From NCBI GenBank assembly GCA_021815405.1, contig JAKAGV010000001.1, forward strand, positions 496,001-560,000: a stretch of DNA of 64,000 bases. The letters run 5' to 3'. This stretch comes from Bacteroidota bacterium (GTDB lineage: Bacteria > Bacteroidota > Ignavibacteria > Ignavibacteriales > Ignavibacteriaceae). Positions 1 through 64,000 of the stretch are shown here, piece by piece. Every line of letters starts with the position of its first letter. Positions within the stretch are counted from its first letter, which is position 1. The position numbers and the translations under genes were made by a program. Under the pieces are notes generated by a model. The model worked only from the letters and a program-made list of their open reading frames with translations, was not told where the DNA came from and searched no databases.

Positions 1-1
1 T

Positions 2-1165
2 CCTGCAATGATGAAAAAGTACGGCTCAAAAATCCCGACCAACCAGTATGCAAATTTAAAGAACAGCGTTCACGGAAGACTTGCTATTAATGGAAGCGAA
101 ATGATAGTGCAGTGCATTACTTGCCATAATGCTCACGGCATTGTTGCTGTTGATAATCCTGCCTCGCCGGTTTATCCGACAAACATTCCAGCCACGTGCG
201 GAAAATGCCACAGCGATCCTGTTTTTATGCGTGCTTATAATCCAGCGTTGCCTGTTGATCAAGTTCAGAAATACAGAACAAGTGTTCACGGAATTAGAAA
301 TGCAAAGGGCGATCCGAAGCCTGCTCAATGCGTAAGCTGCCACGGCAGTCATGATATTCTTTCTGTTAAAGATCCGAGAGCCAGAGTCTACCCAACAAAC
401 ATTCCATCTACTTGCTCTCACTGCCATAGCAATGCAGAATATATGAAGCAGTATAAAATTCCAACCGACCAATTTGCGAACTACTCAAAAAGCGTTCATG
501 GAATTGCATTGCTGCAGAAACATGATATAAGTGCGCCGGCTTGCAATAGCTGTCACGGCAATCATGGTGCAACACCTCCCGGCATCGAATCAATATCTGA
601 AGTCTGCGGAACTTGTCATGCACTTAATGCAGAATTGTTTTCATCAAGCCCGCATAAAAAGGCTTTTGATGAAAGGAAACTGCCGGAATGCACTACATGC
701 CACAGTAATCATTTAATAATAACTGCGACAAATAAACTATTAGGCGTTTCACAAGATGCTGTTTGTTCAAAATGCCATAAGCCGAACGATCCTTCAAAAG
801 GATATATGGTTGCCAAAGAAATGAAGCAGATGATTGATAGTCTTGATTCTTCTGAAAAAAATGATTCTGCTTTAGTTCATGAAGCCGAGCAGAAAGGAAT
901 GGAAGTCGGTGATGCGCTTTTCAAATTAAGAGATGCACACCAGGCAAGATTGGAATCAAGAACGATGGTTCATTCTTTCAACGAAGCAAAGTTCAACGAA
1001 ACTGTTAACAAAGGTTTAAAGGTAACCACCGAAGTAAAGACTGAAGCTGAAGCTGCAATTCATGAATATTACTTCCGCCGCATCGGTCTTGGTATTTCCG
1101 TATTGATAATCAGCTTCCTTGCGCTGCTTCTTTATCTCTATATCCGAAGGTTAGAGCGTAAATGA
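2..1165 (+). CDS. Multihaem cytochrome c, membrane-anchored, 5' end outside window
   Basis: The reading frame is open from the first bases, so the N-terminus is missing; the first in-window ATG is at 8. Eight CxxCH haem-binding motifs are visible (CITCH, CGKCH, CVSCH, CSHCH, CNSCH, CGTCH, CTTCH, CSKCH), with many extra histidines that could be distal ligands. Repeated blocks of the form SVHG...C..CH..H show internal duplication. After the haem region comes a charged, probably helical stretch, then one C-terminal transmembrane segment (about residues 358-378) with a basic tail (RRLERK). This predicts an exported electron carrier anchored in the inner membrane with haems outside, of the type found in extracellular or quinol-linked respiratory chains. 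The exact partner cannot be told because the upstream genes are outside the window. Confidence 0.9.
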   Translation, partial: PAMMKKYGSKIPTNQYANLKNSVHGRLAINGSEMIVQCITCHNAHGIVAVDNPASPVYPTNIPATCGKCHSDPVFMRAYNPALPVDQVQKYRTSVHGIRNAKGDPKPAQCVSCHGSHDILSVKDPRARVYPTNIPSTCSHCHSNAEYMKQYKIPTDQFANYSKSVHGIALLQKHDISAPACNSCHGNHGATPPGIESISEVCGTCHALNAELFSSSPHKKAFDERKLPECTTCHSNHLIITATNKLLGVSQDAVCSKCHKPNDPSKGYMVAKEMKQMIDSLDSSEKNDSALVHEAEQKGMEVGDALFKLRDAHQARLESRTMVHSFNEAKFNETVNKGLKVTTEVKTEAEAAIHEYYFRRIGLGISVLIISFLALLLYLYIRRLERK

Positions 1166-1190
1166 AATAACTCATCATGTGTGACCCTCT

Positions 1191-1240
1191 GGAATAATGG
1201 AGTTGTGGAGTAATGGCTTTTTCTGTTACTCCACTATTCC
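1191..1240. terminator. Inverted repeat after cytochrome gene
   Basis: Stem arms GGAATA (1191-1196) with TATTCC (1235-1240), and TGGAGTAA (1206-1213) with TTACTCCA (1226-1233), enclosing a T-rich loop. It lies 26 bases after the cytochrome stop codon and could act as a terminator, though no clean T-run follows. A further copy of ACTCCA follows the stem, so it may also be a small dispersed repeat. Confidence 0.45.
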
Positions 1241-1299
1241 AATACTCCAAGCGTAGGTTTTAAGTAAGGCGGATAAAATAAAATATTAGTGAGGTGTAT

Positions 1300-2997
1300 A
1301 TGCCTAAATATTTCTTTAGCAGTGATTCTTCTTCCGGCGGCGCAGAGAATAAAGAGATATTTTCTTTATTGAAAAATCTTGAAGAGCGTGTTTCTAAAAT
1401 AGAAGCAGCATTAAGTTTCAATCCAGCTCAGCCGGATGCTGTTCAAAAAGAAATTGTCTTAACTGAAAGCGCTAAAAATTTAGATGAAGAATCGGATGAT
1501 TTTTCCGACAAAGAAGAAAAGCTGGAATATCAGCTTGGACAATTCTGGTTTGCAAAAGTCGGAATAATTGCTCTCGGCGTTGGCATTGCATTCTTCTTGA
1601 CTTTTCCTTATAAAAATTTTCCCGCAGCTCTTCCCGGAATTATCGGTTATTTCATTTCCGGCTCTTTTATTATTTCATCAAACCGGACGAGAAAGAACTT
1701 TAGCTATTTATCCGGCTACTTACTCGGCATCGGATTAGCGCTTTTGTATTTTACTACGATGCGGCTTTACTTCTTCGGTCATCAAAATTTAATCACCGGC
1801 ATTACTACCGAGGTTATTCTCCTAAGCATTGTTGCAGCGGCTGATCTTATAGTAGCTGTATTTCAAGATTCCGCTTACCTTACCGCATTAAGCTTGGCTT
1901 TGGGATATTCGACTGCGGTTATTAGCGATTCTTCTTATTTTATTTTTATCAGTCTTGCTGTTTTATCTGCCGCGGCGGTTTATCTAAAAATTAAATTCGG
2001 ATGGAACAATCTTCTGGTGTGGGGAATTATACTAACTTATTTTTCACACCTTATCTGGTTCGTAAATAATCCGCTGATTGGAAATGATATTCAGACAATT
2101 ATAACTCCGCAAATTAACTTGCTCTTCGTTCTTTTTTATGCTTTGATTTTCTCATACGGAAATTTGTACAGAAAAAATTTGGAAGAAAAGTTCCATGCTG
2201 TTTTAATCTCTTCTTTGAATGCACTGCTAAGCTACGGATTATTCTGCTTAATTACATTTTCCATGAAGCCGGAATCTTTAGCGGGATATCATCTTATTGC
2301 TTCGGTTATATTCCTTGCTATTGGAATTTCTTTTTGGATTCACGAAAGGAGTAAGTATTCAACTTTTATTTATGCGATGATCGGCTACCTTGCATTAAGC
2401 GCTTCTATAATTGCGGCGTTTAAATCACCGGAGCTTTTTATTCTTCTCTGCTGGCAAAGTCTTCTTGTTGTTTCTACAGCAGTCTGGTTCCGCTCCAAAT
2501 TTATTGTTGTTGCCAACTTCATAATTTATTTGATTATCTTCTTTGCTTATCTTGCTGTTGGGGGTAAGGTAGACTTGATAAGCATCAGCTTCGGAATAGT
2601 TGCACTTCTAAGCGCAAGGATTTTAAACTGGAAGAAAGACCGTCTTGAACTGAAGACCGAGCAGATGCGAAATGCTTACTTGCTTTCGGCGTTGTTCATT
2701 ATACCGTATGCTTTGTACTTCGCTATGCCGGATAGATTAATAAGTTTATCATGGATTGCAGTTGCTGTCCTTTACTATGTTCTCAGTATAATTTTAAAGA
2801 ATAAAAAATACAGATGGATGGCGCTGCTTACGCTTCTGCTTACTGTTGTTTATGTTTTTATAATCGGCTTTACGAGTTCCGATCCTACATACAGAATTAT
2901 TTCATTCGTCGCGCTCGGTACGGTGATGATTATAATTTCACTTGTCTATAAAAAACTGAGTAAATCTTTAAAGAAAATTATAAAATCGCAAGATTGA
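1300..2997 (+). CDS. DUF2339-like polytopic membrane protein
   Basis: I chose the ATG at 1300 (MPKYFF...) because GAGG at 1291-1294 sits 5 bases before it; a GTG at 1294 is in frame but overlaps that site. Residues about 20-40 form a short coiled coil (LLKNLEERVSKIEAAL), followed by an acidic linker and then a motif LGQFWFAKVGIIALGVGIAFFLTFP that begins a long run of about 14 hydrophobic segments to the C-terminus. This architecture (N-terminal coiled coil, FWFAKVG-type entry, many helices) matches the DUF2339 family of predicted membrane proteins, whose function is unknown. It stands alone, with no operon partner. Confidence 0.75.
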   Translation: MPKYFFSSDSSSGGAENKEIFSLLKNLEERVSKIEAALSFNPAQPDAVQKEIVLTESAKNLDEESDDFSDKEEKLEYQLGQFWFAKVGIIALGVGIAFFLTFPYKNFPAALPGIIGYFISGSFIISSNRTRKNFSYLSGYLLGIGLALLYFTTMRLYFFGHQNLITGITTEVILLSIVAAADLIVAVFQDSAYLTALSLALGYSTAVISDSSYFIFISLAVLSAAAVYLKIKFGWNNLLVWGIILTYFSHLIWFVNNPLIGNDIQTIITPQINLLFVLFYALIFSYGNLYRKNLEEKFHAVLISSLNALLSYGLFCLITFSMKPESLAGYHLIASVIFLAIGISFWIHERSKYSTFIYAMIGYLALSASIIAAFKSPELFILLCWQSLLVVSTAVWFRSKFIVVANFIIYLIIFFAYLAVGGKVDLISISFGIVALLSARILNWKKDRLELKTEQMRNAYLLSALFIIPYALYFAMPDRLISLSWIAVAVLYYVLSIILKNKKYRWMALLTLLLTVVYVFIIGFTSSDPTYRIISFVALGTVMIIISLVYKKLSKSLKKIIKSQD

Positions 2998-3045
2998 TCT
3001 GCCTGAAAAAATAAGTATAAATTAAACAAAGCACGCAGCGGCACT

Positions 3046-3537
3046 TTGCCCTATGTTCTATGCGCTTTGACATATAGGAATGTTTATAAAACTCTGGATT
3101 CTTCAATTGTTGGGATTTATAAAAAGCCGGCTTCAGATATCATTTACGCTGCTACTAAATATGATATTTATGAAATTATTCCTACATCAATTCAATCAAT
3201 AAAACATCTTGTAGTTAATGTTGATAATCAGACGAGCAATATTCCTTCTGAATATATTCTTTATCAAAACTATCCAAATCCCTTTAATCCATCGACAACA
3301 ATCAAATACCAAATTTCAAAACCAGGATTAGTTCAGCTAAAAGTTTATGATATACTTGGAAGAGAAGTTGCAACCCTTGTAAATGAATATCAAACTGCCG
3401 GCGTGCATTCAGTTCGGTTTTCATCCGACTACAAACTACAAACATCAAACCACAAACAATTATCAAGCGGAATTTATTTCTATCAATTAAAAGCTGATGA
3501 TTTTGTTGCAGCAAAGAAATTATTATTATTAAAATAA
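3046..3537 (+). pseudogene. Orphan T9SS sorting-domain fragment
   Basis: About 80 C-terminal residues form a complete type A T9SS sorting domain: YPNPFNPSTTIKYQI, LKVYDILGREVATLVN, a SSGIYFYQLKA turn and a final KKLLLLK. In intact proteins this tail directs secretion through the outer membrane. Upstream are only about 70 residues with no signal peptide, no ATG start (the frame begins with TTG) and no clear ribosome binding site. I read it as the 3' remnant of a larger secreted protein gene. A low-complexity insert repeating CAAAC triplets (protein LQTSNHKQ) splits the domain. Confidence 0.7.
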
Positions 3538-3604
3538 TCTTGTTTGTTTGAAGAGCCTTGCGCGAGTTAAAATTTTTTTGATAATTTTACTTTGTTCTTT
3601 TTAA

Positions 3605-3625
3605 GCCGGAAGTTTAGCTTCCGGC
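3605..3625. terminator. GC-rich hairpin
   Basis: Perfect 8-bp stem GCCGGAAG/CTTCCGGC with a 5-base loop, 67 bases after the sorting-domain fragment. It is followed by AATTTG rather than a long T-run, so terminator activity is plausible but not certain. Confidence 0.5.
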
Positions 3626-3754
3626 AATTTGTAAAATATTGTACATAATTTAGATTTTGGAAACTAATCAATGGACGTTCCTCATCCGGTGTTTTAATAC
3701 TTACCGCTTAGCGCGTCTTTAAAATTAACAATAAATAAATCATATGGATTAACA

Positions 3755-4984
3755 ATGAAAAAAATTGTTTTACTCTCGTTTGTATTTATGCTTATGGCTA
3801 CCGGCTTAAGCTTCTCCCAAAGCAGTCAAATTGATACTGCTATATTTGTACAACCCCAAAAGGGTTTCTATGATTCTATCATGACTTCACTTCAAAAATA
3901 CTATTCAAGGAATGATACTGTTAAAAGGAAAGAGCTTTCTTTAGACTTCAGCCAATTCGATGCGCCTAAGTCTGTAAAAGATTTTACTCAGTACTGGCAT
4001 AATCCGCCTATCTCTCAGGGCAACACCGGTACTTGCTGGGATTTTTCCACTACTTCATTTTTAGAATCTGAAGTTTACCGGTTGACACATAGAAAAATGA
4101 AATTCTCCGAAATGTTCACTGTTTACTGGGAATATGTTGCAAAGGCAAAAGGATATGTTGAGTCCCGCGGGCATCAGGTTTTTGGCGAAGGCTCCGAAGC
4201 TAATGCAGTTTTACGCGAGTGGGAAAATCATGGTATAGTTCCGGAATCAGATTATACCGGTTTGCCAAAAGGTCAGCCGTTCTATGATCATAGCAAATTA
4301 TTTGCTGAACTTGATTCTTACTTGAAATCGGTAAAAGCTGAAAATGCGTGGAACGAAAACGAAGTTGTAAACACCGTAAAATCCATTTTAGATCATTATA
4401 TGGGAACACCCCCAACAGAAATTAAAGTGGACGGAAAAGAAATGACGCCGGTGGAATATTTTAAGAACGTAGTTAAACTGAATCTTGATGATTATGTTGC
4501 ATTAGTTTCCTTTTCAGACCGCCCGTATTATCAATGGACTGAATACAATGTATCCGACAATTGGTGGCACAGCAAAGCTTATTTCAATGTTCCGCTGGAT
4601 GTTTTTATGAATGCAATTAAAAAAGCAGTTCGTTCCGGTTACACAATAGACTTATGGGGCGATGTTTCCGAACCAGGTTATAACGGATTTGCTGGTATAG
4701 CTGTTGTCCCGTCATTCGACATTCCGAGTCAGTATATAAACGGAAGCGCAAGAATTTTCAGATTCTATAATCATACCACAACAGATGATCATGGGATTCA
4801 CATTGTAGGCTATACAACCAAGGACGGAAAAGATTGGTATCTTATTAAAGATTCAGCTTCCGGGTCTCGTAATTGTTCGCATCCGGGTTATTTTTTCTAT
4901 AGCGAGGATTATGTAAAGCTTAAAATGCTTGGAATAATGCTGCCGAAAAGTGCAATCCCTGGAATTGTAGATCATATGAAATAA
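3755..4984 (+). CDS. Secreted C1-family (papain/bleomycin hydrolase-like) cysteine peptidase
   Basis: The protein has 409 residues with an N-terminal signal peptide (MKKIVLLSFVFMLMATGLSFSQ). The catalytic cysteine is in the motif QGNTGTCWDFSTTSFLESE (about residue 93), preceded by the oxyanion-hole glutamine, and the catalytic histidine is in DDHGIHIVGY near residue 348. This order and length fit the C1B branch (aminopeptidase C / bleomycin hydrolase) as found secreted in Bacteroidota. Where the family normally has the third catalytic residue in a KNSWG-type motif, this protein reads IKDSASGS, so Asn is replaced by Asp and the Trp is missing. It lacks a T9SS tail, so it probably stays in the periplasm. 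No neighbouring gene shows its substrate. Confidence 0.8.
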   Translation: MKKIVLLSFVFMLMATGLSFSQSSQIDTAIFVQPQKGFYDSIMTSLQKYYSRNDTVKRKELSLDFSQFDAPKSVKDFTQYWHNPPISQGNTGTCWDFSTTSFLESEVYRLTHRKMKFSEMFTVYWEYVAKAKGYVESRGHQVFGEGSEANAVLREWENHGIVPESDYTGLPKGQPFYDHSKLFAELDSYLKSVKAENAWNENEVVNTVKSILDHYMGTPPTEIKVDGKEMTPVEYFKNVVKLNLDDYVALVSFSDRPYYQWTEYNVSDNWWHSKAYFNVPLDVFMNAIKKAVRSGYTIDLWGDVSEPGYNGFAGIAVVPSFDIPSQYINGSARIFRFYNHTTTDDHGIHIVGYTTKDGKDWYLIKDSASGSRNCSHPGYFFYSEDYVKLKMLGIMLPKSAIPGIVDHMK

Positions 4985-5019
4985 TTTCTAACTTAAGTTA
5001 GACAAGAAAATAAAAATTT

Positions 5020-5051
5020 CATGCTGTTCCAAAAGCTTTTGGGACAGCATG
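5020..5051. terminator. Long hairpin after peptidase gene
   Basis: Sixteen-base arms CATGCTGTTCCAAAAG / CTTTTGGGACAGCATG with only one G.T pair and no loop bases, 35 bases after the peptidase stop codon. It is likely a transcription terminator, though it could be a copy of a short palindromic repeat. Confidence 0.6.
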
Positions 5052-5245
5052 ACAATTAAATGCTTTTGCTTAACATCAGTCAATTAGAAAAATTTTTAGA
5101 AGCTGTCTTAAAAGAACTTTTGAGATGACTTCCGGAGTTGGCATTTAATACCGGTCTTGTTATAGTATTATTGTGATATCCTCTTCTCAGCTGGTTTACT
5201 ATATTCTCTCTCATAACTATTTCAACCCTCAATCCGACTACGACA

Positions 5246-5460
5246 ATCAAATACCAAATTCCAAAGTCCGGATCAGTTCAGCTAAAGGTTTATGATATTC
5301 TCGGAAGAGAAGTTGCGACACTGGTGAATGAATATCAAACTGCCGGAGAATATTCGGTTCAGTTTTCATCCGACTACAAACCACAAACAATTATCAAGCG
5401 GAATTTATTTCTATCAGCTAAAAGCGGGAAGTTTTTCAAGCATAAAGAAGCTTTTGCTGT
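5246..5460 (+). pseudogene. Decayed T9SS sorting-domain fragment
   Basis: Translation shows NPTTTIKYQIP, SVQLKVYDILGREVATLVN and EYQTAGEYSVQFSSDY, that is, the first two thirds of a sorting domain very like the one at 3046-3537. The CAAAC-rich stretch is about 14 bases shorter than in that copy, so the reading frame shifts and the SSGIYFYQLKAG end is only seen in another frame. No passenger gene precedes it. Confidence 0.7.
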
Positions 5461-5527
5461 TAAAGTAGATTTAATATTTAGAGGGCACAATGCAGCTAAA
5501 GCCTTTTTGTATTTTATAGTTCTGTAT

Positions 5528-5580
5528 CAGTTGGCTGAAGCCAACTGCAATAAAAGGCAATCAGTCAGCTAAAGCAGACT
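5528..5580. repeat. Palindromic repeat pair (GGCTGAAGCC type)
   Basis: CAGTTGGCT/AGCCAACTG (5528-5547) is a perfect 9-bp hairpin with a 2-base loop, followed at 5561-5580 by CAGTCAGC/GCAGACTG around TAAA. An AGCTAAAGCC half-copy precedes them at about 5492, and AATAAAAGG spacers separate the units. A related palindrome occurs at 12292-12326. They resemble REP-like or MITE-like intergenic elements. Confidence 0.5.
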
Positions 5581-5622
5581 GGAATAAAAGGGAGAAATAT
5601 TCTTATATCAATTGCAGTTCAC

Positions 5623-5712
5623 TTTAATGCAGGCAAACTTTCAAGCGGAATAAATTTTTATAGAATGCAAGCAGGGAGTTTTGTGGAAACGAAGAAATTA
5701 ATATTGCTGAAG
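5623..5712 (+). pseudogene. C-terminal piece of a T9SS sorting domain
   Basis: Reads FNAGKLSSGINFYRMQAGSF then KKLILLK, the last 30 residues of a sorting domain. The usual stop codon after LLK is absent; the frame runs on into unrelated sequence. It may be the distal half of a domain split from the 5246-5460 piece by the repeats between them, or a separate remnant. Confidence 0.65.
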
Positions 5713-5936
5713 TATGTTCCGGGTGGCTTCGATACATCACTCACTCAGTTCGTGAATGCTCAGCCACCTTGCATACAAGGCAAGGTCATCGAGTTTCTCC
5801 GGTCGCTTCGGTACAATTTCTCAATGACTCTAAAATACTCAGTGACGGGGAAAGGACTTATGCAATTGTAATTTAAAATGATTAATTTAATTTTGACTTT
5901 TATTTTTAAGAATTAGATTTAATTTAGTTACTGCAT

Positions 5937-6254
5937 ATGTATAACCAGAACGACATAATAGTAAGTGAATTTTCCGGTAGAGTTAAGTCCATTCTTAATG
6001 GTAATATCAAAAAAATAATTTTATTCGGCTCAAGAGCAAGAGGCGATTACAAGTCTCATTCCGACTATGACTTCTTAATAATTGCGGATAAAAGAGATGA
6101 AAATACAAAAGAAAGCCTACTGGAAATTTGCGTCGATATGCTGAATAAATACGATACGCTGGTTAGCTTTATTTTATGTGATGAAAAAGAGTGGGCAAAT
6201 AAAAGGAAATTCCCGATCGGGCTTAATATCATTAAAGAAGGCATTGAATTGTGA
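5937..6254 (+). CDS. Minimal nucleotidyltransferase (MNT) domain protein
   Basis: A 105-residue protein with the signature of the minimal nucleotidyltransferase fold: GSRARGDYKSHSDYDF, where GS (residues 31-32) binds the nucleotide phosphate and D43/D45 are the metal-binding carboxylates. The stop codon overlaps the GTG start of the following HEPN gene by four bases, so the two are translationally coupled. In the known MntA/HepT-type systems the MNT protein modifies the HEPN toxin by AMP transfer and so acts as antitoxin; this role here is inferred from domain and gene order. Confidence 0.85.
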   Translation: MYNQNDIIVSEFSGRVKSILNGNIKKIILFGSRARGDYKSHSDYDFLIIADKRDENTKESLLEICVDMLNKYDTLVSFILCDEKEWANKRKFPIGLNIIKEGIEL

Positions 6255-6661
6255 ACTCCCAAATTGATTTCCCTACTATTCGAGCTATTCTTAAAAAAGC
6301 ATTTGAAAAATTAAAGACAGCACAAATTGATTTTGCCAATAACCGCTTTGATGACTCCGTTTCACGAGCTTATTATGCGGCATTTCATGCTGTCTCTGCA
6401 GTTCTGCTGTCTAAAGGGCTGCACTATTCCTCTCACAGCCAGGTAATAGGAAATTTTAATAAAGAGTTTGTTAAAACCGGGACTTTTCATTCTAATGTTA
6501 CAAAAATTATTCAGCAGCTTTTCGAAGAAAGACAAACCGGTGATTATGATTTTGATGTTTACATTACTAAAGAAGAAGCCGGCAAAAACCTAAAGAACGC
6601 AGAAAGTATATTAACCGAATGCAGGGAATATTTAGTTAAGTTAGGCATGCCGGATTTATAA
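6251..6661 (+). CDS. HEPN domain protein, probable toxin partner of the MNT gene
   Basis: A 136-residue all-helical protein with the HEPN motif SRAYYAAFHAV (R39 and H46), which in ribonuclease-active HEPN proteins forms the catalytic RX4-6H site. The following motif KGLHYSSHSQV is typical of the HEPN subfamily that pairs with minimal nucleotidyltransferases. It starts with GTG inside the end of the upstream gene (GTGA overlap). The pair most likely forms a toxin-antitoxin unit. Confidence 0.85.
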   Translation: MNSQIDFPTIRAILKKAFEKLKTAQIDFANNRFDDSVSRAYYAAFHAVSAVLLSKGLHYSSHSQVIGNFNKEFVKTGTFHSNVTKIIQQLFEERQTGDYDFDVYITKEEAGKNLKNAESILTECREYLVKLGMPDL

Positions 6662-6833
6662 TTGCATTTTAATTTTTTTGATGCCTGTTAAATCAAAATT
6701 TACTTTTCTTTTTACTTTATTTATCAGTTGCATTGCTTCTTTTTCTTATTCTCAAACAAGGTGAACGGAAAATTGAATCAATCCCTTTATCTCTACTAAT
6801 AAGCTCTCTCACTATTTTAGGGGCAATATAAAT

Positions 6834-7094
6834 GATTTCAAGCTCTATCAGAATTATCCTAATCCGCTTAACCCCACTACAATCATCAATTACCAAATTC
6901 CAAATAACAATTATGTAACACTAAAAGTTTATGACGTACTTGGCAACTTAGTAAAGACACTTGTTGACGGATATAAAAATACGGGCGGTTATTCTGTTAA
7001 TTTCAATGCAGGTAATCTTGCAAGCGGGATTTATTTCTACCAGCTAAAAGCGGGTAACTATGTTGCAACTAAGAAGCTCTTGCTTCTGAAGTAA
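6834..7094 (+). pseudogene. Orphan T9SS sorting domain
   Basis: Frame 6834-7094 reads FKLYQNYPNPLNPTTIINYQ, then LKVYDVLGNLVKTLVDGY, ASGIYFYQLKAGNY and a final KKLLLLK with a stop codon. It is a complete sorting domain but has no in-frame start and no passenger domain. It is closer to the tail of the beta-helix protein ending at 12237 (shared IINYQIPNNNYVTLKVYD) than to the copies at 3046 and 5246. Confidence 0.7.
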
Positions 7095-7577
7095 CTCGGT
7101 AACCTCGAGGTCGCAAAAGGAAGCATAAAATAATTTTTAAACTGTAGTTCCGATTTTGTGACCTTGAAGGTTACTTAGAAACTTGTATAGCAAAGACACT
7201 CAACGTTTCCAAAGCATTGGGTGTCTTCAAAAGTACTTTTTACCGGTAATTATTTTCGTTTTACTTATGCAACCAGCTTTTATTATTATATTTTTATACG
7301 GAATGGTATTTGAAATATATTTCTTTTTAATAGCATTTGATTATTCCTATAATATTTTAAAACGCAATAGGAATTAAGAACTTATTTTAACCGTTTGGGG
7401 GTTATTATGGATTACAGTTTTTACGGATTTTCTCATACAAATAATTTTTTATCCAGTCTTTTACAATTAGAATATATATCCCTTCTCTACACGCATAAAA
7501 AATAAATTTCATATCTTACCTTTAAGTTTTACAAAGTAAAGCAGTAATAATTTTTAAATTGATTATGGGAGTATTTG

Positions 7578-8861
7578 ATGAAGTTTATTTTGTCTTTTGT
7601 TTTATTGTTAGCCTTTTTTGCCTTTAGCTGCAAAAGCCCAACTGCACCAAGTAATAATGGCAGTATCTCCTTATCCTTAGAGCAAGCAGCCAGTACAGAA
7701 GCCTGGCTTAAGTTAACAGCAAGCGATGTCACCCTCCCTGTTAATCTAATGATAAGGTCGGGCAATACTATTTTATTTAACTCAAACGTAAGTAGCAGTG
7801 ATTCTTTTATTTATATAGACTCACTCCTTCCAAACCGCAGCTATCTTTTACAAGGCTTCTTTACAACAAACAACATACAACAAACCACAAACAAAGTCAC
7901 GTTTACAACGATGGATACAACCAGCAACAACTTTACCTGGCAGACGTTTACCTTTGGCGGTAATGCCGGCAGTTGTAATTTATATGATGTTGCAATCGTA
8001 AATGATACTCTCGCATACGCTGTTGGCTCCATTTACTTAACTGATTCTACTGGGCAGCCTGATCCTAATGCTTATAATTTGGTAAAATGGAATGGAGAGA
8101 ATTGGAAACTTTTAAGAACACAATTCTATACTTTTTGTAACCAGTCGTCCACAGGCTCTTACCCTACTCAAGCAGTGATAGCTATAAGTGATACAGAAAT
8201 TTGGACTTCTTCTTATACTGAGGTAGCAGTTTCTAGCAACTCAAAAGAATTTAGAATTATATGCACACCGGTGCAAATATCAAAAATGTTTTCATTTAAT
8301 AATACAGTTTATACTGTTGGTAAAAATGGAAATATCGGATTATACTCCAACGGCGCCTGGCAAAAAATTGAAAGCGGAACAACAGCAGATATAAACGACA
8401 TCTGGGGAATAAATATAAACGGAAATATAAAAGTTTATTGTGCTGTATCAGATTTTCTTCAGGTTAGTGAACATAAAATACTAACAGTTACTGGAGGTAA
8501 CAAGGTTGATTCCGTAAGATGGGATGTAGGAAGAGAGATTCATTCAATATGGACTGAGACCGGATTCCCTATTTATACCGCTGGAGACGGAGTGTTTGAA
8601 AACAAGTTGGGATACTGGGAAGAAGAAAAACAGGTATCTGCTTTTTACAGCCGAAATATACGAGGCAGCGCTTTAAATGATATATACGTATGTGGGGATT
8701 ACGGATTCTTTGCACATTATAACGGTATACGATGGACAGTATTTAAGAACCTATATATAAACGGTGCATATTTATCAATCGCAATAAAAGATAATTTAGT
8801 AATCGCAGTCGGTTATCTTAGCAATGAACAAGCAGTTATTATAGTGGGAAGGAGAAATTAA
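7578..8861 (+). CDS. Predicted outer-surface lipoprotein, propeller-like repeats
   Basis: The ATG at 7578 follows GGGAG (7567-7571); a TTG three bases earlier is also in frame. The N-terminus is a lipoprotein signal peptide ending in AFFAFSC, so the mature protein starts with a lipidated cysteine near residue 19. The first 100 residues resemble a fibronectin-like sandwich, and the rest contains repeats of the type VGxxGxIGLYSNGAW and CGDYGFFAHYNGIRWT, as in beta-propeller proteins of the YCF48/photosystem-stability type common in Ignavibacteria. There is no T9SS tail. I cannot assign a substrate. It stands alone between an AT-rich gap and a structured intergenic region. Confidence 0.7.
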   Translation: MKFILSFVLLLAFFAFSCKSPTAPSNNGSISLSLEQAASTEAWLKLTASDVTLPVNLMIRSGNTILFNSNVSSSDSFIYIDSLLPNRSYLLQGFFTTNNIQQTTNKVTFTTMDTTSNNFTWQTFTFGGNAGSCNLYDVAIVNDTLAYAVGSIYLTDSTGQPDPNAYNLVKWNGENWKLLRTQFYTFCNQSSTGSYPTQAVIAISDTEIWTSSYTEVAVSSNSKEFRIICTPVQISKMFSFNNTVYTVGKNGNIGLYSNGAWQKIESGTTADINDIWGININGNIKVYCAVSDFLQVSEHKILTVTGGNKVDSVRWDVGREIHSIWTETGFPIYTAGDGVFENKLGYWEEEKQVSAFYSRNIRGSALNDIYVCGDYGFFAHYNGIRWTVFKNLYINGAYLSIAIKDNLVIAVGYLSNEQAVIIVGRRN

Positions 8862-8898
8862 ATTTATGGCAGGAGGAAATACCAAATAAATATAAACA

Positions 8899-9027
8899 AG
8901 CGGAGTGCTTGCACCACTCCGCTCTATGCAGCACTTAGCTGCTAAATGGAAATAAAAGCCGGTACGGCTAGTAACCCACATAAAGCTCACCCCACTCTGC
9001 GGTGTGAACTACGGCTTTTTTATTTCC
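8899..9027 (+). ncRNA. Structured intergenic region, possible attenuator
   Basis: Three nested or sequential stems: AGCGGAGTG/CACTCCGCT (8899-8907 with 8915-8923), GCAGC/GCTGC (8928-8932 with 8938-8942), and a long outer stem GGAAATAAAAGCCG (8948-8961) with CGGCTTTTTTATTTCC (9012-9027). The AGCCG at 8957-8961 can instead pair with a nearer CGGCT at 8965-8969, giving mutually exclusive folds, one of which ends in six T's. It lies 52 bases upstream of the surface protein gene at 9079. It matches no riboswitch class I can name; it could also be only a bidirectional terminator. Confidence 0.45.
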
Positions 9028-9078
9028 GGTGCAAAGATAATTACAAAATTCATTAACAAAAATTTATGGAGATTTACT

Positions 9079-11997
9079 ATGAAAAAGTTATTATTATTTT
9101 TGTTCTTTCTTCTCTCTACACTTATGTGCAGAATAAATGCTCAAACACCTCATATTGTAAATATTCCGGGTTTCGATACTTATGTTGGTTCAAATGGCGG
9201 TAATTTTTATGAATCTGGCGGCAACGAAATTAGAGCGGGACATTTTGGCAAAAACAGTTACGGAACAGATGTAACATTTAGAAGTTGGATATTATGGCAA
9301 AATATAAAAAACTTTATTCCTTTAGGCGCGCAAATTCAAAGCGTGCAACTTTATATAGATTTTCAGCCTACAGGTTCAACTTCAAACATTGAATTCAGAG
9401 ATTTTGTTTTAGAAGGAGATTATATTAGTGACTATAATGAAATCGGCTCAAGCACACTCTTTTTAACTTCTCCAGCAAATGCAAGCCCTTTTTCGATTAC
9501 ACAGCTTGTAAATGAGCTGCAGGGTATTGCTAATAACAACGGTTATAATTCTGTTTATCTTGCAATTAAAAATCAAGATGAGTCGGATACTTCTGCATAT
9601 GTTTCTTATCCATATAATGTAGTACTTCACGTAACTTATGAAGATAATATAAATGTTACACAATTGGATGTAAATCAAAGCCCTTTCGGTCAGGTAGGCG
9701 AATGGAACGGAAACAGCTTCGACAATAAAAACGTACCGTTTAGTTTTTCACAATTAGCAGGCAGCAGCGTAACATTAAATAGTTACCAGAGCTTTAAATC
9801 CGGTACAACAGAAAGATATCTACATTGGAACGGTCAGTCTGATGTAATCAATCCACATACTTTTACAGTGCCATCCGGTATAGTTACGTATGAGGCAGAT
9901 TTCGGACAAGCTTACTCCAACGTTACAATAAATATTACTTCGGATGGTTCATCTGCAAACGGAACGATTGATTTTAAAGATCCCTGGCTGATTGATTATA
10001 ACGACACGACATATGGTATGAGAAACCAGGGAATTAATGCACCGTTTAAAACTCATTCAACTCCATTTACGCCAACTACAAGTACAAGTAACATGGGGAT
10101 TTTCTTAAATCAAACTGTAAATTCTGGGGTCTATTATTCTGTTCAAGCTCCAGTGACACAAACTATAAACGGGTACACCTCATTCTTTCAAGGCTGGGTT
10201 TCATCGCCCTCAGGATATGCGACATTTCAAAATGCGAATGCTGCTTCAACACCGGTTGTTTTTACTAATAGCGGTGCAACAACAGTTACAGCTCAGTACA
10301 GTACAACTACAATATCCACAGATCTTACAATTCCCGCCGGTACTTACAACATTGCCGGAAATTTAACTGTGCAATCCGGTGCAACACTTACACTAAATTC
10401 CGGAGTTACGCTAAACTTTCCTGCTGGCACCGGTCTAACTGTTAACGGTGTTCTTAATTCTAGCGGTGCCACTTTTACTTCTTCCGCTCAAAGCTGGAAT
10501 GGTATAACCTTTAACAATTCAACCAACTCTTCACTTCAAGGCGGTACTATTTCTTATGCTTCTTCTCCTATAATAATAAATAACACTAGCAGCATTTCTA
10601 TATCAGGCTGTACAATTAATAATTTCAGTAATAGCGCCGGAGATGCTATCCAGATATATGGTTCTTCACCAACTATCACTTCTGTGCAAATAAACGGTCA
10701 AAGCAGTTCAGGCAACGGTGTAAGATTTGCCAGCGGCAGCAGCGGAATATTAGGAGAGTGTACTATTCAAAATCTCGGTAACGGCAATGGAGTTATTATT
10801 CAAGGCGCATCAACCCCAACTATAACTGGGAATTCAATCAGTAATAATTATTTTCACGGAATAACGGTATTTCAAAACAGCGGAGCCAGCCCTAATATAA
10901 ACTCGAATACTATTACGGGTAATTCTGCTAATAATTATGTCGGGATTTATTTTCAATACTCAACCGGACTTATTAGAGGAAATTATGTCAGCGGCTATGG
11001 TTATGGTATTTGGTGCAGATATAGTTCATCTCCAACTACCGGGGGTTTAGGACAAGAAGGCGCCAACACTATTACATCTAATACATACGGAATTACTGCT
11101 ACTGATAACAGCGACCCTAATTTTGGTAACGGACTTGCACCCAAGAATCAATATTACGGGGTTTGCAATTCAATATATGGTAATAGTCAATATGATGTAA
11201 TTTCCGAATCCGGAAGCACAATTTATGCTCAATATAATTGGTGGGGTCAATATCCGCCGGATACATCAAAATTCTATTTAGATGGAACTTCCTATTTAGT
11301 TGATAGTTACCCGGAAACATCATCTAGCGATTGTCCGCTTAATACTTATGCTGCTACTGCTGCACCAACGTCTTCAAAGAGCGAAAGTGCTTCTCAGTTA
11401 GTTGTAGGCAGTTCGTTGTCATTATTACAGCAAGCACTACAGGCAAGATTTTCAGGCGATTTTTATTCCGCAGCTCTAATTTGCCGCACGCTTCTTAAGG
11501 ACAACAATGCTTCGGCATTTTATCAAAAAGCACTTACAATACTTTACAACATATTTCAATTATCAAAGGATTCTAGCATCGTTAATGATTTGACAAATTA
11601 TGCATCCGGAAAAGACAGTATAGCGATTAGAGCAAAGGAACTGCTTGCATCGGCTTATGAGGGCGCGGGAAATCTTTTGGCAGCAGAGACTATTGCTAAT
11701 GAACTTGTTTCTTCATATCCAAACTCCGATGCCCAACAACAAGGTTTGTTAATATTAGCTTCGTTAAGCGGGTACAGCCATGATTATAATTCCATATCAG
11801 CTTCTGCCCTTGACGAACTGATAAAAAATTATAGTACATATATAGATTCCGGAACAATTGCAGCATTAAGAGTGCCGGGTAATCTGCCAGCAGCTAAAAT
11901 TAGCGAACACCCAATAAATAAAGAAATTCAGAATGATAATATTCATACTTATAAACTTTATGATAACTTCCCTAATCCCTTCTCAGCCGAAGGCTGA
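9079..11997 (+). CDS. Large secreted beta-helix protein, stopped inside its T9SS tail
   Basis: The start is the ATG at 9079 (MKKLLLFLFFLLSTLMCRIN), preceded by GGAG at 9068-9071; it encodes a signal peptide ending near residue 22. Residues about 25-190 look like a sandwich domain, and about 420-770 are right-handed parallel beta-helix repeats rich in N, S, G and I (ITGNSISNNY, INSNTITGNS, IYGNSQYDV), as in pectate-lyase-like adhesins. About residues 800-950 form a helical, TPR-like region (ALQARFSGDFYSAALICRTLL). The frame then enters a sorting domain (LYDNFPNPF) and meets TGA at 11995 inside a 30-base palindromic insertion; the rest of the domain continues in the same frame to 12237. If the stop is real, the protein would be exported to the periplasm but not secreted by T9SS. 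Confidence 0.8.
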   Translation: MKKLLLFLFFLLSTLMCRINAQTPHIVNIPGFDTYVGSNGGNFYESGGNEIRAGHFGKNSYGTDVTFRSWILWQNIKNFIPLGAQIQSVQLYIDFQPTGSTSNIEFRDFVLEGDYISDYNEIGSSTLFLTSPANASPFSITQLVNELQGIANNNGYNSVYLAIKNQDESDTSAYVSYPYNVVLHVTYEDNINVTQLDVNQSPFGQVGEWNGNSFDNKNVPFSFSQLAGSSVTLNSYQSFKSGTTERYLHWNGQSDVINPHTFTVPSGIVTYEADFGQAYSNVTINITSDGSSANGTIDFKDPWLIDYNDTTYGMRNQGINAPFKTHSTPFTPTTSTSNMGIFLNQTVNSGVYYSVQAPVTQTINGYTSFFQGWVSSPSGYATFQNANAASTPVVFTNSGATTVTAQYSTTTISTDLTIPAGTYNIAGNLTVQSGATLTLNSGVTLNFPAGTGLTVNGVLNSSGATFTSSAQSWNGITFNNSTNSSLQGGTISYASSPIIINNTSSISISGCTINNFSNSAGDAIQIYGSSPTITSVQINGQSSSGNGVRFASGSSGILGECTIQNLGNGNGVIIQGASTPTITGNSISNNYFHGITVFQNSGASPNINSNTITGNSANNYVGIYFQYSTGLIRGNYVSGYGYGIWCRYSSSPTTGGLGQEGANTITSNTYGITATDNSDPNFGNGLAPKNQYYGVCNSIYGNSQYDVISESGSTIYAQYNWWGQYPPDTSKFYLDGTSYLVDSYPETSSSDCPLNTYAATAAPTSSKSESASQLVVGSSLSLLQQALQARFSGDFYSAALICRTLLKDNNASAFYQKALTILYNIFQLSKDSSIVNDLTNYASGKDSIAIRAKELLASAYEGAGNLLAAETIANELVSSYPNSDAQQQGLLILASLSGYSHDYNSISASALDELIKNYSTYIDSGTIAALRVPGNLPAAKISEHPINKEIQNDNIHTYKLYDNFPNPFSAEG

Positions 11998-12012
11998 TCC
12001 GCCTCTGGTGGA
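11983..12012 (+). repeat. In-frame 30-base palindromic coding insertion
   Basis: Inserted between PNPF and NPTTI of a sorting domain, it reads SAEG-stop-SASGG. CAGCC/GGCTG around GAA and TCCGCC/GGTGGA around TCT make two adjacent hairpins. The length is a multiple of three, so the domain frame is kept apart from the TGA codon (11995-11997), which would be GGA in a perfect palindrome GGCGGATCCGCC. Confidence 0.65.
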
Positions 12013-12237
12013 AACCCAACAACAATCATCAATTACCAAATTCCAAATAACAATTATGTAACACTAAAAGTTTACGATATACTTGGAAATGTAGTTAAGA
12101 CCTTGGTTGATGAATATAAAACTCAAGGAAGTTACTCAGTTAACTTCAATGCAAGTAATCTTGCAAGCGGAATTTATTTCTACCAGCTAAAAGCGGGAAG
12201 CTTTACTGCAACAAAAAAACTTTTACTGCTTAAATAA
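11998..12237 (+). pseudogene. Cut-off T9SS sorting domain of the beta-helix protein
   Basis: Same frame as the upstream gene after its TGA: NPTTIINYQIPNNNYVTLKV, YDILGNVVKTLVDEYK, ASGIYFYQLKAGSF and a final KKLLLLK with TAA at 12235-12237. It is intact in sequence, so the nonsense change looks recent. Confidence 0.75.
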
Positions 12238-12250
12238 AGCCCACAAATTG

Positions 12251-12326
12251 CCGTCAGTTTTAACTGACGGATAAAAAAGAAATAAGCATTGTGGCTTTAG
12301 CCGCATTTTTTATGAGGCTAAAGCCA
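12251..12326. terminator. Terminator hairpin and GGCTTTAGCC palindrome
   Basis: CCGTCAGTT/AACTGACGG (12251-12270, 2-base loop) 13 bases after the sorting-domain stop is a strong hairpin. It is followed by a second perfect 11-bp stem TGGCTTTAGCC (12292-12302) with GGCTAAAGCCA (12316-12326) around an A/T-rich loop, related to the palindromes at 5528-5580. The 300 bases from 12327 to 12626 hold no gene I can support. Confidence 0.6.
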
Positions 12327-12626
12327 AAGTGCATTCTTAATATTTTCTTCGTACGATGCCTAACGATACGAGCTTCATACATAGCAGTCACTTCGTATGT
12401 TATCGAATACCGCTAAATTATTTTTCCACATTTTGAGCACAACTTGACCTTTGACCTCAGAATTCTGATCTACATCTTCATTCCCATTTTGTCTTCAATT
12501 TGGATAGAAATTCTCCCTCAAACCTTACGAATTCCTTTCCACCTTCGCTCCAGGTACGCTTCAACTGCGCTTTAACAAGTCTATTAATACCATTATATTA
12601 CACTGTGAAATAAAAAGGGTAATGCG

Positions 12627-13250
12627 ATGGCAATCAGAAAAAATAATGTACTCGGTTTAACCAGCGGCAAGCTCGGCAATACTGTTACCAGAATTCGTAA
12701 CGGCAAAGAAGTAGTTTATGCTTTGCCGGATAAAGTTAAGGTTAGTAATTCAAAACAGGCAAAAGCCGCAAGGAATAAATTTGCTTTAACCGTCGGCTTT
12801 GCAAAATTTATCAATTCTATCCCTGCTCTTTCAAGCGTTTGGAATAATGCTAAAATTTCTGGTACTAATTCTTTCCAAAAGCTTATTAAGCAAAACCTTA
12901 AGCTTACCGGTGAAAATTACCTTACTCTAAAAAATATAATAACTCCTGCCGGTTTTGATATTAGCTTAGAAAAATTTTCTTTGCTGAATGATGCCGTCTC
13001 GTTCTCAATAAGACTCTCCGAAAATATTCCGCTTGAACTGCTGTCATCAAATGTTCATATTCATGCGGTATTATATTTTTATGAACCCAGACTGAAAAAG
13101 GATAAACCTTTTGTGTTCTCTCATCTGTCAGTTGATGATCAAGTTGTCGTACCCAATACTACGGTTGATATCCGTCTGGACTTAAATACTATTCAGAAAA
13201 ATCTTTTTCTAAATTACAAGCAAGCTATTATTTACCTGGCAGTTATTTGA
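12627..13250 (+). CDS. DUF6266-like protein
   Basis: A 207-residue protein starting MAIRKNNVLGLTSGKLGNTV, then VTRIRNGKEVVYALPDKVK and a KAARNKFAL motif. This N-terminal pattern (small-residue SGKLGN, an R.GK turn, then S..Q...R.KFAL) matches the DUF6266 family seen in Bacteroidota, whose function is unknown. There is no signal peptide. A purine-rich stretch (AAAAAGGG) precedes the ATG. It is monocistronic. The 195 bases between it and the next gene hold nothing recognisable. Confidence 0.6.
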   Translation: MAIRKNNVLGLTSGKLGNTVTRIRNGKEVVYALPDKVKVSNSKQAKAARNKFALTVGFAKFINSIPALSSVWNNAKISGTNSFQKLIKQNLKLTGENYLTLKNIITPAGFDISLEKFSLLNDAVSFSIRLSENIPLELLSSNVHIHAVLYFYEPRLKKDKPFVFSHLSVDDQVVVPNTTVDIRLDLNTIQKNLFLNYKQAIIYLAVI

Positions 13251-13445
13251 AATCCCGATGGCGCTAAAAACCTGGTTTGGTCTAATACGGCTGCTAAGCA
13301 AGTCAATTTTTTCTAACTAACTTTCTCGTCAATTGAATTAGTAGTTTGGCTATATCCTTGTAATTTGCTCTGAATTCTATGCTCTGCTTTCTTGACTACA
13401 TACGCAAGTTTCGCTTATATTTGGACTCAATTTTTATGATATATT

Positions 13446-14714
13446 TTGCTAAAAACATTGAATCATTACAAAAAAACAATCCTTCCGGGTGGAATTAAAA
13501 TAATATCGGAGAATATCCCTTATGTGAAGTCCTTTTCTTTGGGATTCTGGTTCAATGTTGGCTCACGCGACGAAAATCCCCAGAACAACGGCATCACTCA
13601 CTTTATCGAACATATGCTTTTTAAAGGCACCCGGCGGCGTTCTGCTAAAAAAATTGCTATCGATATTGAGTCTTCCGGCGGATACCTAAATGCATTTACT
13701 TCCAAAGAAAATACATGCTATTATGGTCGCGGTTTAAGCGAGCATCTCGAAAGAACTTTTGACGTCCTCGCAGATATGGTTCAAGAGCCTGCCTTCAAAC
13801 CAAATGAAATTAGAAAAGAATCAAGCGTCGTAATCGATGAGCTTCATGATATTGATGATAACCCTGAAGAACTAATCTTCGATAAGTTTGAAGAAATAAT
13901 TTTTTCAGGCAGTAGCTTAAGCCTTCCGATAATCGGAACAGAAAAGAATCTGAAAAAATTCTCGCAGCTTGACTTATTCAACTTTGTAAAAGAGAAGTAC
14001 GGCTTCAACCGATTCCTTATTGCTGCTTCCGGAAATGTTGACCACGAAAAGCTTCTGAAGCTTGCGGATAAATATTTAAAGAAAGATTTAGGCGCTTCAA
14101 ATATTAGGAGAAAAAATTATCTTCCTTCTGAAGTACACCCGAGAATAGAAACTATAGATAAAGAAATTCAGCAAGTGCATGCAATAATCGGAAGAGCGAC
14201 TTACGGTTATAATAACGAGAAGCGGACAATTGCAAATGTTCTTTCGCAGGTTCTTGGAGAAGGAAGCAGCTCACGTTTGTTCCAGGCAGTAAGGGAAAGA
14301 AACGGCATCGCATATCAGATAAATTCATTCTTAAATTCATTCTATGATATATCAACATTTGGCGTTTACTTTTCTACAAATGAAAAGATGATGGATAAAG
14401 CGATGGCAATCGTCTTAAAAGAATTTAAGAAGCTGCGAGAAACCAAAATTTCCGAAAGGGAATTGAACAAAGCGAAGGAATCAATCAAAGGAAACATGCT
14501 TCTAAGTCTTGAAGGTACATCAAATAGAATGATTCGCATGGCGCAGTCTGAATTATATTTCAATAAGATTAAAACAACCGATGAGATTATAAAAAATATC
14601 GAAGCGGTTACGATAAAGGATATTCTTGAAGCTGCAAATGAGCTGCTGGATGAGAATTCGTTTATCAAATTAATAATTAAATCAAAAAATTCATTATTAA
14701 AATCAGCAGCATAA
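13446..14714 (+). CDS. M16-family zinc metallopeptidase (processing-peptidase-like)
   Basis: The 422-residue protein has the inverted zinc motif HFIEH (residues 52-56) and the distal glutamate in VVIDELHDI (near residue 130), the ligands of active M16 peptidases such as bacterial PqqL/YmxG-like enzymes and mitochondrial processing peptidase beta. The C-terminal half contains the R/Y-type loop seen as GEGSSSRLFQAVRERNGIAY. No signal peptide is visible, so it should act in the cytoplasm. No ATG is available in frame: TTG at 13446 or 13458 must be the start. It lies 42 bases before alanine dehydrogenase and may be co-transcribed. Confidence 0.88.
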   Translation: MLKTLNHYKKTILPGGIKIISENIPYVKSFSLGFWFNVGSRDENPQNNGITHFIEHMLFKGTRRRSAKKIAIDIESSGGYLNAFTSKENTCYYGRGLSEHLERTFDVLADMVQEPAFKPNEIRKESSVVIDELHDIDDNPEELIFDKFEEIIFSGSSLSLPIIGTEKNLKKFSQLDLFNFVKEKYGFNRFLIAASGNVDHEKLLKLADKYLKKDLGASNIRRKNYLPSEVHPRIETIDKEIQQVHAIIGRATYGYNNEKRTIANVLSQVLGEGSSSRLFQAVRERNGIAYQINSFLNSFYDISTFGVYFSTNEKMMDKAMAIVLKEFKKLRETKISERELNKAKESIKGNMLLSLEGTSNRMIRMAQSELYFNKIKTTDEIIKNIEAVTIKDILEAANELLDENSFIKLIIKSKNSLLKSAA

Positions 14715-14756
14715 TTCCTGTTAAACTGGAATAGCTGAGAAAAATCGAGGTACAAA

Positions 14757-15872
14757 ATGTTGATTGGTGTTCCAAAAGAAATTAAAGCCAATGAAAATAG
14801 AGTAGCGTTATTGCCTGTTGGCGCAGCTACTTTGATTAAGAACGGACATAAAGTAGTTGTTGAAACCAATGCCGGTGCCGGCAGCGGATTCTCTGACGAA
14901 AATTATAAGGCAGTCGGTGCAGAAATTGCTAAAACTCCTAAGGAAATATTTTCTTCCGCCGAAATGATTATGAAGGTGAAAGAACCGATTGAACCGGAAT
15001 ATAATTTAATCCGTGCAGGACAAATTTTGTTTACATATTTCCACTTTGCTGCCAGTAAGGAATTGACCGAAGCGATGATGAAAGCAAAAGGAATCTGCAT
15101 TGCTTACGAAACAGTTCAGAAGGAAGATCGCTCTTTACCGCTTCTTATACCAATGAGTGAAGTTGCCGGAAGAATGGCTCCTCAGGAAGGTGCAAAGTAT
15201 TTAGAGAAGGCAATGGGCGGAAGAGGAATTCTGCTTGGCGGTGTTCCAGGAACCGGTCCTGCTGAAGTAATGGTGCTTGGCGGTGGAATTGTAGGAACAA
15301 ACGCCGCAAAGATTGCCGCCGGGTTAGGTGCAAAGGTTACAATTTTTGACAACAATCTTTACAGATTAAGATACCTTGATGATGTAATGCCGGCGAACGT
15401 TACAACAATGATGTCTAATGATTATTATATTAGAGCCGGATTATCAAAAGCAGATTTGGTAATTGGTGCAGTTTTAATTCCCGGAACAAAGGCGCCAAAG
15501 CTTGTTACAAAAGATATGCTTAAACTGATGAAGGAAGGCTCCGTTATTGTAGATGTTTCTGTTGATCAAGGCGGTTGTATTGAAACATGTAAGCCGACTA
15601 CACATGAGCATCCGACATTTGTTGTCGAAGGAGTTCTTCATTACTGTGTTGCAAATATGCCTGGCGCAGTACCTCATACTTCTACTCTTGCGCTTACGAA
15701 TGCAACTCTTCCTTATGCAGTTGAGATTGCAAACAAAGGATATGAGAAGGCGATCAAAACCAATCCGGAAATAAAACTCGGGTTGAATATGATTGACGGA
15801 AAGATTACTTACAAAGGCGTAGCAGACGCTTTTGATTTTGAGTATCATACAGTCGAAAGTATAATAAGATAG
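14757..15872 (+). CDS. ald: Alanine dehydrogenase
   Basis: A full-length protein (371 residues) that interconverts L-alanine and pyruvate with NAD and ammonia. The start MLIGVPKEIKANENRVAL is diagnostic; the substrate-binding lysine lies in MKVKEPIEPEY and the catalytic histidine in LFTYFHFAASKEL. The NAD-binding Rossmann motif is VLGGGIVGTNAAKIAAGLGA with the acidic residue at VTIFD. In this setting it could feed nitrogen or reducing equivalents to the downstream complex I, but that link is only by position. Confidence 0.97.
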   Translation: MLIGVPKEIKANENRVALLPVGAATLIKNGHKVVVETNAGAGSGFSDENYKAVGAEIAKTPKEIFSSAEMIMKVKEPIEPEYNLIRAGQILFTYFHFAASKELTEAMMKAKGICIAYETVQKEDRSLPLLIPMSEVAGRMAPQEGAKYLEKAMGGRGILLGGVPGTGPAEVMVLGGGIVGTNAAKIAAGLGAKVTIFDNNLYRLRYLDDVMPANVTTMMSNDYYIRAGLSKADLVIGAVLIPGTKAPKLVTKDMLKLMKEGSVIVDVSVDQGGCIETCKPTTHEHPTFVVEGVLHYCVANMPGAVPHTSTLALTNATLPYAVEIANKGYEKAIKTNPEIKLGLNMIDGKITYKGVADAFDFEYHTVESIIR

Positions 15873-15883
15873 TTCTAAATTTT

Positions 15884-15967
15884 CTTGCTCTTAATCGTAA
15901 TCATGATCTTAATCGGATTAAGAGCGAGTAAGAGCAAGATTAAGAGTACGATTAAGATTAAGAACTC
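15884..15967. repeat. ATTAAGAG-type short repeat cluster
   Basis: The 134-base gap between ald and nuoG contains several copies of (A)TTAAGAG and its complement CTCTTAAT. CTTGCTCTTAATC (15884-15896) can pair with GATTAAGAGCGAG (15916-15928), and other copies can pair alternatively, so the segment can fold into more than one hairpin. It may be a terminator or a slippage-expanded repeat. Confidence 0.5.
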
Positions 15968-16006
15968 TTGTAAGAATAAATTATTTGGGTTAATTAAGGA
16001 ATATAA

Positions 16007-17689
16007 ATGCCAAAATTCGTTTTAGATGGAAAAGAGATAGAGTTTAAGCCAGGTCAAACAATAATTCAAGCAGCTAAGGATCATGGAATAACTATTCCGC
16101 ACTTCTGCTGGCATGAAAGCTTGTCAGTTGCAGGTAACTGCCGCGTTTGTTTAGTCGAAATAGAAAAGATGCCTAAACTGGCAATTGCATGCTCAACTAC
16201 AGCAGCGGAAGGAATGGTTGTCTATACCGCATCCGAAAAAGCTTTAGGTGCAAGGAATGCAGTAATGGAATTCCTATTGATAAACCATCCTCTTGACTGC
16301 CCGATATGCGACGAAGCAGGCGAATGCAAACTTCAGGATTACGCTTATTCTCATAGTGCAGGTGAAAGCAGATTTGTCGAAGAAAAGAATCATAAAGACA
16401 AACGCGTTCCTCTCGGTCCTTATGTTATGTTTGACGGTGACCGCTGTATTTCATGTTCTCGCTGTATCCGCTTCTGCGATGAGATTGCAAAAGATAACGA
16501 GCTTACTTTTGTAAAACGAGGCGATAGAGTTACAATTACAACTTTCCCTGGTGAAGAGCTTGATAATCCTTATTCATTGAACGTTACCGACATTTGCCCT
16601 GTTGGTGCTTTAACAAATAGAGACTTCAGGTTCAGAGCCAGAGTGTGGGACATGTCTGCTAACAAAACTATTTGTACAGGCTGTTCTCGCGGATGCAACA
16701 TTGAGCTTTGGGTAAGGAACAACGAAATTTTAAGAATTACTCCGAGACAAAACGAAGAAGTTAATACCTTTTGGATGTGCGATCATGGAAGAATCAATAC
16801 TTTCAAATTCGTAAATGCTGAAGACAGAGTGGATGGTCCTCATATAAGAAAAGAAGGAAAGCTTGTTAAAGTAGAATGGAACGAAGCGTTAACACAAGCC
16901 GCATCCAAGCTAAAGAAATTTGCGAAGAATGAAATAGCATTTATTGGCTCAGCATTTGCGACGCTTGAAGATAATTATTTGCTTGTGAAATTTGCACATA
17001 GCCTTGGCGTAAAAAATATTGATTTCATACGTCATTATATTCCTTCATTTGCCGACAATATTCTACGGAGAGAAGATATGACTCCAAACAGTCTCGGTGC
17101 CGAAGCTGTTGGTGTTAAGCCATCTCAAGGCGGACTAAATATTGATGGAATCATCAATGGAATAAAAGAGAAAAAGATCAAAGCTGTTTATTTAATTGAT
17201 GATGATATTGCAGCTGCTTTTCCTGAACTTGAAGAAGAATTAGCAAAGCTTGATCTGTTGATTGTTAATGCTACAAACATTAACAAGTCTGCTTCCGTTG
17301 CCGATATAGTTTTTCCAGCTGCAACATATGCTGAAAAGAACGGAACTTTTGTTAACTTCCAGGGCAGAGTTCAAAGATTAAAACCGGCAGTTGCAACTGT
17401 TGAAGACGACCGTGCACTTGATGGCTTAGAAATGAGCAGATTAGATAAGTTCGGAACTAAATTCGACAGATGGGCGCAAGGTCATAAGTACGATGCAAAA
17501 TCTTCCTGGAAAATTTTATCTGCGCTGTCTATTGAAATGGGATTTAAGTTAAAGTTCAACATGGCTGAAGATGTATTTAGTGAGATTGCTAAAAACACTA
17601 AAGCATTTTCAGGTTTAGATTACGACGTAATCGGAGAGCTTGGTGCTCAATCAAAACTTCAGCCGGAAGAAAAAATCATAACTACATAA
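16007..17689 (+). CDS. nuoG: NADH-quinone oxidoreductase subunit G
   Basis: An iron-sulphur subunit of the peripheral arm of complex I. In order: a plant-type 2Fe-2S domain with C34, C45, C48 and C62; the His/Cys 4Fe-4S motif in HPLDCPICDEAGECKLQDY; a ferredoxin-like C..C..C pattern in RCISCSRCIRFCDEI with a later TDICPVGAL; then a molybdopterin-oxidoreductase type 4Fe-4S site CTGCSRGCNIELWV with FWMCDHGR. The rest is a shortened molybdopterin-oxidoreductase-like domain. At 560 residues it is shorter than many bacterial NuoG proteins. nuoH follows after 18 bases and nuoI after that. Confidence 0.95.
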   Translation: MPKFVLDGKEIEFKPGQTIIQAAKDHGITIPHFCWHESLSVAGNCRVCLVEIEKMPKLAIACSTTAAEGMVVYTASEKALGARNAVMEFLLINHPLDCPICDEAGECKLQDYAYSHSAGESRFVEEKNHKDKRVPLGPYVMFDGDRCISCSRCIRFCDEIAKDNELTFVKRGDRVTITTFPGEELDNPYSLNVTDICPVGALTNRDFRFRARVWDMSANKTICTGCSRGCNIELWVRNNEILRITPRQNEEVNTFWMCDHGRINTFKFVNAEDRVDGPHIRKEGKLVKVEWNEALTQAASKLKKFAKNEIAFIGSAFATLEDNYLLVKFAHSLGVKNIDFIRHYIPSFADNILRREDMTPNSLGAEAVGVKPSQGGLNIDGIINGIKEKKIKAVYLIDDDIAAAFPELEEELAKLDLLIVNATNINKSASVADIVFPAATYAEKNGTFVNFQGRVQRLKPAVATVEDDRALDGLEMSRLDKFGTKFDRWAQGHKYDAKSSWKILSALSIEMGFKLKFNMAEDVFSEIAKNTKAFSGLDYDVIGELGAQSKLQPEEKIITT

Positions 17690-17707
17690 ATGGAGTTCGA
17701 TTTATAA

Positions 17708-18739
17708 ATGAATATTTGGATGATTCTACTATTTAGCTTAGTCAAGATTTTTATAATTGTAAATGTAATGCTGATAACGGTATCTTACCTCGTTTACTTT
17801 GAACGAAGAGTAAGCGCCTGGGCACAGAACCGTCTCGGACCAAACCGTGTAGGCTGGGAAGGAGTTCTCCAACCATTTGCGGATGTCCTAAAGCTTTTAT
17901 TGAAAGAAGATATTGTCCCGGATGCCGCAAACAAGCCTATCCATACGCTCGCACCGATTATAGCTTTGTTCGTTGCATTTACAACTTATGCTGTAATTCC
18001 ATTTGGACCTTCAATTTCAATATTCGGATATACTGTTCCTCTTGTTGTTGCAGATATAAATATCGGAATTCTTTACGTACTTGCCCTGACTTCTCTTGGC
18101 GTTTATGCAATTACACTTGCCGGCTGGTCTTCGGGAAGTAAATATTCTTTATTCGGCGGAATCAGATCGTCGGCGCAAATGATTTCTTATGAAATATCGA
18201 TGGGATTTTCAGTCGGCGGCGTTCTACTGCTTGCAGGCTCGCTTCGCCCTGAAGCAATTGTTGAAGCACAGCAGGGCTGGATGTGGAATGCAATCCTTCA
18301 GCCGATTGGATTTATTACATTTTTAGTCTCCGCATTTGCAGAAACAAACCGTTTACCATTTGACTTACCTGAAGCCGAGCCTGAACTCGTCGGCGGTTAT
18401 CATACCGAATACAGCAGCATGAAGTTTGCCGGATTCTTTCTTGCCGAGTACGCAAACATGATTGTTGCAAGCGCAATGATCGTTACTCTTTATTTAGGCG
18501 GTTGGCGCTTTCCTTATTTAGAAAATTTTGGATTGTCGGCAGGATGGTTTGCGATAATATCTGTTATTACATTCTTTGTTAAAGTTGCAGCCCTTTTGTT
18601 TTTCTTTATTTGGGTAAGATGGAGTTTACCGCGCTTCAGATACGATCAGTTGATGAATCTTGGCTGGAAAGTAATGTTTCCACTTTCGCTGCTCAATATT
18701 ATTTGGGTAGCAGCGCTAATTATGATTTTTAAAATATGA
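17708..18739 (+). CDS. nuoH: NADH-quinone oxidoreductase subunit H
   Basis: A 343-residue membrane subunit that links the quinone site to the proton-pumping arm. Family hallmarks are present: ERRVSAWAQNRLGPNRVGW in the first cytoplasmic loop, a SSAQMISYEISMG segment, the acidic loop AFAETNRLPFDLPEAEPELV near the quinone tunnel, and WVRWSLPRFRYDQLM near the end. About eight transmembrane helices are visible. It lies between nuoG and nuoI with short gaps, so the three genes form one operon. Confidence 0.97.
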   Translation: MNIWMILLFSLVKIFIIVNVMLITVSYLVYFERRVSAWAQNRLGPNRVGWEGVLQPFADVLKLLLKEDIVPDAANKPIHTLAPIIALFVAFTTYAVIPFGPSISIFGYTVPLVVADINIGILYVLALTSLGVYAITLAGWSSGSKYSLFGGIRSSAQMISYEISMGFSVGGVLLLAGSLRPEAIVEAQQGWMWNAILQPIGFITFLVSAFAETNRLPFDLPEAEPELVGGYHTEYSSMKFAGFFLAEYANMIVASAMIVTLYLGGWRFPYLENFGLSAGWFAIISVITFFVKVAALLFFFIWVRWSLPRFRYDQLMNLGWKVMFPLSLLNIIWVAALIMIFKI

Positions 18740-18759
18740 TTAATTTGTAGAGTTCAAAG

Positions 18760-19254
18760 ATGGCTGTTAAGAAGAGAGAAAAAGATTTAACGTTATTAGA
18801 AAAGATGTACATTCCGGAAATCGTGAAAGGCTTGTCGCTTACGATGAAGAATATGTTCAAGCCGAAGTTTACGATGAAATACCCGGAAGAAAAATTCATT
18901 CCGCCTGCATCCTACCGCGGCAGACCGGTGCTTGTAATGGAAGAGAACGGCGAAGAACGCTGCGTTGCTTGCGGATTATGTTCAAGAGTTTGCCCTGCGC
19001 TTGCAATTGAAGTTCAAGCTGCCGAAACAGAAAGAGAAAAGGAAAGATATCCCGTCAAATTTGAAATCAATATGCTTAGATGCATTTTCTGCGGCTTCTG
19101 CGAGGAAGTCTGTCCGGAAGAAGCTATAGTAATGAGCAAAGACTATGAGCTTGCATTTTCTCACCGTGAAGATGCAATTTACGGTAAAGATAAACTGCTT
19201 ACTCCGGTTATTCAGTTAAAAGATAGAATAGAATTTTTAAGAAGCTATAAATAA
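18760..19254 (+). CDS. nuoI: NADH-quinone oxidoreductase subunit I
   Basis: A 164-residue protein with two 4Fe-4S ferredoxin motifs, [12 protein letters not shown] and [12 protein letters not shown], that carry electrons to the quinone site. The N-terminal helix ([18 protein letters not shown]) is the usual membrane-surface segment. nuoI closes this cluster: nuoJ-N do not follow, and the next gene is an unrelated lipoprotein, so the remaining complex I genes must be elsewhere. Confidence 0.96.
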
Positions 19255-19277
19255 AAATTTTTACTGTCAGGAGTTTC

Positions 19278-19295
19278 GAGTAAAAGTTTTTACTC
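19278..19295. terminator. Small hairpin after nuoI
   Basis: Perfect 8-bp stem GAGTAAAA/TTTTACTC with a 2-base loop, 23 bases after nuoI and just upstream of the next start codon. It could be a weak terminator or a control site on the leader of the next gene. Confidence 0.35.
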
Positions 19296-19305
19296 AGGGA
19301 ACTTT

Positions 19306-20985
19306 ATGCTAAAAACAATTTGCTTTTTGGTGATTGGGGGAATTTTATTTTCCTGCTTAGCTGCAAAGAAAGAAAATACCTATAAATTATTCTACCCTAA
19401 AAATATTCCTGTTAACTCAGCCTTTGACGTTGCTTTAATTACTTCCAAAATTTCATCTTCTGCAGATACCCTTGAGCTTTACATTGAACCAGGAAATGAA
19501 ATTTCTCTTTCGGGAATCAGCCTAAGGTCATTTAACAAAATTAAGTCGCTTAATTTTAAAACCGTCTCACTTGCTGGTATTAATGGTAATATTTATAAGA
19601 CGGATATCGATTTAGATGATTCTACATTGTCTGCAGGATCATTTTTCCAAGTTGTTATGACTTTCAAAGCCGAATATGGCAGAAGCTCAAATTTAAAAAT
19701 GTACGGAGAATTTAAGAACGGAAATAAAATATTAGGTACTATCAGTACTGATAATTTAAGCAATAATTTTGAAGATAGATTTATCAGCACCAGATTTAGT
19801 TTTTATAAACCTTTGCATAGTTCAGGCAAGTGTCTCCTATTTGATAATAATGCTTCTCTAAAAATTTCTTTGAATGATATCTCTGCAAAAAATTTTTTAA
19901 CTGAATTCTGGATAAAACTTAATGGTTCACAATCTAACTTTTTCAATATATCAAGCAAGAGTAATTCAAGCATTTCTTATTCACTTTCTATAAACCCATT
20001 TCAAATGCTGATTGCAAGAGCTTCTGATAACAGCCTTGCGGTTGCTAATCCTATTTTTATAAGTTCAAACAGTTGGTATCATATTGCAGTTGAATTTTCT
20101 CTAACTGATAATATGATTTCATTTTATTGTGGAAGAACTTTGCTTTCTCAAACTAATTTGCCGCTATTTATAAATCCGGAAGATTTGATTTTTAATTTTC
20201 AAAATAATGATCAAGCAAAACAATTTCAGATTGATCTTTTACGATTTATTAATTTAGAAAATTCAATTGATGTATCATTTGAAAATCAAAATTATATGAA
20301 TTTTGTTTCTGATAGTTCAATTGTACTTTCGCAATTTGATTTTGATGAACAGTCAAAAATTTACAACCCCGTTAGCGGAGTTTCATTGTCATATTCAAAT
20401 TTAGTGTTTACAAAATCGGATGCGCCAATTTTTACAAGAGCGCCAGAGTTAAACATAACTCCTGCCGGCAGCACTTATAAACTGGAATGGAATGGTGGAG
20501 ATTATCTGCAGGCAGGGCAATATATCCTTCAGAAATCTACCGGCAATTCGGGATTTGAGGATTTATATTCTATACAAGCGGACAATAATATTGAAAAAAA
20601 TTATTCATACATAGATCAGCCAAAAGAATCCGATGATGTTGTATATTACAGGATAAAACAAGTTAACATAGATGGTAGCGTGGTATATTCTGATGCTGTC
20701 AAAGTTGGACAAGGGTTTATAAAGCCTTTCGTTGTGCAGCAAAATTATCCGAATCCATTCAATCCGAATACAAGTATTTTAGTTACTCTTATTGAAGATA
20801 CACAGCTTGAAGTAGCAGTTTATGATATTGAAGGAAAAGAGATTCAGGAATTATATAAAGGTTATTTATCCAGGGGCAGTTATACATTTAATTTTGATGC
20901 ATCAAATCTTCCGTCCGGAATTTATTTTTGCAAAGTTGCGACACCGAATTTCTCCGAGATGAAGAAGATGATATATACAAAATAA
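19306..20985 (+). CDS. T9SS-tailed surface lipoprotein with LamG-like domain
   Basis: A 559-residue protein whose N-terminus ends in a lipobox (GGILFSC, cysteine about residue 17). The middle (about residues 170-310) resembles a concanavalin/LamG jelly-roll fold: LLFDNNASLKISLNDI, FLTEFWIKLNG, SSNSWYHIAVEFS. Next comes a short fibronectin-like stretch (YKLEWNGGDYLQAGQYILQK) and a C-terminal type A sorting domain (QQNYPNPFNPNTSILVTLIE, YDIEGKEIQ, PSGIYFCKV). A lipobox together with a T9SS tail is unusual; the tail would be expected to dominate localisation at the cell surface. The ligand is unknown. Confidence 0.8.
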   Translation: MLKTICFLVIGGILFSCLAAKKENTYKLFYPKNIPVNSAFDVALITSKISSSADTLELYIEPGNEISLSGISLRSFNKIKSLNFKTVSLAGINGNIYKTDIDLDDSTLSAGSFFQVVMTFKAEYGRSSNLKMYGEFKNGNKILGTISTDNLSNNFEDRFISTRFSFYKPLHSSGKCLLFDNNASLKISLNDISAKNFLTEFWIKLNGSQSNFFNISSKSNSSISYSLSINPFQMLIARASDNSLAVANPIFISSNSWYHIAVEFSLTDNMISFYCGRTLLSQTNLPLFINPEDLIFNFQNNDQAKQFQIDLLRFINLENSIDVSFENQNYMNFVSDSSIVLSQFDFDEQSKIYNPVSGVSLSYSNLVFTKSDAPIFTRAPELNITPAGSTYKLEWNGGDYLQAGQYILQKSTGNSGFEDLYSIQADNNIEKNYSYIDQPKESDDVVYYRIKQVNIDGSVVYSDAVKVGQGFIKPFVVQQNYPNPFNPNTSILVTLIEDTQLEVAVYDIEGKEIQELYKGYLSRGSYTFNFDASNLPSGIYFCKVATPNFSEMKKMIYTK

Positions 20986-21077
20986 CAGAGGTCATCTAAT
21001 TGACACTGATGTAATAATCATGTTAAATTAAAGGGTACGATTGCAGATTTAATTCTATTATACGAAAGAGAGGGAGT

Positions 21078-22133
21078 ATGCTTTCAAAAATTTTATCTAG
21101 TGCAACTATCGGCATTGATGCCTACATTGTTGAAGTTGAAACAAATGTGGAGAAACAAGTTCCGGGATTTACAATTGTTGGCTTACCGGATAACGTTGTT
21201 AAGGAAAGTAAAGAGAGAGTAATCACAGCAATAAAAAACAGCGGCTACAATTTTCCAATAAAAAAAATTACAATTAATCTCGCTCCTGCAGATATTAAAA
21301 AAGAAGGCAGCTCTTTTGATCTGCCGATTGCAGTAGGTTTATTGGCAGCATTTGAAACTATTCCTTCCGACAAACTCGAAGATACTATCTTCTTAGGCGA
21401 GCTTTCACTAGATGGAAAGCTTAGACCGGTAAAAGGTGCTCTTCCTATTTCTGTTGAAGCGAAAAGAAAAAATGTTAAGCGGATTATACTTCCGAAAGAT
21501 TCTGCGAATGAAGCTTCGATCGTTGATGATGTTGATGTTTACGGAATGGAAAATCTTATGGAAGTAGTTGAGTTTTTAACAGACGGATTTAAGGTTGAAA
21601 AGACAATTACCGATAAAGAAAAATTATTCTCCGAAATAAATCAATATCATATTGACTTTTCTGATGTACGCGGGCAGGAAAATGTAAAACGGGCGTTGGA
21701 AGTTGCCGCTGCCGGTGCTCATAACATAATTATGATTGGACCTCCGGGTTCCGGCAAAACCATGCTTGCAAAAAGAATTCCTACAATACTTCCACCGATG
21801 ACTTTGGAGGAAGCATTAGAGACTACTAAAATACATTCTGTGGCTGGTATTATTCCGAAAGACCAGCCTCTGGTAACTGAGCGACCTTACCGCAGTCCGC
21901 ATCATACGGTTTCGGATGCGGCGCTTGTCGGAGGCGGCTCATTCCCTCGTCCCGGTGAAGTTTCTTATGCTCATCACGGAGTCTTATTTTTAGATGAGCT
22001 GCCGGAGTTCAAAAAAAATGTATTGGAAGTTTTGCGTCAGCCGTTGGAAGATTCTAAGGTAACGGTAAGCCGCTCTAAATTGTCTTTAGAATTTCCAGCG
22101 AACTTTATGCTTGCCGCTGCGATGAATCCATGA
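21078..22133 (+). pseudogene. comM: Host comM, disrupted by element insertion (5' two thirds)
   Basis: ComM/YifB is an AAA+ hexameric helicase that drives branch migration during natural transformation and recombination. The start ([20 protein letters not shown] after AGGGAG) and the N-terminal fold are intact, as are Walker A ([10 protein letters not shown]) and Walker B ([10 protein letters not shown]). The frame ends at NP followed by TGA (22131-22133), exactly before the cysteine of the conserved MNPC zinc-region motif, so about 155 C-terminal residues are missing. They do not occur downstream in this window except as part of a complete, diverged second comM at 58797-60335. The insertion and the adjacent serine recombinase explain the truncation. 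Confidence 0.93.
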
Positions 22134-23619
22134 GGTTGTGTTGCCAATTTGCCATCAATTTATTTGATGAGGGGAGGTACGCGAGATTGATCTGTATTTC
22201 ATTCGTTCCAATAATGATTTTTTCTGTTATCGTTTCTGTAATTGTCCGTTTTTCTTCGTGAGTAAGGGCAGACCATCTCCCGTAAAGATCCTTAGCATCA
22301 TTTAATATTTGATCGCTTGAAAGTTCTTGAATTTTCAGGAAATCTATTTCTCCTTGTAGTTCTGGAAGTTGACTTTGAATCTGCTGTTTCCGTAGGGATA
22401 CTGGTTCATTTCTCGTTCCAAATTCATCAGTCGTCAGCTTTTTATCCAGATAGAGTTGGAGGTACCCATCAGTTTCTTTTTCCAATTTTGTAAGTTCATC
22501 TGAAAGTGTCTTGAGGAGTTTTTCTTTTTCTCGAATGGTACTTTCAGTTTTCAAAAAGTAACTCGATACTTCCTGGGGAGAGAATACAAATTCTTTTATT
22601 TGTTCATGGAAGATTTCTTCCATATCGGTAGTCCCGATTTTATTCTTGCATTTTGCACAGACATACTTCGGCGAATTTGAGGGGACATACATCTTCTGCC
22701 CGCAGTTGCAAAATACGAATCCGGTAAAAAGATGCTGTGGTTTCTTTGCTGGTTTCTTGTATGTTTTTTCTTGTTCGAGAAGTATCGCATTACATCCGTC
22801 CCAGAGGTCTTTGGGGATAATCGGTTCCACATGCAGATATGACCATTCGTCTTCCGGTTTGGTGACCCACTTTTTGTTATCGCCGAGACTCTTCGTATAA
22901 TTCAATCGGTGGTGACCCTTGAAGGTAGGATCTTGGAGTAGTCTCCGAATGGTGGTATCTGAAAATTTCGATCCATTCCGTGTTCGATATCCGTGTTCAT
23001 TCAATATGTGCGCTACGGTCTTTTTCCGTTTCTCTTTCTGGAATGTGTCAAAGAGGAGTTGGACAACGGGAGCTTCTTTGGTATTAGGGACTAATTTTTT
23101 CTCAATCCATTGATACCCGAATGGTGCTTTTCCTCCCAAAGGCTTTCCGAGCTTTGCCCTTATCGGAACCGAAGCGGCCACACGCGAAGCAATTTCTTCA
23201 CGTTCCCACTGTGCCATAGCGGCGATCATGGTGTAAAAGAGCCTGCCGGCGGGAGACGAGGTGTCGATGGACTCTTGAAGGGAAATGAGGTCGGCATTGT
23301 GCTCTCTGAATATTTCAGCGAACTCCAATAGTTCCCGTGTATTCCGTGCGAGACGAGCAAGCTTCGAGAAGATGAGCCCTGTAATATGTCCGCTCCCAAT
23401 ATCACGGAGCATTCGCTTTGTCTCAGGATAGTCCATGACAGTTTTTCCGCTGAGGGCCTCAAGATGGTATACTTCACGCACAGTCCAGCCTTTTGATTCC
23501 GCATAGTAGCGGGCGCGTTTCTCATGGTGTTCGGGGCTTTCCCCTCTCGCTTGATCTTCAGTTGATACCCGTATCCAGATGCCTACTGACTTTTCTTGAG
23601 TATCCGATTGGTGCTTCAT
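22105..23619 (-). CDS. Large serine recombinase (integrase) at the element's left end
   Basis: A 504-residue protein. Residues about 12-150 are the resolvase catalytic domain, with the nucleophilic serine in [15 protein letters not shown] and the arginine-rich motif [16 protein letters not shown]. The recombinase domain follows ([27 protein letters not shown]), then a zinc ribbon (CNCGQKMY ... CAKCKNKIG) and a coiled-coil segment ([19 protein letters not shown]). The start ATG has GGAGG 8 bases upstream. The last eight or nine codons are read from host comM DNA across the junction, so the C-terminus differs from that of the excised form. It is very likely the enzyme that inserted the element into comM. 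Confidence 0.93.
22115..22150. other. Left attachment junction (attL) of the integrated element
   Basis: Homology to comM stops at about 22131, within GATGAATCCATG, the codons for MNP of the MNPC motif. From there the sequence is unrelated to comM and belongs to the recombinase gene on the other strand. The exact crossover bases cannot be fixed without the right junction, which lies beyond the window. Confidence 0.75.
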
Positions 23620-23734
23620 TCATTCCTCCAGCATTTCAAAAGACAACTCCATACCTAAATATTTCCGGTCAAAAAAACAAGACCTTTTGACGCCCGGAAT
23701 TGATTTCACATTTGTGTAGAAAACCCGATACAAA

Positions 23735-23953
23735 CTACGTATCGGGTTTTGAATTCACTACGTGCGAAGCGGATTTATTTTGGATCACGATCTTTTGAAA
23801 TTCCAATTGGACTTCAAGAATGTCGCCAATCTGAAATCCCAACGCTTCAAGATATTTTCCGCCGAACCTGATCATGGGATGGGGACCTCCCACCAATGTA
23901 CCGTAGTATGCGTAATAAACCTTGCGTACCTTTACTTGTTTCGTGTCTTGCAT
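23735..23953 (-). CDS. SymE-like small protein
   Basis: A 72-residue protein with the pattern PMIRFGGKYLEALGFQIGDI followed by a VQLEFQKIVI strand, matching the SymE/AbrB-like swapped-hairpin fold found in SymE toxins and their mobile-element relatives. It lies upstream of the recombinase on the same strand with a 115-base gap. SymE proteins have been described as toxins or nucleoid-associated proteins; the role here is not determined. Confidence 0.7.
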   Translation of the reverse strand: MQDTKQVKVRKVYYAYYGTLVGGPHPMIRFGGKYLEALGFQIGDILEVQLEFQKIVIQNKSASHVVNSKPDT

Positions 23954-24156
23954 TCAGAGACTCCTTCTAAATTGTAAATGAATATTTGTTTCTCTTTTAA
24001 TTTTTGACGAAAGCGATTGATAATAATAGAGGGATGAATTTGTCAAAGATGAACAAATGACGATTATGCCTTGAGCGGCAATAATTCCATGCTTCATAAA
24101 CTGATTCCTGTTTCATATGCTAAGAGAAGTTCATCAAAAAAGAAAGGAAACGAGAT

Positions 24157-24858
24157 ATGGGATTTACAATTCATTATTCCGGCAAAGCAAAAAGCCGAGA
24201 TGCGATAGACCAGCTCATCGACATACTACGAGAAATATCGGAGGAATCAGGCTGGTCGTATTACTTCGTGCATGGCAAAGTGAAGGGAAAGTTTGAACCT
24301 TTCTGGGGGTACGGTTACGGCTATGTGCCGAGAGTGCAAGAGATGAAAGCGGGCAACATTCACTTCTTTCCCCGGATGATTGGCTCAAAGTGTAACGGAT
24401 ACTTCAAAATCTTCGACACGAAGTATGCGGCGCATGTCATGGATTGCTTGGGGCAAGGTACTATGCCGACCTTTACCATCGACACCATGAAAAAAGGGAT
24501 TCAACTCGACATACACCCGAAGTGTGAAACGCTGAGTTTTATTTTTGATCTGAGTACGTTGGAACTCGCAAACTATGAAGTATACGCCCATACGCGAGGC
24601 GTGGTATTTGGGTATAACGGGTTCTCGTGTAAGACGGGATTTGCGGGATCTGAAGTGCACCGGATCGTGTGCAAGCTCATCAAGATGGCGTCCCGGTTTA
24701 TTGACTACGCGAAAGTCTATGACGAAAGCGGATATTACGAAACAGAGGACAACCAAGCTGCGGAAAACAAATTCGCCACAATGGATAAACTCATTCAGTG
24801 GTTAGTCGATGCGTGTAAGCGCGCGGGGTTTAACGTTTCATCTGAAAAAAATAATTAA
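24157..24858 (+). CDS. Hypothetical protein, element-borne
   Basis: A 233-residue soluble protein that I do not recognise. It begins MGFTIHYSGKAKSRDAIDQL after AAAGGAAACGAG, a good ribosome binding site. The N-terminal 40 residues look like an alpha/beta unit, the middle has aromatic strands (FEPFWGYGYGYVPRV), and residues about 185-230 are helical and acidic. It is transcribed away from the SymE-like gene. A TTTGTC-N6-GAACAAA sequence at about 24039-24057 lies in its upstream region. Confidence 0.7.
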   Translation: MGFTIHYSGKAKSRDAIDQLIDILREISEESGWSYYFVHGKVKGKFEPFWGYGYGYVPRVQEMKAGNIHFFPRMIGSKCNGYFKIFDTKYAAHVMDCLGQGTMPTFTIDTMKKGIQLDIHPKCETLSFIFDLSTLELANYEVYAHTRGVVFGYNGFSCKTGFAGSEVHRIVCKLIKMASRFIDYAKVYDESGYYETEDNQAAENKFATMDKLIQWLVDACKRAGFNVSSEKNN

Positions 24859-25543
24859 TTCTTAGAGCCTTATATTTATGATGTAAGGCTTTTAAAATTA
24901 TCTGGGAACCAACGGTTCGACGAGTTGTTGTAATAGCTAAATGTCAACTGACTTGAGCTTAGAAAAACGTTATACCGTTTTTATAAATTATTTAATATCT
25001 TACTTTTTAATTCTCTTTAATCTCTTCAATTTTTAGTAAGATAAATATTAATATTATTGGAAGAATATTTATACCAAATAGAAACCCTGTTTGCTTTGCA
25101 CTCTCGAATAAAATTATATTTGTTGTCGAGAATTGAGTATTGCCGAAGTTGGGACATTCAAGGTACAAATGTTCAAATAAGCACAAACTTTGATTAGAAT
25201 TCCAATGCTCAAATATGGCAATTCTGCCCCAATTTGGGCAATAATTTGTTATGGGCAGTTTTTATCTATTTGTTTATTAATTTACTCAAGTTGACCTTCT
25301 AAAAAACTGTTTGGAAAAAACCGTTGAAACGATTATAAAAAATTATTCTTAGTTTCATTAACCAACGGATTAATCCGTTAGTTACTAAGAAAAAGTAAGG
25401 TTTCGCAACCGTTTTAACGGTTTACAGTCTGAAGTGGTCAACTTGAGTTAGCTTAGTTGTCTACAAAGTTGTGGAACTCTTGATTATAAACTAAAACGCC
25501 TGTTGAAGACATTCACTTATCCGGAAAATTTGTAACAAGCTGA
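24859..25543. other. AT-rich gap with two palindromes
   Basis: No gene is supported in these 685 bases. AACGGATTAATCCGTT (25364-25379) is a perfect 16-base palindrome that extends imperfectly on both sides, and AACCGTT/AACGGTT (25407-25422) is a second hairpin. GGGCAA-type short repeats occur at about 25220-25250. The composition changes here from the G+C-richer backbone to AT-rich DNA, so this may be a cargo junction. Confidence 0.5.
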
Positions 25544-26158
25544 TCAACCTCCAATAGTGCCTGTCTTAACTTCTCCAGCTCGCTTGTAATTGGCAATAAT
25601 AACTCCGCTCGGCGTCACTATACTCTCACTAAGTGTGAATGCTGCCGGAATAGTGCCATTGTCAAATAACTTTTTTCCTTTACCAAGAGTCAACGGGAAA
25701 ATTTTGAGCCATAGTTCGTCAACTAAATCATTTTCGAGTAGAGACTGGATAAGCCTACTGCTGCCCCAAACTTTAATATCAGAGCTTTTTGAACCTTGCC
25801 TGTCGGCAGGCAGGCTTTTGATTTCTTTGATATCTGCCACGCTTTTGAGGAATACCGAGTTTTTCCAATCTGACTTTTTCATGGTCTTGGACAAGACGTA
25901 TTTTGTAACATCATTGATGCCTGGCCAATTGTCCGCGTGTTCTGGCCAGTAGGAGGCAAAGATCTCAAATGTTTTTCTACCCAAAAGAAGATCGGCAGGC
26001 TGCATCTGTTTTTCCATGACCTTACCAGAAACCTCGTCACCATACGGTGCAGACCAACCTCCATATTTAAACATACCTGATTCATCTTCCTCTGGTCCAC
26101 CAGGTGCTTGCATTACCCCATCTAACGTAATGAATGATAAGACGATTATTTTTCTCAT
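25544..26158 (-). CDS. RibD C-terminal / dihydrofolate reductase-fold protein
   Basis: A 204-residue protein with the family start MRKIIVLSFITLDGVMQAPG, the LLLGRKTFEIFASYWP motif and a C-terminal GGS/GSS-type nucleotide loop (IKVWGSSRLIQSLL, LTLGKGKKLF). These proteins have the fold of dihydrofolate reductase and bind NADPH, but the substrate of this stand-alone group is unknown. Between the strands around residue 115-121 the sequence LPADRQG is coded by a palindromic insertion (25794-25814). It is the last gene of a three-gene unit with ArsR and SRPBCC genes. Confidence 0.85.
   Translation of the reverse strand: MRKIIVLSFITLDGVMQAPGGPEEDESGMFKYGGWSAPYGDEVSGKVMEKQMQPADLLLGRKTFEIFASYWPEHADNWPGINDVTKYVLSKTMKKSDWKNSVFLKSVADIKEIKSLPADRQGSKSSDIKVWGSSRLIQSLLENDLVDELWLKIFPLTLGKGKKLFDNGTIPAAFTLSESIVTPSGVIIANYKRAGEVKTGTIGG
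25794..25814 (-). repeat. Palindromic coding insertion (LPADRQG)
   Basis: CCTTGCCTG and CAGGCAGG arms around TCGG form a hairpin inside the RibD-domain gene. In the protein it adds about seven residues (LPADRQG) at a loop, keeping the frame. It behaves like the protein-coding palindromic elements known from Rickettsia, though its family membership cannot be checked here. Confidence 0.55.
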
Positions 26159-26210
26159 TTTATTTTTCCTTTCCTTGAAATTAACATTAATTTTATTTTC
26201 ATAAATACCT

Positions 26211-26711
26211 TTATTTCATAGTTGATAATAAATTTTCCAATTCGTTTAATGTCATTGTAAAGCCTTCTTTGAAGCCCATTTGTATAAGCATTTCAATGTC
26301 AGCAAGTGTTTTATGCTTTATGACAATACTTACTTTTGTAGTTCCGTTTTGTTCACTAAAATTCAATTCCCATTCTGAAGTTGGAAATTCGGCATTAATG
26401 TTTTCGTCTTTGTCGGTAAAAGAAGACAACCATTTTATATTGGTCTTGGGATTTATTAAAGTGAATTTCTGTAATCCCCAATTTTCTTGCCCTTCCGGGC
26501 TAACCATTGCATAAAATCTTCGTCCACCTACCACAAAGTTCATTGCTTTTGTTTTTGAAGCAAACGGTTTTGGCGCCCACCATTGGTCAAGAATTTCCTG
26601 TTTGGTAAATGCGTCCCAAACTAATGAACGTTCAGCATTAAATTCTCTGGTTATTAAAACCGAGTTGGCTGATTTGTCAACCGTAAAGTTAAATAGCAAA
26701 TTACTGTCCAT
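26211..26711 (-). CDS. SRPBCC (AHSA1-like) domain protein
   Basis: A START/Bet v1-fold protein of 166 residues from the ATG at 26711 ([20 protein letters not shown]); this start overlaps the ArsR stop by 11 bases, a coupled arrangement, so I prefer it to one at 26741. Family motifs are [26 protein letters not shown] and the closing helix [17 protein letters not shown]. Such proteins bind hydrophobic ligands in a deep cavity. With ArsR and a RibD-domain gene it forms a cassette that is common in Bacteroidota, of unknown ligand. Confidence 0.88.
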
Positions 26712-27027
26712 TTTTTTGTCCTTTAATTGTTGATAATACATTGTCTAATTGATTAAACCGGTTTTCCCAGATTTTTCGGTATTGTTCCAGCCAATTATCT
26801 ATCTCTTTCATTTTTTCAATTTTGAGAGAATAGTAAATTTCTCTGCCCTGGTATTCTTGCTTTACGAGCTCGCATTCTGTTAAAATTCGTAAATGTTTTG
26901 ACACCGCCTGCCGTGTCGAGTTAAAGTTATCGGCAATGGCGTTAGGGGTCATTGCCTGTAGTGCAATTAATGCTATTATCGCCCGTCTTGTAGGGTCTGC
27001 GATAGCCTGAAAAACATCTCGTCTCAT
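26701..27027 (-). CDS. ArsR-family transcriptional regulator
   Basis: A 108-residue winged-helix protein starting [20 protein letters not shown] (ATG at 27027); the frame is open further upstream but that part has no family resemblance. The DNA-recognition helix is [14 protein letters not shown]. There are no metal-binding cysteines of the ArsR/SmtB type, so it belongs to the group that pairs with SRPBCC proteins and probably represses this operon. The stop overlaps the next gene. Confidence 0.9.
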
Positions 27028-27218
27028 TTTGCCTGTATTTAATTTATGCAACTGAATGGTTGCAAATATAAATACAACTTTTCTCTTTTGCAAATTTTTT
27101 TTCAGAAAGTTTAAAATTCCAGTTAGAAGTGTCTGTTTGTTGGGTTTCTCATTTGCCTCTCTTAGGTACAAAGGAACTTGGTGCATGGATACCAATTCGA
27201 TGGTGAAGAAAGCTCGAA

Positions 27219-28610
27219 TTAGAAGAGTCTCTTTTGACCGTCTGCTTCGGGGGCCTGCACGTTATTTCGCAGATGAATTTCTTTTTCAACCTGAGCTCTT
27301 GATCGTGAATATTTCAGTCTCGATTCTTGAATAATTGCGGCTCTTATCGATTCGCTCAAATGAGGAATTGACATTGTAGTTCCGCTAAACGGCGATGATG
27401 TGATGCCATTAATCATGAGTTTTATATAGAGGTGGTAATTCGGGAGATTCATTAAATCGATCTCATCAAAGGGTGGAAAGAATTCCTTCTTCAAATATTG
27501 GGCATCGTCGATTCCAACTCTGAACGTGATCATTGTTCCGACGTTACCAAACACTGCGTCTCGAATCTGTTCCGGGAGCTGTCGGATATACTGATGTGCG
27601 AATACCAAATTGAGCCCATATTTCCGTGCTTCGGACAAGATGTTTGCGAAGGAGAGTGTAAGAAAATTATGGAACTCATCGACATAAAAGTAGAAGGGTC
27701 TCCGGCGTTCTTCAGAGGTATTCGCACGGCTCATTGCGGCAAGGAAAATCATGGTCGTAATCATTGAGCCGAGGAGGGTGCTGTTATCTTCCCCTATTTT
27801 TCCCTTCGAGAGGTTCACAATAAGAATCTTCCCCTGATCCATAATCTCCCGGAATTTGAAACTCGTCTGCGCCTGTCCCACGATGTTTCGGAGCGGCAGG
27901 TTCGTGAGAAACTGGCTCATCTTGTTCAAGATCGGTGCAATGGCTTCCGAACGTAGCCATGCGGAATACTTCGCAAACTCCTTGAACCAGAATTCGCGGA
28001 CGCCCAGATGCGTTACGTGTGTGAGCACCTGTTTTCGAAATGCCTCGTCGGTGAGGAGATTCGGAATATCGAGCAGCGTCCCTCCGGGATATTCGAGGAG
28101 GGTATAGAACGAATGGCGAAGAATATGCTCAAGCCGCGGGCCCCAGAACTCGCTATAGAGCTTTCTAAAAACCGAGATGAGCCCCGAGACCACGAGATAG
28201 TGGATGTCGGGACTTGAGGGTGTGAGCGGATTAAACGCGATGGGATACTCAATGTCACTGGGATTGAAATAGATGACGTCATGAGCTCTGTGCTCAGGAA
28301 TATGAGAAAGGAGTGTCTCAGCTAAGTCACCATGCGGGTCAATGACTGCAATGCCATTTCCCTGTTTAATATCTGAGATTGCCATGTTTGCCAGGAGACT
28401 CGATTTCCCGGTTCCGGTCTTTCCCACGATATACATGTGTCCCCTGCGGTTCTTCTCCTTGATGCCGAACTTCTTTCGGATGTCTCTCCAGTTCGTGAGT
28501 GCGATGGGGGTGATCTGATGGTGTTCATTCGGTGTGGAATCCATATATACGTTCATCATATGGATAATGCATGCACACAAAAAGTAAGGCGAATTGTTTG
28601 CGAAGCGCAA
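27219..28610 (-). CDS. Short TraD/VirD4-like conjugative coupling ATPase
   Basis: A 463-residue P-loop ATPase. Walker A is [20 protein letters not shown], followed by [17 protein letters not shown], the Walker B-type strand [13 protein letters not shown], and the sensor region [20 protein letters not shown]. This is the type IV coupling protein/TraM-recognition group that moves DNA to a conjugation channel. Unlike the related protein starting at 62491, it has no large N-terminal domain and no transmembrane segment. The TTG at 28610 has a strong AAGGAAGGAG 5 bases upstream; an ATG at 28559 is the alternative. It is transcribed towards the ArsR cassette and divergently from 28697. Confidence 0.85.
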
Positions 28611-28696
28611 AAACTCCTTCCTTATAAAATGGCCGGTTCGAATCCAGAATGAGAGTAGGTCATTTATAAATCAAATAAAGAAAGGAGTCATGTTGT

Positions 28697-29044
28697 ATGG
28701 AACATGCAAAGTCACTTGAGATATACACGCCGGACGGCACGTTGCTATTCAAGCTTATCATTGCCGAGACGGGAAGTATGGCGCGTCCTAAATCTGAACC
28801 AACGAACGGACACAATGGGAAACACGAAAAGGGAAACGGGAAGACAAACGGAGATACCATGACCGACCCGCAGCGGCGGATGCTTTTCCGGCTCATGGTC
28901 ACCAATTATCATCTTGAAGGAGATGAAGCCCACACAAAGCTCAAAGAGCTCTTTGGGGTTGATGACCTCAAGGATGTTTCAAAGTTCGAAGCGAGCAAAA
29001 CGATTGAACGGTTACTTGAAGAAGAGAAGGGAGGTGGCCAATGA
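28697..29044 (+). CDS. Hypothetical protein paired with RecB-like nuclease
   Basis: A 115-residue protein in two parts: a short N-terminal strand region (LEIYTPDGTLLFKLII), a hydrophilic linker rich in N, G and K, and a C-terminal helical domain (DPQRRMLFRLMV ... LKELFGVDDLKDVSKFEASK TIERLL, written here in parts). The helical part resembles small domains found beside phage-type single-strand annealing and nuclease genes. It overlaps the next start by four bases (ATGA), so the two proteins are made together. Confidence 0.7.
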   Translation: MEHAKSLEIYTPDGTLLFKLIIAETGSMARPKSEPTNGHNGKHEKGNGKTNGDTMTDPQRRMLFRLMVTNYHLEGDEAHTKLKELFGVDDLKDVSKFEASKTIERLLEEEKGGGQ

Positions 29045-29856
29045 TTGACCACCTCTCGAGTAGCCAGATCAATCTGTATTTGCAATGCGGGCTGAAGTAC
29101 AAATACCAGTATATCGACCACATACCCAAATCGTTTACGGTGTCAGCACTTGCGTTCGGCAGCGTATTTCACTCCACGCTGGATTGGTTTCATAAGCGGA
29201 TGATACAGGGCAAGAGCACCACGCTTGAAAACCTGTATCAGATATTCGATGTCGATTGGTACACCCTACGCATGGATGCCAACATTCGGTACAAACCGGA
29301 TGAAACTGAGGATCAACTGATTACGATGGGACGGGAACTCCTCTCCCGGTATTACCAGGAAAAGCACAAGCAGATCAAAGGATGTGAAGTGCCGTTCACG
29401 GTTCCTCTCTATGCGCCCGATAACGGGCACGAATTGGGAATTGCGCTTGAAGGATACTTCGACCTGATTGAAGCGGACGGCACCATCGTTGAGTTCAAAA
29501 CGTCTGCCGTTACCCTGAACATGAACGACATCGATACGCGCCTCCAGCTTACCGCCTACAGCTATGCGTATCAGATTCTAAACCGCAAGCCGCCGAAACA
29601 AATACGTGTCGTGGATTTTGTGAAAGCAAAGAAACCTAAGATCATTTCGATTGAGACGTCTCGAGATCGAAACGATGCGGTAGGGTTTCTTTATACCGCA
29701 CAGGAAGTCCTGCACGGCATCCAATCCAAAGTCTTTCCGCCACGATTAGGTTTCTGGTGCAAGGAATGCGAGTACGCTTCGATATGCCCGCTCTGGAAGC
29801 ATAAGGTTGCAGCCACTCAGAAAGAGCCTGTTTATGCTGAGGCAAATGTCCAATGA
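29041..29856 (+). CDS. PD-(D/E)xK nuclease, RecB/Cas4-like
   Basis: A 271-residue protein with the order expected for RecB/Cas4-type nucleases: an N-terminal helix with a lone cysteine (SSQINLYLQCGLKYKYQYID), the histidine of AFGSVFHSTLDWF, the acidic residue of LEGYFDLIEADG, the ExK motif in VEFKTSAV, and a QLTAYSYAYQIL helix. Three further cysteines (FWCKECEYASICPLW) at the C-terminus can hold a 4Fe-4S cluster with the N-terminal one. It probably acts in recombination or DNA end processing of the element. Confidence 0.85.
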   Translation: MIDHLSSSQINLYLQCGLKYKYQYIDHIPKSFTVSALAFGSVFHSTLDWFHKRMIQGKSTTLENLYQIFDVDWYTLRMDANIRYKPDETEDQLITMGRELLSRYYQEKHKQIKGCEVPFTVPLYAPDNGHELGIALEGYFDLIEADGTIVEFKTSAVTLNMNDIDTRLQLTAYSYAYQILNRKPPKQIRVVDFVKAKKPKIISIETSRDRNDAVGFLYTAQEVLHGIQSKVFPPRLGFWCKECEYASICPLWKHKVAATQKEPVYAEANVQ

Positions 29857-29867
29857 AAAAAATCTCA

Positions 29868-29896
29868 ATGCCCTGCAAACCGCAGGGCATTGTTTT
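29868..29896 (+). terminator. Rho-independent terminator
   Basis: ATGCCCTGC (29868-29876) pairs perfectly with GCAGGGCAT (29882-29890) over a 5-base loop, followed by TGTTTT. It separates the nuclease gene from the DUF932 gene. Confidence 0.75.
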
Positions 29897-29924
29897 ATCA
29901 ATCAACAAGAAAGGAAAGAATATT

Positions 29925-30881
29925 ATGAGTCATAATTTAAATGTCGTAAATGGAAAGGTCTCTATGATGTATGTGGGTGAAACCCCCTGGCATAATCTGG
30001 GGACGAAGCTTGATACGCCAGCAACCGCATCGGAAGCGATTGCAGCAGCCGGACTGGGGTTCCATGTGGAGAAAATGCCTCTAAGAATCGAAGGACTAGA
30101 TATACCGGTGCATGACCATTACGCCACGATGCGAACCGATACCAAGGATATTCTCGGTGTGGTCGGGTCGCGGTACATTCCCGTACAGAATAGGGATGCC
30201 TTCAGCACCTTCGATGCGCTGGTGGGCGAAGGGCAAGCCATATACCACACTGCGGGGGCGTTAGGGAAAGGAGAACGGATCTGGATACTTGCCAAGCTCC
30301 CCGATTACATTCGGGTGCGGGGTAATGACATTGTTGAGGAATACCTTCTCTTGACCAATACCCACGATGGAAGCAGCACGGTCTCGGTCAAGCTCACGCC
30401 TATTCGTGTCGTGTGTGAGAATACGTTATCAGTTGCACTCAATGGAACCGAACAGCAGGTACGCATACGGCATACGATGCAGGCGATAGAAAAGCTCAAT
30501 CAAGCGCACGAGATATTGGGACTGAGCAATAAGCTCTTTGAGGTTGTCAAACGTTATTTTACCGATATGAGCGATAAGGAACTCAATGCAGTCATGTTTA
30601 ATCAGTATGTTAACAAGGTGTTTCCACCGCCGCTCTTTACAATGCGTTCTTCCTACATGAAAGACGTGCATGAGAAAATAATCGAATTGTATGAAACGGG
30701 AGTCGGCGCCGAGCTATCGAGAGGAACGTTGTGGGGAGCCTACAATGCGGTGACTGAGTATGTCGATCATTATCGGCTTGAATCACGGTCTGATTCGATG
30801 CGGCTCAAATCAATCTGGTATGGCTCAGGAGATGGCATAAAGAAAAAGGCATTTCGCTGCGCAGTCGACATGCTGAATTAG
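29925..30881 (+). CDS. DUF932 phage/plasmid-like protein
   Basis: I chose the ATG at 29925 (MSHNLNVVNGKVSMMYVGET) because it follows AAGGAAAG by 6 bases; the frame is open further upstream through the terminator hairpin. Motifs of the DUF932 family are clear: ETPWHNLGTKLD, the YATMRTD strand, VGSRYIPVQNRDAF, and a LTPIRVVCENTLSVAL segment near the centre. The length of 318 residues is normal. Proteins of this family occur in phages and plasmids; the molecular function is not established. A terminator follows. Confidence 0.88.
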   Translation: MSHNLNVVNGKVSMMYVGETPWHNLGTKLDTPATASEAIAAAGLGFHVEKMPLRIEGLDIPVHDHYATMRTDTKDILGVVGSRYIPVQNRDAFSTFDALVGEGQAIYHTAGALGKGERIWILAKLPDYIRVRGNDIVEEYLLLTNTHDGSSTVSVKLTPIRVVCENTLSVALNGTEQQVRIRHTMQAIEKLNQAHEILGLSNKLFEVVKRYFTDMSDKELNAVMFNQYVNKVFPPPLFTMRSSYMKDVHEKIIELYETGVGAELSRGTLWGAYNAVTEYVDHYRLESRSDSMRLKSIWYGSGDGIKKKAFRCAVDMLN

Positions 30882-30891
30882 ACCAACTTAT

Positions 30892-30919
30892 GGAGAGCAA
30901 CAAATGCTCTCCTTTTTTT
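30892..30919 (+). terminator. Rho-independent terminator
   Basis: GGAGAGCA/TGCTCTCC with a 5-base loop followed by seven T's, 10 bases after the DUF932 stop codon. It marks the end of the backbone block; the composition becomes AT-rich after it. Confidence 0.92.
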
Positions 30920-31082
30920 AGAATATTTTAGGGTTAAGAAAAATATGTAGCTGGTTTTCGAACTTTTTCCCTTGTGAAGGTTTAGATCAATTTGCTTATT
31001 GTTTTAAATTCATTTTGAAATTATATAAATTTAAATATTGATCATTTCATAATTTTGAATTTACACGTGATGACAAGTAGTT

Positions 31083-31385
31083 ATGGTAAGTAAAAAATAC
31101 TCTGGTTCGCAAAAGGCAATATACAATTCTTGTAAAAAAGCGTTGGATAAACTAGGTTACAAAATCATTTCGGACAATGTTCGACAAGGAACCATTAAGG
31201 CAAAAAAAAAGAGTAGTTTTTTCTCATTTGGAAATAATATATCAATCAATGTTTCGCCAAAAAACGATAATGAAATTGAACTTTTGATTAAATCAGAATC
31301 TATTGGTATCCAAATTATAGACTGGGGAACTAATTCGGAAATTGAAAACGATCTTATTCAGTTAGTATCGAGCTACTTAATATGA
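31083..31385 (+). CDS. Small hypothetical protein, first of an overlapping trio
   Basis: A 100-residue soluble protein that I cannot place. The sequence (KKALDKLGYKIISDNVRQGTIKAKKK) suggests an alpha/beta fold in which an N-terminal helix packs on strands, and a closing helix NDLIQLVSSYL. It overlaps the next gene by four bases (ATGA). A 200-base AT-rich leader with no recognisable features precedes it. Confidence 0.65.
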   Translation: MVSKKYSGSQKAIYNSCKKALDKLGYKIISDNVRQGTIKAKKKSSFFSFGNNISINVSPKNDNEIELLIKSESIGIQIIDWGTNSEIENDLIQLVSSYLI

Positions 31386-31693
31386 AATTGTACGTCATAG
31401 ATGATAGTAATAACAAAATCTATTTGAACTTAAGTGCTTCTAATCGAAGTGAATTGAGGTCAACGATTGGAAGTGAGAAATTCTTCTTAAGGGAAAAACA
31501 ATTTTCTGTCTTTGACGTAAAAGCAGAAAATGAAATGAATAACTCGCTAACTGGTGCGATTGTTGGTGGTACTGTAGGTGCCCTAGGTGGACCTGTTGGA
31601 ATTCTAATAGGGGGGCTTGTTGGTGGAGTACTTGGCAATACAACTGACGAAAAAGAAAATGCGCGAGTTAATAGTTTTAATAATAGCAGATGA
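31382..31693 (+). CDS. Glycine-zipper membrane-active small protein
   Basis: A 103-residue protein with a soluble N-terminal half and a C-terminal hydrophobic hairpin rich in glycine: LTGAIVGGTVGALGGPVGIL followed by GGLVGGVLG. Glycine-zipper segments of this type insert in membranes and often oligomerise. The start overlaps the previous stop and its own stop overlaps the next start by four bases, so all three genes of the trio are coupled. Confidence 0.7.
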   Translation: MKLYVIDDSNNKIYLNLSASNRSELRSTIGSEKFFLREKQFSVFDVKAENEMNNSLTGAIVGGTVGALGGPVGILIGGLVGGVLGNTTDEKENARVNSFNNSR

Positions 31694-32229
31694 AAAATTC
31701 CATACCGAAATACGATTATAAACTCCTTGCTGTATCCATTATCATTCTAATAATACTAGCTGTCGCTTTCTACTTCTATTGGGATATCACGAAGAATATT
31801 ATCCGATCAGTACTTGAAACTAGATTTACTTCATTTATTCTTTGGGTTATTACGGTTTTTATTTTTATTGTCCATTATTTTAGAATCAGAAGTAAACACG
31901 CTGAAATTGAGCCTATAATTACAATAAAATTTGGCTATTTTGTTGATAACATTATCGGTGGAATAACCTTTGCTACCACTATTACAACCTCTTTAACCCT
32001 GTTGAAAGGATTGTATATTCAGACTGTTTTTGGAGACAAGATTTATTTTCATGGATTTCAGGATCAAGATTTATTGGCAATATTTGGTGTCGCTCTCTTT
32101 CTTCTTTATTATGCGATCATGAAGGTAATCAGTGTTGCTAAAGAAACATATGAAACTCAAAAGATGGAGCGTGTTAAAAACGAAGAAGGTGTTGAGGTAA
32201 TTCAGGAACAGCAAAATATCAAAAAGTAA
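31690..32229 (+). CDS. Membrane protein with four predicted helices
   Basis: A 179-residue protein. Hydrophobic segments at about residues 11-30 (LLAVSIIILIILAVAFYFYW), 45-65, 90-110 and 130-150 suggest four transmembrane helices, followed by a charged C-terminal tail (KETYETQKMERVKNEEGVEV). I recognise no family. It is third in the overlapping trio with a glycine-zipper protein, a layout seen in small defence or stress cassettes, but that function is only a guess. Confidence 0.65.
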   Translation: MKNSIPKYDYKLLAVSIIILIILAVAFYFYWDITKNIIRSVLETRFTSFILWVITVFIFIVHYFRIRSKHAEIEPIITIKFGYFVDNIIGGITFATTITTSLTLLKGLYIQTVFGDKIYFHGFQDQDLLAIFGVALFLLYYAIMKVISVAKETYETQKMERVKNEEGVEVIQEQQNIKK

Positions 32230-32281
32230 TATACTAAAAAGTTGAAACGATTCTATTTTTTAAAATGAAAAATTATTAGCC

Positions 32282-33412
32282 ATGTCGCGATTACCAAGTC
32301 CCAGAAACGGAGAAACGCTTATAGTTAATGAACAACCAGTTAAATATACATACTGGCCTATTAAATCTAGAGGAAAAGGTCGTCCTTCTCTCCAAACCCA
32401 AATTTTTACGAATGATCCTTTAAATGTTATTGAGTCGTCAATAAATCAAACGTGTCCTAGAAAAAGAAAAGAGGAAGCTTTTAGTTACTTAGATCAAGCA
32501 AAAGACTACCTTTCTGCTATAGTTTATTCACGCATTATCGCTGCCAAACCCATCCTTTCTTATTATGCAATGCTAAATATTGTAAAATCTTATATCCTTA
32601 CTTATGGAATTCAAGACAACCTTGGCAAAATCCAACATGGTATTTATGAAAGCAATTCTTCTAATCCACATTTCAGTGTAGACGAATTAAAATTCCTGCC
32701 ATCAAAAAGAAATAACCTTAGTGCTTTTGCAGAATTATATCGTCTATTAACAGGAGTTGAACTTGTTACCAGTAAAACGGTTCCTGTTAGCAATCTGTTT
32801 GCCCAAACAATTCTCGGACACAGGTTATGGTGTTCAGCAGCGAATCAAAATGAAAGATTTATTCAGGTTGCTCGTATTCAGTATGTACATAATGCAAAGG
32901 ATCAAGAACTCTGGTTACGACTATATTTCTACGTTGATGATCTAAAAGCTCTTGGTATCACTCATCAAAAGCTGCTTACTCAAGGTCGTTTTCAAAATGA
33001 TTTTCAAGAGATTGGAATTGATGAAAAAGAATCGGGAAGACAATTAATTTCTTTTGAACAGATTACACCTGTTTTATCAAGTAAGTGGCCTTCCGATAAA
33101 CTTGGTGAATTAAGCTGTTTAATAAAAAATAATCTTTGGAATATTCTTTTGAATGCACCGCCATACAGAAGATTTTATGCTTACATCGCGCCTACATCTG
33201 AGCATATATTTCCACAACTCATTTCCATTTATGCTCTAGCTTTTTATTTTGGGTCAATTACTAGATATCACCCCCACAAATTTAAGGAAATTCTAGAAAC
33301 TGATTATGGGGCATACGTACGAGAATTTATAGATTACCAAATTATACAATTTTTATTTTTAATTGCCGGAGAATTTAGCAAAAGGGATGTGGTAAAACCT
33401 TCTGTCATTTAG
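32282..33412 (+). CDS. YaaC-like protein
   Basis: A 376-residue soluble protein. The segment KEEAFSYLDQAKDYLSAI followed by PILSYYAMLNIVKSYIL, then NNPLLS-like conserved turns around HGIYE and FLPSKRNN, is the pattern of the YaaC family, which has a HEPN-like helical N-terminal half; family members are often found near toxin or defence genes. It starts 52 bases after the membrane protein and may be expressed with it. The function is unknown. Confidence 0.6.
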   Translation: MSRLPSPRNGETLIVNEQPVKYTYWPIKSRGKGRPSLQTQIFTNDPLNVIESSINQTCPRKRKEEAFSYLDQAKDYLSAIVYSRIIAAKPILSYYAMLNIVKSYILTYGIQDNLGKIQHGIYESNSSNPHFSVDELKFLPSKRNNLSAFAELYRLLTGVELVTSKTVPVSNLFAQTILGHRLWCSAANQNERFIQVARIQYVHNAKDQELWLRLYFYVDDLKALGITHQKLLTQGRFQNDFQEIGIDEKESGRQLISFEQITPVLSSKWPSDKLGELSCLIKNNLWNILLNAPPYRRFYAYIAPTSEHIFPQLISIYALAFYFGSITRYHPHKFKEILETDYGAYVREFIDYQIIQFLFLIAGEFSKRDVVKPSVI

Positions 33413-33548
33413 GTTGTAGATGTAATGTTAGTTCCCTTTAATGAATTCGCCTTGCAATCGTAGCTCAAGAGAACCAGCAATAAATATATCAGCTTTTTCT
33501 TTATTCTGCGTAATTTTTTATCAATGGAGATAGAAATACAGATTTTGA

Positions 33549-34340
33549 TTAGTAATTCATAATCAACATTTCTCGCCCAATCGGTTTTTGTTGTTTGATG
33601 TTCTTTTTATAATTTCCAACACTATACTTAGGTACATCTTTCATGACCATATTGAATCCTCTATAAGTTTTTCTCACGAGCTCATGGTCATAATAACTTA
33701 AAATGAATTTCCCCTTAATTTTATGCAAGATATGCGCTAATCGATTATGATCTTCCTGCTTAAAATCGACACCGCTTGTTTTATAGTACCGTTCACCTCC
33801 GACATAAGGCGGGTCTAAATAAAACAGAGTTGACTTTGAATCATACTTTTCAATGACTTTTTCAAAATCCAAACATTCAATTTGCACTTTCTTAAGCCGA
33901 GCATTAATGAGTTCAAGCCGATTAAGAAACGGTAACCACTTCCCGGAAAATCTAGGTGCGTTGATTCGGTATGCCCACGACGATCCGGTGCCAGAGAATG
34001 ACTGTACTCTCTGAATCGCATAGTGAATTGCCCTTTCTGTTTGAGGGATATATTTTTCACCTGAAAGTTTTTCTTTTGCCAGGTCAAACATAGCTCTACT
34101 ATGTAATGACCATTCTGCCTTATATGAAAACTCCTTATAACGATTACGAATTACCAAAAATAGATTTACTAAATCATGATTAAGATCGTTATATATTTCA
34201 ACAACACTGGGTTCCTTCTTAAATAATATCCAGCCTCCGCCACCAAAGACTTCACAATAAGTGAGGTCTTTATAATTTTTCGGGAAGTTGGAGATTATCC
34301 ACGGTGCCGTGTATGATTTTCCGCCGAAGTAAGGAATCAT
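33549..34340 (-). CDS. D12-class DNA adenine methyltransferase
   Basis: A 263-residue Dam-like N6-adenine methyltransferase. The AdoMet motif is MIPYFGGKSYTAPWI with VFGGGGWILFKK, and the catalytic motif is YLDPPYVGGERYY. A distal helix NRLAHILHKIKGKFILSYYD closes the catalytic domain. No restriction enzyme gene is adjacent, so it appears to be an orphan methylase that could mark the element or adjust its regulation. It is convergent with the YaaC-like gene and divergent from the next small gene. Confidence 0.9.
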   Translation of the reverse strand: MIPYFGGKSYTAPWIISNFPKNYKDLTYCEVFGGGGWILFKKEPSVVEIYNDLNHDLVNLFLVIRNRYKEFSYKAEWSLHSRAMFDLAKEKLSGEKYIPQTERAIHYAIQRVQSFSGTGSSWAYRINAPRFSGKWLPFLNRLELINARLKKVQIECLDFEKVIEKYDSKSTLFYLDPPYVGGERYYKTSGVDFKQEDHNRLAHILHKIKGKFILSYYDHELVRKTYRGFNMVMKDVPKYSVGNYKKNIKQQKPIGREMLIMNY

Positions 34341-34391
34341 GTTTCAATTTCATTTTTATTCTACCTGTGGTTTAGCGGATTTATAGTAAGG

Positions 34392-34413
34392 AAATTTTGT
34401 CATTCGTGGACGG
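34392..34413 (+). promoter_or_regulatory. TTTTGTC-N6 operator-like half site
   Basis: AAATTTTGTC followed six bases later by a degenerate GGACGG half. It resembles the fuller sites at 36572-36597 and 44615-44644 and lies about 77 bases upstream of the small gene at 34490. Confidence 0.35.
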
Positions 34414-34489
34414 ATTCCATAACTTATTAAGTCATCCGAATTTTTATAAATTAATAATGCCTTTAGGAAAAGCAACAAATGAAACTCCC

Positions 34490-34702
34490 ATGATTAGCGA
34501 AGAAGGAATAAAAAAATTTCAGGAGCTATATAAAAAGCACTTTGGGGAAGAGATTAGTACGGAGAAGGCCCATCAAAGCGCAGCAAAATTGCTTCGGCTT
34601 ATACAGATAATCTACAAGCCTATGACCGCTGAGGAATTTGAAAAAGTGATGCGATTTCAAGATGAAATAAGGAAGGAATTTCCTAGTAATAATGAGGGGT
34701 AA
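34490..34702 (+). CDS. Small conserved helical protein upstream of recombinase
   Basis: The 70-residue core starts at the ATG at 34490 (MISEEGIKKFQELYKKHFGE) and is all helical. In-frame starts at 34457 and 34397 would add up to 31 residues. I recall similar small proteins directly upstream of serine recombinases in candidate-phylum genomes, which suggests an accessory factor or regulator. A shortened copy of the same N-terminus occurs after the recombinase at 36655. The stop is 80 bases before the recombinase start. Confidence 0.6.
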   Translation: MISEEGIKKFQELYKKHFGEEISTEKAHQSAAKLLRLIQIIYKPMTAEEFEKVMRFQDEIRKEFPSNNEG

Positions 34703-34782
34703 CCTGAACTGAATCATTCCTGTTTTTACAGGTTGACTTTAAAGAATATTAATGCCTGAATTAATGCCAAAAAGGACTACCA

Positions 34783-36510
34783 ATGGAAAAAGGAATAAAT
34801 AATTTCATGATGCATATGGAAGACACAGCTCAGAAAATTCAATATTTTTTATATGCACGAAAATCTTCTGAGAGCGAAGACCGGCAGATACAATCGATTG
34901 ATGACCAGGTCAATCGATTAAAGAACCTTGCAGATAATCTTCATTTGCATATAAAACAAGTCTACACAGAGTCTAAGTCCGCAAAGAAGCCACAAAACCG
35001 TCCGGTGTTTGACGAGATGATGGCTCGTATCGAAAAGGGAGAGGCGGACGGAATACTCTGCTGGCAAATTAACCGGCTTTCCCGGAATCCAATCGATAGC
35101 GGGACTATAAGCTGGCATTTGCAGCGCGGGGTGATTAAGTCCATTCGCACGATTGATCGTGAATATCTTCCGCAAGATAATGTTCTCCTTTTGAGCGTGG
35201 AAAGCGGGGTAGCGAATCAATATATTCTTGACTTGAGTAAGAACGTAAAGCGGGGCATTCAAAGCAGACTTGAAAAAGGCTGGATACCCAATGTCGCACC
35301 ATTAGGATATTTGAACGACAAGGACAACAAAACAATCATAAAAGACTCTGAACGCTTCAATTTGATTCGAAAGATGTGGGACTTAATGCTTACCGGCCAT
35401 TATACGCCTCCTAGGATTTTGGAGATTGCAAATAAAGAGTGGGCGTTCCGGACGAGAAAATTCAAACGGATCGGCGGCAACGAACTATCCAAGAGTGGCA
35501 TCTACAAGATTTTTACAAACCTCGCCTATGCGGGAATCATTGAACATCTTGGTCAGCAATTTCCGGGGAAGCATGATCCAATGATTACCCTTGAAGAATA
35601 TGACAGAGTGCAAATGATTCTAGGCAGGAATGGAAAACCACGTCCGCAGACCCACTCATTCGCATATACGGGCTGCATCAGGTGTGGCGTCTGTGGATGC
35701 CTCTATACGGCAGAGACCAAAAAGAAGCTCATCAAAGAAACCGGCGAGGTCAAAGAATACACTTATTACCATTGTACAAGAAAGACAAGAAAAGTCGCGT
35801 GTAATCAGAAGAAGAACGTTCGGGTAGACAAACTTGAACTGATGATCGGGAATGAACTTGGCAAGTATACTATTTTGCCGCAATTCTTGGACTGGGCAGT
35901 GGAAGAATTGAGTCAAATTAATGCAATTGAAGTTGAAGACCAAGCAAAAATTTTTTCAAGTCAGCAAGAGACATTGAAAGCAGCCCAAAAAGAGTTAGAG
36001 GAACTCATCAAAATGAGGTATAAGGAGCTTATTGATGATGAGAGCTTCATACGGGAGAAAAGCTCATTACAGGTCAAAATAGACGGCATTAAAGCTATTT
36101 TAGAAAAGGCTGACGCAAGCCCGAAGCAGTATCTTGAGCTTACCAAGAGAAGTTTTAGGTTCATAACATACGCTCAGGATGCTTTCCTAACCGGAGGGTT
36201 AGAACTGAAAAAAGAAATACTATTGACATTGGGAAACACTCCGATAATTAAAGACGAAATGCTTCACATCGAGCCTGAGAAATGGCTCGTACCAATTCAA
36301 ATAGACTATCCAGAACTAGAGGCTGAATACTTAATGTTAGAACCAACGAAAACACTGATGATTAGAGAACGAACAGAGGCTATTGCATCTATTCGTACAC
36401 GATGGCGGGGCATCGTGAATGACGTTAGAACTATTATAGAAAAATCTGAGGGGAAATTTAAGATCATCGACATTGAACCCGATTTTCTCATTACTCTGCA
36501 AGCCGCATAA
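34783..36510 (+). CDS. Second large serine recombinase
   Basis: A 575-residue protein. The catalytic domain begins IQYFLYARKSSESEDRQIQS with the nucleophilic serine in ARKSS, and has the motif GILCWQINRLSRNPIDSG. The recombinase domain contains KRGIQSRLEKGWIPNVAPLG and YKIFTNLAYAGIIEH. A four-cysteine zinc ribbon (CIRCGVCGCLY ... HCTRKTRKVAC) and a coiled coil (QQETLKAAQKELEELIKMRY) follow, then a distinct C-terminal domain of about 120 residues. It is not closely similar to the recombinase at the comM junction; its catalytic-site style is the one I associate with Patescibacteria-type elements. It may mobilise a nested element, or act in the same element. Confidence 0.92.
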   Translation: MEKGINNFMMHMEDTAQKIQYFLYARKSSESEDRQIQSIDDQVNRLKNLADNLHLHIKQVYTESKSAKKPQNRPVFDEMMARIEKGEADGILCWQINRLSRNPIDSGTISWHLQRGVIKSIRTIDREYLPQDNVLLLSVESGVANQYILDLSKNVKRGIQSRLEKGWIPNVAPLGYLNDKDNKTIIKDSERFNLIRKMWDLMLTGHYTPPRILEIANKEWAFRTRKFKRIGGNELSKSGIYKIFTNLAYAGIIEHLGQQFPGKHDPMITLEEYDRVQMILGRNGKPRPQTHSFAYTGCIRCGVCGCLYTAETKKKLIKETGEVKEYTYYHCTRKTRKVACNQKKNVRVDKLELMIGNELGKYTILPQFLDWAVEELSQINAIEVEDQAKIFSSQQETLKAAQKELEELIKMRYKELIDDESFIREKSSLQVKIDGIKAILEKADASPKQYLELTKRSFRFITYAQDAFLTGGLELKKEILLTLGNTPIIKDEMLHIEPEKWLVPIQIDYPELEAEYLMLEPTKTLMIRERTEAIASIRTRWRGIVNDVRTIIEKSEGKFKIIDIEPDFLITLQAA

Positions 36511-36571
36511 GTGCTCCAATCTCTCAATTACCTCTTTATCATACTCCATGGCTTATTAACACAATAGATAT

Positions 36572-36597
36572 ACAATTTTGTCGTTCGTGACAATTTC
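36572..36597 (+). promoter_or_regulatory. TTGTC-N6-GACAA operator-like palindrome
   Basis: ATTTTGTC - GTTCGT - GACAATTT, an imperfect inverted repeat with a 6-base spacer, upstream of the remnant at 36655. It has the same half-sites and spacing as the perfect palindrome at 44615-44644. Confidence 0.45.
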
Positions 36598-36654
36598 TGA
36601 AATGAAGCGTACGATGCACTGCACTCATCGTACTAAGCAAATTAGAGACTACCG

Positions 36655-36729
36655 ATGATATCAGAGGAAAGTATCAAGAAATTCCAGGAGTCCTTTAAAG
36701 AGCACTTCAAGGAGGAGATCAGTGAGTAA
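36655..36729 (+). pseudogene. Truncated copy of the small helical protein
   Basis: Reads MISEESIKKFQESFKEHFKE, then EISE and a TAA stop, against MISEEGIKKFQELYKKHFGE and EIST in the gene at 34490. Only the first 24 codons remain. Since both copies have the operator-like motif upstream, this is probably a duplicated or partly deleted locus flanking the recombinase. Confidence 0.6.
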
Positions 36730-36830
36730 AAGGCTTAGAAATTATTAAATTATAATAGTAAATTAATGAATTCTATCTAGGGGAAACACAGATTACAAAT
36801 TTAACTGAGATTGCAACTTGAAATTTCAAT

Positions 36831-37352
36831 TTACTGTTTTCGTGTTAGTACTAGGTAGATACTAAGCATCGATGAAATAAAAAAAAGAAGAAATCCTATA
36901 GTTGCGATAATCCCCTTAGGGCCTCTTTCAAGTAGGCGTATAAAAGTACTTAAGAAACGATAAGGAAACCAAAATATTATATAAACAATCACGGGGCTTA
37001 TAATGAAACCAACAAACAGAATATATACGTTCTTGTAGATTCCAGAAACAACTATAAGACCCACTATAAAAATAAGGAGGACCCTAGCCCCTTGCAAAGG
37101 AATTTCTTTAAGATATCTTTTGAATTCTGCTTGCTCTTCTTCATCGTCCTCTCCATAATCTATCAGCCAAATAAAAAAACCGAAAAATTCCCAAAGCTGT
37201 TTTTTCGTAGGTAGACTAAGTGATTTTATTTTTAAAAATTCTATTGAGATAGAACGTTCTATCCGATTTATCAGATCTGTTCCTAAGAAATACTCAACAG
37301 ACATCAACATCCCACCAAGAAACGCGAGTATTATAGATATCTTTTCAGTCAT
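36831..37352 (-). CDS. Membrane protein, four predicted helices
   Basis: A 173-residue protein I do not recognise. Hydrophobic segments lie at about residues 6-24 (ISIILAFLGGMLMSVEYFLG), 90-105, 110-130 and 150-168, with a charged acidic loop (DYGEDDEEEQAEF) between the first and second. It is the last gene of a same-strand run, 9 bases after the Abi-C-like gene, so it is probably co-transcribed with the nuclease-like protein upstream. A membrane effector role would fit the context but is not shown. Confidence 0.65.
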   Translation of the reverse strand: MTEKISIILAFLGGMLMSVEYFLGTDLINRIERSISIEFLKIKSLSLPTKKQLWEFFGFFIWLIDYGEDDEEEQAEFKRYLKEIPLQGARVLLIFIVGLIVVSGIYKNVYILFVGFIISPVIVYIIFWFPYRFLSTFIRLLERGPKGIIATIGFLLFFISSMLSIYLVLTRKQ

Positions 37353-37361
37353 AATAAATGT

Positions 37362-37814
37362 CTAAAGCCTATAGGTTAACGGATTCAAAATCAAATGAGA
37401 TAAATATGCTTTCCTTAGCCTATCGGCACGCCGTTCTGCTTCTGTAAGATTTTGCACACGATCGACTAATTTAATTTTCCCCTCGGGTGTTAATTCATAT
37501 CCTGCAAATAACAAGACCTGATTTATTGCAGAGCGACGAGATTCAAAGTAGTCATGATTCTGGGTATAGTTCACCGGATTCATTACGATCATCAAGAATG
37601 CAAAAATGTTATTAGAGCAATTGTCTTCGTCTTGTTTTGCCCGCAAAGCTTCAAAAAGACGATCTCGTTTCGTTATTCCAGACAGGGGATCGTTAATACC
37701 CGCAGCAGCAAAATATTTTGCAATCTGGCTTCCAGTTAAACCCCCGGAAGTATCACCAACAACAGCGCAAAGATTTGCAAGAATTTCATTACTTAGTTTC
37801 GGATATGAGGCCAT
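37362..37814 (-). CDS. Abi-C / TIGR02391-associated domain protein
   Basis: A 150-residue protein with a pattern I know from abortive-infection-like proteins: LTGSQIAKYFAAAGI, KRDRLFEALRAKQDEDNCSN, NIFAFLMIVMNPVNY and RRSAINQVLLFAGYELTPEG. In related proteins this region precedes a TIGR02391 domain; here the protein ends shortly after LTEAERRADRLRKAYLSHLI, so it is the short form or has lost the second domain. It starts two bases after the stop of a 52-codon ORF and is followed by the membrane protein gene. Confidence 0.6.
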   Translation of the reverse strand: MASYPKLSNEILANLCAVVGDTSGGLTGSQIAKYFAAAGINDPLSGITKRDRLFEALRAKQDEDNCSNNIFAFLMIVMNPVNYTQNHDYFESRRSAINQVLLFAGYELTPEGKIKLVDRVQNLTEAERRADRLRKAYLSHLILNPLTYRL

Positions 37815-37816
37815 AT

Positions 37817-37975
37817 TCAGCTTCTCGTAAAGAAAGATTCTTTATTCTCAATTGTAATAAGATATGGCTCTTTTGCCTTCGAGACTTCTTTCATTAGTCG
37901 ATTATCAACATGATAACCTTTCGTCTTGCGTGACTTAAGTCGTTTGAGAATTTGTTTAGAAGTTACTCGTTTCAT
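37817..37975 (-). CDS. Small basic protein of 52 residues
   Basis: Starts MKRVTSKQILKRLKSRKTKG and ends IENKESFFTRS. It is strongly basic in the first half (K/R-rich) and could bind nucleic acid. The stop codon is two bases before the start of the Abi-C-like gene and the start is 31 bases after the stop of the 783-residue gene, so the spacing fits an operon. I recognise no family; support rests on spacing and an unbroken frame. Confidence 0.5.
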   Translation of the reverse strand: MKRVTSKQILKRLKSRKTKGYHVDNRLMKEVSKAKEPYLITIENKESFFTRS

Positions 37976-38006
37976 TGTGCTCTTAGTTTATGACTTATTA
38001 TTTAAC

Positions 38007-40358
38007 CTATTTCGTATGTGCTTTGCCGAGGTAAAGAAATATGGAATTTCGTTCCATTCCCGCCATGTCTAAGGCATACTTTTCTGGTAGTCTTTCGGTT
38101 TCTTCCATTTCCCAATAAGGGTGATAGGGTTCAAGCTCTCTGTTGCTGAGAATAATAAATCTTCTGCGCTCCGCTTTTAATGATTCAAAAAGTTTTATTT
38201 CATCTTCATCATATATATTAGCCGTTTTAGCAAAAATAATATAACATTCGAGCTTAATTTCCCGTAACTTGTCTTGTACGGCTTTTAAGTTATCGACATC
38301 TTTTTGATTAATCTTTTGTCCTTCGCTTTTACATTCTGCTATGCCAATTTGAATATTATCGCCTACTTCAAATTGTAGGATACAAAAATCAATTTCACAT
38401 TTCCTTGAGTTATGAAGATTGAGTGAAGTCGAATAAAATAATTTATGACTATCAAAAATTCTAGCGAAGGTTAGTAAACTTACAATAACTGGTATTGATC
38501 CTTCTTGGTTATTGTCTTTAGCAAATAATCCACTTCGTGAAAACCACCAATATTTATCAGTTCTACCCTGAAAATCCTCTCCGATAAATTGAGGCATAAA
38601 ATGCCTGAACTGGCAGTAAGGACAAATCCAATCATGTTCATAATTAGAGATTAGTATCTCTTCCTTGAGTCCACAATTTCTACATTTAAATTCCCTTTTT
38701 CTATTTAAAACCCTATAAATGAACTTTAACTTCGGAGAAAATATTCTCTTCTCTACTAAATAATCAAATACTTCAATCGCTTTTAATTTTTGATAATCTC
38801 TCGCCTTAATAAATAAATTTTGAAATTTTGAGAAGTTATTTTCTCCAATAATCTTAGCCGCTTCACTACGCGTTATTTTTCCACCTCGTTCAGTCTTAGG
38901 AGATTTAAGTAATTTTCTCACACCTGTTATTTTAAACACTCTGCATGCCTCTAATGGAAAGTCTTCTCTCATACCTTGAATAATCTGTTTTGCAAGAAGA
39001 CCCGCTTGGCTTGTCTTTGCCTTAAAGCCGGCCAGCTCAAAAACTTTTTGTATCAATATCTGATCGTTAATCGGGTAAAGGGAAAGTGAACTTTCATACG
39101 CTTTAATGATTACTCCGATCCCATCCTTTTCAGACCGAATACGCCAAGGATCAAATGCGATTGACCTACTGTAAAATTCGTTGAGTTTCCGTATGAAGGG
39201 TGGCTTTAATGTATGACCGGGATATGCAAATTCACTGAGCGTATCAACGGAGACTACTAGTTGTTGCGAGCTAACATTTCTATTTCGCTCAGCGTTTAAA
39301 AACTTCATTTCAGGTAATGCCACTGATACATTATATCTTTCATAACTCACATCCACATTTGCTAGCGTTTGCTGAGAACCAAAATAAAAACTGGCGGGTT
39401 TTATATTCAGTCCATTCCAGATGTGGTCACTGCAATGAGAAAAAAGAAAACGTTTAGTGCCCTGATATTCCTTAACTACTTTCTGAACGTCTTCATGGTT
39501 GGCGGAATAATAAACACATATCCAATCTTCAATATTGGGATTTCTGTTTGGCATTTCATCAAGTCCTTTTAAGTATCTCTTAATGAATTCGTCAAACCTC
39601 TGCAACTGATCTCTCGGTAGAAACTCAATAAGTAAACCTGAGGCGCGCAAGTTCCAAAAGTTCAAAAGGTCAATGAAATTATTGCTAAAACCCACATAGA
39701 TTCCATTCCCGCGCCATGTACCGCCATAGCCGGACAACTCTAGTGCAGTTGCATGAATTGGTGTAATTGATTTTGTAATAGAGCTATCAATGGTATCTTG
39801 CAAACCAATATTGACTACTTTTGATCTCAGCCCTTTCAAAAAGGCGTTTCGAAAATCTTCCTTTAAATTTAACGAGGTGGAAATATAGCCAAACAAAATG
39901 GAAAACAGGTTATTGCAAGGATCTAATTCTTCCCAATTAACAAGCGAACAATCACTCTTGAAATCTTCCGGCTTGTTCTTAAATTCTTTTTCCCAGTAAT
40001 GAGCAACAATATTAATCGTATCAAGATATCCTAAGATATTCTTTTTAGTATCCCAATCTTCATAAAAAATATTTTCAGCATAGTGGCTAGGATCGCGTAA
40101 GAACGGATTGTTTTTGATAAGTTCATCGATTTCATTTGAATGAGAAGTTGCAAACAAAACATCGACTGAAAAAAGGTCTAGGAGTTGATTGGAAAAATTA
40201 CTATTCGTCGGGGAAATCGGAATGATCGGGTTATGAATTCCTCCCCAAAGCAGAGTATTAATTTGGGCAGCCTTTACCATATCTTCTATACTTCCGTCTC
40301 GGACTAGAAATCCAATTCTAATGGGCCTATATTTCAAATATAGTGTCGTTGTTGCCAT
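38007..40358 (-). CDS. 783-residue putative defence nuclease (zinc ribbon and PD-(D/E)xK-like end)
   Basis: A large soluble protein I cannot name. The N-terminus (IRIGFLVRDGSIEDMVKAAQ, TLLWGGIHNPIIPIS, DVLFATSHSNEID) looks like a Rossmann-type alpha/beta domain. The centre is helical. A zinc ribbon with C559, C562, C579 and C582 (CRNCGL ... CPYCQ) leads into a domain with CEIDFCILQF (D657) and GIAECKSEG (E675, K677), which is the D-x(n)-ExK arrangement of PD-(D/E)xK restriction-endonuclease-like folds. It heads a four-gene same-strand run inside an island of other defence-type genes. A nucleic-acid-cutting effector is the most likely role by inference. Confidence 0.7.
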   Translation of the reverse strand: MATTTLYLKYRPIRIGFLVRDGSIEDMVKAAQINTLLWGGIHNPIIPISPTNSNFSNQLLDLFSVDVLFATSHSNEIDELIKNNPFLRDPSHYAENIFYEDWDTKKNILGYLDTINIVAHYWEKEFKNKPEDFKSDCSLVNWEELDPCNNLFSILFGYISTSLNLKEDFRNAFLKGLRSKVVNIGLQDTIDSSITKSITPIHATALELSGYGGTWRGNGIYVGFSNNFIDLLNFWNLRASGLLIEFLPRDQLQRFDEFIKRYLKGLDEMPNRNPNIEDWICVYYSANHEDVQKVVKEYQGTKRFLFSHCSDHIWNGLNIKPASFYFGSQQTLANVDVSYERYNVSVALPEMKFLNAERNRNVSSQQLVVSVDTLSEFAYPGHTLKPPFIRKLNEFYSRSIAFDPWRIRSEKDGIGVIIKAYESSLSLYPINDQILIQKVFELAGFKAKTSQAGLLAKQIIQGMREDFPLEACRVFKITGVRKLLKSPKTERGGKITRSEAAKIIGENNFSKFQNLFIKARDYQKLKAIEVFDYLVEKRIFSPKLKFIYRVLNRKREFKCRNCGLKEEILISNYEHDWICPYCQFRHFMPQFIGEDFQGRTDKYWWFSRSGLFAKDNNQEGSIPVIVSLLTFARIFDSHKLFYSTSLNLHNSRKCEIDFCILQFEVGDNIQIGIAECKSEGQKINQKDVDNLKAVQDKLREIKLECYIIFAKTANIYDEDEIKLFESLKAERRRFIILSNRELEPYHPYWEMEETERLPEKYALDMAGMERNSIFLYLGKAHTK

Positions 40359-40457
40359 AAAAACTTTTTAATCTACGGTTCTGTTCATTTCCAAATGCAC
40401 TATAAATACAACAACTGATATTCAAATTTCGATTTTAAAACGGATGCGATACATTTT

Positions 40458-40814
40458 TTATTCATCGAAGACTTCACAGTAGAGGCATTCCCAATCCGTT
40501 CCTGCGGGTCTTTGAGGATGTATATCATTATCCAGGTTGTTAAAATTATGGTAAATTTCACATTCTTTATCAAAAGCAGATTTCGGAGAGGAAAAGTAAC
40601 CGAATTTAAATCGTTTATATCTATTCTTACCAACCCATTTTTTTAACCTACCATTCACATCACTATCGGATCGTCCCACATAGTCAACAACAAAGGAGCC
40701 TACTTTTCTGCTTCTTTCTAGAACGTATACTCCAGATGAAGTTCTTGCTATATGCTCGTCAATACTCTCATTTGTGAGAGCATAAGGTCCGTTTATTAAT
40801 CCAGTGTTAGGCAT
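40458..40814 (-). CDS. GIY-YIG nuclease-like protein
   Basis: A 118-residue protein with GVYVLERSRK as the first strand (GIY equivalent), VVDYVGRSDSDVNGRLKKWV as the second (YVG, with the conserved arginine), and AFDKECEIYHNF carrying the glutamate expected in the helix after the core. It ends with a WECLYCEVF cysteine pair. Small GIY-YIG proteins are DNA nucleases or accessory domains in restriction and repair. It lies between the DUF6527 gene and the 783-residue gene and could belong to either cassette. Confidence 0.65.
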   Translation of the reverse strand: MPNTGLINGPYALTNESIDEHIARTSSGVYVLERSRKVGSFVVDYVGRSDSDVNGRLKKWVGKNRYKRFKFGYFSSPKSAFDKECEIYHNFNNLDNDIHPQRPAGTDWECLYCEVFDE

Positions 40815-40871
40815 TTTCTTTTGTCCTTTTAAAAAGTAAAATCAGCTTTTTATAACTTCTCATTTTAAACC

Positions 40872-41321
40872 TTAACCACTATCATGAAAAAAACTTTTGA
40901 CTCGGGCCCACCATCCTGATAGATTTTTTTCATTGTGTGATACTTTATTTGTCTTAAGGGGAGTACTTGTAGTCTTTTCCGTATAGTGGTGTTCATACGC
41001 AATCTGATCTTCAAGGCGGACTGCTTCAATTTCTTCCTCTGAAAATTGTCTTGCCCAAATTACTCTGTTATCGCGTATCCAATAATGTGACTTGCAACGA
41101 GTTCCCCAATTTCCGATTGAGGGATGTAACGTAATTGTTTCACCATTGAAAGTTAAAGACCAACCAGCTGGCGAAAGCGGAGTTACGATTTCAGTTCCGC
41201 ATCCACAACAACACTTATGAATAATTGTCGCGAATCGGATGCTAACATATACTCTTCCATCGCTAATTTTGGCAGGGACACTTTCTACAAATTCGAAATC
41301 TATTGTTTCTCGTCGGGGCAT
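40872..41321 (-). CDS. DUF6527 protein of ubiquitin-like cassette
   Basis: From the ATG at 41321 (MPRRETIDFEFVESVPAKIS; a GTG at 41330 is also in frame). Family signature: HKCCCGCGTEIVTPLSPAGW, then LHPSIGNWGTRCKSHYWI and a VIWARQF strand; the cysteines and histidine form a likely metal site. DUF6527 proteins occur next to E1-like and multiubiquitin genes and have been suggested to act as isopeptidases or modifiers in bacterial ubiquitin-like pathways. The gene overlaps the E1-like gene end by about 20 bases, so the three genes form one operon. Confidence 0.85.
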   Translation of the reverse strand: MPRRETIDFEFVESVPAKISDGRVYVSIRFATIIHKCCCGCGTEIVTPLSPAGWSLTFNGETITLHPSIGNWGTRCKSHYWIRDNRVIWARQFSEEEIEAVRLEDQIAYEHHYTEKTTSTPLKTNKVSHNEKNLSGWWARVKSFFHDSG

Positions 41322-42499
41322 ATTGAACACTCATTGATAATTGAATTCTGAGTAATCGAGTAAAATGATGAACACTCATGTGTCTCGTCTGCATAAAAGC
41401 CACACAATTTCTTCCATTTAATAACCGCTAACGCTGCATTGAGCGCATTAAGTTCTGCAATTTGTATGTTGTATCCGTATTCATTATTCACATCGCCATC
41501 CACAAAAGGAATCGTCTCTAAAACGTGGTCATTTTTTTCAAGAGTACTTGCAGTTGTTCGCACGACTCCTACAAGGTGCTCATCAATGGATTGGAGACCC
41601 ATTCCTACATCAATAAATGGTCTACCTGCTTGATGAAGCGCTTCAACAATTGCTTTCTTTATTTTACCCATATCAAGGCAAAGAAAGACAAAATTCATTG
41701 TGAGGAGTTCTTTTAGATTTTCTCCATCTATGTAGGCATCGTGGACTACAAGACCACGACGCATCACTGAGTAGCTTTGCTCGTAATAATTCACTTTTTG
41801 CGGCAGCGTCTCGAGCATTTCAATTGATGTTGCTCCTGGTGCTCGGAATGCATTATGAGAAGAAAATCGATCTCCATCATAGAGATGTATTTCTTTCACT
41901 GGTGTCTTTGCAATAAAGTCCAGAACATAGGCACCGGTTCCACCTAGTCCTATAATTGCCACTCGATCAATAGCTAGACGATCTGTTAAGGCACTAATCC
42001 CTGCCCGGCTTGATGACGTATCGGCATATTTAAAAACAGATTCAGATTCGGCAAGTGTATATGGTCGATGAGTTCTCGCATTTGCGTTTTTGTCTATAAG
42101 TTGCGCATATCCTTCCAAAATACCCACGTATGTTGTCATCTTTGCATAGTATGATGGAAATGGTGTATTTGGTCTTGCAGAAAAAGTTCGGTCTACTCGA
42201 AGGTCTCTATCAAGATTCTCTGGTCCACTTGGATTTGTAATCTCATTGATTACCTGCCCCTCAGCATTGCACGGCTGTTCGCCAATGAATTTTACCACAT
42301 GATCGTTTGGTGGATTTACTATTTCGCCAGAAAGATGAAGTGCAGCAACGAGCGTACCATAAACTACCTCTCTCCGAGAGTTTACGTATGGTACGTGTTT
42401 TACAAGCAAATGATTATTGCTTGTGCTCAGCCCTATTTCATACCCCTCGTTAACGAGTCGGCGTAAATCATCATTACGATCGATTAGTCTGTGTAACAT
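41300..42499 (-). CDS. E1-like activating protein with DUF6791 N-terminal domain and ThiF domain
   Basis: A 399-residue protein from the ATG at 42499. Residues about 1-100 match DUF6791 (LIDRNDDLRRLVNEGYEIGL, HLLVKHVPYVNSRREVVYG, HVVKFIGEQPC), a domain thought to be E2-like. Residues about 170-380 are a ThiF/MoeB/E1 adenylation fold: VAIIGLGGTGAYVLDFIAKT, with acidic LYDGDRFSSHNAFRAPG for ATP and magnesium. A cysteine-rich end (HECSS ... CSICPDEKQ) may hold zinc or the active cysteine. It should adenylate the C-terminus of the modifier encoded immediately upstream and pass it on; that is inference from the family. Confidence 0.85.
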   Translation of the reverse strand: MLHRLIDRNDDLRRLVNEGYEIGLSTSNNHLLVKHVPYVNSRREVVYGTLVAALHLSGEIVNPPNDHVVKFIGEQPCNAEGQVINEITNPSGPENLDRDLRVDRTFSARPNTPFPSYYAKMTTYVGILEGYAQLIDKNANARTHRPYTLAESESVFKYADTSSSRAGISALTDRLAIDRVAIIGLGGTGAYVLDFIAKTPVKEIHLYDGDRFSSHNAFRAPGATSIEMLETLPQKVNYYEQSYSVMRRGLVVHDAYIDGENLKELLTMNFVFLCLDMGKIKKAIVEALHQAGRPFIDVGMGLQSIDEHLVGVVRTTASTLEKNDHVLETIPFVDGDVNNEYGYNIQIAELNALNAALAVIKWKKLCGFYADETHECSSFYSITQNSIINECSICPDEKQ

Positions 42500-42755
42500 C
42501 AAAACTTGTGTTATTCTTTATCTTCACTGATTGTCCCGGCAAAAGTGTTCCCTCTGCTGGATGCTGATCTGCATGATGAAAAAGCACAGTAATTCGGATA
42601 CTATCACCTTTAGGAATACTCCCAAATGCTAAAATGACAACATCTTCATAGGTCAATATATCTGTAGTGACCTCTTTCTCTCTGGTATTCACAAAGATTT
42701 TATATACTTTTTCGTGTTTTTTTTCTTCTTGCTTTTCTTCTTTTTCAGATTCCAT
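42474..42755 (-). CDS. Multiubiquitin-family ubiquitin-like modifier (single domain)
   Basis: A 93-residue protein: a charged N-terminal lead (KEEKQEEKKHEKVYKIFV), then a beta-grasp pattern with VNTREKEVTTDILTYEDVVI, HHADQHPAEGTLLPGQSVKI and the ending SFDVTQTNRS. The same arrangement and a closing DVT.T..S motif are known in the multiubiquitin (Multi_ubiq) family located beside DUF6791-ThiF and DUF6527 genes. It does not end in Gly-Gly, and no precursor tail beyond a diglycine is visible. The stop overlaps the E1-like start by 26 bases. Confidence 0.85.
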   Translation of the reverse strand: MESEKEEKQEEKKHEKVYKIFVNTREKEVTTDILTYEDVVILAFGSIPKGDSIRITVLFHHADQHPAEGTLLPGQSVKIKNNTSFDVTQTNRS

Positions 42756-42819
42756 AATTCACCTATAAATTTACGACCTTTCTATTTAGAATTTCATTAA
42801 CTAAAAACTCTATGCAAAG

Positions 42820-43893
42820 TTAGCCCTGCACAATCTTCAATCTCGGCCGAAGACTAGAAACTAAATTCCACTTTATTTTTCCTTCGTGACAAAGTCTGCC
42901 AGCAACAATACCAGGATGAATTTTAAGTGAAGCTGCAAATTCAACTATTGCCGATTTCGAAATTACATGATTTCTCTGGGAAAATTCAGAATAACCCTTG
43001 GAAGGAATTAACGTATTACTAGCAAATTCATCCGCTTCCTTTTCTTTATCCTTAGTATCAGTAAGGCTTCCTTTACTAAACTCGATAAATTTTTCTTTCC
43101 TCCCATGAAGCAACAGATGCCCTAATTCGTGAAACAAATTAAACCAAAAAATATCAGCCCAAGAATAGTATACGCTCAGTTGAATCAATGGATTGTTGTT
43201 TATCCATCTTACGGCACTACTTACACCTGCCCCTGGGAAATGTTCCATGTATACCAAAGCAATTCCAGCATCATTTAATAGCTTAGTTATTTCGCTTGAA
43301 AACTCCTCCGGTTCTTTCACTGACAATTGTTTAATATTTGCCAGTGACTGCTTGAGTTTTGATTCAGAATAATCCGGGAGGTTTTGCTTTTTGACTTCCA
43401 TCTCACCACACCGTAACCAGGCAGCTATAGATTCGCTTTTCACACCAGGAACCGTCCGTTTTCGAAAAGCAACAGATTCAGTAGTTGAGACGTAAGAAAG
43501 TGAATTCACCCCGAAAAATTTCCAAAGATTTTCGATTCGTTTTTCTTTATTTGATGTCTGTTCAACATATCCTCTTATGGCAAGTTCGTTGTAAGGAAAT
43601 CTCGATAGCAAAGGGACCTCTTCCTTCATTAAGGAGAGTCTCTCAATGCGTGCTTTCGTCTCTTGATAATTTTTTTCAAGATTAATCCAAAAACTAGCAG
43701 ATCCGCCCAATGCGTTCTCCAACAAAAGAGCTGTTTCAACAGTAATGGAAGCTTCTCCGTTTATTATTTGACTGAGATGTTTCTCTGTAATTCCCATTCG
43801 TTCACTAAGACTCTTTTGCGACATGCCTTCTCGAGCCAGCGTCTCAGCAATTATACGACCCGGATGTATGGCTTTATTTGGTATGTAACTCAT
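42820..43893 (-). CDS. higA: HigA-type antitoxin fused to ImmA/IrrE metallopeptidase
   Basis: A 357-residue protein. Residues about 10-70 are an XRE helix-turn-helix of the HigA group (HPGRIIAETLAREGMSQKSL, ITEKHLSQIINGEASI, ALGGSASFWINLEKNY). The C-terminal half is an ImmA/IrrE-type zinc peptidase with FHELGHLLLHGRKEK and a downstream EKEADEFASNTLIP giving the third ligand. It starts two bases after the HigB-like stop, in the order toxin then antitoxin normal for HigBA. It probably represses its own operon; the peptidase domain may relieve repression on a signal. Confidence 0.9.
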   Translation of the reverse strand: MSYIPNKAIHPGRIIAETLAREGMSQKSLSERMGITEKHLSQIINGEASITVETALLLENALGGSASFWINLEKNYQETKARIERLSLMKEEVPLLSRFPYNELAIRGYVEQTSNKEKRIENLWKFFGVNSLSYVSTTESVAFRKRTVPGVKSESIAAWLRCGEMEVKKQNLPDYSESKLKQSLANIKQLSVKEPEEFSSEITKLLNDAGIALVYMEHFPGAGVSSAVRWINNNPLIQLSVYYSWADIFWFNLFHELGHLLLHGRKEKFIEFSKGSLTDTKDKEKEADEFASNTLIPSKGYSEFSQRNHVISKSAIVEFAASLKIHPGIVAGRLCHEGKIKWNLVSSLRPRLKIVQG

Positions 43894-43895
43894 AA

Positions 43896-44240
43896 TTAAT
43901 GCTTATGATAATTTTCAAAAATTTCTATTATTACAATATTCTTTATGCTCTTGTAATTATCTATCCTGAAACCAGGATCTCCATCGTGATTAGGTTTAAA
44001 TATAACTCTGTGAACTTTATCGACGTCCACGGCAAAATGCCCTTTATACGAAGCCTTTAGAGGATGCGGACGATAACTCGGTGGAACATCTGCAAGAGTA
44101 TCGGCGGCAGTTAAAACATCTAATGTTGCCAAGATATCAGAGGCGGAGTCAACGCCCTTTTTCTTGTTATAGTGTTTTCTCAATGCTTCGTAATCATTCA
44201 CGAGCTTCTCATGTTTTGGATTGTCGAAGTCTATATTCAT
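43896..44240 (-). CDS. higB: HigB-like toxin
   Basis: From the ATG at 44240 (MNIDFDNPKHEKLVNDYEAL) the protein has 114 residues; the open frame extends upstream without likeness to the family. Features of the RelE/HigB fold are a KHEKLVNDYEALRKHY first helix, the strand PHPLKASYKGHFAVDVDKVH with the basic residues used for mRNA cleavage, and VHRVIFKPNHDG. It is followed at once by the HigA-type gene. HigB toxins cut translated mRNA on the ribosome. Confidence 0.85.
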   Translation of the reverse strand: MNIDFDNPKHEKLVNDYEALRKHYNKKKGVDSASDILATLDVLTAADTLADVPPSYRPHPLKASYKGHFAVDVDKVHRVIFKPNHDGDPGFRIDNYKSIKNIVIIEIFENYHKH

Positions 44241-44343
44241 GATAATGTGTAAGCATAAAAAGTCAACTTTTTTCTTTACCAAATTGGTAAATGAAAATTA
44301 CCATATTAATCGATAAAAGTCAAAGGTATTCTTATCCACAGCC

Positions 44344-44574
44344 TCATAAGGAGCTGCATAATGTAGGAAAGAGCTCCTCGATCCGAACACTATAAAGCTT
44401 TGATAACCTCAATGCGCTTATAAGGTTAGGTAACGCATCGCCGTTCTCCTAGTGAGAAATCCAGGTTTTATCTTTAAACCCTAGTTTCTCTGCCACTTCT
44501 CTCTGGCTTAACCCAAGGGCTAGCCGGTGAGCCCTGAGTGCGTTCGGGAGCCCCTTATATGCCTTGTAATCCAT
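44344..44574 (-). pseudogene. XRE-family repressor with amber stop
   Basis: From the ATG at 44574: MDYKAYKGLPNALRAHRLAL, then a helix-turn-helix (LSQREVAEKLGFKDKTWISH) and a TAG codon, after which the same frame continues ENGDALPNLISALRLSKLYS up to TGA at 44344. In XRE proteins the position after IS.. is tryptophan (ISRWEKGEG in the related protein at 56779), so one base change TGG to TAG explains the break. An intact 13-bp palindrome (44615-44644) lies upstream. The repressor is probably inactive. Confidence 0.75.
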
Positions 44575-44614
44575 ACTCTGAACATACCAAGAGGTTGAGT
44601 CCGAGATAAAAGGG

Positions 44615-44644
44615 TACAAATTTGTCGAAGACGACAAATTTGTA
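44615..44644. promoter_or_regulatory. Perfect 13-bp palindromic operator
   Basis: TACAAATTTGTCG (44615-44627) and CGACAAATTTGTA (44632-44644) around AAGA, 41 bases upstream of the broken XRE gene. It contains the TTGTC-N6-GACAA core seen in the element elsewhere. An operator for an XRE repressor is likely; as a hairpin it lacks a T-run. Confidence 0.65.
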
Positions 44645-45109
44645 GTATTTAAAAGAATTTTAAAAGATGAAGTCGCCTAATAAGGTGGATTCATTGAGTT
44701 GAGTACATACTCAATTTTATAACAATTCATAAACCATTTTTAGTTGTTCTTAAACCCCGTAGTACAGATTTTATTAATAAAATATTATGTCGAGAAAATA
44801 ATGAAATGTTTGCTCTTTGTTCTAACAAATCGAGTTTGAATAATCGATTGGAAAGTCTTGAAAAAATATTTTTTTAGATGAAATGTTTAAACTTTAATCA
44901 AGTTAAAATAATAAGATTAAGGTCTTTCCACGCGTCCAGTGATCCAAATAATTTGATGCTTGACATTAAGTAATACAATACTGATATTTGAAAATAAGAA
45001 AATCAACTTTGTATTAAGTGACTTATCATTTATGGATAATGCCTTGAAACATGTAATTCGCTATTGACGTATAATTTCACATTCTTCAAAATTCATTGAA
45101 ATTATTTTA
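44645..45109. other. AT-rich gap, no gene seen
   Basis: This 465-base stretch between the divergent XRE pseudogene and the carbamoyltransferase operon holds no supported gene. It should contain the promoters of both transcription units. No repeat longer than about 10 bases was noticed. Confidence 0.5.
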
Positions 45110-46747
45110 ATGAAACTTGATTACATCACTCTGATTGATGGACATAATAGTACCAAACATGATAGTTCGGTAGCCATTTGGCAAAATGGTAAAATTTATG
45201 CTTTAGCTGCGGAAAGGGTTGACAGGATAAAACACAGCATGGATGCATTTCCCGCATACCAATTTTTAATCAAAAAAAGATCAATCGATTTAAAGTATAA
45301 ATATTGTTTCAATTATTTTTCTCCTGAATACACTCCATTCCAAGAAATCGATCATCATCTTGCACATGCAGCTAGCGCCTATTATGCTTCTCCATATAAC
45401 GAAGCTGCAATTCTAGTTGTGGATGGAATGGGACCTTATAGAAATAACCTTTATGCATCAACATCCCTTTGGCACGGAGTGAATCACAAAATCAATCTAT
45501 TAAAAATAATTGCAGAGCCTTACCCATGTTACAGATCAATAGGTCATTTTTACTCCGCGATATCTTGGTATTTGGGGTTTAATTTTTTTGATTCGTCGCA
45601 TACAATGAGCATTGCTGCTTATGGTGATCCTCGAAAATTTTATCCAAAGATAAGTAGCCTTATCTGGAATACAGATGAGTTATTCCAAACTGACCCTGAG
45701 TTTATTAAGTTTTCACTTTATAATAAATTTAGTAATGCGTTTACGAACCCACCCTCGACTGAATGGATGCAAGATAAACAGAAGAAGTATAGTCTAGTAT
45801 TAGGCCCTCCGCGAAGTGATAACGAAGAATTAAAGCAAATACACTATGATATTGCTGCTGCAACACAAACCAAAACTGAGGATATATTAGCAAAAATTAT
45901 CCGCAAACTTTATAGCCTTACAAATACAGATAACCTATGTTATTCTGGAGGTGTTGCATTAAATTGCGTTGCAAATGGGCGCATTATTAATAACTCACCT
46001 TTTAAAAATGTATTTATCCAACCTGCCTCGGACGACACAGGTCAAGCATTAGGAAAGGTCCTATACAGACTTAATAACGATTTTAGGCAACCAGAGAAAA
46101 AAATATGGAAAATGCATGATGCTTTTCTTGGTCCTGGTTACAGCAATAAAGAATTCAATATTGCAATTAACAATTCTTCAAATCATAATTTCGAGTTTAA
46201 GAGTTTTAAAAGTAAGGAAATTCCTGGCATAGCTGCTGAATTAATTACCAAAGGAAATGTTATTGGTTGGTTTCAGGGAAGGTCTGAATTTGGACCAAGG
46301 GCATTAGGTCATAGGAGTATCTTAGCAGATGCAAGAAAATTACAGTCAGTGAAAAGAATTGATGAATGTTTTAAAAGAAGAGAATGGTACAGACCTTTTT
46401 CTCCGAGTTTATTGCGTGATTTTGCTTTTGATTATACATCTAAAGCAGTGGTAGACGATTTTATGTTAAGAGCCGTTAAGATTGATTCAAAGTTTCGTAA
46501 GTTAACTCCCGCTGTAATACATATAGATGGAAGAGCAAGAGTACAAAAAGTAGTGTCTATAAACAATATTTATTATGATCTTTTAAAGGAGATTGAAAGA
46601 AGAACTGGGCTTCCTGTTGTTCTCAATACTTCGCTCAATTTACCCGGTCAACCTATCGTTGAAACACCTGACGATGCTTTGTTGTCTTTTCACAATAGCA
46701 ATCTTGGTTATTTAATCTTAGGTAATTTTTTGATATGGAAAAAGTAA
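45110..46747 (+). CDS. NodU/CmcH/TobZ-type O-carbamoyltransferase
   Basis: A 545-residue protein with the two-domain layout of the family. The N-terminal HypF-Kae1-like domain has IDHHLAHAASAYYASPYNEA (metal-binding histidines), LVVDGMGPYRNNLYA and CYSGGVALNCVANGRIIN. The C-terminal YrdC-like carbamoyl-transfer domain has VIGWFQGRSEFGPRALGHRS, ILADAR, and LPVVLNTSLNLPGQPIVETP. These enzymes use carbamoyl phosphate and ATP to carbamoylate hydroxyl groups of sugars, antibiotics or Nod factors. It heads an operon with an isochorismatase-like hydrolase and a cobalamin adenosyltransferase; the acceptor molecule is unknown. Confidence 0.92.
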   Translation: MKLDYITLIDGHNSTKHDSSVAIWQNGKIYALAAERVDRIKHSMDAFPAYQFLIKKRSIDLKYKYCFNYFSPEYTPFQEIDHHLAHAASAYYASPYNEAAILVVDGMGPYRNNLYASTSLWHGVNHKINLLKIIAEPYPCYRSIGHFYSAISWYLGFNFFDSSHTMSIAAYGDPRKFYPKISSLIWNTDELFQTDPEFIKFSLYNKFSNAFTNPPSTEWMQDKQKKYSLVLGPPRSDNEELKQIHYDIAAATQTKTEDILAKIIRKLYSLTNTDNLCYSGGVALNCVANGRIINNSPFKNVFIQPASDDTGQALGKVLYRLNNDFRQPEKKIWKMHDAFLGPGYSNKEFNIAINNSSNHNFEFKSFKSKEIPGIAAELITKGNVIGWFQGRSEFGPRALGHRSILADARKLQSVKRIDECFKRREWYRPFSPSLLRDFAFDYTSKAVVDDFMLRAVKIDSKFRKLTPAVIHIDGRARVQKVVSINNIYYDLLKEIERRTGLPVVLNTSLNLPGQPIVETPDDALLSFHNSNLGYLILGNFLIWKK

Positions 46748-46756
46748 AATGAATAG

Positions 46757-47545
46757 ATGAAGTTAACAAAAAAATCACCTTTTATGTTTACAAATGATGA
46801 CGACTCTTATATGACAAAAATAGGAGTTGTGATAGTTGATGTCCAAAATGATTTTTGTGAAGTTGGAGGCTATGCTTGGAATTATGCTGATGACCGCGAA
46901 AGTCTTATTTCTGCAACGAATAAAATCAAGGATTTGATTGAAACTGCGAAGGATCATAATTTCCCTTGTTTTTTTGTGAGATCCTACTTTGACGAAAAAT
47001 ATAAGCTTCCAACTTTAATCGAGAAGCATAGAGACTTACAGATAAATGAAGTCGTTTGTAGGGAGGGTTCATGGGGTGCAGAGTTTTGTGATGTTTTTCC
47101 AAATCAAGATGACCCAATAGTAACTAAACATACGTCGGATAGCTTTTTATACACATTTCTTGAGCCGTTACTTAGAAAATATAATATCTCAACAATTATT
47201 TTGAGTGGCTTCCTGACTGAAATATGCGTACTTGAAACTGGGAGATCGGCTCTTCAAAGAGGATTTAGAGTTCTGATTCCTCAAGAATGTACAAGCGGAT
47301 TGTATCAATCTTGCGTAGTTGGTGCTTTGGATGAATTAAAAACAAGGGGTGCAAAAGTATTTTCGTTGGACTCAATGCTCAAAATACTTGTTTCCGAGGC
47401 TAAGCAAAAAAGAAAGCATAGTATTGGCCATATTGAAGGTTCTGGCTCTCGAGAATTCAAACAAATTGAACTCGAATTCGCCAATCCATTTCCAACAAAA
47501 AATAATGATGAAATTAAAATAAAAAATAATGCCTCGACTGACTAA
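46757..47545 (+). CDS. Isochorismatase-family cysteine hydrolase
   Basis: A 262-residue protein. The catalytic aspartate is in VVIVDVQNDFCEVGGYAW, the lysine in DDPIVTKHTSDSF, and the nucleophile in LSGFLTEICVLETGRSALQR, the full D-K-C triad of the family (isochorismatase-like, nicotinamidase, carbamoylsarcosine hydrolase). The first 18 residues may be an extension; an ATG at 46811 (MTKIGVVIVD) is a second possible start. A C-terminal polar extension of about 60 residues (GHIEGSGSREF...) is unusual for the family. The gene starts 9 bases after the carbamoyltransferase and overlaps the next gene by 17 bases. Confidence 0.88.
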   Translation: MKLTKKSPFMFTNDDDSYMTKIGVVIVDVQNDFCEVGGYAWNYADDRESLISATNKIKDLIETAKDHNFPCFFVRSYFDEKYKLPTLIEKHRDLQINEVVCREGSWGAEFCDVFPNQDDPIVTKHTSDSFLYTFLEPLLRKYNISTIILSGFLTEICVLETGRSALQRGFRVLIPQECTSGLYQSCVVGALDELKTRGAKVFSLDSMLKILVSEAKQKRKHSIGHIEGSGSREFKQIELEFANPFPTKNNDEIKIKNNASTD

Positions 47546-48080
47546 AATTTATACAAGAAAAGGTGATAAGGGAAAGACAACACTTGGAGGGGGACAACGG
47601 GTGATGAAAAATGATTTGCGAATTCAAATCTTGGGGGAAATAGACGAACTTAATTCAGTGATCGGTCTTGCATTATCCTCAAATCTTTCTCATAAGCTTG
47701 AAAGTTTTTTGAAAGAAATTCAGAATCAATTATTGAATCTTGGTGCTGAATTATGTTACCGCATTCGACCAAAGTTTATAACTCCTAAAATAGAAAAAGA
47801 GAATATCATAAATTTAGAGGAATTTATTGATAAAATAAATAAGCTCGTCGGTCCACTTGAAAACTTCATTCTTCCTGGAGGTAGTTTGAGCGCAGCCTAT
47901 TTGCATTTTGCACGAACCATTTGTCGTAGAGCTGAACGACTTTTGGTTACTCTGAGAGAAAAGGAGTCGATTGGTGATAACGTAATTCCATACGTAAATC
48001 GACTCTCCGATGCTTTGTTCGTTGCTGCAAGACTTGAAAACAAAGAAAAGAATATTGCAGAATTACTATGGCATCATTAG
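47529..48080 (+). CDS. PduO-type cob(I)alamin adenosyltransferase
   Basis: A 183-residue protein with the diagnostic start KIYTRKGDKGKTTLGGGQRV (ATP-binding loop), the helix EIDELNSVIGLALS and the signature FARTICRRAERLL with NRLSDALFVAAR. It transfers the adenosyl group of ATP to cob(I)alamin to give coenzyme B12. It overlaps the end of the isochorismatase-like gene, so the two are translated together. Together with a carbamoyltransferase it suggests supply of a cofactor to a B12-dependent step, but no such mutase or radical enzyme is seen nearby. Confidence 0.92.
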   Translation: MPRLTKIYTRKGDKGKTTLGGGQRVMKNDLRIQILGEIDELNSVIGLALSSNLSHKLESFLKEIQNQLLNLGAELCYRIRPKFITPKIEKENIINLEEFIDKINKLVGPLENFILPGGSLSAAYLHFARTICRRAERLLVTLREKESIGDNVIPYVNRLSDALFVAARLENKEKNIAELLWHH

Positions 48081-48314
48081 TTCACTTGTTTTCCAAATTA
48101 AAAGGTTGTTTCAAATCCTAGTTTAATGATGAGGAATTTATTGTAGATATAATCATTAGCATTTTAGAATTCTCAGTATTCAAAGTATTCAAGATATTCA
48201 GCTATTCAATCTTCAGTATAATATGACTTCATTTCACTCAAATTCTATATTAAAAACATCTTGTTATTTTGTAAGATTGATGTTTAGTTGATACATTCAA
48301 TATTTTACTTTATA

Positions 48315-48642
48315 ATGGAAATAAGTTCAATTGCAAATGATTTATATCAAACAAATCTTCTTTCGCTCCGTGAGCGAATTGAACTCGGAATCCCGGTGAC
48401 CGAAAGGAAGTTTCATATGCTCTTTACTAAAAGGAATCAGGGTTGCGGCGTACATTACCATTTTCCATCAAGAATATCATTTTTATTTCATCTTCTTTTT
48501 TTCACTTTGGAAGATCATTCTCGAACCCCTCTCTCATGTTTTCAGTCTTTACCGGGACCATTATAAAGTAGTTTACCCGGGATTTGGCACCAACTGGAAC
48601 GTGGAGACGGGCATTTATCCTCAACCCAAAATTATAGTATAA
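48315..48642 (+). pseudogene. Possible frameshifted gene remnant
   Basis: One frame opens at the ATG at 48315 (MEISSIANDLYQTNLLSLRE) and another, one base away, reads from 48400 to a TAA at 48640 ending with DHYKVVYPGFGTNWNVETGI and PQPKIIV, a hydrophilic, gene-like ending. A terminator hairpin starts at once after this stop. A single indel between about 48400 and 48450 would join them. I recognise no family; the call rests on the coding-like tail and the terminator. The rest of 48081-49156 shows no gene. Confidence 0.3.
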
Positions 48643-48665
48643 AGAGACCTAATAATAAGGTCTCT
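48643..48665 (+). terminator. Terminator hairpin
   Basis: AGAGACCT/AGGTCTCT perfect 8-bp stem with a 7-base loop, followed by TATAATTTT, directly after the TAA at 48640. Confidence 0.65.
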
Positions 48666-49156
48666 TATAATTTTGAATTCATATATTCTTAATTTGTTCC
48701 AGAGACCTATGGTCAAATTTTGATGGTTATGCCTATGCGTATTTATTCTATCAAAATACTATGTCGTAATAATTTCCAACAGCAGAAATGGTTTCCATTC
48801 CATTTTATTTATCTAGTTCTCTTTCAATCATATTTGGTAAAATCTTTGCTTTAAAAATCAACGTATATCTAGTTAAAAAGCAAATGTTTCAAGAACGGAA
48901 TCTATATAGTGTAGAATTGGTCACGGTCACTGAACTTCATATTCATTTCCAAAATAGACAACATTTTGAAAAACAAAAAATCCGTCCATCTTTTAGTCTG
49001 ATTATTGAAGTTTATTTTTATAACTTAATTGTCAGTTTATAAAAATACACTAAAATTGTTAAGAGCGAACAAAAAACTAGTAGAAGGAATTGTTCTCTAT
49101 CAGAAACCATATTAAGAAAAAACGAACTCACTTCAATTAATCGTAATCTCAGTTAT

Positions 49157-50674
49157 CTAATAAGGACCTCTCCCAAAAAAATTCAATAACAACGGTTTCC
49201 CTTCGATTACTGTAAAAGTCTTGGTTTTTCCACCACCATTATTATAGTAAATTCCAGGTGGAAGAAATATTTTTTTATGCTGGTATGGACCTATCACAAT
49301 CACCAATCTACTCGAGGAATCATAAATATGAAAAATTAGACTCGTTTCGTTGTCAAATGCTACATTCTCTAGAATCGGCGTCAGAAGTTTCCTTGCTAAT
49401 TTTGTGGAAATATGCCGGTTTTGGTTCAAGTCCTCTTGTTTTGCTATTGTGTTCGCGGAACTTTCAGATTTGTTAATTTGGTATGGCTCAGCCTCATTTG
49501 TTGATTCTCTTCCCAGCACTTTATTTGATTCTTTTGCGGGTACAATTTTCCCTTCGGCAACCAATGTTTGATATTGCGACGAGAGCTTGATAGCTGCTGT
49601 TAGATCATTCGCTAAAAATTGTTTAACCTTGCCTATATTTCTCGATGCATATTCATACAAACCAATTTTAGCCTTATTCTTTACGCCAATTTCAATATCA
49701 GCTTCCTCTAGTGAATCTAGCTTTGTGAGAGCTTTATCAGTAATATTTAACACTAGCGCCGCGACGGGTCCGAATTTAGGTTGTGTAGATAACACAACTT
49801 TCGCATTCTCAACTTCTTTACTCGCTTTTTCTATGTCACCGGAGTCCAAGGCCGTCCTTGCCCTTTCAACTGCTATTAATGCGGCTTCGTCCTCTTCCGA
49901 TCCAACCAGTATCGCTCTAGCTTTTATGATGGAGTTCATGGCTGCTTCACTCTCGGAAACAGCTAGTGCATCCCCTGCTTCACCTAGTTCTCCTAATGCT
50001 GCCTCTGCTTCAGGGGCGATCTCACTTCCTTCGGCTACATCACCAATCACCATCATCCCTTGTAGCAGAGCAAAAGCGTTACCGGCTTTTTCTTCTGGCG
50101 TTTCTTTATGAAACTGTTTATACAGCTGATCGCGTTCGTATTCAACTTTACGTACCGAATCAATGGCTATTGCATATGGATCGTGAGGATATTGATCGCG
50201 TGTACTTTGAAACCAATACATCGCCGCCATTTTTAGTGGATTAAAAGTTTCGTTGTTGCTATGTTCAATAATATTAGATTCTACTTTATGAGCACGGTCT
50301 TGTGCAGCTTTTAGCCTCTTTTCAACAACCTCCTTTTTCTTCTCAAATATCCTCTCCATTTCCACGTATGTACCAATGTCTCGCTTTGCCCAATTAGGAG
50401 GTTCAATGCCGAATGATCTTGCCGTCGCTATTTCTGCCCTGGCTTTTGCTAGCGCTGTATCAATATCGTTGTTAATAAGCCATTGCAACAAATTAGATTC
50501 GACCCATAAAAATTTGTCTAATTCACTTTTCGACATAGTATATATTCTGAGTCGTTTCGAACCATTTTCTTTAACCGTTTCATGTCCAAATATCTTACGT
50601 TGCTGAACACCGGAAAGAGGTAATGCATCAAATATTGTGATAATAACTAGAGCAATAAAAACATTCCGGACCAT
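49157..50674 (-). CDS. Hypothetical exported protein with helical core
   Basis: A 505-residue protein with an N-terminal signal peptide (MVRNVFIALVIITIFDALPL). Residues about 50-170 are helical with charged coiled-coil character (KKKEVVEKRLKAAQDRAHKV). A segment rich in A and E (APEAEAALGELGEAGDALAV) spans about residues 220-300, and the last 100 residues are strand-rich (LVIVIGPYQHKKIFLPPGIY), as in a small sandwich domain. I recognise no family. There is no lipobox or T9SS tail. The gene lies alone, divergent from nothing obvious, in an AT-rich cargo segment. Confidence 0.7.
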   Translation of the reverse strand: MVRNVFIALVIITIFDALPLSGVQQRKIFGHETVKENGSKRLRIYTMSKSELDKFLWVESNLLQWLINNDIDTALAKARAEIATARSFGIEPPNWAKRDIGTYVEMERIFEKKKEVVEKRLKAAQDRAHKVESNIIEHSNNETFNPLKMAAMYWFQSTRDQYPHDPYAIAIDSVRKVEYERDQLYKQFHKETPEEKAGNAFALLQGMMVIGDVAEGSEIAPEAEAALGELGEAGDALAVSESEAAMNSIIKARAILVGSEEDEAALIAVERARTALDSGDIEKASKEVENAKVVLSTQPKFGPVAALVLNITDKALTKLDSLEEADIEIGVKNKAKIGLYEYASRNIGKVKQFLANDLTAAIKLSSQYQTLVAEGKIVPAKESNKVLGRESTNEAEPYQINKSESSANTIAKQEDLNQNRHISTKLARKLLTPILENVAFDNETSLIFHIYDSSSRLVIVIGPYQHKKIFLPPGIYYNNGGGKTKTFTVIEGKPLLLNFFGRGPY

Positions 50675-50699
50675 TGTTTTTTCCTTTTCAATTAGTTAA

Positions 50700-51160
50700 T
50701 CGTTGTTGACACGGTAAAATAGTCTTTCGAAAACCAAAATCAATTTTCTACTATGAGTTACTGAATTCTGGGTTCTCGTACCGGCTAATTTAAATTTTTT
50801 TATATTGAAAGTCGAATAATGCGGTTTCTTCGAATTACTTGAAAAATATGCTATGAGTAAGTGAACTCAATGATAAAGAAAGTGATTGTTCAAGCATTGA
50901 GCACTTTCTTTACGGGGTACCCTTTATCGATGTTTGTAATACAAAAATAGAGGACAAAAGTGACGCTATAAAAGACATCAATGAATGTGTAAAAGCGGGT
51001 AACCTCAAGAAAAAATCTTGAAAATCCCGAGGTCTATTTTAGAGAACATTATATAGGCTGGGTTTTTCAATTTGTCGCTACACATCCGTGGATCAGATTT
51101 AGGAAGATACTCTATTTAACAAAGTGCCCTCAAATGAAATCGATCATAAAGTATAAATAG
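50700..51160. other. Gap with no supported gene
   Basis: A hairpin AGAAAGTG/CACTTTCT at about 50877-50909 is the only feature noticed. A 25-codon frame starting at 50869 is too short to support without a homologue. The segment probably contains the promoter of the exported protein gene on the minus strand. Confidence 0.4.
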
Positions 51161-51164
51161 AACA

Positions 51165-51186
51165 GGCTGTCTGTGAAGAGGCAGCC
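51165..51186. terminator. Hairpin GGCTGTCT/AGGCAGCC
   Basis: An 8-bp stem with one T.G pair and a 6-base loop, followed on the plus strand by ATTTTAT. A very similar hairpin (GGCTGTC/GACAGCC) lies at 53405-53426, at the end of the other sorting-domain gene in this segment. Confidence 0.55.
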
Positions 51187-51207
51187 ATTTTATATTGACG
51201 GAAATTA

Positions 51208-51432
51208 TCACCTAACCAAAAGAAGTTTTTGGGTTTGAGTGAAGTTTTTGGTTCGTATCCTATAAAAATAGATACCACTCGGAATCATGTTTGCATTGAA
51301 AACGACAGAATAATTGCCAGCAGATTTTTCTTGATTCACCAGCGTTCCAACTTCCTTCCCAAGTACGCCATAAACCTTGATTGACACCAAACTCAATTTA
51401 GGATTGGGTAATCAATCGTTGTTGTAGGATAA
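51208..51432 (-). pseudogene. T9SS sorting-domain remnant
   Basis: Reads LVSIKVYGVLGKEVGTLVNQ, EKSAGNYSVVFNANMIPSGI and a final KLLLVR with stop at 51208. Upstream on the same strand PTTTIDYPI is visible one base out of frame, so a single-base indel broke the domain near 51395. No passenger gene remains. It is similar to the tail of the RCC1 protein at 53448-54926, of which it may be an old duplicate. Confidence 0.7.
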
Positions 51433-51557
51433 CTTAAGAATGACGCATAAATAAAAGTATAAGACAGCGTTATTAAAATTAAGGTTTAAATTATCATTTT
51501 CGACTAAGAACATAAATTAAAGTAAATTTGTCTATAAGAAAGCAACACATTATTAAA

Positions 51558-53393
51558 ATGAATATTGACGAAATCATTAGCACTGTAATAGCGAAAAAAT
51601 ACAATGCTTTTTTCTATACTCCTCCGTTGTATGAGGATTCTTTTTCTTATGTATTTGGCACGCCCGTACGAGTTCTTTCGGCGAAAACAAAAATTGAAAT
51701 AGAACAAAGCATAAAAATGCTGGAAGAATATTTAGAGCAGGACCTTGTCGGTTATTGTCTCTTATCCTATGAAGCCGGGTATCTTTTTGATAGAAGACTC
51801 ACGAACCTCTTTGAGGGCAACGAGGAAGTATTTATTGCAGTTCTTTTCGATAATGTTATAAAAATAAAATCGAAAGATATTAATCATAATTTTGACTGTT
51901 CTCATCTAGATTTTTCAATATCTGGTTTTGGGTTGAATGTTTCGGAAAATCAGTACATCCGAGATATACATAAAATTAAAAGATATATCGAGGAGGGAGA
52001 TACCTATCAGGTGAACTATACGGTAAAAGGGACATTCCAATGTAAGGGCGACTATTCGACGTTCTTTAAGAATTTAATATTCAATCAATCTTCAAAATAT
52101 TCCGCGTTAATTAATTGCGGCGGCAAGTTGATCATTTCCTCATCACCAGAACTGTTTTTTTCCATCGATGATACGGGAACTATAATTGCGAAACCTATGA
52201 AGGGAACAATGAAAAGGGGCAAAAATATTGAGGATGACCGATGTAATTTTGAATGGCTCAGGCATAGCGAAAAGGATCATGCAGAAAATGTCATGATAGT
52301 GGATTTATTGCGGAATGACCTTGGAAAGATTTGCGAATATGGCAGTATTACAGCAGAGAAGACATTTGAAATCGAAACGTACGAAACCGTTTTCCAAATG
52401 GTTTCAGAAGTAAAAGGAGTATTGAAAAAGGATTGCAGTCTCGATAGCATATTACAAAATCTATTCCCCTGCGGCTCTATTACTGGAGCTCCCAAAATAA
52501 GGACGATGGAAATCATTCATGAATTGGAAAAAGAAGATAGAGGATTGTATACGGGAAGTATTGGGCTACTGCTAAAGGATAAAGCCGTATTCAGCGTAGC
52601 AATCAGAACTATTGAAATTGATACCGCAACACACCACGGAAATATTGGACTTGGAAGCGGCATCGTGTGGGACTCTGTTCCTTCCGAGGAGTATCAAGAA
52701 ACACTGCTAAAAGGAAGTTTTTTTACGGAACCACAAACCTATTTTGAGATATTTGAAACATGCAAGATCACAGCGGGAAGGATATTCCTCTTTGAGCAGC
52801 ATATGCAAAGACTCAAACGCACCGCTCACTTTTTCTTGTTTTGTTTTGATGAACAATTTATCAGAAGTAAAATTCAGGAAAGAATAAACGAAATACGTAA
52901 TGATGCGATATACAAGCTAAAATTCTTCTTAGGTAAAACGGGCGCTGTACGAATCGAAGTAAGCGACTTTCCAGCGGTGCCAGCAAAGGTGCAGATCATC
53001 ATCTCCAGCAAAAGGGTAGAATCCTCGAATAAATTCCTTTACTTTAAAACCACTAATCGACACCTCTATAACGAAGAATTTGTACAATTCAATTTGTCGG
53101 GTTTTTTTGATGTCATTTTCCTAAATGAAACAGATCATGTTGCTGAAGGAGCTATCTCAAACATATTCATAAGAAAAGGGAGGAAATGGTTCACACCACA
53201 AATCAGTTGCGGTATCTTACCTGGGGTATTCAGAGAGTCTCTCATCCTTACGAGACGAAACGTTGTAGAGAGCAAACTCACCATGACAGACTTAACATTA
53301 GCTGATGAAATTATCTTGACTAATTCTTTGCGAGGCATTGTTAAGGTTCACGAGGTTTATTCTTATGGAGGAGAATTAATCAAGAGGTTTTAA
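51558..53393 (+). CDS. pabB: Aminodeoxychorismate synthase component I fused to aminodeoxychorismate lyase
   Basis: From the ATG at 51558 (MNIDEIISTVIAKKYNAFFY) the fusion is about 611 residues; a TTG at 51528 is the alternative. The N-terminal part is the chorismate-binding PabB/TrpE domain with QVNYTVKGTFQCKGDYSTFF, AKPMKGTMKRG, MIVDLLRNDLGKICE and the hallmark FPCGSITGAPKIRTMEII. The C-terminal 200 residues are a class IV aminotransferase-like PabC domain (FETCKITAGRIFLFEQHMQR, EGAISNIFI). The product makes 4-aminobenzoate for folate from chorismate with a PabA glutaminase that is not present here. It is the only gene on this strand between 48.7 and 55.9 kb. Confidence 0.95.
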   Translation: MNIDEIISTVIAKKYNAFFYTPPLYEDSFSYVFGTPVRVLSAKTKIEIEQSIKMLEEYLEQDLVGYCLLSYEAGYLFDRRLTNLFEGNEEVFIAVLFDNVIKIKSKDINHNFDCSHLDFSISGFGLNVSENQYIRDIHKIKRYIEEGDTYQVNYTVKGTFQCKGDYSTFFKNLIFNQSSKYSALINCGGKLIISSSPELFFSIDDTGTIIAKPMKGTMKRGKNIEDDRCNFEWLRHSEKDHAENVMIVDLLRNDLGKICEYGSITAEKTFEIETYETVFQMVSEVKGVLKKDCSLDSILQNLFPCGSITGAPKIRTMEIIHELEKEDRGLYTGSIGLLLKDKAVFSVAIRTIEIDTATHHGNIGLGSGIVWDSVPSEEYQETLLKGSFFTEPQTYFEIFETCKITAGRIFLFEQHMQRLKRTAHFFLFCFDEQFIRSKIQERINEIRNDAIYKLKFFLGKTGAVRIEVSDFPAVPAKVQIIISSKRVESSNKFLYFKTTNRHLYNEEFVQFNLSGFFDVIFLNETDHVAEGAISNIFIRKGRKWFTPQISCGILPGVFRESLILTRRNVVESKLTMTDLTLADEIILTNSLRGIVKVHEVYSYGGELIKRF

Positions 53394-53404
53394 GAAAAAG
53401 AAAA

Positions 53405-53426
53405 GGCTGTCTAAAAAAGGACAGCC
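53405..53426. terminator. Bidirectional terminator
   Basis: GGCTGTC/GACAGCC 7-bp stem with an A-rich loop, AAAAAG on the left and a T/A-rich run on the right. It separates the convergent pabBC and RCC1 genes and can serve both. Confidence 0.7.
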
Positions 53427-53447
53427 ATAATTTATTTTGAAAAATAC

Positions 53448-54926
53448 TTACTTAACAAACAAAAGCTTTTTGATCAGCATGAAATTTCCCGCTTTCATAG
53501 TGTATAGATAGATTCCGCTAGTTAGCCTGCTTCCATTCAGAACCACTGAATATTTTCCCGGACTCTTTTCTCCGTTCACCAGCGTTGCAACTTCTCTACC
53601 AAGTATGTCATACACCTTGATTGAAACGAAACTCGATTTAGGAACTGAGTATTCAATTGTTGTCGTAGGATTAAATGGGTTAGGATAATTCTGACTCAAT
53701 GAATATGCGGAGGGCAAATTTGTTTTGCCGCCACTTATTCCAGTTATTGATCCGAGCCGGATAATGAGATTCGGTCTGTCTCTATCTCCGTAGTCACCAA
53801 GCCCTAATTGTCCCTGGCCGCCTGATCCCCATGCATAGAGGTTACCATCATTACCCACTGCCAGACTGTGGTATGAGCCAGCACTTACCGATTTCCAAGT
53901 TGTTACACCATTCGGGAACCAAACATTATGAGGTGAATCCTGATTATCAGTAATATCCAACTCACCAAGTCCCAATTGGCCTGAGACATTCAGTCCCCAC
54001 GAATAGAGCGCTCCGTCAGCGCTTATCGCGAGACTGTGATACCCACCCGCCGCAATTGCGCTCCATCCCGATACGCCGTTCGGGAGAGGGACGAGATTCG
54101 GCGTCCACATTATATTTCCATTGCCAAGACCTAATTGTCCGTAAGTATTATTACCCCACGAATACAGATTGCCGTCGCTCCCAATTGCCAAAGTGTGGTA
54201 TCCTCCGGCGGCTATCGTGTTCCAACTCGTGACACCGTTCGGAAGCGGAACCCGGAAAGGTGATAATTGAAAATAGTCATTCCCGATACCTAACTGCGTC
54301 CGATTGTTTTGGCCCCATCCATAGAGGTTTCCATCGTTCCCAATTGCGAGGCTAAAGTACGACCCCGCTGCAATTACCTTCCACCCAGAGACTCCATTCG
54401 GAAATGGGACTAACGTAGGTGTGCTTCGCGAGGTTGTATCCCCGAGTCCCAATTCACCGTCGCTGTTCAATCCCCACGAATAGAGATTGCCGTCATTGCC
54501 AATCGCTAAGCTATGAGACTCGCCGGCGGATATTGCGATCCATCTCGTAACCCCGGCAGGAAAATTAATTTTTTCAGGGTAATACCTATCGTCTAAGTCG
54601 CCAGTGCCTAACTGACCGTGATCATTCGCTCCCCACGCATAGAGGTTGCCATCATTCCCAATTGCAAGGCAAAACTGGAATCCGGCACTAATCGCTCGAA
54701 TTGATATTAACCCTCCCGGGATATAGACAATGACGGGCAGAGTAATGGTATCGGCAGTGTTACCACGGCCCAATTGACCGTGCTGATTGAATCCCCACGC
54801 GAATAAAGTTCCGCTCGTATCAACCGCATAGGATGAAGCGGAGCTTGATTCAGGCGCCAATAGTTGAGCAAATGAAAGTGAATTAATAAGAAAAAATAAC
54901 AGAACTGTAAAAAGCAACTTTTTCAT
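53448..54926 (-). CDS. Secreted RCC1-repeat propeller protein with T9SS tail
   Basis: A 492-residue protein with a signal peptide (MKKLLFTVLLFFLINSLSFA) and seven RCC1-type repeats of the form LAIGNDGNLYSWGLNSDGEL, about 50 residues each, enough for a closed seven-bladed propeller. The end is a complete type A sorting domain (SLSQNYPNPFNPTTTIEYSV, KVYDILGREVATLVN, TSGIYLYTMKAGNF), so it should be exported to the cell surface. Repeats are nearly uniform, which suggests recent amplification or strong conservation. It is convergent with pabBC and lies downstream of a small lipoprotein gene on the same strand. Confidence 0.9.
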   Translation of the reverse strand: MKKLLFTVLLFFLINSLSFAQLLAPESSSASSYAVDTSGTLFAWGFNQHGQLGRGNTADTITLPVIVYIPGGLISIRAISAGFQFCLAIGNDGNLYAWGANDHGQLGTGDLDDRYYPEKINFPAGVTRWIAISAGESHSLAIGNDGNLYSWGLNSDGELGLGDTTSRSTPTLVPFPNGVSGWKVIAAGSYFSLAIGNDGNLYGWGQNNRTQLGIGNDYFQLSPFRVPLPNGVTSWNTIAAGGYHTLAIGSDGNLYSWGNNTYGQLGLGNGNIMWTPNLVPLPNGVSGWSAIAAGGYHSLAISADGALYSWGLNVSGQLGLGELDITDNQDSPHNVWFPNGVTTWKSVSAGSYHSLAVGNDGNLYAWGSGGQGQLGLGDYGDRDRPNLIIRLGSITGISGGKTNLPSAYSLSQNYPNPFNPTTTIEYSVPKSSFVSIKVYDILGREVATLVNGEKSPGKYSVVLNGSRLTSGIYLYTMKAGNFMLIKKLLFVK

Positions 54927-54945
54927 AACATTTCCTCATTGAATT

Positions 54946-55410
54946 TCATGACGCTTTTAATTTGGTTAATAGTTTCGATTTGAACTCGTTGAAGATTTTA
55001 TCGGCGTTCTCCTTTTTGCCGTACCCGAAGTTCCCCTGGACGGTAACACCGACAGACAAAACTTTTGATGCGTTATCAAGTTGCACCGCTATCGCACTAG
55101 CGCTTGATTTTCCGATTAAGCTCGCGGAAGCCGTTGAGTAGCCTGACGACAAGACGATCTTATGACTTGTCGTATCAAGCTCATATAAGCTCATATCCAT
55201 TTCTTTTCCCACCGCAGTGATGGCATCATAAATATTAGGAGAAGCGGTATCAAGCTTTATTCCGTATGTCCCAGTAAACTGGTCGATACTGCCGCCGGCG
55301 ACCATGCCCACGGCACCGCATCCATTCACGAGAGAAAGAGTAAAGAACAAAACAAGTGCAGCTCCTGTATGAAGCAATCCTTGTTTGCAAAAAGTGAAAA
55401 CAGTTTTCAT
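54946..55410 (-). CDS. Small lipoprotein, DUF3568-like
   Basis: A 154-residue protein with a lipoprotein signal peptide ending LSLVNGC (cysteine about residue 31). The mature part has GMVAGGSIDQFTGTYGIKLD and DAITAVGKEMDMSLYELDTT, an alpha/beta layout like the DUF3568 family of small envelope lipoproteins, followed by strands (KVLSVGVTVQGNFGYGKKEN). It starts 19 bases before the RCC1 gene and is probably in the same transcript. The function is unknown. Confidence 0.7.
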   Translation of the reverse strand: MKTVFTFCKQGLLHTGAALVLFFTLSLVNGCGAVGMVAGGSIDQFTGTYGIKLDTASPNIYDAITAVGKEMDMSLYELDTTSHKIVLSSGYSTASASLIGKSSASAIAVQLDNASKVLSVGVTVQGNFGYGKKENADKIFNEFKSKLLTKLKAS

Positions 55411-55869
55411 AGCACGAATCCTTTTGATTGTTGTGAAAGATGTTGATTATAGTTTATGTAATTATTGGTGTAGACGTATGTTCTCTAATGAGGGTGGGTA
55501 TTGTTCTCTTTAGGTGAATCGAAGGGGTTGAAAAAAAGAGGACGCAACCTTCATTACATCTTTCTTCGAGGCACTGGCATGCCCGTGCACAAAGACATAA
55601 GAAAGTGCGCCCATTGCTGGACGCAGCATTCTCACTTAGTTCTTATGCACTTGAAACTTGCCAGTTTTCGAAGAAGAACGAAGCAATAGCTACGCTAATA
55701 TTTTTACAGTATTATTTTTTTATGTTTCTAAATTTCGCCGATACCTTAAAAGGTTTATAAAATTCTTTTAATGTAAGGTATCCAAATTCCCCTTAAAATC
55801 AAAATCTATTTATCCGTATAATATTAGCGTTTTTGTAAATTACTGTATTTTCTTTTCACACAAGTCGGA
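55411..55869. other. Gap with no supported gene
   Basis: A 60-codon frame starting with TTG at 55501 has no family resemblance and no ribosome binding site, so I leave it out. Otherwise the stretch is AT-rich and probably carries the promoters of the lipoprotein gene (minus) and the DUF72 gene (plus). Confidence 0.4.
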
Positions 55870-55875
55870 GTGGTT

Positions 55876-56691
55876 ATGGCGGATATTGTGTTTGCAACCT
55901 GCAGTTGGAAATATAAGAGCTGGCAAGGCATTGTATATTCTAATAAAAACAAAATCAATTTTCTTGAGGAGTACGCGGAACATTTTTCTGCCATGGAAGT
56001 GGATCAGTGGTTCCGATCGTTATACGGAAGCAGAGTAGTACTCCCAAAACAGAATTATGTGTTGCAATATAAAAACTCGGTGCCAAATAATTTCCGATTT
56101 TTTTATTAAGGTTCTAACGCAATCACTCTAACATATCAATCCCCGCGTGAAACACCTGGTGCATTCATTGAGAATCAACATTTTCTTTCAGCCTCTTTGT
56201 TCAAGGAATTCGTGAATATCTTGGAACCTATTGACGATCAAATCGTAGCCCTTCTGTTCAAGTTTAAGTATATGAAGGAAGAAAAGCTGTCATCACTCCA
56301 GGATTTTCAAAACCGATTACATGATTTTTATCAAGAAATCGCATCGTTTTCACTACCGCTAGCCATTGAGATTAGAAATCAGAACTACTTATGCAAACCC
56401 TATTTCGGATATCTCAAAAAACATGGCATCACTAATGTGTTCAATCAAAGACGAAACATGCCGCCGAACTTCAAAGTTTACGAAAGGTACAAGTCGTTCG
56501 TACAACGCTCCGCCGTCATTTGCCTAATCGGTAAAAACCGAAAACAGATAGAAAAGATTAGTGGAGAGCTATGGAACAAAATATGGATCAACCGGGATGA
56601 AGAATTGAAAGAAATTGCGCGTATGCAAAAGATTTCCAATATTCGAGGAAAAGGTTTTTATGCGACCGGCCCTCCGAAGCTAAGAAGTTAA
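55876..56691 (+). pseudogene. DUF72 protein with an in-frame ochre stop
   Basis: From the ATG at 55876 (after CGGAG) the frame reads MADIVFATCSWKYKSWQGIV, typical of the DUF72 TIM-barrel family, then meets TAA at 56107 within NNFRFFY-stop-GSNAITLTY. The same frame continues through FKEFVNILEPIDDQIVALLF, AIEIRNQNYLCKPYFGYL and a WNKIWINRDEELKEIARM end at 56691. The stop replaces a position where the family commonly has lysine (one change from AAA). The total length of about 271 codons is close to normal. Confidence 0.75.
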
Positions 56692-56711
56692 AGCGTGAAC
56701 AATGCTTAAAG

Positions 56712-56733
56712 TTTTTTTGTCGGAATGAGCAAA
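56712..56733 (+). promoter_or_regulatory. TTTGTC-N6-AGCAAA operator-like site
   Basis: TTTTTTTGTC - GGAATG - AGCAAATT, about 46 bases upstream of the XRE gene start at 56779. One half matches the sites at 36572 and 44615 well; the other half is weaker. Confidence 0.35.
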
Positions 56734-56778
56734 TTCTCCATGCTTTTTATGCGCGTAGCATTTTTTACAATCAACACA

Positions 56779-57060
56779 ATGGACTACGAAATGTATCGAT
56801 GCATCCCCAACACCTTGCGGAAATACCGGAGGGCAAGCGGTTTGAAACAACAGGACGTTGCCGCGATGTTGGGAATCAAAAGTTCGAGCAGGATTTCCCG
56901 GTGGGAAAAAGGCGAAGGCATTCCGAATCTCGTGAATGCTATGAAACTTGCAATCCTCTACCGGTCAATGGTCGATTCGTTATTTGTTGACCTTCTCCAC
57001 AACCTCAGGGAAGAAATGCGGGAGACGCAGGAAAAGTTTTGGGCTGCAAAGAAGAAATAA
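56779..57060 (+). CDS. XRE-family transcriptional regulator
   Basis: From the ATG at 56779 (MDYEMYRCIPNTLRKYRRAS) the protein has 93 residues; the earlier in-frame ATG at 56725 would overlap the operator-like site. The helix-turn-helix is LKQQDVAAMLGIKSSSRISR with WEKGEGIPNLVNAMKLAILY. It is a paralogue of the broken repressor at 44344-44574 (same MDY...Y..IPN.LR start). It is the first gene of the G+C-richer backbone block that runs to the window end, and may regulate it. Confidence 0.85.
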   Translation: MDYEMYRCIPNTLRKYRRASGLKQQDVAAMLGIKSSSRISRWEKGEGIPNLVNAMKLAILYRSMVDSLFVDLLHNLREEMRETQEKFWAAKKK

Positions 57061-57066
57061 GCTCTC

Positions 57067-57717
57067 ATGAACATGAACCTCAGAAAACTTGACGCAGGTG
57101 ATTGGTACTGGGTAAACAAAGCCGTGATTCAGCAATATGCCGGCACCATCGGGTTTTCAGAAGTTGCAGTCTATAACTTCCTTGCAAGCATGGCGGATGA
57201 GAGTCAGAAATGCTTTCCCTCGCAAACCTATATCGCGGCACATCTCAACTGTTCACGCGCGACGGTGAATAGAGCCATCAAGAAGCTTGTGAAATGCGGG
57301 CTTATTTTTGTCCAAAGCGACAAGAATAACAGACATGTGTATTCATTGCTGGAGGTCGAATGTACCAAGAGTGCAACTGAGCTGTCGCATGAGCGAAACT
57401 CCACTGTCAAAAAAGAAGACACTAACAATACTAAGGAACAAGAATTAGAAAACCATACGTTTGTTCGTATGCAAAAAAAGTTACCTCCCTCTCTTTCCGT
57501 TACGACGCGGGAAGAACTCTTAGCTCAGGACATCGCCGATTTGCTTCACGATCATGAAAATCCGAGAGACTATCTCTCATTTGCCAACAAATATCCTGAA
57601 GCATTTCTCAGGAAGATTCTTTCTGAAGTGAAGCGAACTCCGGATCGTAAAATACGGAAGAGCCGGAAAGCGCTCTTTCTGTACCTTGTAAACTACTATG
57701 CACACAAAAACTTATAA
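57067..57717 (+). CDS. Winged-helix protein of replication-initiator type
   Basis: A 216-residue protein. Residues about 20-100 are a helix-turn-helix of the HTH_36 kind found in plasmid replication and partition proteins: WYWVNKAVIQQYAGTIGFSE, YNFLASMADESQKCFPSQTY and LNCSRATVNRAIKKLVKCGL. A charged linker (TVKKEDTNNTKEQELENHTF) leads to a helical C-terminal domain. It overlaps the next gene by 20 bases. A replication or copy-control role for the element is plausible by domain only. Confidence 0.7.
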   Translation: MNMNLRKLDAGDWYWVNKAVIQQYAGTIGFSEVAVYNFLASMADESQKCFPSQTYIAAHLNCSRATVNRAIKKLVKCGLIFVQSDKNNRHVYSLLEVECTKSATELSHERNSTVKKEDTNNTKEQELENHTFVRMQKKLPPSLSVTTREELLAQDIADLLHDHENPRDYLSFANKYPEAFLRKILSEVKRTPDRKIRKSRKALFLYLVNYYAHKNL

Positions 57718-58219
57718 TATCCTCGCGATTATTCCGGGGACGAAATATCTCGGTGTTGCGATCTTTGTCGATACCGACCTGCGGGACTGGTATGTGAAAT
57801 CGATTCCGAACCTCTCGATAAAAGACAAGGCAGAATATGTGAAAGAATTTATCGGCGGATTAATCGATCACTTCAATATCAACATCCTTGCAATGAAGAA
57901 GCTGCATGAGGCGAGACAGTCCAGGAATCTCTCGGAGCTCGTGTCGAAAATAAAAGAAGCACAAAAGAAATTGAACATTAGAGTTAAAGAATATCCGCTC
58001 CAAACAATTGAACAATCTCTTGTCCAGGGGAAACAGAACAAGAGAAAGCTTGTGGATGAAGTCGCGCAACTCTATCCGGTCATCATACATGAACATGAAC
58101 GGGAGAAGAAGAACAAAAGCAGATACCTTACACGTATGTTCGAGGCAATTGCTTTGGGAGTAGTGTGCTTCAACCAAGCTGATAAAGGAGACGAAAAGGT
58201 CGCGAAGAAACATTCATGA
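57698..58219 (+). CDS. RuvC-like protein with degenerate active site
   Basis: A 173-residue RNase H-fold protein whose order follows the next gene: ILAIIPGTKYLGVAIFVDTD, ILAMKKLHEARQS, and RMFEAIALGVVCFN. Compared with its neighbour, the first catalytic Asp (IDPGT) is Ile, the Glu (VVEKT) is replaced by MKK, and the last Asp (FDAIALG) is Glu. It is therefore probably catalytically inactive and may act as a structural subunit of a dimer with the active paralogue, since RuvC works as a dimer. It overlaps the preceding gene; the active gene follows after 10 bases. Confidence 0.75.
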   Translation: MHTKTYNILAIIPGTKYLGVAIFVDTDLRDWYVKSIPNLSIKDKAEYVKEFIGGLIDHFNINILAMKKLHEARQSRNLSELVSKIKEAQKKLNIRVKEYPLQTIEQSLVQGKQNKRKLVDEVAQLYPVIIHEHEREKKNKSRYLTRMFEAIALGVVCFNQADKGDEKVAKKHS

Positions 58220-58229
58220 GTTTTTACCT

Positions 58230-58742
58230 ATGAAGAAAATCAAATCTCAAAAAGTATTGGCAATCGATCCGGGCACGAGACATTTAGGCGTGGCGTTCTT
58301 TGAAGGCAGGGAGCTTATCTACTGCGGCGTCAAAACCATACTGAGAAAGCCATCAGCTCATGAGACGCTGCAGGAAGGGAGGGCTATCATTTCTCGGCTG
58401 ATCAGCGATTTCAAGCCAGACATCCTGGTCGTTGAAAAAACATTCTTTTCCAACAACCGCAATGCAGCGTTGCTCAATGTCTATGCCGATGAAATAAAAC
58501 TCATCGGCAAGAGGAAGGGGTTGAAGGTTATCAGCTTCGCAGCTAATACCGTACGCAAAAGCGTATGCGGAAACGGAGCTGCAAGCAAGGATGAAGTTGC
58601 AAAAGTAGTCGTGTCATACTACCCCGAACTAAAGCCGTACCTTACGTCGGACAGAAAATGGAAAGAGCAATTTCACAGGAATATGTTCGATGCGATTGCG
58701 CTAGGCATGTATGCAGTGAGTTTCATAACAACAGGGAAATGA
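58230..58742 (+). CDS. RuvC-like Holliday junction nuclease, catalytic copy
   Basis: A 170-residue protein with intact acidic residues of the RuvC family: VLAIDPGTRHLGVAFFEGRE (first Asp), ILVVEKTFFSNNRNAALLNV (Glu) and MFDAIALGMYAV (last Asp); KVISFAANTVRKSVCGNGAA is the substrate-contact region. It is shorter and more diverged than a housekeeping RuvC. It lies between the degenerate paralogue and comM, so all three probably act on recombination junctions of the element. Confidence 0.85.
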   Translation: MKKIKSQKVLAIDPGTRHLGVAFFEGRELIYCGVKTILRKPSAHETLQEGRAIISRLISDFKPDILVVEKTFFSNNRNAALLNVYADEIKLIGKRKGLKVISFAANTVRKSVCGNGAASKDEVAKVVVSYYPELKPYLTSDRKWKEQFHRNMFDAIALGMYAVSFITTGK

Positions 58743-58796
58743 CTATCTTTACTTACATACAAAATAAATTTCCATTATAAACGAGGCGATAGTACA

Positions 58797-60335
58797 GTGC
58801 TTTCAAAAGTATTATCCAGTGCAACCATCGGTGTTGATGCGTATAGCGTTGAAGTAGAAACGCATGTTGAAAAGCAGATACCTTCCTTTACCATTGTCGG
58901 CTTGCCGGATAACGCAGTAAAGGAAAGCAGAGAACGAGTGATTGCGGCAATTAAAAATAGCGGATTCAATTTTCCTTCCAAGAAAATCACTATCAATCTC
59001 GCACCCGCGGATATTAAAAAAGAAGGCAGTGCGTTTGACCTGTCCATTGCCGTCGGGATCTTATCTGCTCTTGAACAAGTAGATGTACATTTGTTGCATG
59101 ATACGATGATTTTGGGTGAACTAGCACTCGACGGTCAGTTACGGCATATTCGTGGTGCATTGCCAATTACGGTTTCCGCGAAGCAGCACCATATCAAACG
59201 CATCATCCTTCCTAAAGATTCTGCACCGGAAGCTGCGCTCGTTGATGGCATTGATGCTTTTGGTTTTGAAACACTCAAAGAAGTGGTAGACTTTCTCAAT
59301 GGGAATACCCATCCTTTGCCGCTTCATACGAATATCGCAGAACTTTTCTCAGAAGCAAACTGCTACCATCTTGATTTTTCAGACGTCAAAGGACAAGAGA
59401 ATGTCAAGCGTGCGTTGGAAGTCGCGGCCGCCGGAGGACATAACATCTTAATGATTGGTCCTCCCGGTTCGGGAAAGACCATGCTTGCGAAACGAATACC
59501 GACCATCCTACCGCTCTTATCTCTTGAAGAAGCTCTGGAGACAACCAAGATTCATTCTGTTGCAGGCATCTTACCGAAAAACAAAGCGCTCGTAACCGAG
59601 CGACCTTTCAGAAGCCCGCATCATACCGTGTCCGATGCCGCCTTAGTTGGAGGCGGATCGTTTCCACGACCGGGAGAAGTTTCTTTTGCGCATCACGGCG
59701 TGCTCTTTCTCGATGAGTTACCGGAGTTCAAGCGAAACGTGCTTGAGGTGCTTCGCCAGCCGCTTGAGGATGCCAAGGTTACGGTAAGCCGCTCAAAGCA
59801 GTCATTGGAATTTCCTGCGAATTTTATTTTAGTTGGTTCTATGAACCCGTGTTTGTGCGGCTTCTACACACATCCAGATAAGGATTGCACGTGTACACCG
59901 CAACAGATTCAAAAATACATGGCGCGTATTTCAGGTCCTTTACTTGATAGAATTGATATTCACATTGAAGTGCCGGCGGTGAAATACAAAGAGCTATCAT
60001 CTGAAGCAAAAGGTGAAACATCTGAAACGATCCGGGAGCGGGTAATACAAGCGAGGCTTATTCAAAACAAACGATTTAAGGAGGTCAAGCATATTTTTAA
60101 TAACGGCGATATGGGCACACGAGAAGTGAGGCAATACTGCGTGCTTGATACTGCAAGTGCCGAACTTCTTAAAATGGCAATGACGAAGCTTGGGCTTTCG
60201 GCCCGAGCGTACGATAGGATACTAAAAGTAAGCCGCACCATTGCTGACCTTGAAGGCTCTGAGCATATTTCGCCTCAGCACGTAAGCGAAGCTATCCAGT
60301 ATAGGAGTCTTGATAGAGAATTGTGGAAACATTGA
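58797..60335 (+). CDS. comM: ComM/YifB AAA+ helicase, element-borne complete copy
   Basis: A complete 512-residue protein: N-terminal Lon-protease-S5-like domain (LSSATIGVDAYSVEVETHVE), Walker [11 protein letters not shown], Walker [11 protein letters not shown], then the MNPCLCGFYTHPDKDCTC zinc motif and the C-terminal helical domain ending SLDRELWKH. It starts with GTG, with GAGG about 10 bases upstream. It differs in codons from the interrupted host copy throughout, so it is not the displaced 3' half. The insertion site used by the element (MNPC codons) is uninterrupted here. It may supply ComM function to the host or serve the element's own recombination. Confidence 0.95.
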   Translation: MLSKVLSSATIGVDAYSVEVETHVEKQIPSFTIVGLPDNAVKESRERVIAAIKNSGFNFPSKKITINLAPADIKKEGSAFDLSIAVGILSALEQVDVHLLHDTMILGELALDGQLRHIRGALPITVSAKQHHIKRIILPKDSAPEAALVDGIDAFGFETLKEVVDFLNGNTHPLPLHTNIAELFSEANCYHLDFSDVKGQENVKRALEVAAAGGHNILMIGPPGSGKTMLAKRIPTILPLLSLEEALETTKIHSVAGILPKNKALVTERPFRSPHHTVSDAALVGGGSFPRPGEVSFAHHGVLFLDELPEFKRNVLEVLRQPLEDAKVTVSRSKQSLEFPANFILVGSMNPCLCGFYTHPDKDCTCTPQQIQKYMARISGPLLDRIDIHIEVPAVKYKELSSEAKGETSETIRERVIQARLIQNKRFKEVKHIFNNGDMGTREVRQYCVLDTASAELLKMAMTKLGLSARAYDRILKVSRTIADLEGSEHISPQHVSEAIQYRSLDRELWKH

Positions 60336-60366
60336 ACGATGCATTTTATAAAGGACTAAACACCAT

Positions 60367-60395
60367 CCAGTATGCGCAAAATTCGCACATACTGG
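60367..60395. repeat. Inverted repeat CCAGTATG/CATACTGG
   Basis: Perfect 8-bp arms with a 13-base loop, 31 bases after the comM stop codon. There is no T-run. It may be a terminator of a weak type or a protein site. Confidence 0.4.
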
Positions 60396-60408
60396 AACTA
60401 ACCGGAAG

Positions 60409-60537
60409 ATGTGTCAACACCCCACCATGGAACAACGAATCCAATGGTATAAAGAACACGCCAAACATTGCAAATGTCAACCGATGCAACCGGATATAGA
60501 ATTACAAATGAGGTCTGTGAAAGAAAAGAACCGTTGA
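60409..60537 (+). CDS. Possible small protein of 42 residues
   Basis: Starts MCQHPTMEQRIQWYKEHAKH and continues CKCQPMQPDIELQMRSVKEK. It has a H-C-x-C cluster that could bind a metal, and helical, charged character. GGAAG lies directly before the ATG, too close for a normal ribosome binding site; a second ATG is at 60427. The support is weak, from composition and frame length only. Confidence 0.3.
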   Translation: MCQHPTMEQRIQWYKEHAKHCKCQPMQPDIELQMRSVKEKNR

Positions 60538-60630
60538 ATATTGATGAATAATTTTATGCGGCAAAGCTCTATTGACCCCGTATGACTTTTCATCTATAAT
60601 ATAATTGATTATATTAACAAGTGGTTTACT

Positions 60631-60900
60631 ATGGAACAGATACCAACGCAATTGCATACGCTCTTTTGGGATGTGAATGTTGCTTCGTTCGACCCGCATG
60701 AGTATCCTCAATATACGATAGGCCGTGTGCTGGAACTTGGCGATAAAGAAGCAATCACATGGATGAAAGAGAATTTTTCAGAATCCCAGATTGAGGATGT
60801 TCTGAAAGCAGAGACAAGGCTCTCTCCCAAATCTGCTACCTTTTGGGCAATCATTTTCGGCGTTTCTTTTCACGAAGTCGCCGCATTAAAACATGAATAA
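60631..60900 (+). CDS. DUF6922 protein, probable antitoxin of the AbiEii-like gene
   Basis: An 89-residue helical protein of the DUF6922 group: LHTLFWDVNVASFDPHEYPQ, IGRVLELGDKEAITWMKENF, LSPKSATFWAIIF. Members are encoded directly upstream of AbiEii-type nucleotidyltransferase toxins. Its stop overlaps the next open frame and lies just before the toxin ribosome binding site. It is likely a protein antitoxin or a regulator of the operon. Confidence 0.75.
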   Translation: MEQIPTQLHTLFWDVNVASFDPHEYPQYTIGRVLELGDKEAITWMKENFSESQIEDVLKAETRLSPKSATFWAIIFGVSFHEVAALKHE

Positions 60901-60910
60901 GGAGGTCAAC

Positions 60911-61555
60911 ATGAATACCTCACTTTGGCATCAAGAAATACTTCCTCCAGCTTCTCATGGACTCTTACGTGAACTCTTTCGAAGGCTTCCGCTTGCTGAA
61001 TTTTATCTCGCCGGTGGTACGGGGTTGGCGCTCATGCGTGGTCACCGTCTCTCGCGGGACTTCGATTTTTTCAGCGCAAAATTGTTCGATGAAGAATCGT
61101 TGATACAACACATGCAAGAGTTGCATGATCTCACCATCGTTGCAAAGAACGAGCATACTGTTCATATTACCTTAAAGGAGCTAAAAGTAAGCTTCCTTGG
61201 CTATTCATATCCCCTCCTTTATTCCACAAAGCAATATCAGCCGGAAGAAGGTATATCTATTGATGTTGCCGATGAAAGAGATATTGCATGTATGAAGATC
61301 AGTGCGATCAGCAGTAGAGGAACCAAACGAGATTTTGTTGACTTGTACGAAGTCACCCGGCAGTTTTCGTTGCCGGAACTGTACAGCTTGTTTCAAGAGA
61401 AATTTTCTCTCACTCCGTATAATAATGTGCATATTCTAAAATCACTCACATACTTTGCCGATGCGGAATCAGAGCCTATGCCGGATATGCTTATTCCTCT
61501 TTCGTGGGATACGGTAAAACAATTTTTTATCGCGGAAGTTCCGAAGCTATTGTAG
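60911..61555 (+). CDS. AbiEii/AbiGii-type nucleotidyltransferase toxin
   Basis: From the ATG at 60911, which has AAGGAGG 5 bases upstream (an ATG at 60893 is less well placed), the protein has 214 residues. The hallmark is EFYLAGGTGLALMRGHRLSR followed by DFDFF, where GG binds the nucleotide and DFD is the metal-binding pair. A later ISIDVADERDIACMKISAIS and RGTKRDFVDLYEV match the family. AbiEii toxins modify tRNA or other acceptors with nucleotides and can abort phage infection. A long perfect palindrome terminates the pair. Confidence 0.9.
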   Translation: MNTSLWHQEILPPASHGLLRELFRRLPLAEFYLAGGTGLALMRGHRLSRDFDFFSAKLFDEESLIQHMQELHDLTIVAKNEHTVHITLKELKVSFLGYSYPLLYSTKQYQPEEGISIDVADERDIACMKISAISSRGTKRDFVDLYEVTRQFSLPELYSLFQEKFSLTPYNNVHILKSLTYFADAESEPMPDMLIPLSWDTVKQFFIAEVPKLL

Positions 61556-61570
61556 ATGCTATAAGCGTGC

Positions 61571-61609
61571 TATTAAAGCACCAACTGAAATTCAGTTGGT
61601 GCTTTAATA
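61571..61609. terminator. Perfect 19-bp palindrome terminator
   Basis: Arms of 19 bases (61571-61589 and 61591-61609) are exact complements around one central A. It begins 15 bases after the toxin stop codon and contains GCACCAACTG in the stem. It is a strong terminator of the toxin gene, with T's inside the 3' arm end. Confidence 0.75.
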
Positions 61610-61810
61610 TGAGGAGACCGAAAGGAAAATCATTAAACACATTGAGTGGCAAGGATCATCATCCATTCTATGAATCTTACCAGAGAGATTCTTATACTGA
61701 ATACAAATCCATGCGGTCACTATCTTTGCATTATGTAAAAAATTTTTCATATTTTTTAAGAGAACCTTTTTTCTGTTTTCTAATGTATCATATCCACTGT
61801 AGGAGGACGC

Positions 61811-62473
61811 ATGGCAAAGAATGACTCTTCAATTATTTCTCATTGGTATCAACTGTATGAGGGTTTCCAAGAATCGCCGAAACTGATTTATGATTCGATA
61901 CAAGAGGCTGTCGCGAAACGGCAACTTTCAAATACATCGACATCGAGTGTACATTATTTTGAAGGAGGACCGTTGTCAGCTCAGAGAGAATATCTACGAG
62001 TATCGCGCGGAAATCTTTTTTTCGATATTTGCGCTGCACATTTTGGTACGGGGATGTTTGTGTCATGGTGGTTGAGCAAGGAACGCGCATCCAAAGGGAT
62101 CTGGATATTGCTTGCAGCTTTGTTTTTTGCCCTTCTCCTTCTGTACTTGTTGGTTGACAGCTTCGGATTGTTTCTCGGACTATTTTTAGAAATGATTGTT
62201 TTGTTTTCTGCATTCATAACCGTTGGCATGCTTGTACAAAAGGGTTCGATACGGATTGAGGATACTCTTTTGGAAGTCCCTATCTTGGGAGCTATCTATG
62301 ACCGCCTGTTCCATCCTATGACCTATTACAAAGAAGATACGGCGCTCATGTTTCAGGAGTCGATCCGGTTGGCGGTTAACGAGGTTCTCGACAACATTAC
62401 CGCCGCAAAAGGATTAAAAGCGCTGACTGACAATGAAAAGAAACCAATCATGAACGATCTCCTGAGACGGTAG
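61811..62473 (+). CDS. Membrane protein upstream of the TraD-like gene
   Basis: A 220-residue protein following AGGAGGACGC. Two hydrophobic segments lie in the centre (GIWILLAALFFALLLLYLLV and LGLFLEMIVLFSAFITVGML), flanked by soluble ends; the N-terminal 90 residues are helical and the C-terminal 60 carry SIRLAVNEVLDNITAAKGLK. It lies 17 bases before the TraD-like ATPase, so the two probably work together at the membrane, for example as a coupling-protein partner. I know no family name. Confidence 0.7.
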   Translation: MAKNDSSIISHWYQLYEGFQESPKLIYDSIQEAVAKRQLSNTSTSSVHYFEGGPLSAQREYLRVSRGNLFFDICAAHFGTGMFVSWWLSKERASKGIWILLAALFFALLLLYLLVDSFGLFLGLFLEMIVLFSAFITVGMLVQKGSIRIEDTLLEVPILGAIYDRLFHPMTYYKEDTALMFQESIRLAVNEVLDNITAAKGLKALTDNEKKPIMNDLLRR

Positions 62474-62490
62474 AAAGGGAGTGACACATC

Positions 62491-64000
62491 ATGGCATCTT
62501 CGCTTGTTGAACGGCTTACGGTTCAATTTTATACCTGGGAACAGCGCGGCAGAGGATGGCATGTGTGGAACTTTCCCGTTGATCCTGAACCGCCGTTCGT
62601 ACCGTTTTATGTGCATGCGGTATCAGAACCGGTCGTGATTGACGATGGGCGCACGCCCACCTTGCTCAGTTCATTAGCGGAGCGCGTGAAAAATGTTTTT
62701 CTTAGATCATCTAAGAAAATTCCGGAGAATACATCATACGTACCGCAGTCGTTGGACGACATGACGCCTGTTTCGTATACGCAAGTAGGGGCGATTAAAG
62801 AGTTGAAAGTGGTCATTCCGAATGAGTACAAGACTTCCGCCCGATACATAGAACAGTGCCTTCTTACCATGACGATGCAATCGTCTATTATCAGCTTTGA
62901 GATTGTCGCCGCCGGCGATTCGATTGCGCTGCAATTTGCGTGTCGTGAATCTGATGTCTCATACGTCGAGCAGCAGCTCACGGCGTATTTTCCCGCATGC
63001 ACGATAACCCGGGGTGAGAATACCTTAGACGCACTGTTTAGTGATGATGAAAAAACAGTTGTTGTTGACTTCGGGCTTTCCGAAGAGTTTATGCTGCCGA
63101 TTAAAACGTATGATTCTTTTGACCCCGATCCGCTGACCGGTTTATTTGGCGTATTGGACAGCTTGCGAAATGATGACATAGCGTTGGTGCAGGTGTTAAT
63201 CAAAGCCGCCGAAGCGCCGTGGGCTGACAGTATCATGCGGTCGGTAAGCAATGCTGAAAGCGATTCTTTCTTTATCGATGCGCCCGATATGGTCAAGCTT
63301 GCGCGGGAGAAATGCAGCTATCCTCTCTTTGCCGTCAACGTGCGTGCAGCGGGAAAGGGATCATCAGAGCGGCGTTCATGGGAGATAGTAAAATCATTAG
63401 CCGGCTGCTTTACGACCTTTAGCGACCCGCACGGAAATGCATTCATTCCGCTGGATAATCAAGAATATGATGCAGATGCACGCATAGACGATGTCATTTA
63501 CAGGCAAACGCACAGAACCGGCATGATTCTCAACAGCGCCGAGCTTATTTCATTGGTGCATTTCCCTTCGGTGTCAATTCTTTCAAAGAAGTTGAGAAGT
63601 AATAATCAAAAGACGATTGAAGCTTCCGCCTCAGTAAAAGGGAATGAATTTATTCTCGGTAATAATGTGCATAGCGGAGAAACGACGGTCGTATCGCTCA
63701 GTCATGAACAGAGGCTTCGACACATGCACGTCCTCGGCGCGACTGGCACCGGCAAGTCTACGCTGTTATTGCATCTCATCATGCAGGACATTGAGCATGA
63801 TGGCGGACTTATGGTTCTTGACCCTCACGGCGACCTTATCGATGCAGTCTTAGAACGTATACCTGAAAATCGACATGAAGATGTCGCCTTATTTGATCCA
63901 AGCGATGAACAAGGTGCGGTTGGCTTCAATATTCTTGAGGCGCAGACTGAAATAGAAAAAAATATTTTATCATCAGATTTGGTAGAAATATTCAAGCGAT
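62491..64000 (+). CDS. Long TraD/VirD4-like coupling ATPase, 3' end outside window
   Basis: The frame is open from the ATG at 62491 (MASSLVERLTVQFYTWEQRG, 8 bases after GGGAG) to the window end, 503 codons. The first 390 residues form a large N-terminal domain with no transmembrane segment (IKELKVVIPNEYKTSARYIE, VVDFGLSEEFMLPIKTYDSF), of the kind found before P-loop domains in candidate-phylum conjugation-type proteins. The ATPase follows: HMHVLGATGTGKSTLLLHLI (Walker A) and LMVLDPHGDLIDAVLERIPE, FDPSDEQGAVGFNIL. The ATPase part is the same subfamily as the protein at 27219-28610, which lacks the N-terminal domain. Further transfer genes should lie beyond 64000. Confidence 0.88.
   Translation, partial: MASSLVERLTVQFYTWEQRGRGWHVWNFPVDPEPPFVPFYVHAVSEPVVIDDGRTPTLLSSLAERVKNVFLRSSKKIPENTSYVPQSLDDMTPVSYTQVGAIKELKVVIPNEYKTSARYIEQCLLTMTMQSSIISFEIVAAGDSIALQFACRESDVSYVEQQLTAYFPACTITRGENTLDALFSDDEKTVVVDFGLSEEFMLPIKTYDSFDPDPLTGLFGVLDSLRNDDIALVQVLIKAAEAPWADSIMRSVSNAESDSFFIDAPDMVKLAREKCSYPLFAVNVRAAGKGSSERRSWEIVKSLAGCFTTFSDPHGNAFIPLDNQEYDADARIDDVIYRQTHRTGMILNSAELISLVHFPSVSILSKKLRSNNQKTIEASASVKGNEFILGNNVHSGETTVVSLSHEQRLRHMHVLGATGTGKSTLLLHLIMQDIEHDGGLMVLDPHGDLIDAVLERIPENRHEDVALFDPSDEQGAVGFNILEAQTEIEKNILSSDLVEIFKR

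Follow-up and report, generated by a model that had tools for sequence, protein, structure and literature searches.

A ubiquitin-like operon, probably related to Bub systems, whose modifier ends in serine throughout its branch

Three overlapping genes at positions 40872-42755 of the window, i.e., of the whole 64,000-nt stretch of DNA analysed here, encode a Multi_ubiq modifier, a DUF6791-ThiF protein and a DUF6527 protein, all on the minus strand. The modifier ends in Ser directly followed by the stop codon, and this holds for 47/47 aligned rows from operons with DUF6791 (window included; 43/43 after removal of near-duplicates). Judged by sequence comparison and structure models, the operon is probably related to the Bub / type 6e polyUbl systems but has an E2-E1 fusion in place of their JAB-E1. 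We propose a compact module for ubiquitin-like conjugation, sister of Bub, which resides on mobile DNA under a stress-type regulator and in which the terminal Ser is activated and held as an ester on Ser107 of DUF6791. We see the chances of this combined reading as evenly balanced.

Results

Operon organisation

The features are collected in Table 1. The preliminary description had named three overlapping genes, and modifier, DUF6791-ThiF and DUF6527 are indeed all present with Pfam matches. Its view of the locus as a ubiquitin-like operon agrees with our data as well: the locus looks like a ubiquitin-like activation operon.

Table 1. Features of the operon and its neighbours (positions in the window)
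Feature	Position	Strand	Details
Ubiquitin-like modifier, BubA-like, one beta-grasp domain	42474..42755	-	93 aa; Multi_ubiq PF14452 E 5.4e-9, one copy; end ...FDVTQTNRS
DUF6791-ThiF fusion	41300..42499	-	399 aa; DUF6791 PF20590 E 2.1e-49; ThiF PF00899 E 8.3e-11
Modifier/E1 gene overlap, modifier tail and E1 start in two frames	42474..42499	-	26 nt; aligned stop identical in 47/47 rows
DUF6527 protein	40872..41330	-	PF20137 E 1.8e-25; candidate target-binding or peptidase subunit
HigA-type HTH fused to Peptidase_M78 (ImmA/IrrE)	42820..43893	-	HTH_3 4e-11, Peptidase_M78 3.4e-10, TIGR02607 HigA 2e-17
HigB/RelE-like toxin gene, paired with HigA-M78	43896..44282	-	PF05015 1.8e-4, below its cut-off
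Small protein, GIY-YIG-like motif (GVYVL...YVGRS)	40458..40814	-	motif by eye only

The DUF6791-ThiF protein combines an N-terminal, probably E2-like domain (about residues 1-135) with a C-terminal E1 adenylation domain (about 164-395) and matches the NCBIfam model NF004805 ('hypothetical protein') with 530.9 bits (cut-off 352). The mechanical ORF list has the frame start at TTG 42502. Since the alignment with most relatives sets in one residue later, the E1 gene probably starts at ATG 42499 instead, and the overlap with the modifier gene therefore measures 26 nt. The arrangement exceeds chance: a modifier and an E1 with an identical junction are found at 44 other loci and on 2 viral contigs, and a script located the DUF6527 gene at 42/45 loci (window included). 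By gene order, modifier and E1 belong to one conserved operon with DUF6527.

The modifier end

The 47 junction rows comprise 31 loci (among them the window), 14 further plasmid loci and the 2 viral contigs. The modifier stop lies 26 nt past the E1 start in 45/47 rows; in L117 and L118, whose E1 is annotated to begin 5 codons earlier, the modifier stop occupies the same codon of the alignment. Within the first 31 loci, position -4 of the modifier is Thr in 29/31 and position -9 is Phe in 30/31 cases. Modifiers of at most 105 aa are encoded at 21/45 loci, and short modifiers, probably with one domain (judged by length only), are thus common in the DUF6791 branch.

A modifier ending in TQTNRS without diglycine had been described beforehand, together with the suggestion to align C-termini from homologous operons. 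The description holds, and the alignment extends it to the DUF6791 branch, since the Ser end is invariant (47/47). Had homologues kept a conserved diglycine, the window's modifier would have been a case of loss; Gly-Gly ends are found in 0/47 modifiers of the branch. Because all 47 end in Ser, a local loss of Gly-Gly is ruled out.

A profile of 20 modifier-family members matches PDB entry 9cd2 with E 2.6e-25 and up to its last residue. This entry is the ZDHYS365 multi-ubiquitin domain protein, whose last domain matches and ends in TQTDKS. It differs in its length of 222 aa, which we take to mean several domains, while the window's modifier has one. The entry 9cd2 is a modifier of the DUF6791 branch and is reported to belong to Bub, its PDB title reading multi-ubiquitin domain protein. 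Designed PPR proteins also came up as PDB matches for the modifier, but these matches repeat one short chance similarity and were dropped.

Selection in the overlap

Among the 31 loci, we counted 918 single-base differences within the overlap, which are pairwise counts from pairs that are not independent: 647 are silent for the modifier and change the E1, 114 show the reverse, 156 change both and 1 neither. The codon-position entropies in the E1 frame are 0.79, 1.18 and 0.96 (43 rows), where the maximum of 1.18 is the modifier's third position and 0.96 that of the E1. Beyond the overlap, the respective E1 values are 1.07, 0.84 and 1.75 (43 rows), i.e., the maximum is at the E1's own third position. 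Every overlap position is thus less variable than a free third position, and both frames are therefore constrained, the modifier frame more so.

These counts indicate that the modifier frame is under selection in the overlap. The exact modifier end is preserved, as expected were the terminal carboxylate the reactive group. That the Ser tail merely shadows the coding constraint on the overlapping E1 start is scarcely credible. The tail is read within the first nine E1 codons, but residue 8 of the E1 is R in 10, L in 12 and H in 9 of the 31 loci whereas the Ser codons TCG/TCT/TCA are synonymous, and the entropy pattern tracks the modifier frame. The idea that E1 coding produces the tail as a side effect was hence discarded on the silent/changing difference counts and the entropy pattern. 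Branch genes that do not overlap and have another modifier end were not seen among the 47 rows.

The E1 domain

The full-length AlphaFold model of the DUF6791-ThiF protein was computed with 8 sequences and has a pLDDT of 71. For its ThiF part (residues 164-395), the best fold match is Citrobacter BubCD (9ea4; Z 23.3, rmsd 2.6, 217 aligned; Foldseek E 3.3e-12), followed by the SUMO E1 (Z 21.8); further fold matches, at Z 20 to 22, include MccB, ThiF and MoeB. The residues that we take to serve adenylation were picked by analogy with MoeB/ThiF. G186, D208, R219 and K235 are found in 43/43, D210 and D276 in 42/43 and N216 in 41/43 sequences, where 43/45 loci enter the E1 statistics (L090 and L094 are left out as split genes). 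Four E1 relatives (L115, L116, L117, L118) each lack one adenylation residue. By these residues, the E1 domain has a complete adenylation site. A ThiF domain devoid of them had been named as grounds to abandon the earlier view; they are present here and nearly invariant in the 43 relatives.

The DUF6791 domain

A model of DUF6791 by itself (8 sequences) reaches a pLDDT of 80.7 and a pTM of 0.78. Its best fold match is Citrobacter BubB (rmsd 4.0, 122/128 residues aligned) with Z 8.0; according to the tool's note, models that have no clear match typically reach 7 to 8 at best, and the value is at the upper edge of this range. Cap2 ranks second (7tqd, Z 5.2), and the remaining 48 of the best 50 listed are E2, UEV or complexes, most of which include an E2 by title. 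The 50 matches listed by Foldseek are likewise E2-type entries or complexes by title, the best having a non-significant E of 0.05. A profile comparison of DUF6791 with Prok-E2_E was run twice without significant outcome (probability 0.5%; 1.2%, P 0.044). The 3 PDB matches of the DUF6791 sequence profile (E 0.14 to 0.65) are unrelated proteins and were dropped.

Given its modelled fold, DUF6791 is most probably an E2-like domain. The preliminary description had considered it the likely E2 and had called for structure prediction: the fold speaks for this role and the profile comparison does not, and the prediction is clear for ThiF (BubCD, Z 23.3) while for DUF6791 it favours an E2 with a Foldseek value short of significance. 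The fold match to BubB and E2s disfavours DUF6791 as a JAB-like peptidase, which had been Iyer's guess.

H67, S107, K120 and Y124 of DUF6791 are invariant (43/43). Cys77 is found in 37/43 sequences, the other six having His, Phe, Tyr or Leu, and in no further column of DUF6791 does Cys occur at least 10 times among the 43. Within the first 29 full-length E1s, Cys77 occurs in 28 (L007 has Phe), and the adjoining Pro76 is invariant. Based on its spacing from His67, we first favoured Cys77 as the E2 residue and lowered this assignment once the wider set gave 37/43. His67 directly precedes strand 69-72 of the predicted secondary structure; the histidine of the E2 HPN motif is placed differently. 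BubB-like domains also contain a Ser that is the same in all 8 sequences of an alignment, mostly within RWSRH. By eye, this Ser is placed like Ser107 of DUF6791, i.e., before the last helix. DUF6791 and ThiF are separate genes in L090, as BubB and BubCD are, and DUF6791 is a separate gene by ORF in L094.

The DUF6527 protein

When numbered from the GTG start, C40, C42, G43, C44, P70, S71, G73, C79, S81, H82 and Y83 of DUF6527 are found in 42/42 and H38 in 41/42 sequences, a set picked by script via at least 2 of 4 motif words, which favours residues within those words. The two sister-branch DUF6527 proteins compared have neither H38 nor G73. The same applies to a diverged DUF6527 copy in L118, which fails the motif pick. 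In L116, the script missed a DUF6527 gene that is present by annotation, and in L108 an IS256 transposase gene comes next. We predict a metal site C-x3-C-x34-C-x2-H from the conserved pattern, and the conserved Ser/His could serve a peptidase. In the literature searched, we found no mention of DUF6527 or DUF6791.

The sister branch with JAB

Of 395 genomes of the phylum that were searched, 22 have Multi_ubiq and 14 have DUF6791, counting the own genome. Eight genomes with Multi_ubiq and without DUF6791 provide 9 sister-branch loci. Among 9 proteins from 5 of these loci, Pfam identifies 3 ThiF + JAB, 4 Prok-E2_E and 1 DUF6527 proteins; the JAB match of the ThiF protein in L103 is below cut-off, and a small protein in L097 is without Pfam match. 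Modifier tails were aligned for 6/9 loci, leaving out L097 (no Gly), L102 (tail unread) and L104 (match below cut-off). The six aligned modifiers share a single invariant Gly, 10 residues past the conserved Phe (F+10). Two of them stop right there, and the other 4/6 continue, with an E2-like domain.

From these tails, we infer that modifiers of the JAB branch are cut after the Gly and those of the DUF6791 branch are made ready with Ser. The whole DUF6791 branch may have exchanged an ancestral Gly, rather than this operon having lost it, since none of the 47 modifiers has a diglycine and one Gly is common to the six sister-branch modifiers. The L097 modifier is without this Gly, and its last domain ends in ATEVA. 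The Gly/Ser contrast between the branches is thus not clean.

Discussion

Relation to known systems

The nearest folds for both domains of the fusion come from the Citrobacter Bub system of BubA, BubB and BubCD (9ea4, 9ea5, 9ea8, 9eae, 9eav), i.e., BubCD for ThiF and BubB for DUF6791. Further likeness to Bub is seen in the JAB-branch relatives, which have Multi_ubiq modifiers and in one case a DUF6527 gene (Pfam), and in regulators of the M78/WYL type. In contrast to Bub, the JAB peptidase (BubD) is absent here, the E2-like domain is fused ahead of the E1, and the modifier ends with Ser at F+8 while the six JAB-branch modifiers have their Gly at F+10. We call the operon a sister branch of Bub because Pfam gives no JAB match in its three proteins or the seven scanned neighbours.

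Reportedly, Ye et al. 2026 describe ester intermediates in Bub as well as type II Bub operons with a Ser-His protease, and we presume that this type II may be the DUF6791 branch. What our analysis could add is the invariant Ser end set by overlapping genes, the contrast with a single Gly in most of the sister branch read and the assignment of DUF6791 as E2-like; part of this may already stand in Gong 2025 and Ye 2026.

Compared to the cysteine E2s of Cap2, Bil and eukaryotes with their invariant catalytic Cys, DUF6791 has its Cys77 in 37/43 sequences only. CBASS Cap2 also has E2 and then E1 in one chain and is the second-ranked fold match of DUF6791, but the operon studied here has its own modifier gene, and no cyclase is among the genes scanned.

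According to the accessible part of Iyer 2006 (PMC1779556), the type 6e polyUbl operons include a subset whose E1 carries a domain X instead of JAB, as well as a solo Ubl case. As described there, they share with the operon 1-3 Ubl repeats and a non-JAB N-terminal E1 domain; their metal-binding third protein has C-x3-C-x35-38-H-x2-C, a pattern close to the predicted C-x3-C-x34-C-x2-H here, with the last two ligands swapped. In the same part of this source, most newly found families are without Gly or another highly conserved C-terminal residue, whereas Ser is invariant at the modifier end of the DUF6791 branch. The operon would fit the X-domain subset of type 6e, such that domain X would be DUF6791. 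Domain X itself was speculated to act like JAB in the text accessible to us (Iyer 2006, PMC1779556).

Proposed mechanism and alternatives

In the proposed mechanism, the ThiF domain would adenylate the modifier at the carboxylate of its C-terminal Ser, after which the modifier would pass to a nucleophile of DUF6791, most likely Ser107 helped by His67, such that an ester and not a thioester is formed. It would subsequently be joined to a target, with DUF6527 as a possible aid in selecting or releasing that target. Maturation would need no JAB because the modifier gene already ends at the active residue, and the HTH/M78 genes would probably induce the operon in response to damaged DNA or attacking phage. 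A more far-reaching version is tentative and, to our mind, doubtful: Gly would have given way to Ser throughout the branch, so that the modifier is born mature, is adenylated at Ser and forms a Ser ester on DUF6791, with neither a Cys step nor a maturation protease and with its end locked by the 26-nt overlap.

Alternatively, the tail could be a pro-peptide, i.e., DUF6527 (or DUF6791) would be a peptidase that clips T-x-T-D-K-S such that an internal residue is activated. A Ser-His protease is reported for 'type II' Bub operons, and DUF6527 offers S71, S81 and H82 (42/42 in the motif-picked set) as well as H38 (41/42), the latter absent in two sister-branch proteins. Bub operons moreover come with a specific protease in the available text of a review (PMC12687455), and Iyer's guess that domain X acts like JAB points the same way (PMC1779556, accessible part). 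We nevertheless consider the pro-peptide unlikely: a discarded tail would not require an identical last residue plus stop in 47/47 rows, DUF6791 looks E2-like by fold, and a peptidase that acts on conjugates past the Ser fits the activation of the terminal Ser equally well.

DUF6791 as a conventional cysteine E2, which forms a thioester via Cys77 as in Cap2 or Bil, is distinctly improbable given that 6/43 sequences have His, Phe, Tyr or Leu instead, while Ser107 and His67 are found in 43/43. In its favour, Cys77 stands beside the invariant Pro76 in 28/29 of the first full-length E1s and 37/43 of the wider set, and 5 of the 6 exceptions stem from the wider plasmid set, such that the nucleophile may have changed in distant members. 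The E1 might also modify the modifier's own C-terminus without protein conjugation, be it by MccB-like adenylation or as a ThiS-like sulphur carrier. MccB acts on a C-terminal Asn, i.e., a non-Gly end has precedent, and the E1 domain matches the folds of MccB, ThiF and MoeB with Z 20 to 22. With BubCD as the nearest E1 fold and an E2-like domain apparently fused to the E1, we deem this very unlikely.

If activation of the terminal Ser holds true, E1 activation does not require Gly at the end of a ubiquitin-like modifier, and DUF6791, a domain of unknown function, gains a role as E2. The system is accessible, as it is a three-gene operon with clear single-residue targets, namely the Ser end, Ser107, His67 and Cys77. 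It would also help to place two sub-branches of Bub/6e and the replacement of JAB-E1 by an E2-E1 fusion between them.

Genomic context and distribution

The HigA-M78 gene is located 64 nt upstream of the modifier gene and likely encodes a regulator. L087, from a genome of the same order, has the same five genes in unchanged order, HigB and HigA-M78 included; compared to the window, its HigA-M78 is 75%, its HigB 72% and the E1 of that site (L014) 49% identical. Scanning with Pfam up to about 2.2 kb upstream on either strand, we find an M78 gene in the window and at 11/22 other unannotated loci. Look-alikes that may encode M78 are upstream in L004, L007 and L085, L089 has a sigma-70-like gene, and the protein in L082 matches STAS-like and HTH domains weakly, like CapS as described in the available text of PMC13373217. 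The upstream regions of L092 and L093 run into the ends of their contigs. For L001, L002, L086 and L095, where part of the ORFs was scanned, no upstream M78 was recognised.

The upstream regions of 22 annotated plasmid loci encode ImmA/IrrE + HTH (8), WYL (2), HigA, XRE, Xre-RES, CopG and sigma-70 (1 each); 7/22 have none of these regulators (among them MarR in L112 and PhnF in L115). In the accessible parts of two publications, 70% of Multi_ubiq genes adjoin pairs of the ImmA/IrrE + HTH kind (PMC4963859), and 219/544 Bub operons adjoin the DNA damage-responsive CapW or CapH+CapP (PMC13373217). Since M78/HTH-type regulators adjoin the operon and pairing with CapW or CapH+CapP is published, it is likely a stress-inducible system. 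Antiphage action of the operon is a guess: a 2026 article from the group that named Bub reports, in its available text, that Bub operons were not shown to protect against phage (PMC13373217), and according to the accessible part of a review, the main role of such systems appears to be defence against phage (PMC12687455).

The GIY-YIG gene that was said to follow is identified by a motif, and the data do not support it as part of the system. The protein at 40458-40814 has the motif and neither a Pfam match up to E 1 nor an NCBIfam match, and no GIY-YIG gene is named around the 22 annotated plasmid loci. GIY-like ORFs were spotted by eye near L001 and L089. No RNA families were found at gathering scores in 36-46 kb of the window, nor any tRNA in the window.

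The own genome has one DUF6791 and one Multi_ubiq match, while 12 other genomes of the genus have no DUF6791 match. The window has two comM-like genes, one of 351 aa next to a large serine recombinase at 22.1 kb and the other of 512 aa with its start at 58.8 kb. This arrangement suggests an integrated element with putative ends. Relatives are found in 114 plasmid records, with plasmid loci spanning at least 5 phyla, and on chromosomes; by its occurrence, the gene set is carried on mobile DNA. Phage records revealed no relative. Viral contigs gave no match for a single-protein query and 2 full-length as well as 2 partial ThiF matches when queried with an alignment.

Probable integrative element and its cargo

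The window holds two comM-like genes, the second 36.7 kb beyond the first. The first, a comM/YifB-like gene with Mg_chelatase and ChlI matches, stops at 351 aa, where it abuts a large serine recombinase gene on the opposite strand. Given this arrangement, an integrative element has probably inserted in comM, with the DUF6791-ThiF operon as cargo. Four further genes of the island form conjugation- and defence-like cargo (i.e., the coupling ATPase to the methyltransferase in the table). The 783-aa protein weakly resembles zinc-ribbon and Card1-like nuclease families in Pfam, but none of the Pfam families reaches its cut-off, and NCBIfam gives no match.

Features of the window and of comparison loci (window positions unless a locus is named)
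Position	Feature	PADLOC match
21078-23619	first comM-like gene, serine recombinase (region)	
within 27219-34340	TrwB/TraD-like coupling ATPase	
within 27219-34340	PD-(D/E)XK protein	
within 27219-34340	DUF932 protein	
within 27219-34340	D12-class DNA adenine methyltransferase	
37362-37814	150-aa protein	PD-Lambda-3_B, E 4.2e-26
38007-40358	783-aa protein	
42820-43893	HigA-M78 protein	PD-Lambda-2_B, E 7.8e-40
53448-54926	repeat protein	
58797-60335	second comM-like gene, 512 aa	
L090:6742-7942	DUF6791 and ThiF genes	
L094:6153-7338	DUF6791 and ThiF genes	
L126:2188-3360	DUF6791-ThiF gene	
L127:5001-6095	DUF6791-ThiF gene	

Candidate defence units

The PD-Lambda-3_B-like protein adjoins a 173-aa uncharacterised protein that is hydrophobic by eye, and the two make up a second candidate defence unit of the island. 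Since the HigA-M78 protein matches PD-Lambda-2_B, the HigBA pair upstream of the modifier gene may, judging from sequence, itself be a defence-type toxin-antitoxin.

Relatives and further observations

In two comparison loci (L090, L094), DUF6791 and ThiF each have a gene of their own, and the two genes overlap; this is a natural split of the fusion. Two IMG/VR viral contigs (L126, L127) each carry the full-length fusion gene together with the same Ser-ended modifier. Finally, a Bacteroidota/Chlorobiota-group host is suggested by the repeat protein, which has a C-terminal tail of YPNPFNPTTTIEY type that we take to be a T9SS sorting signal.
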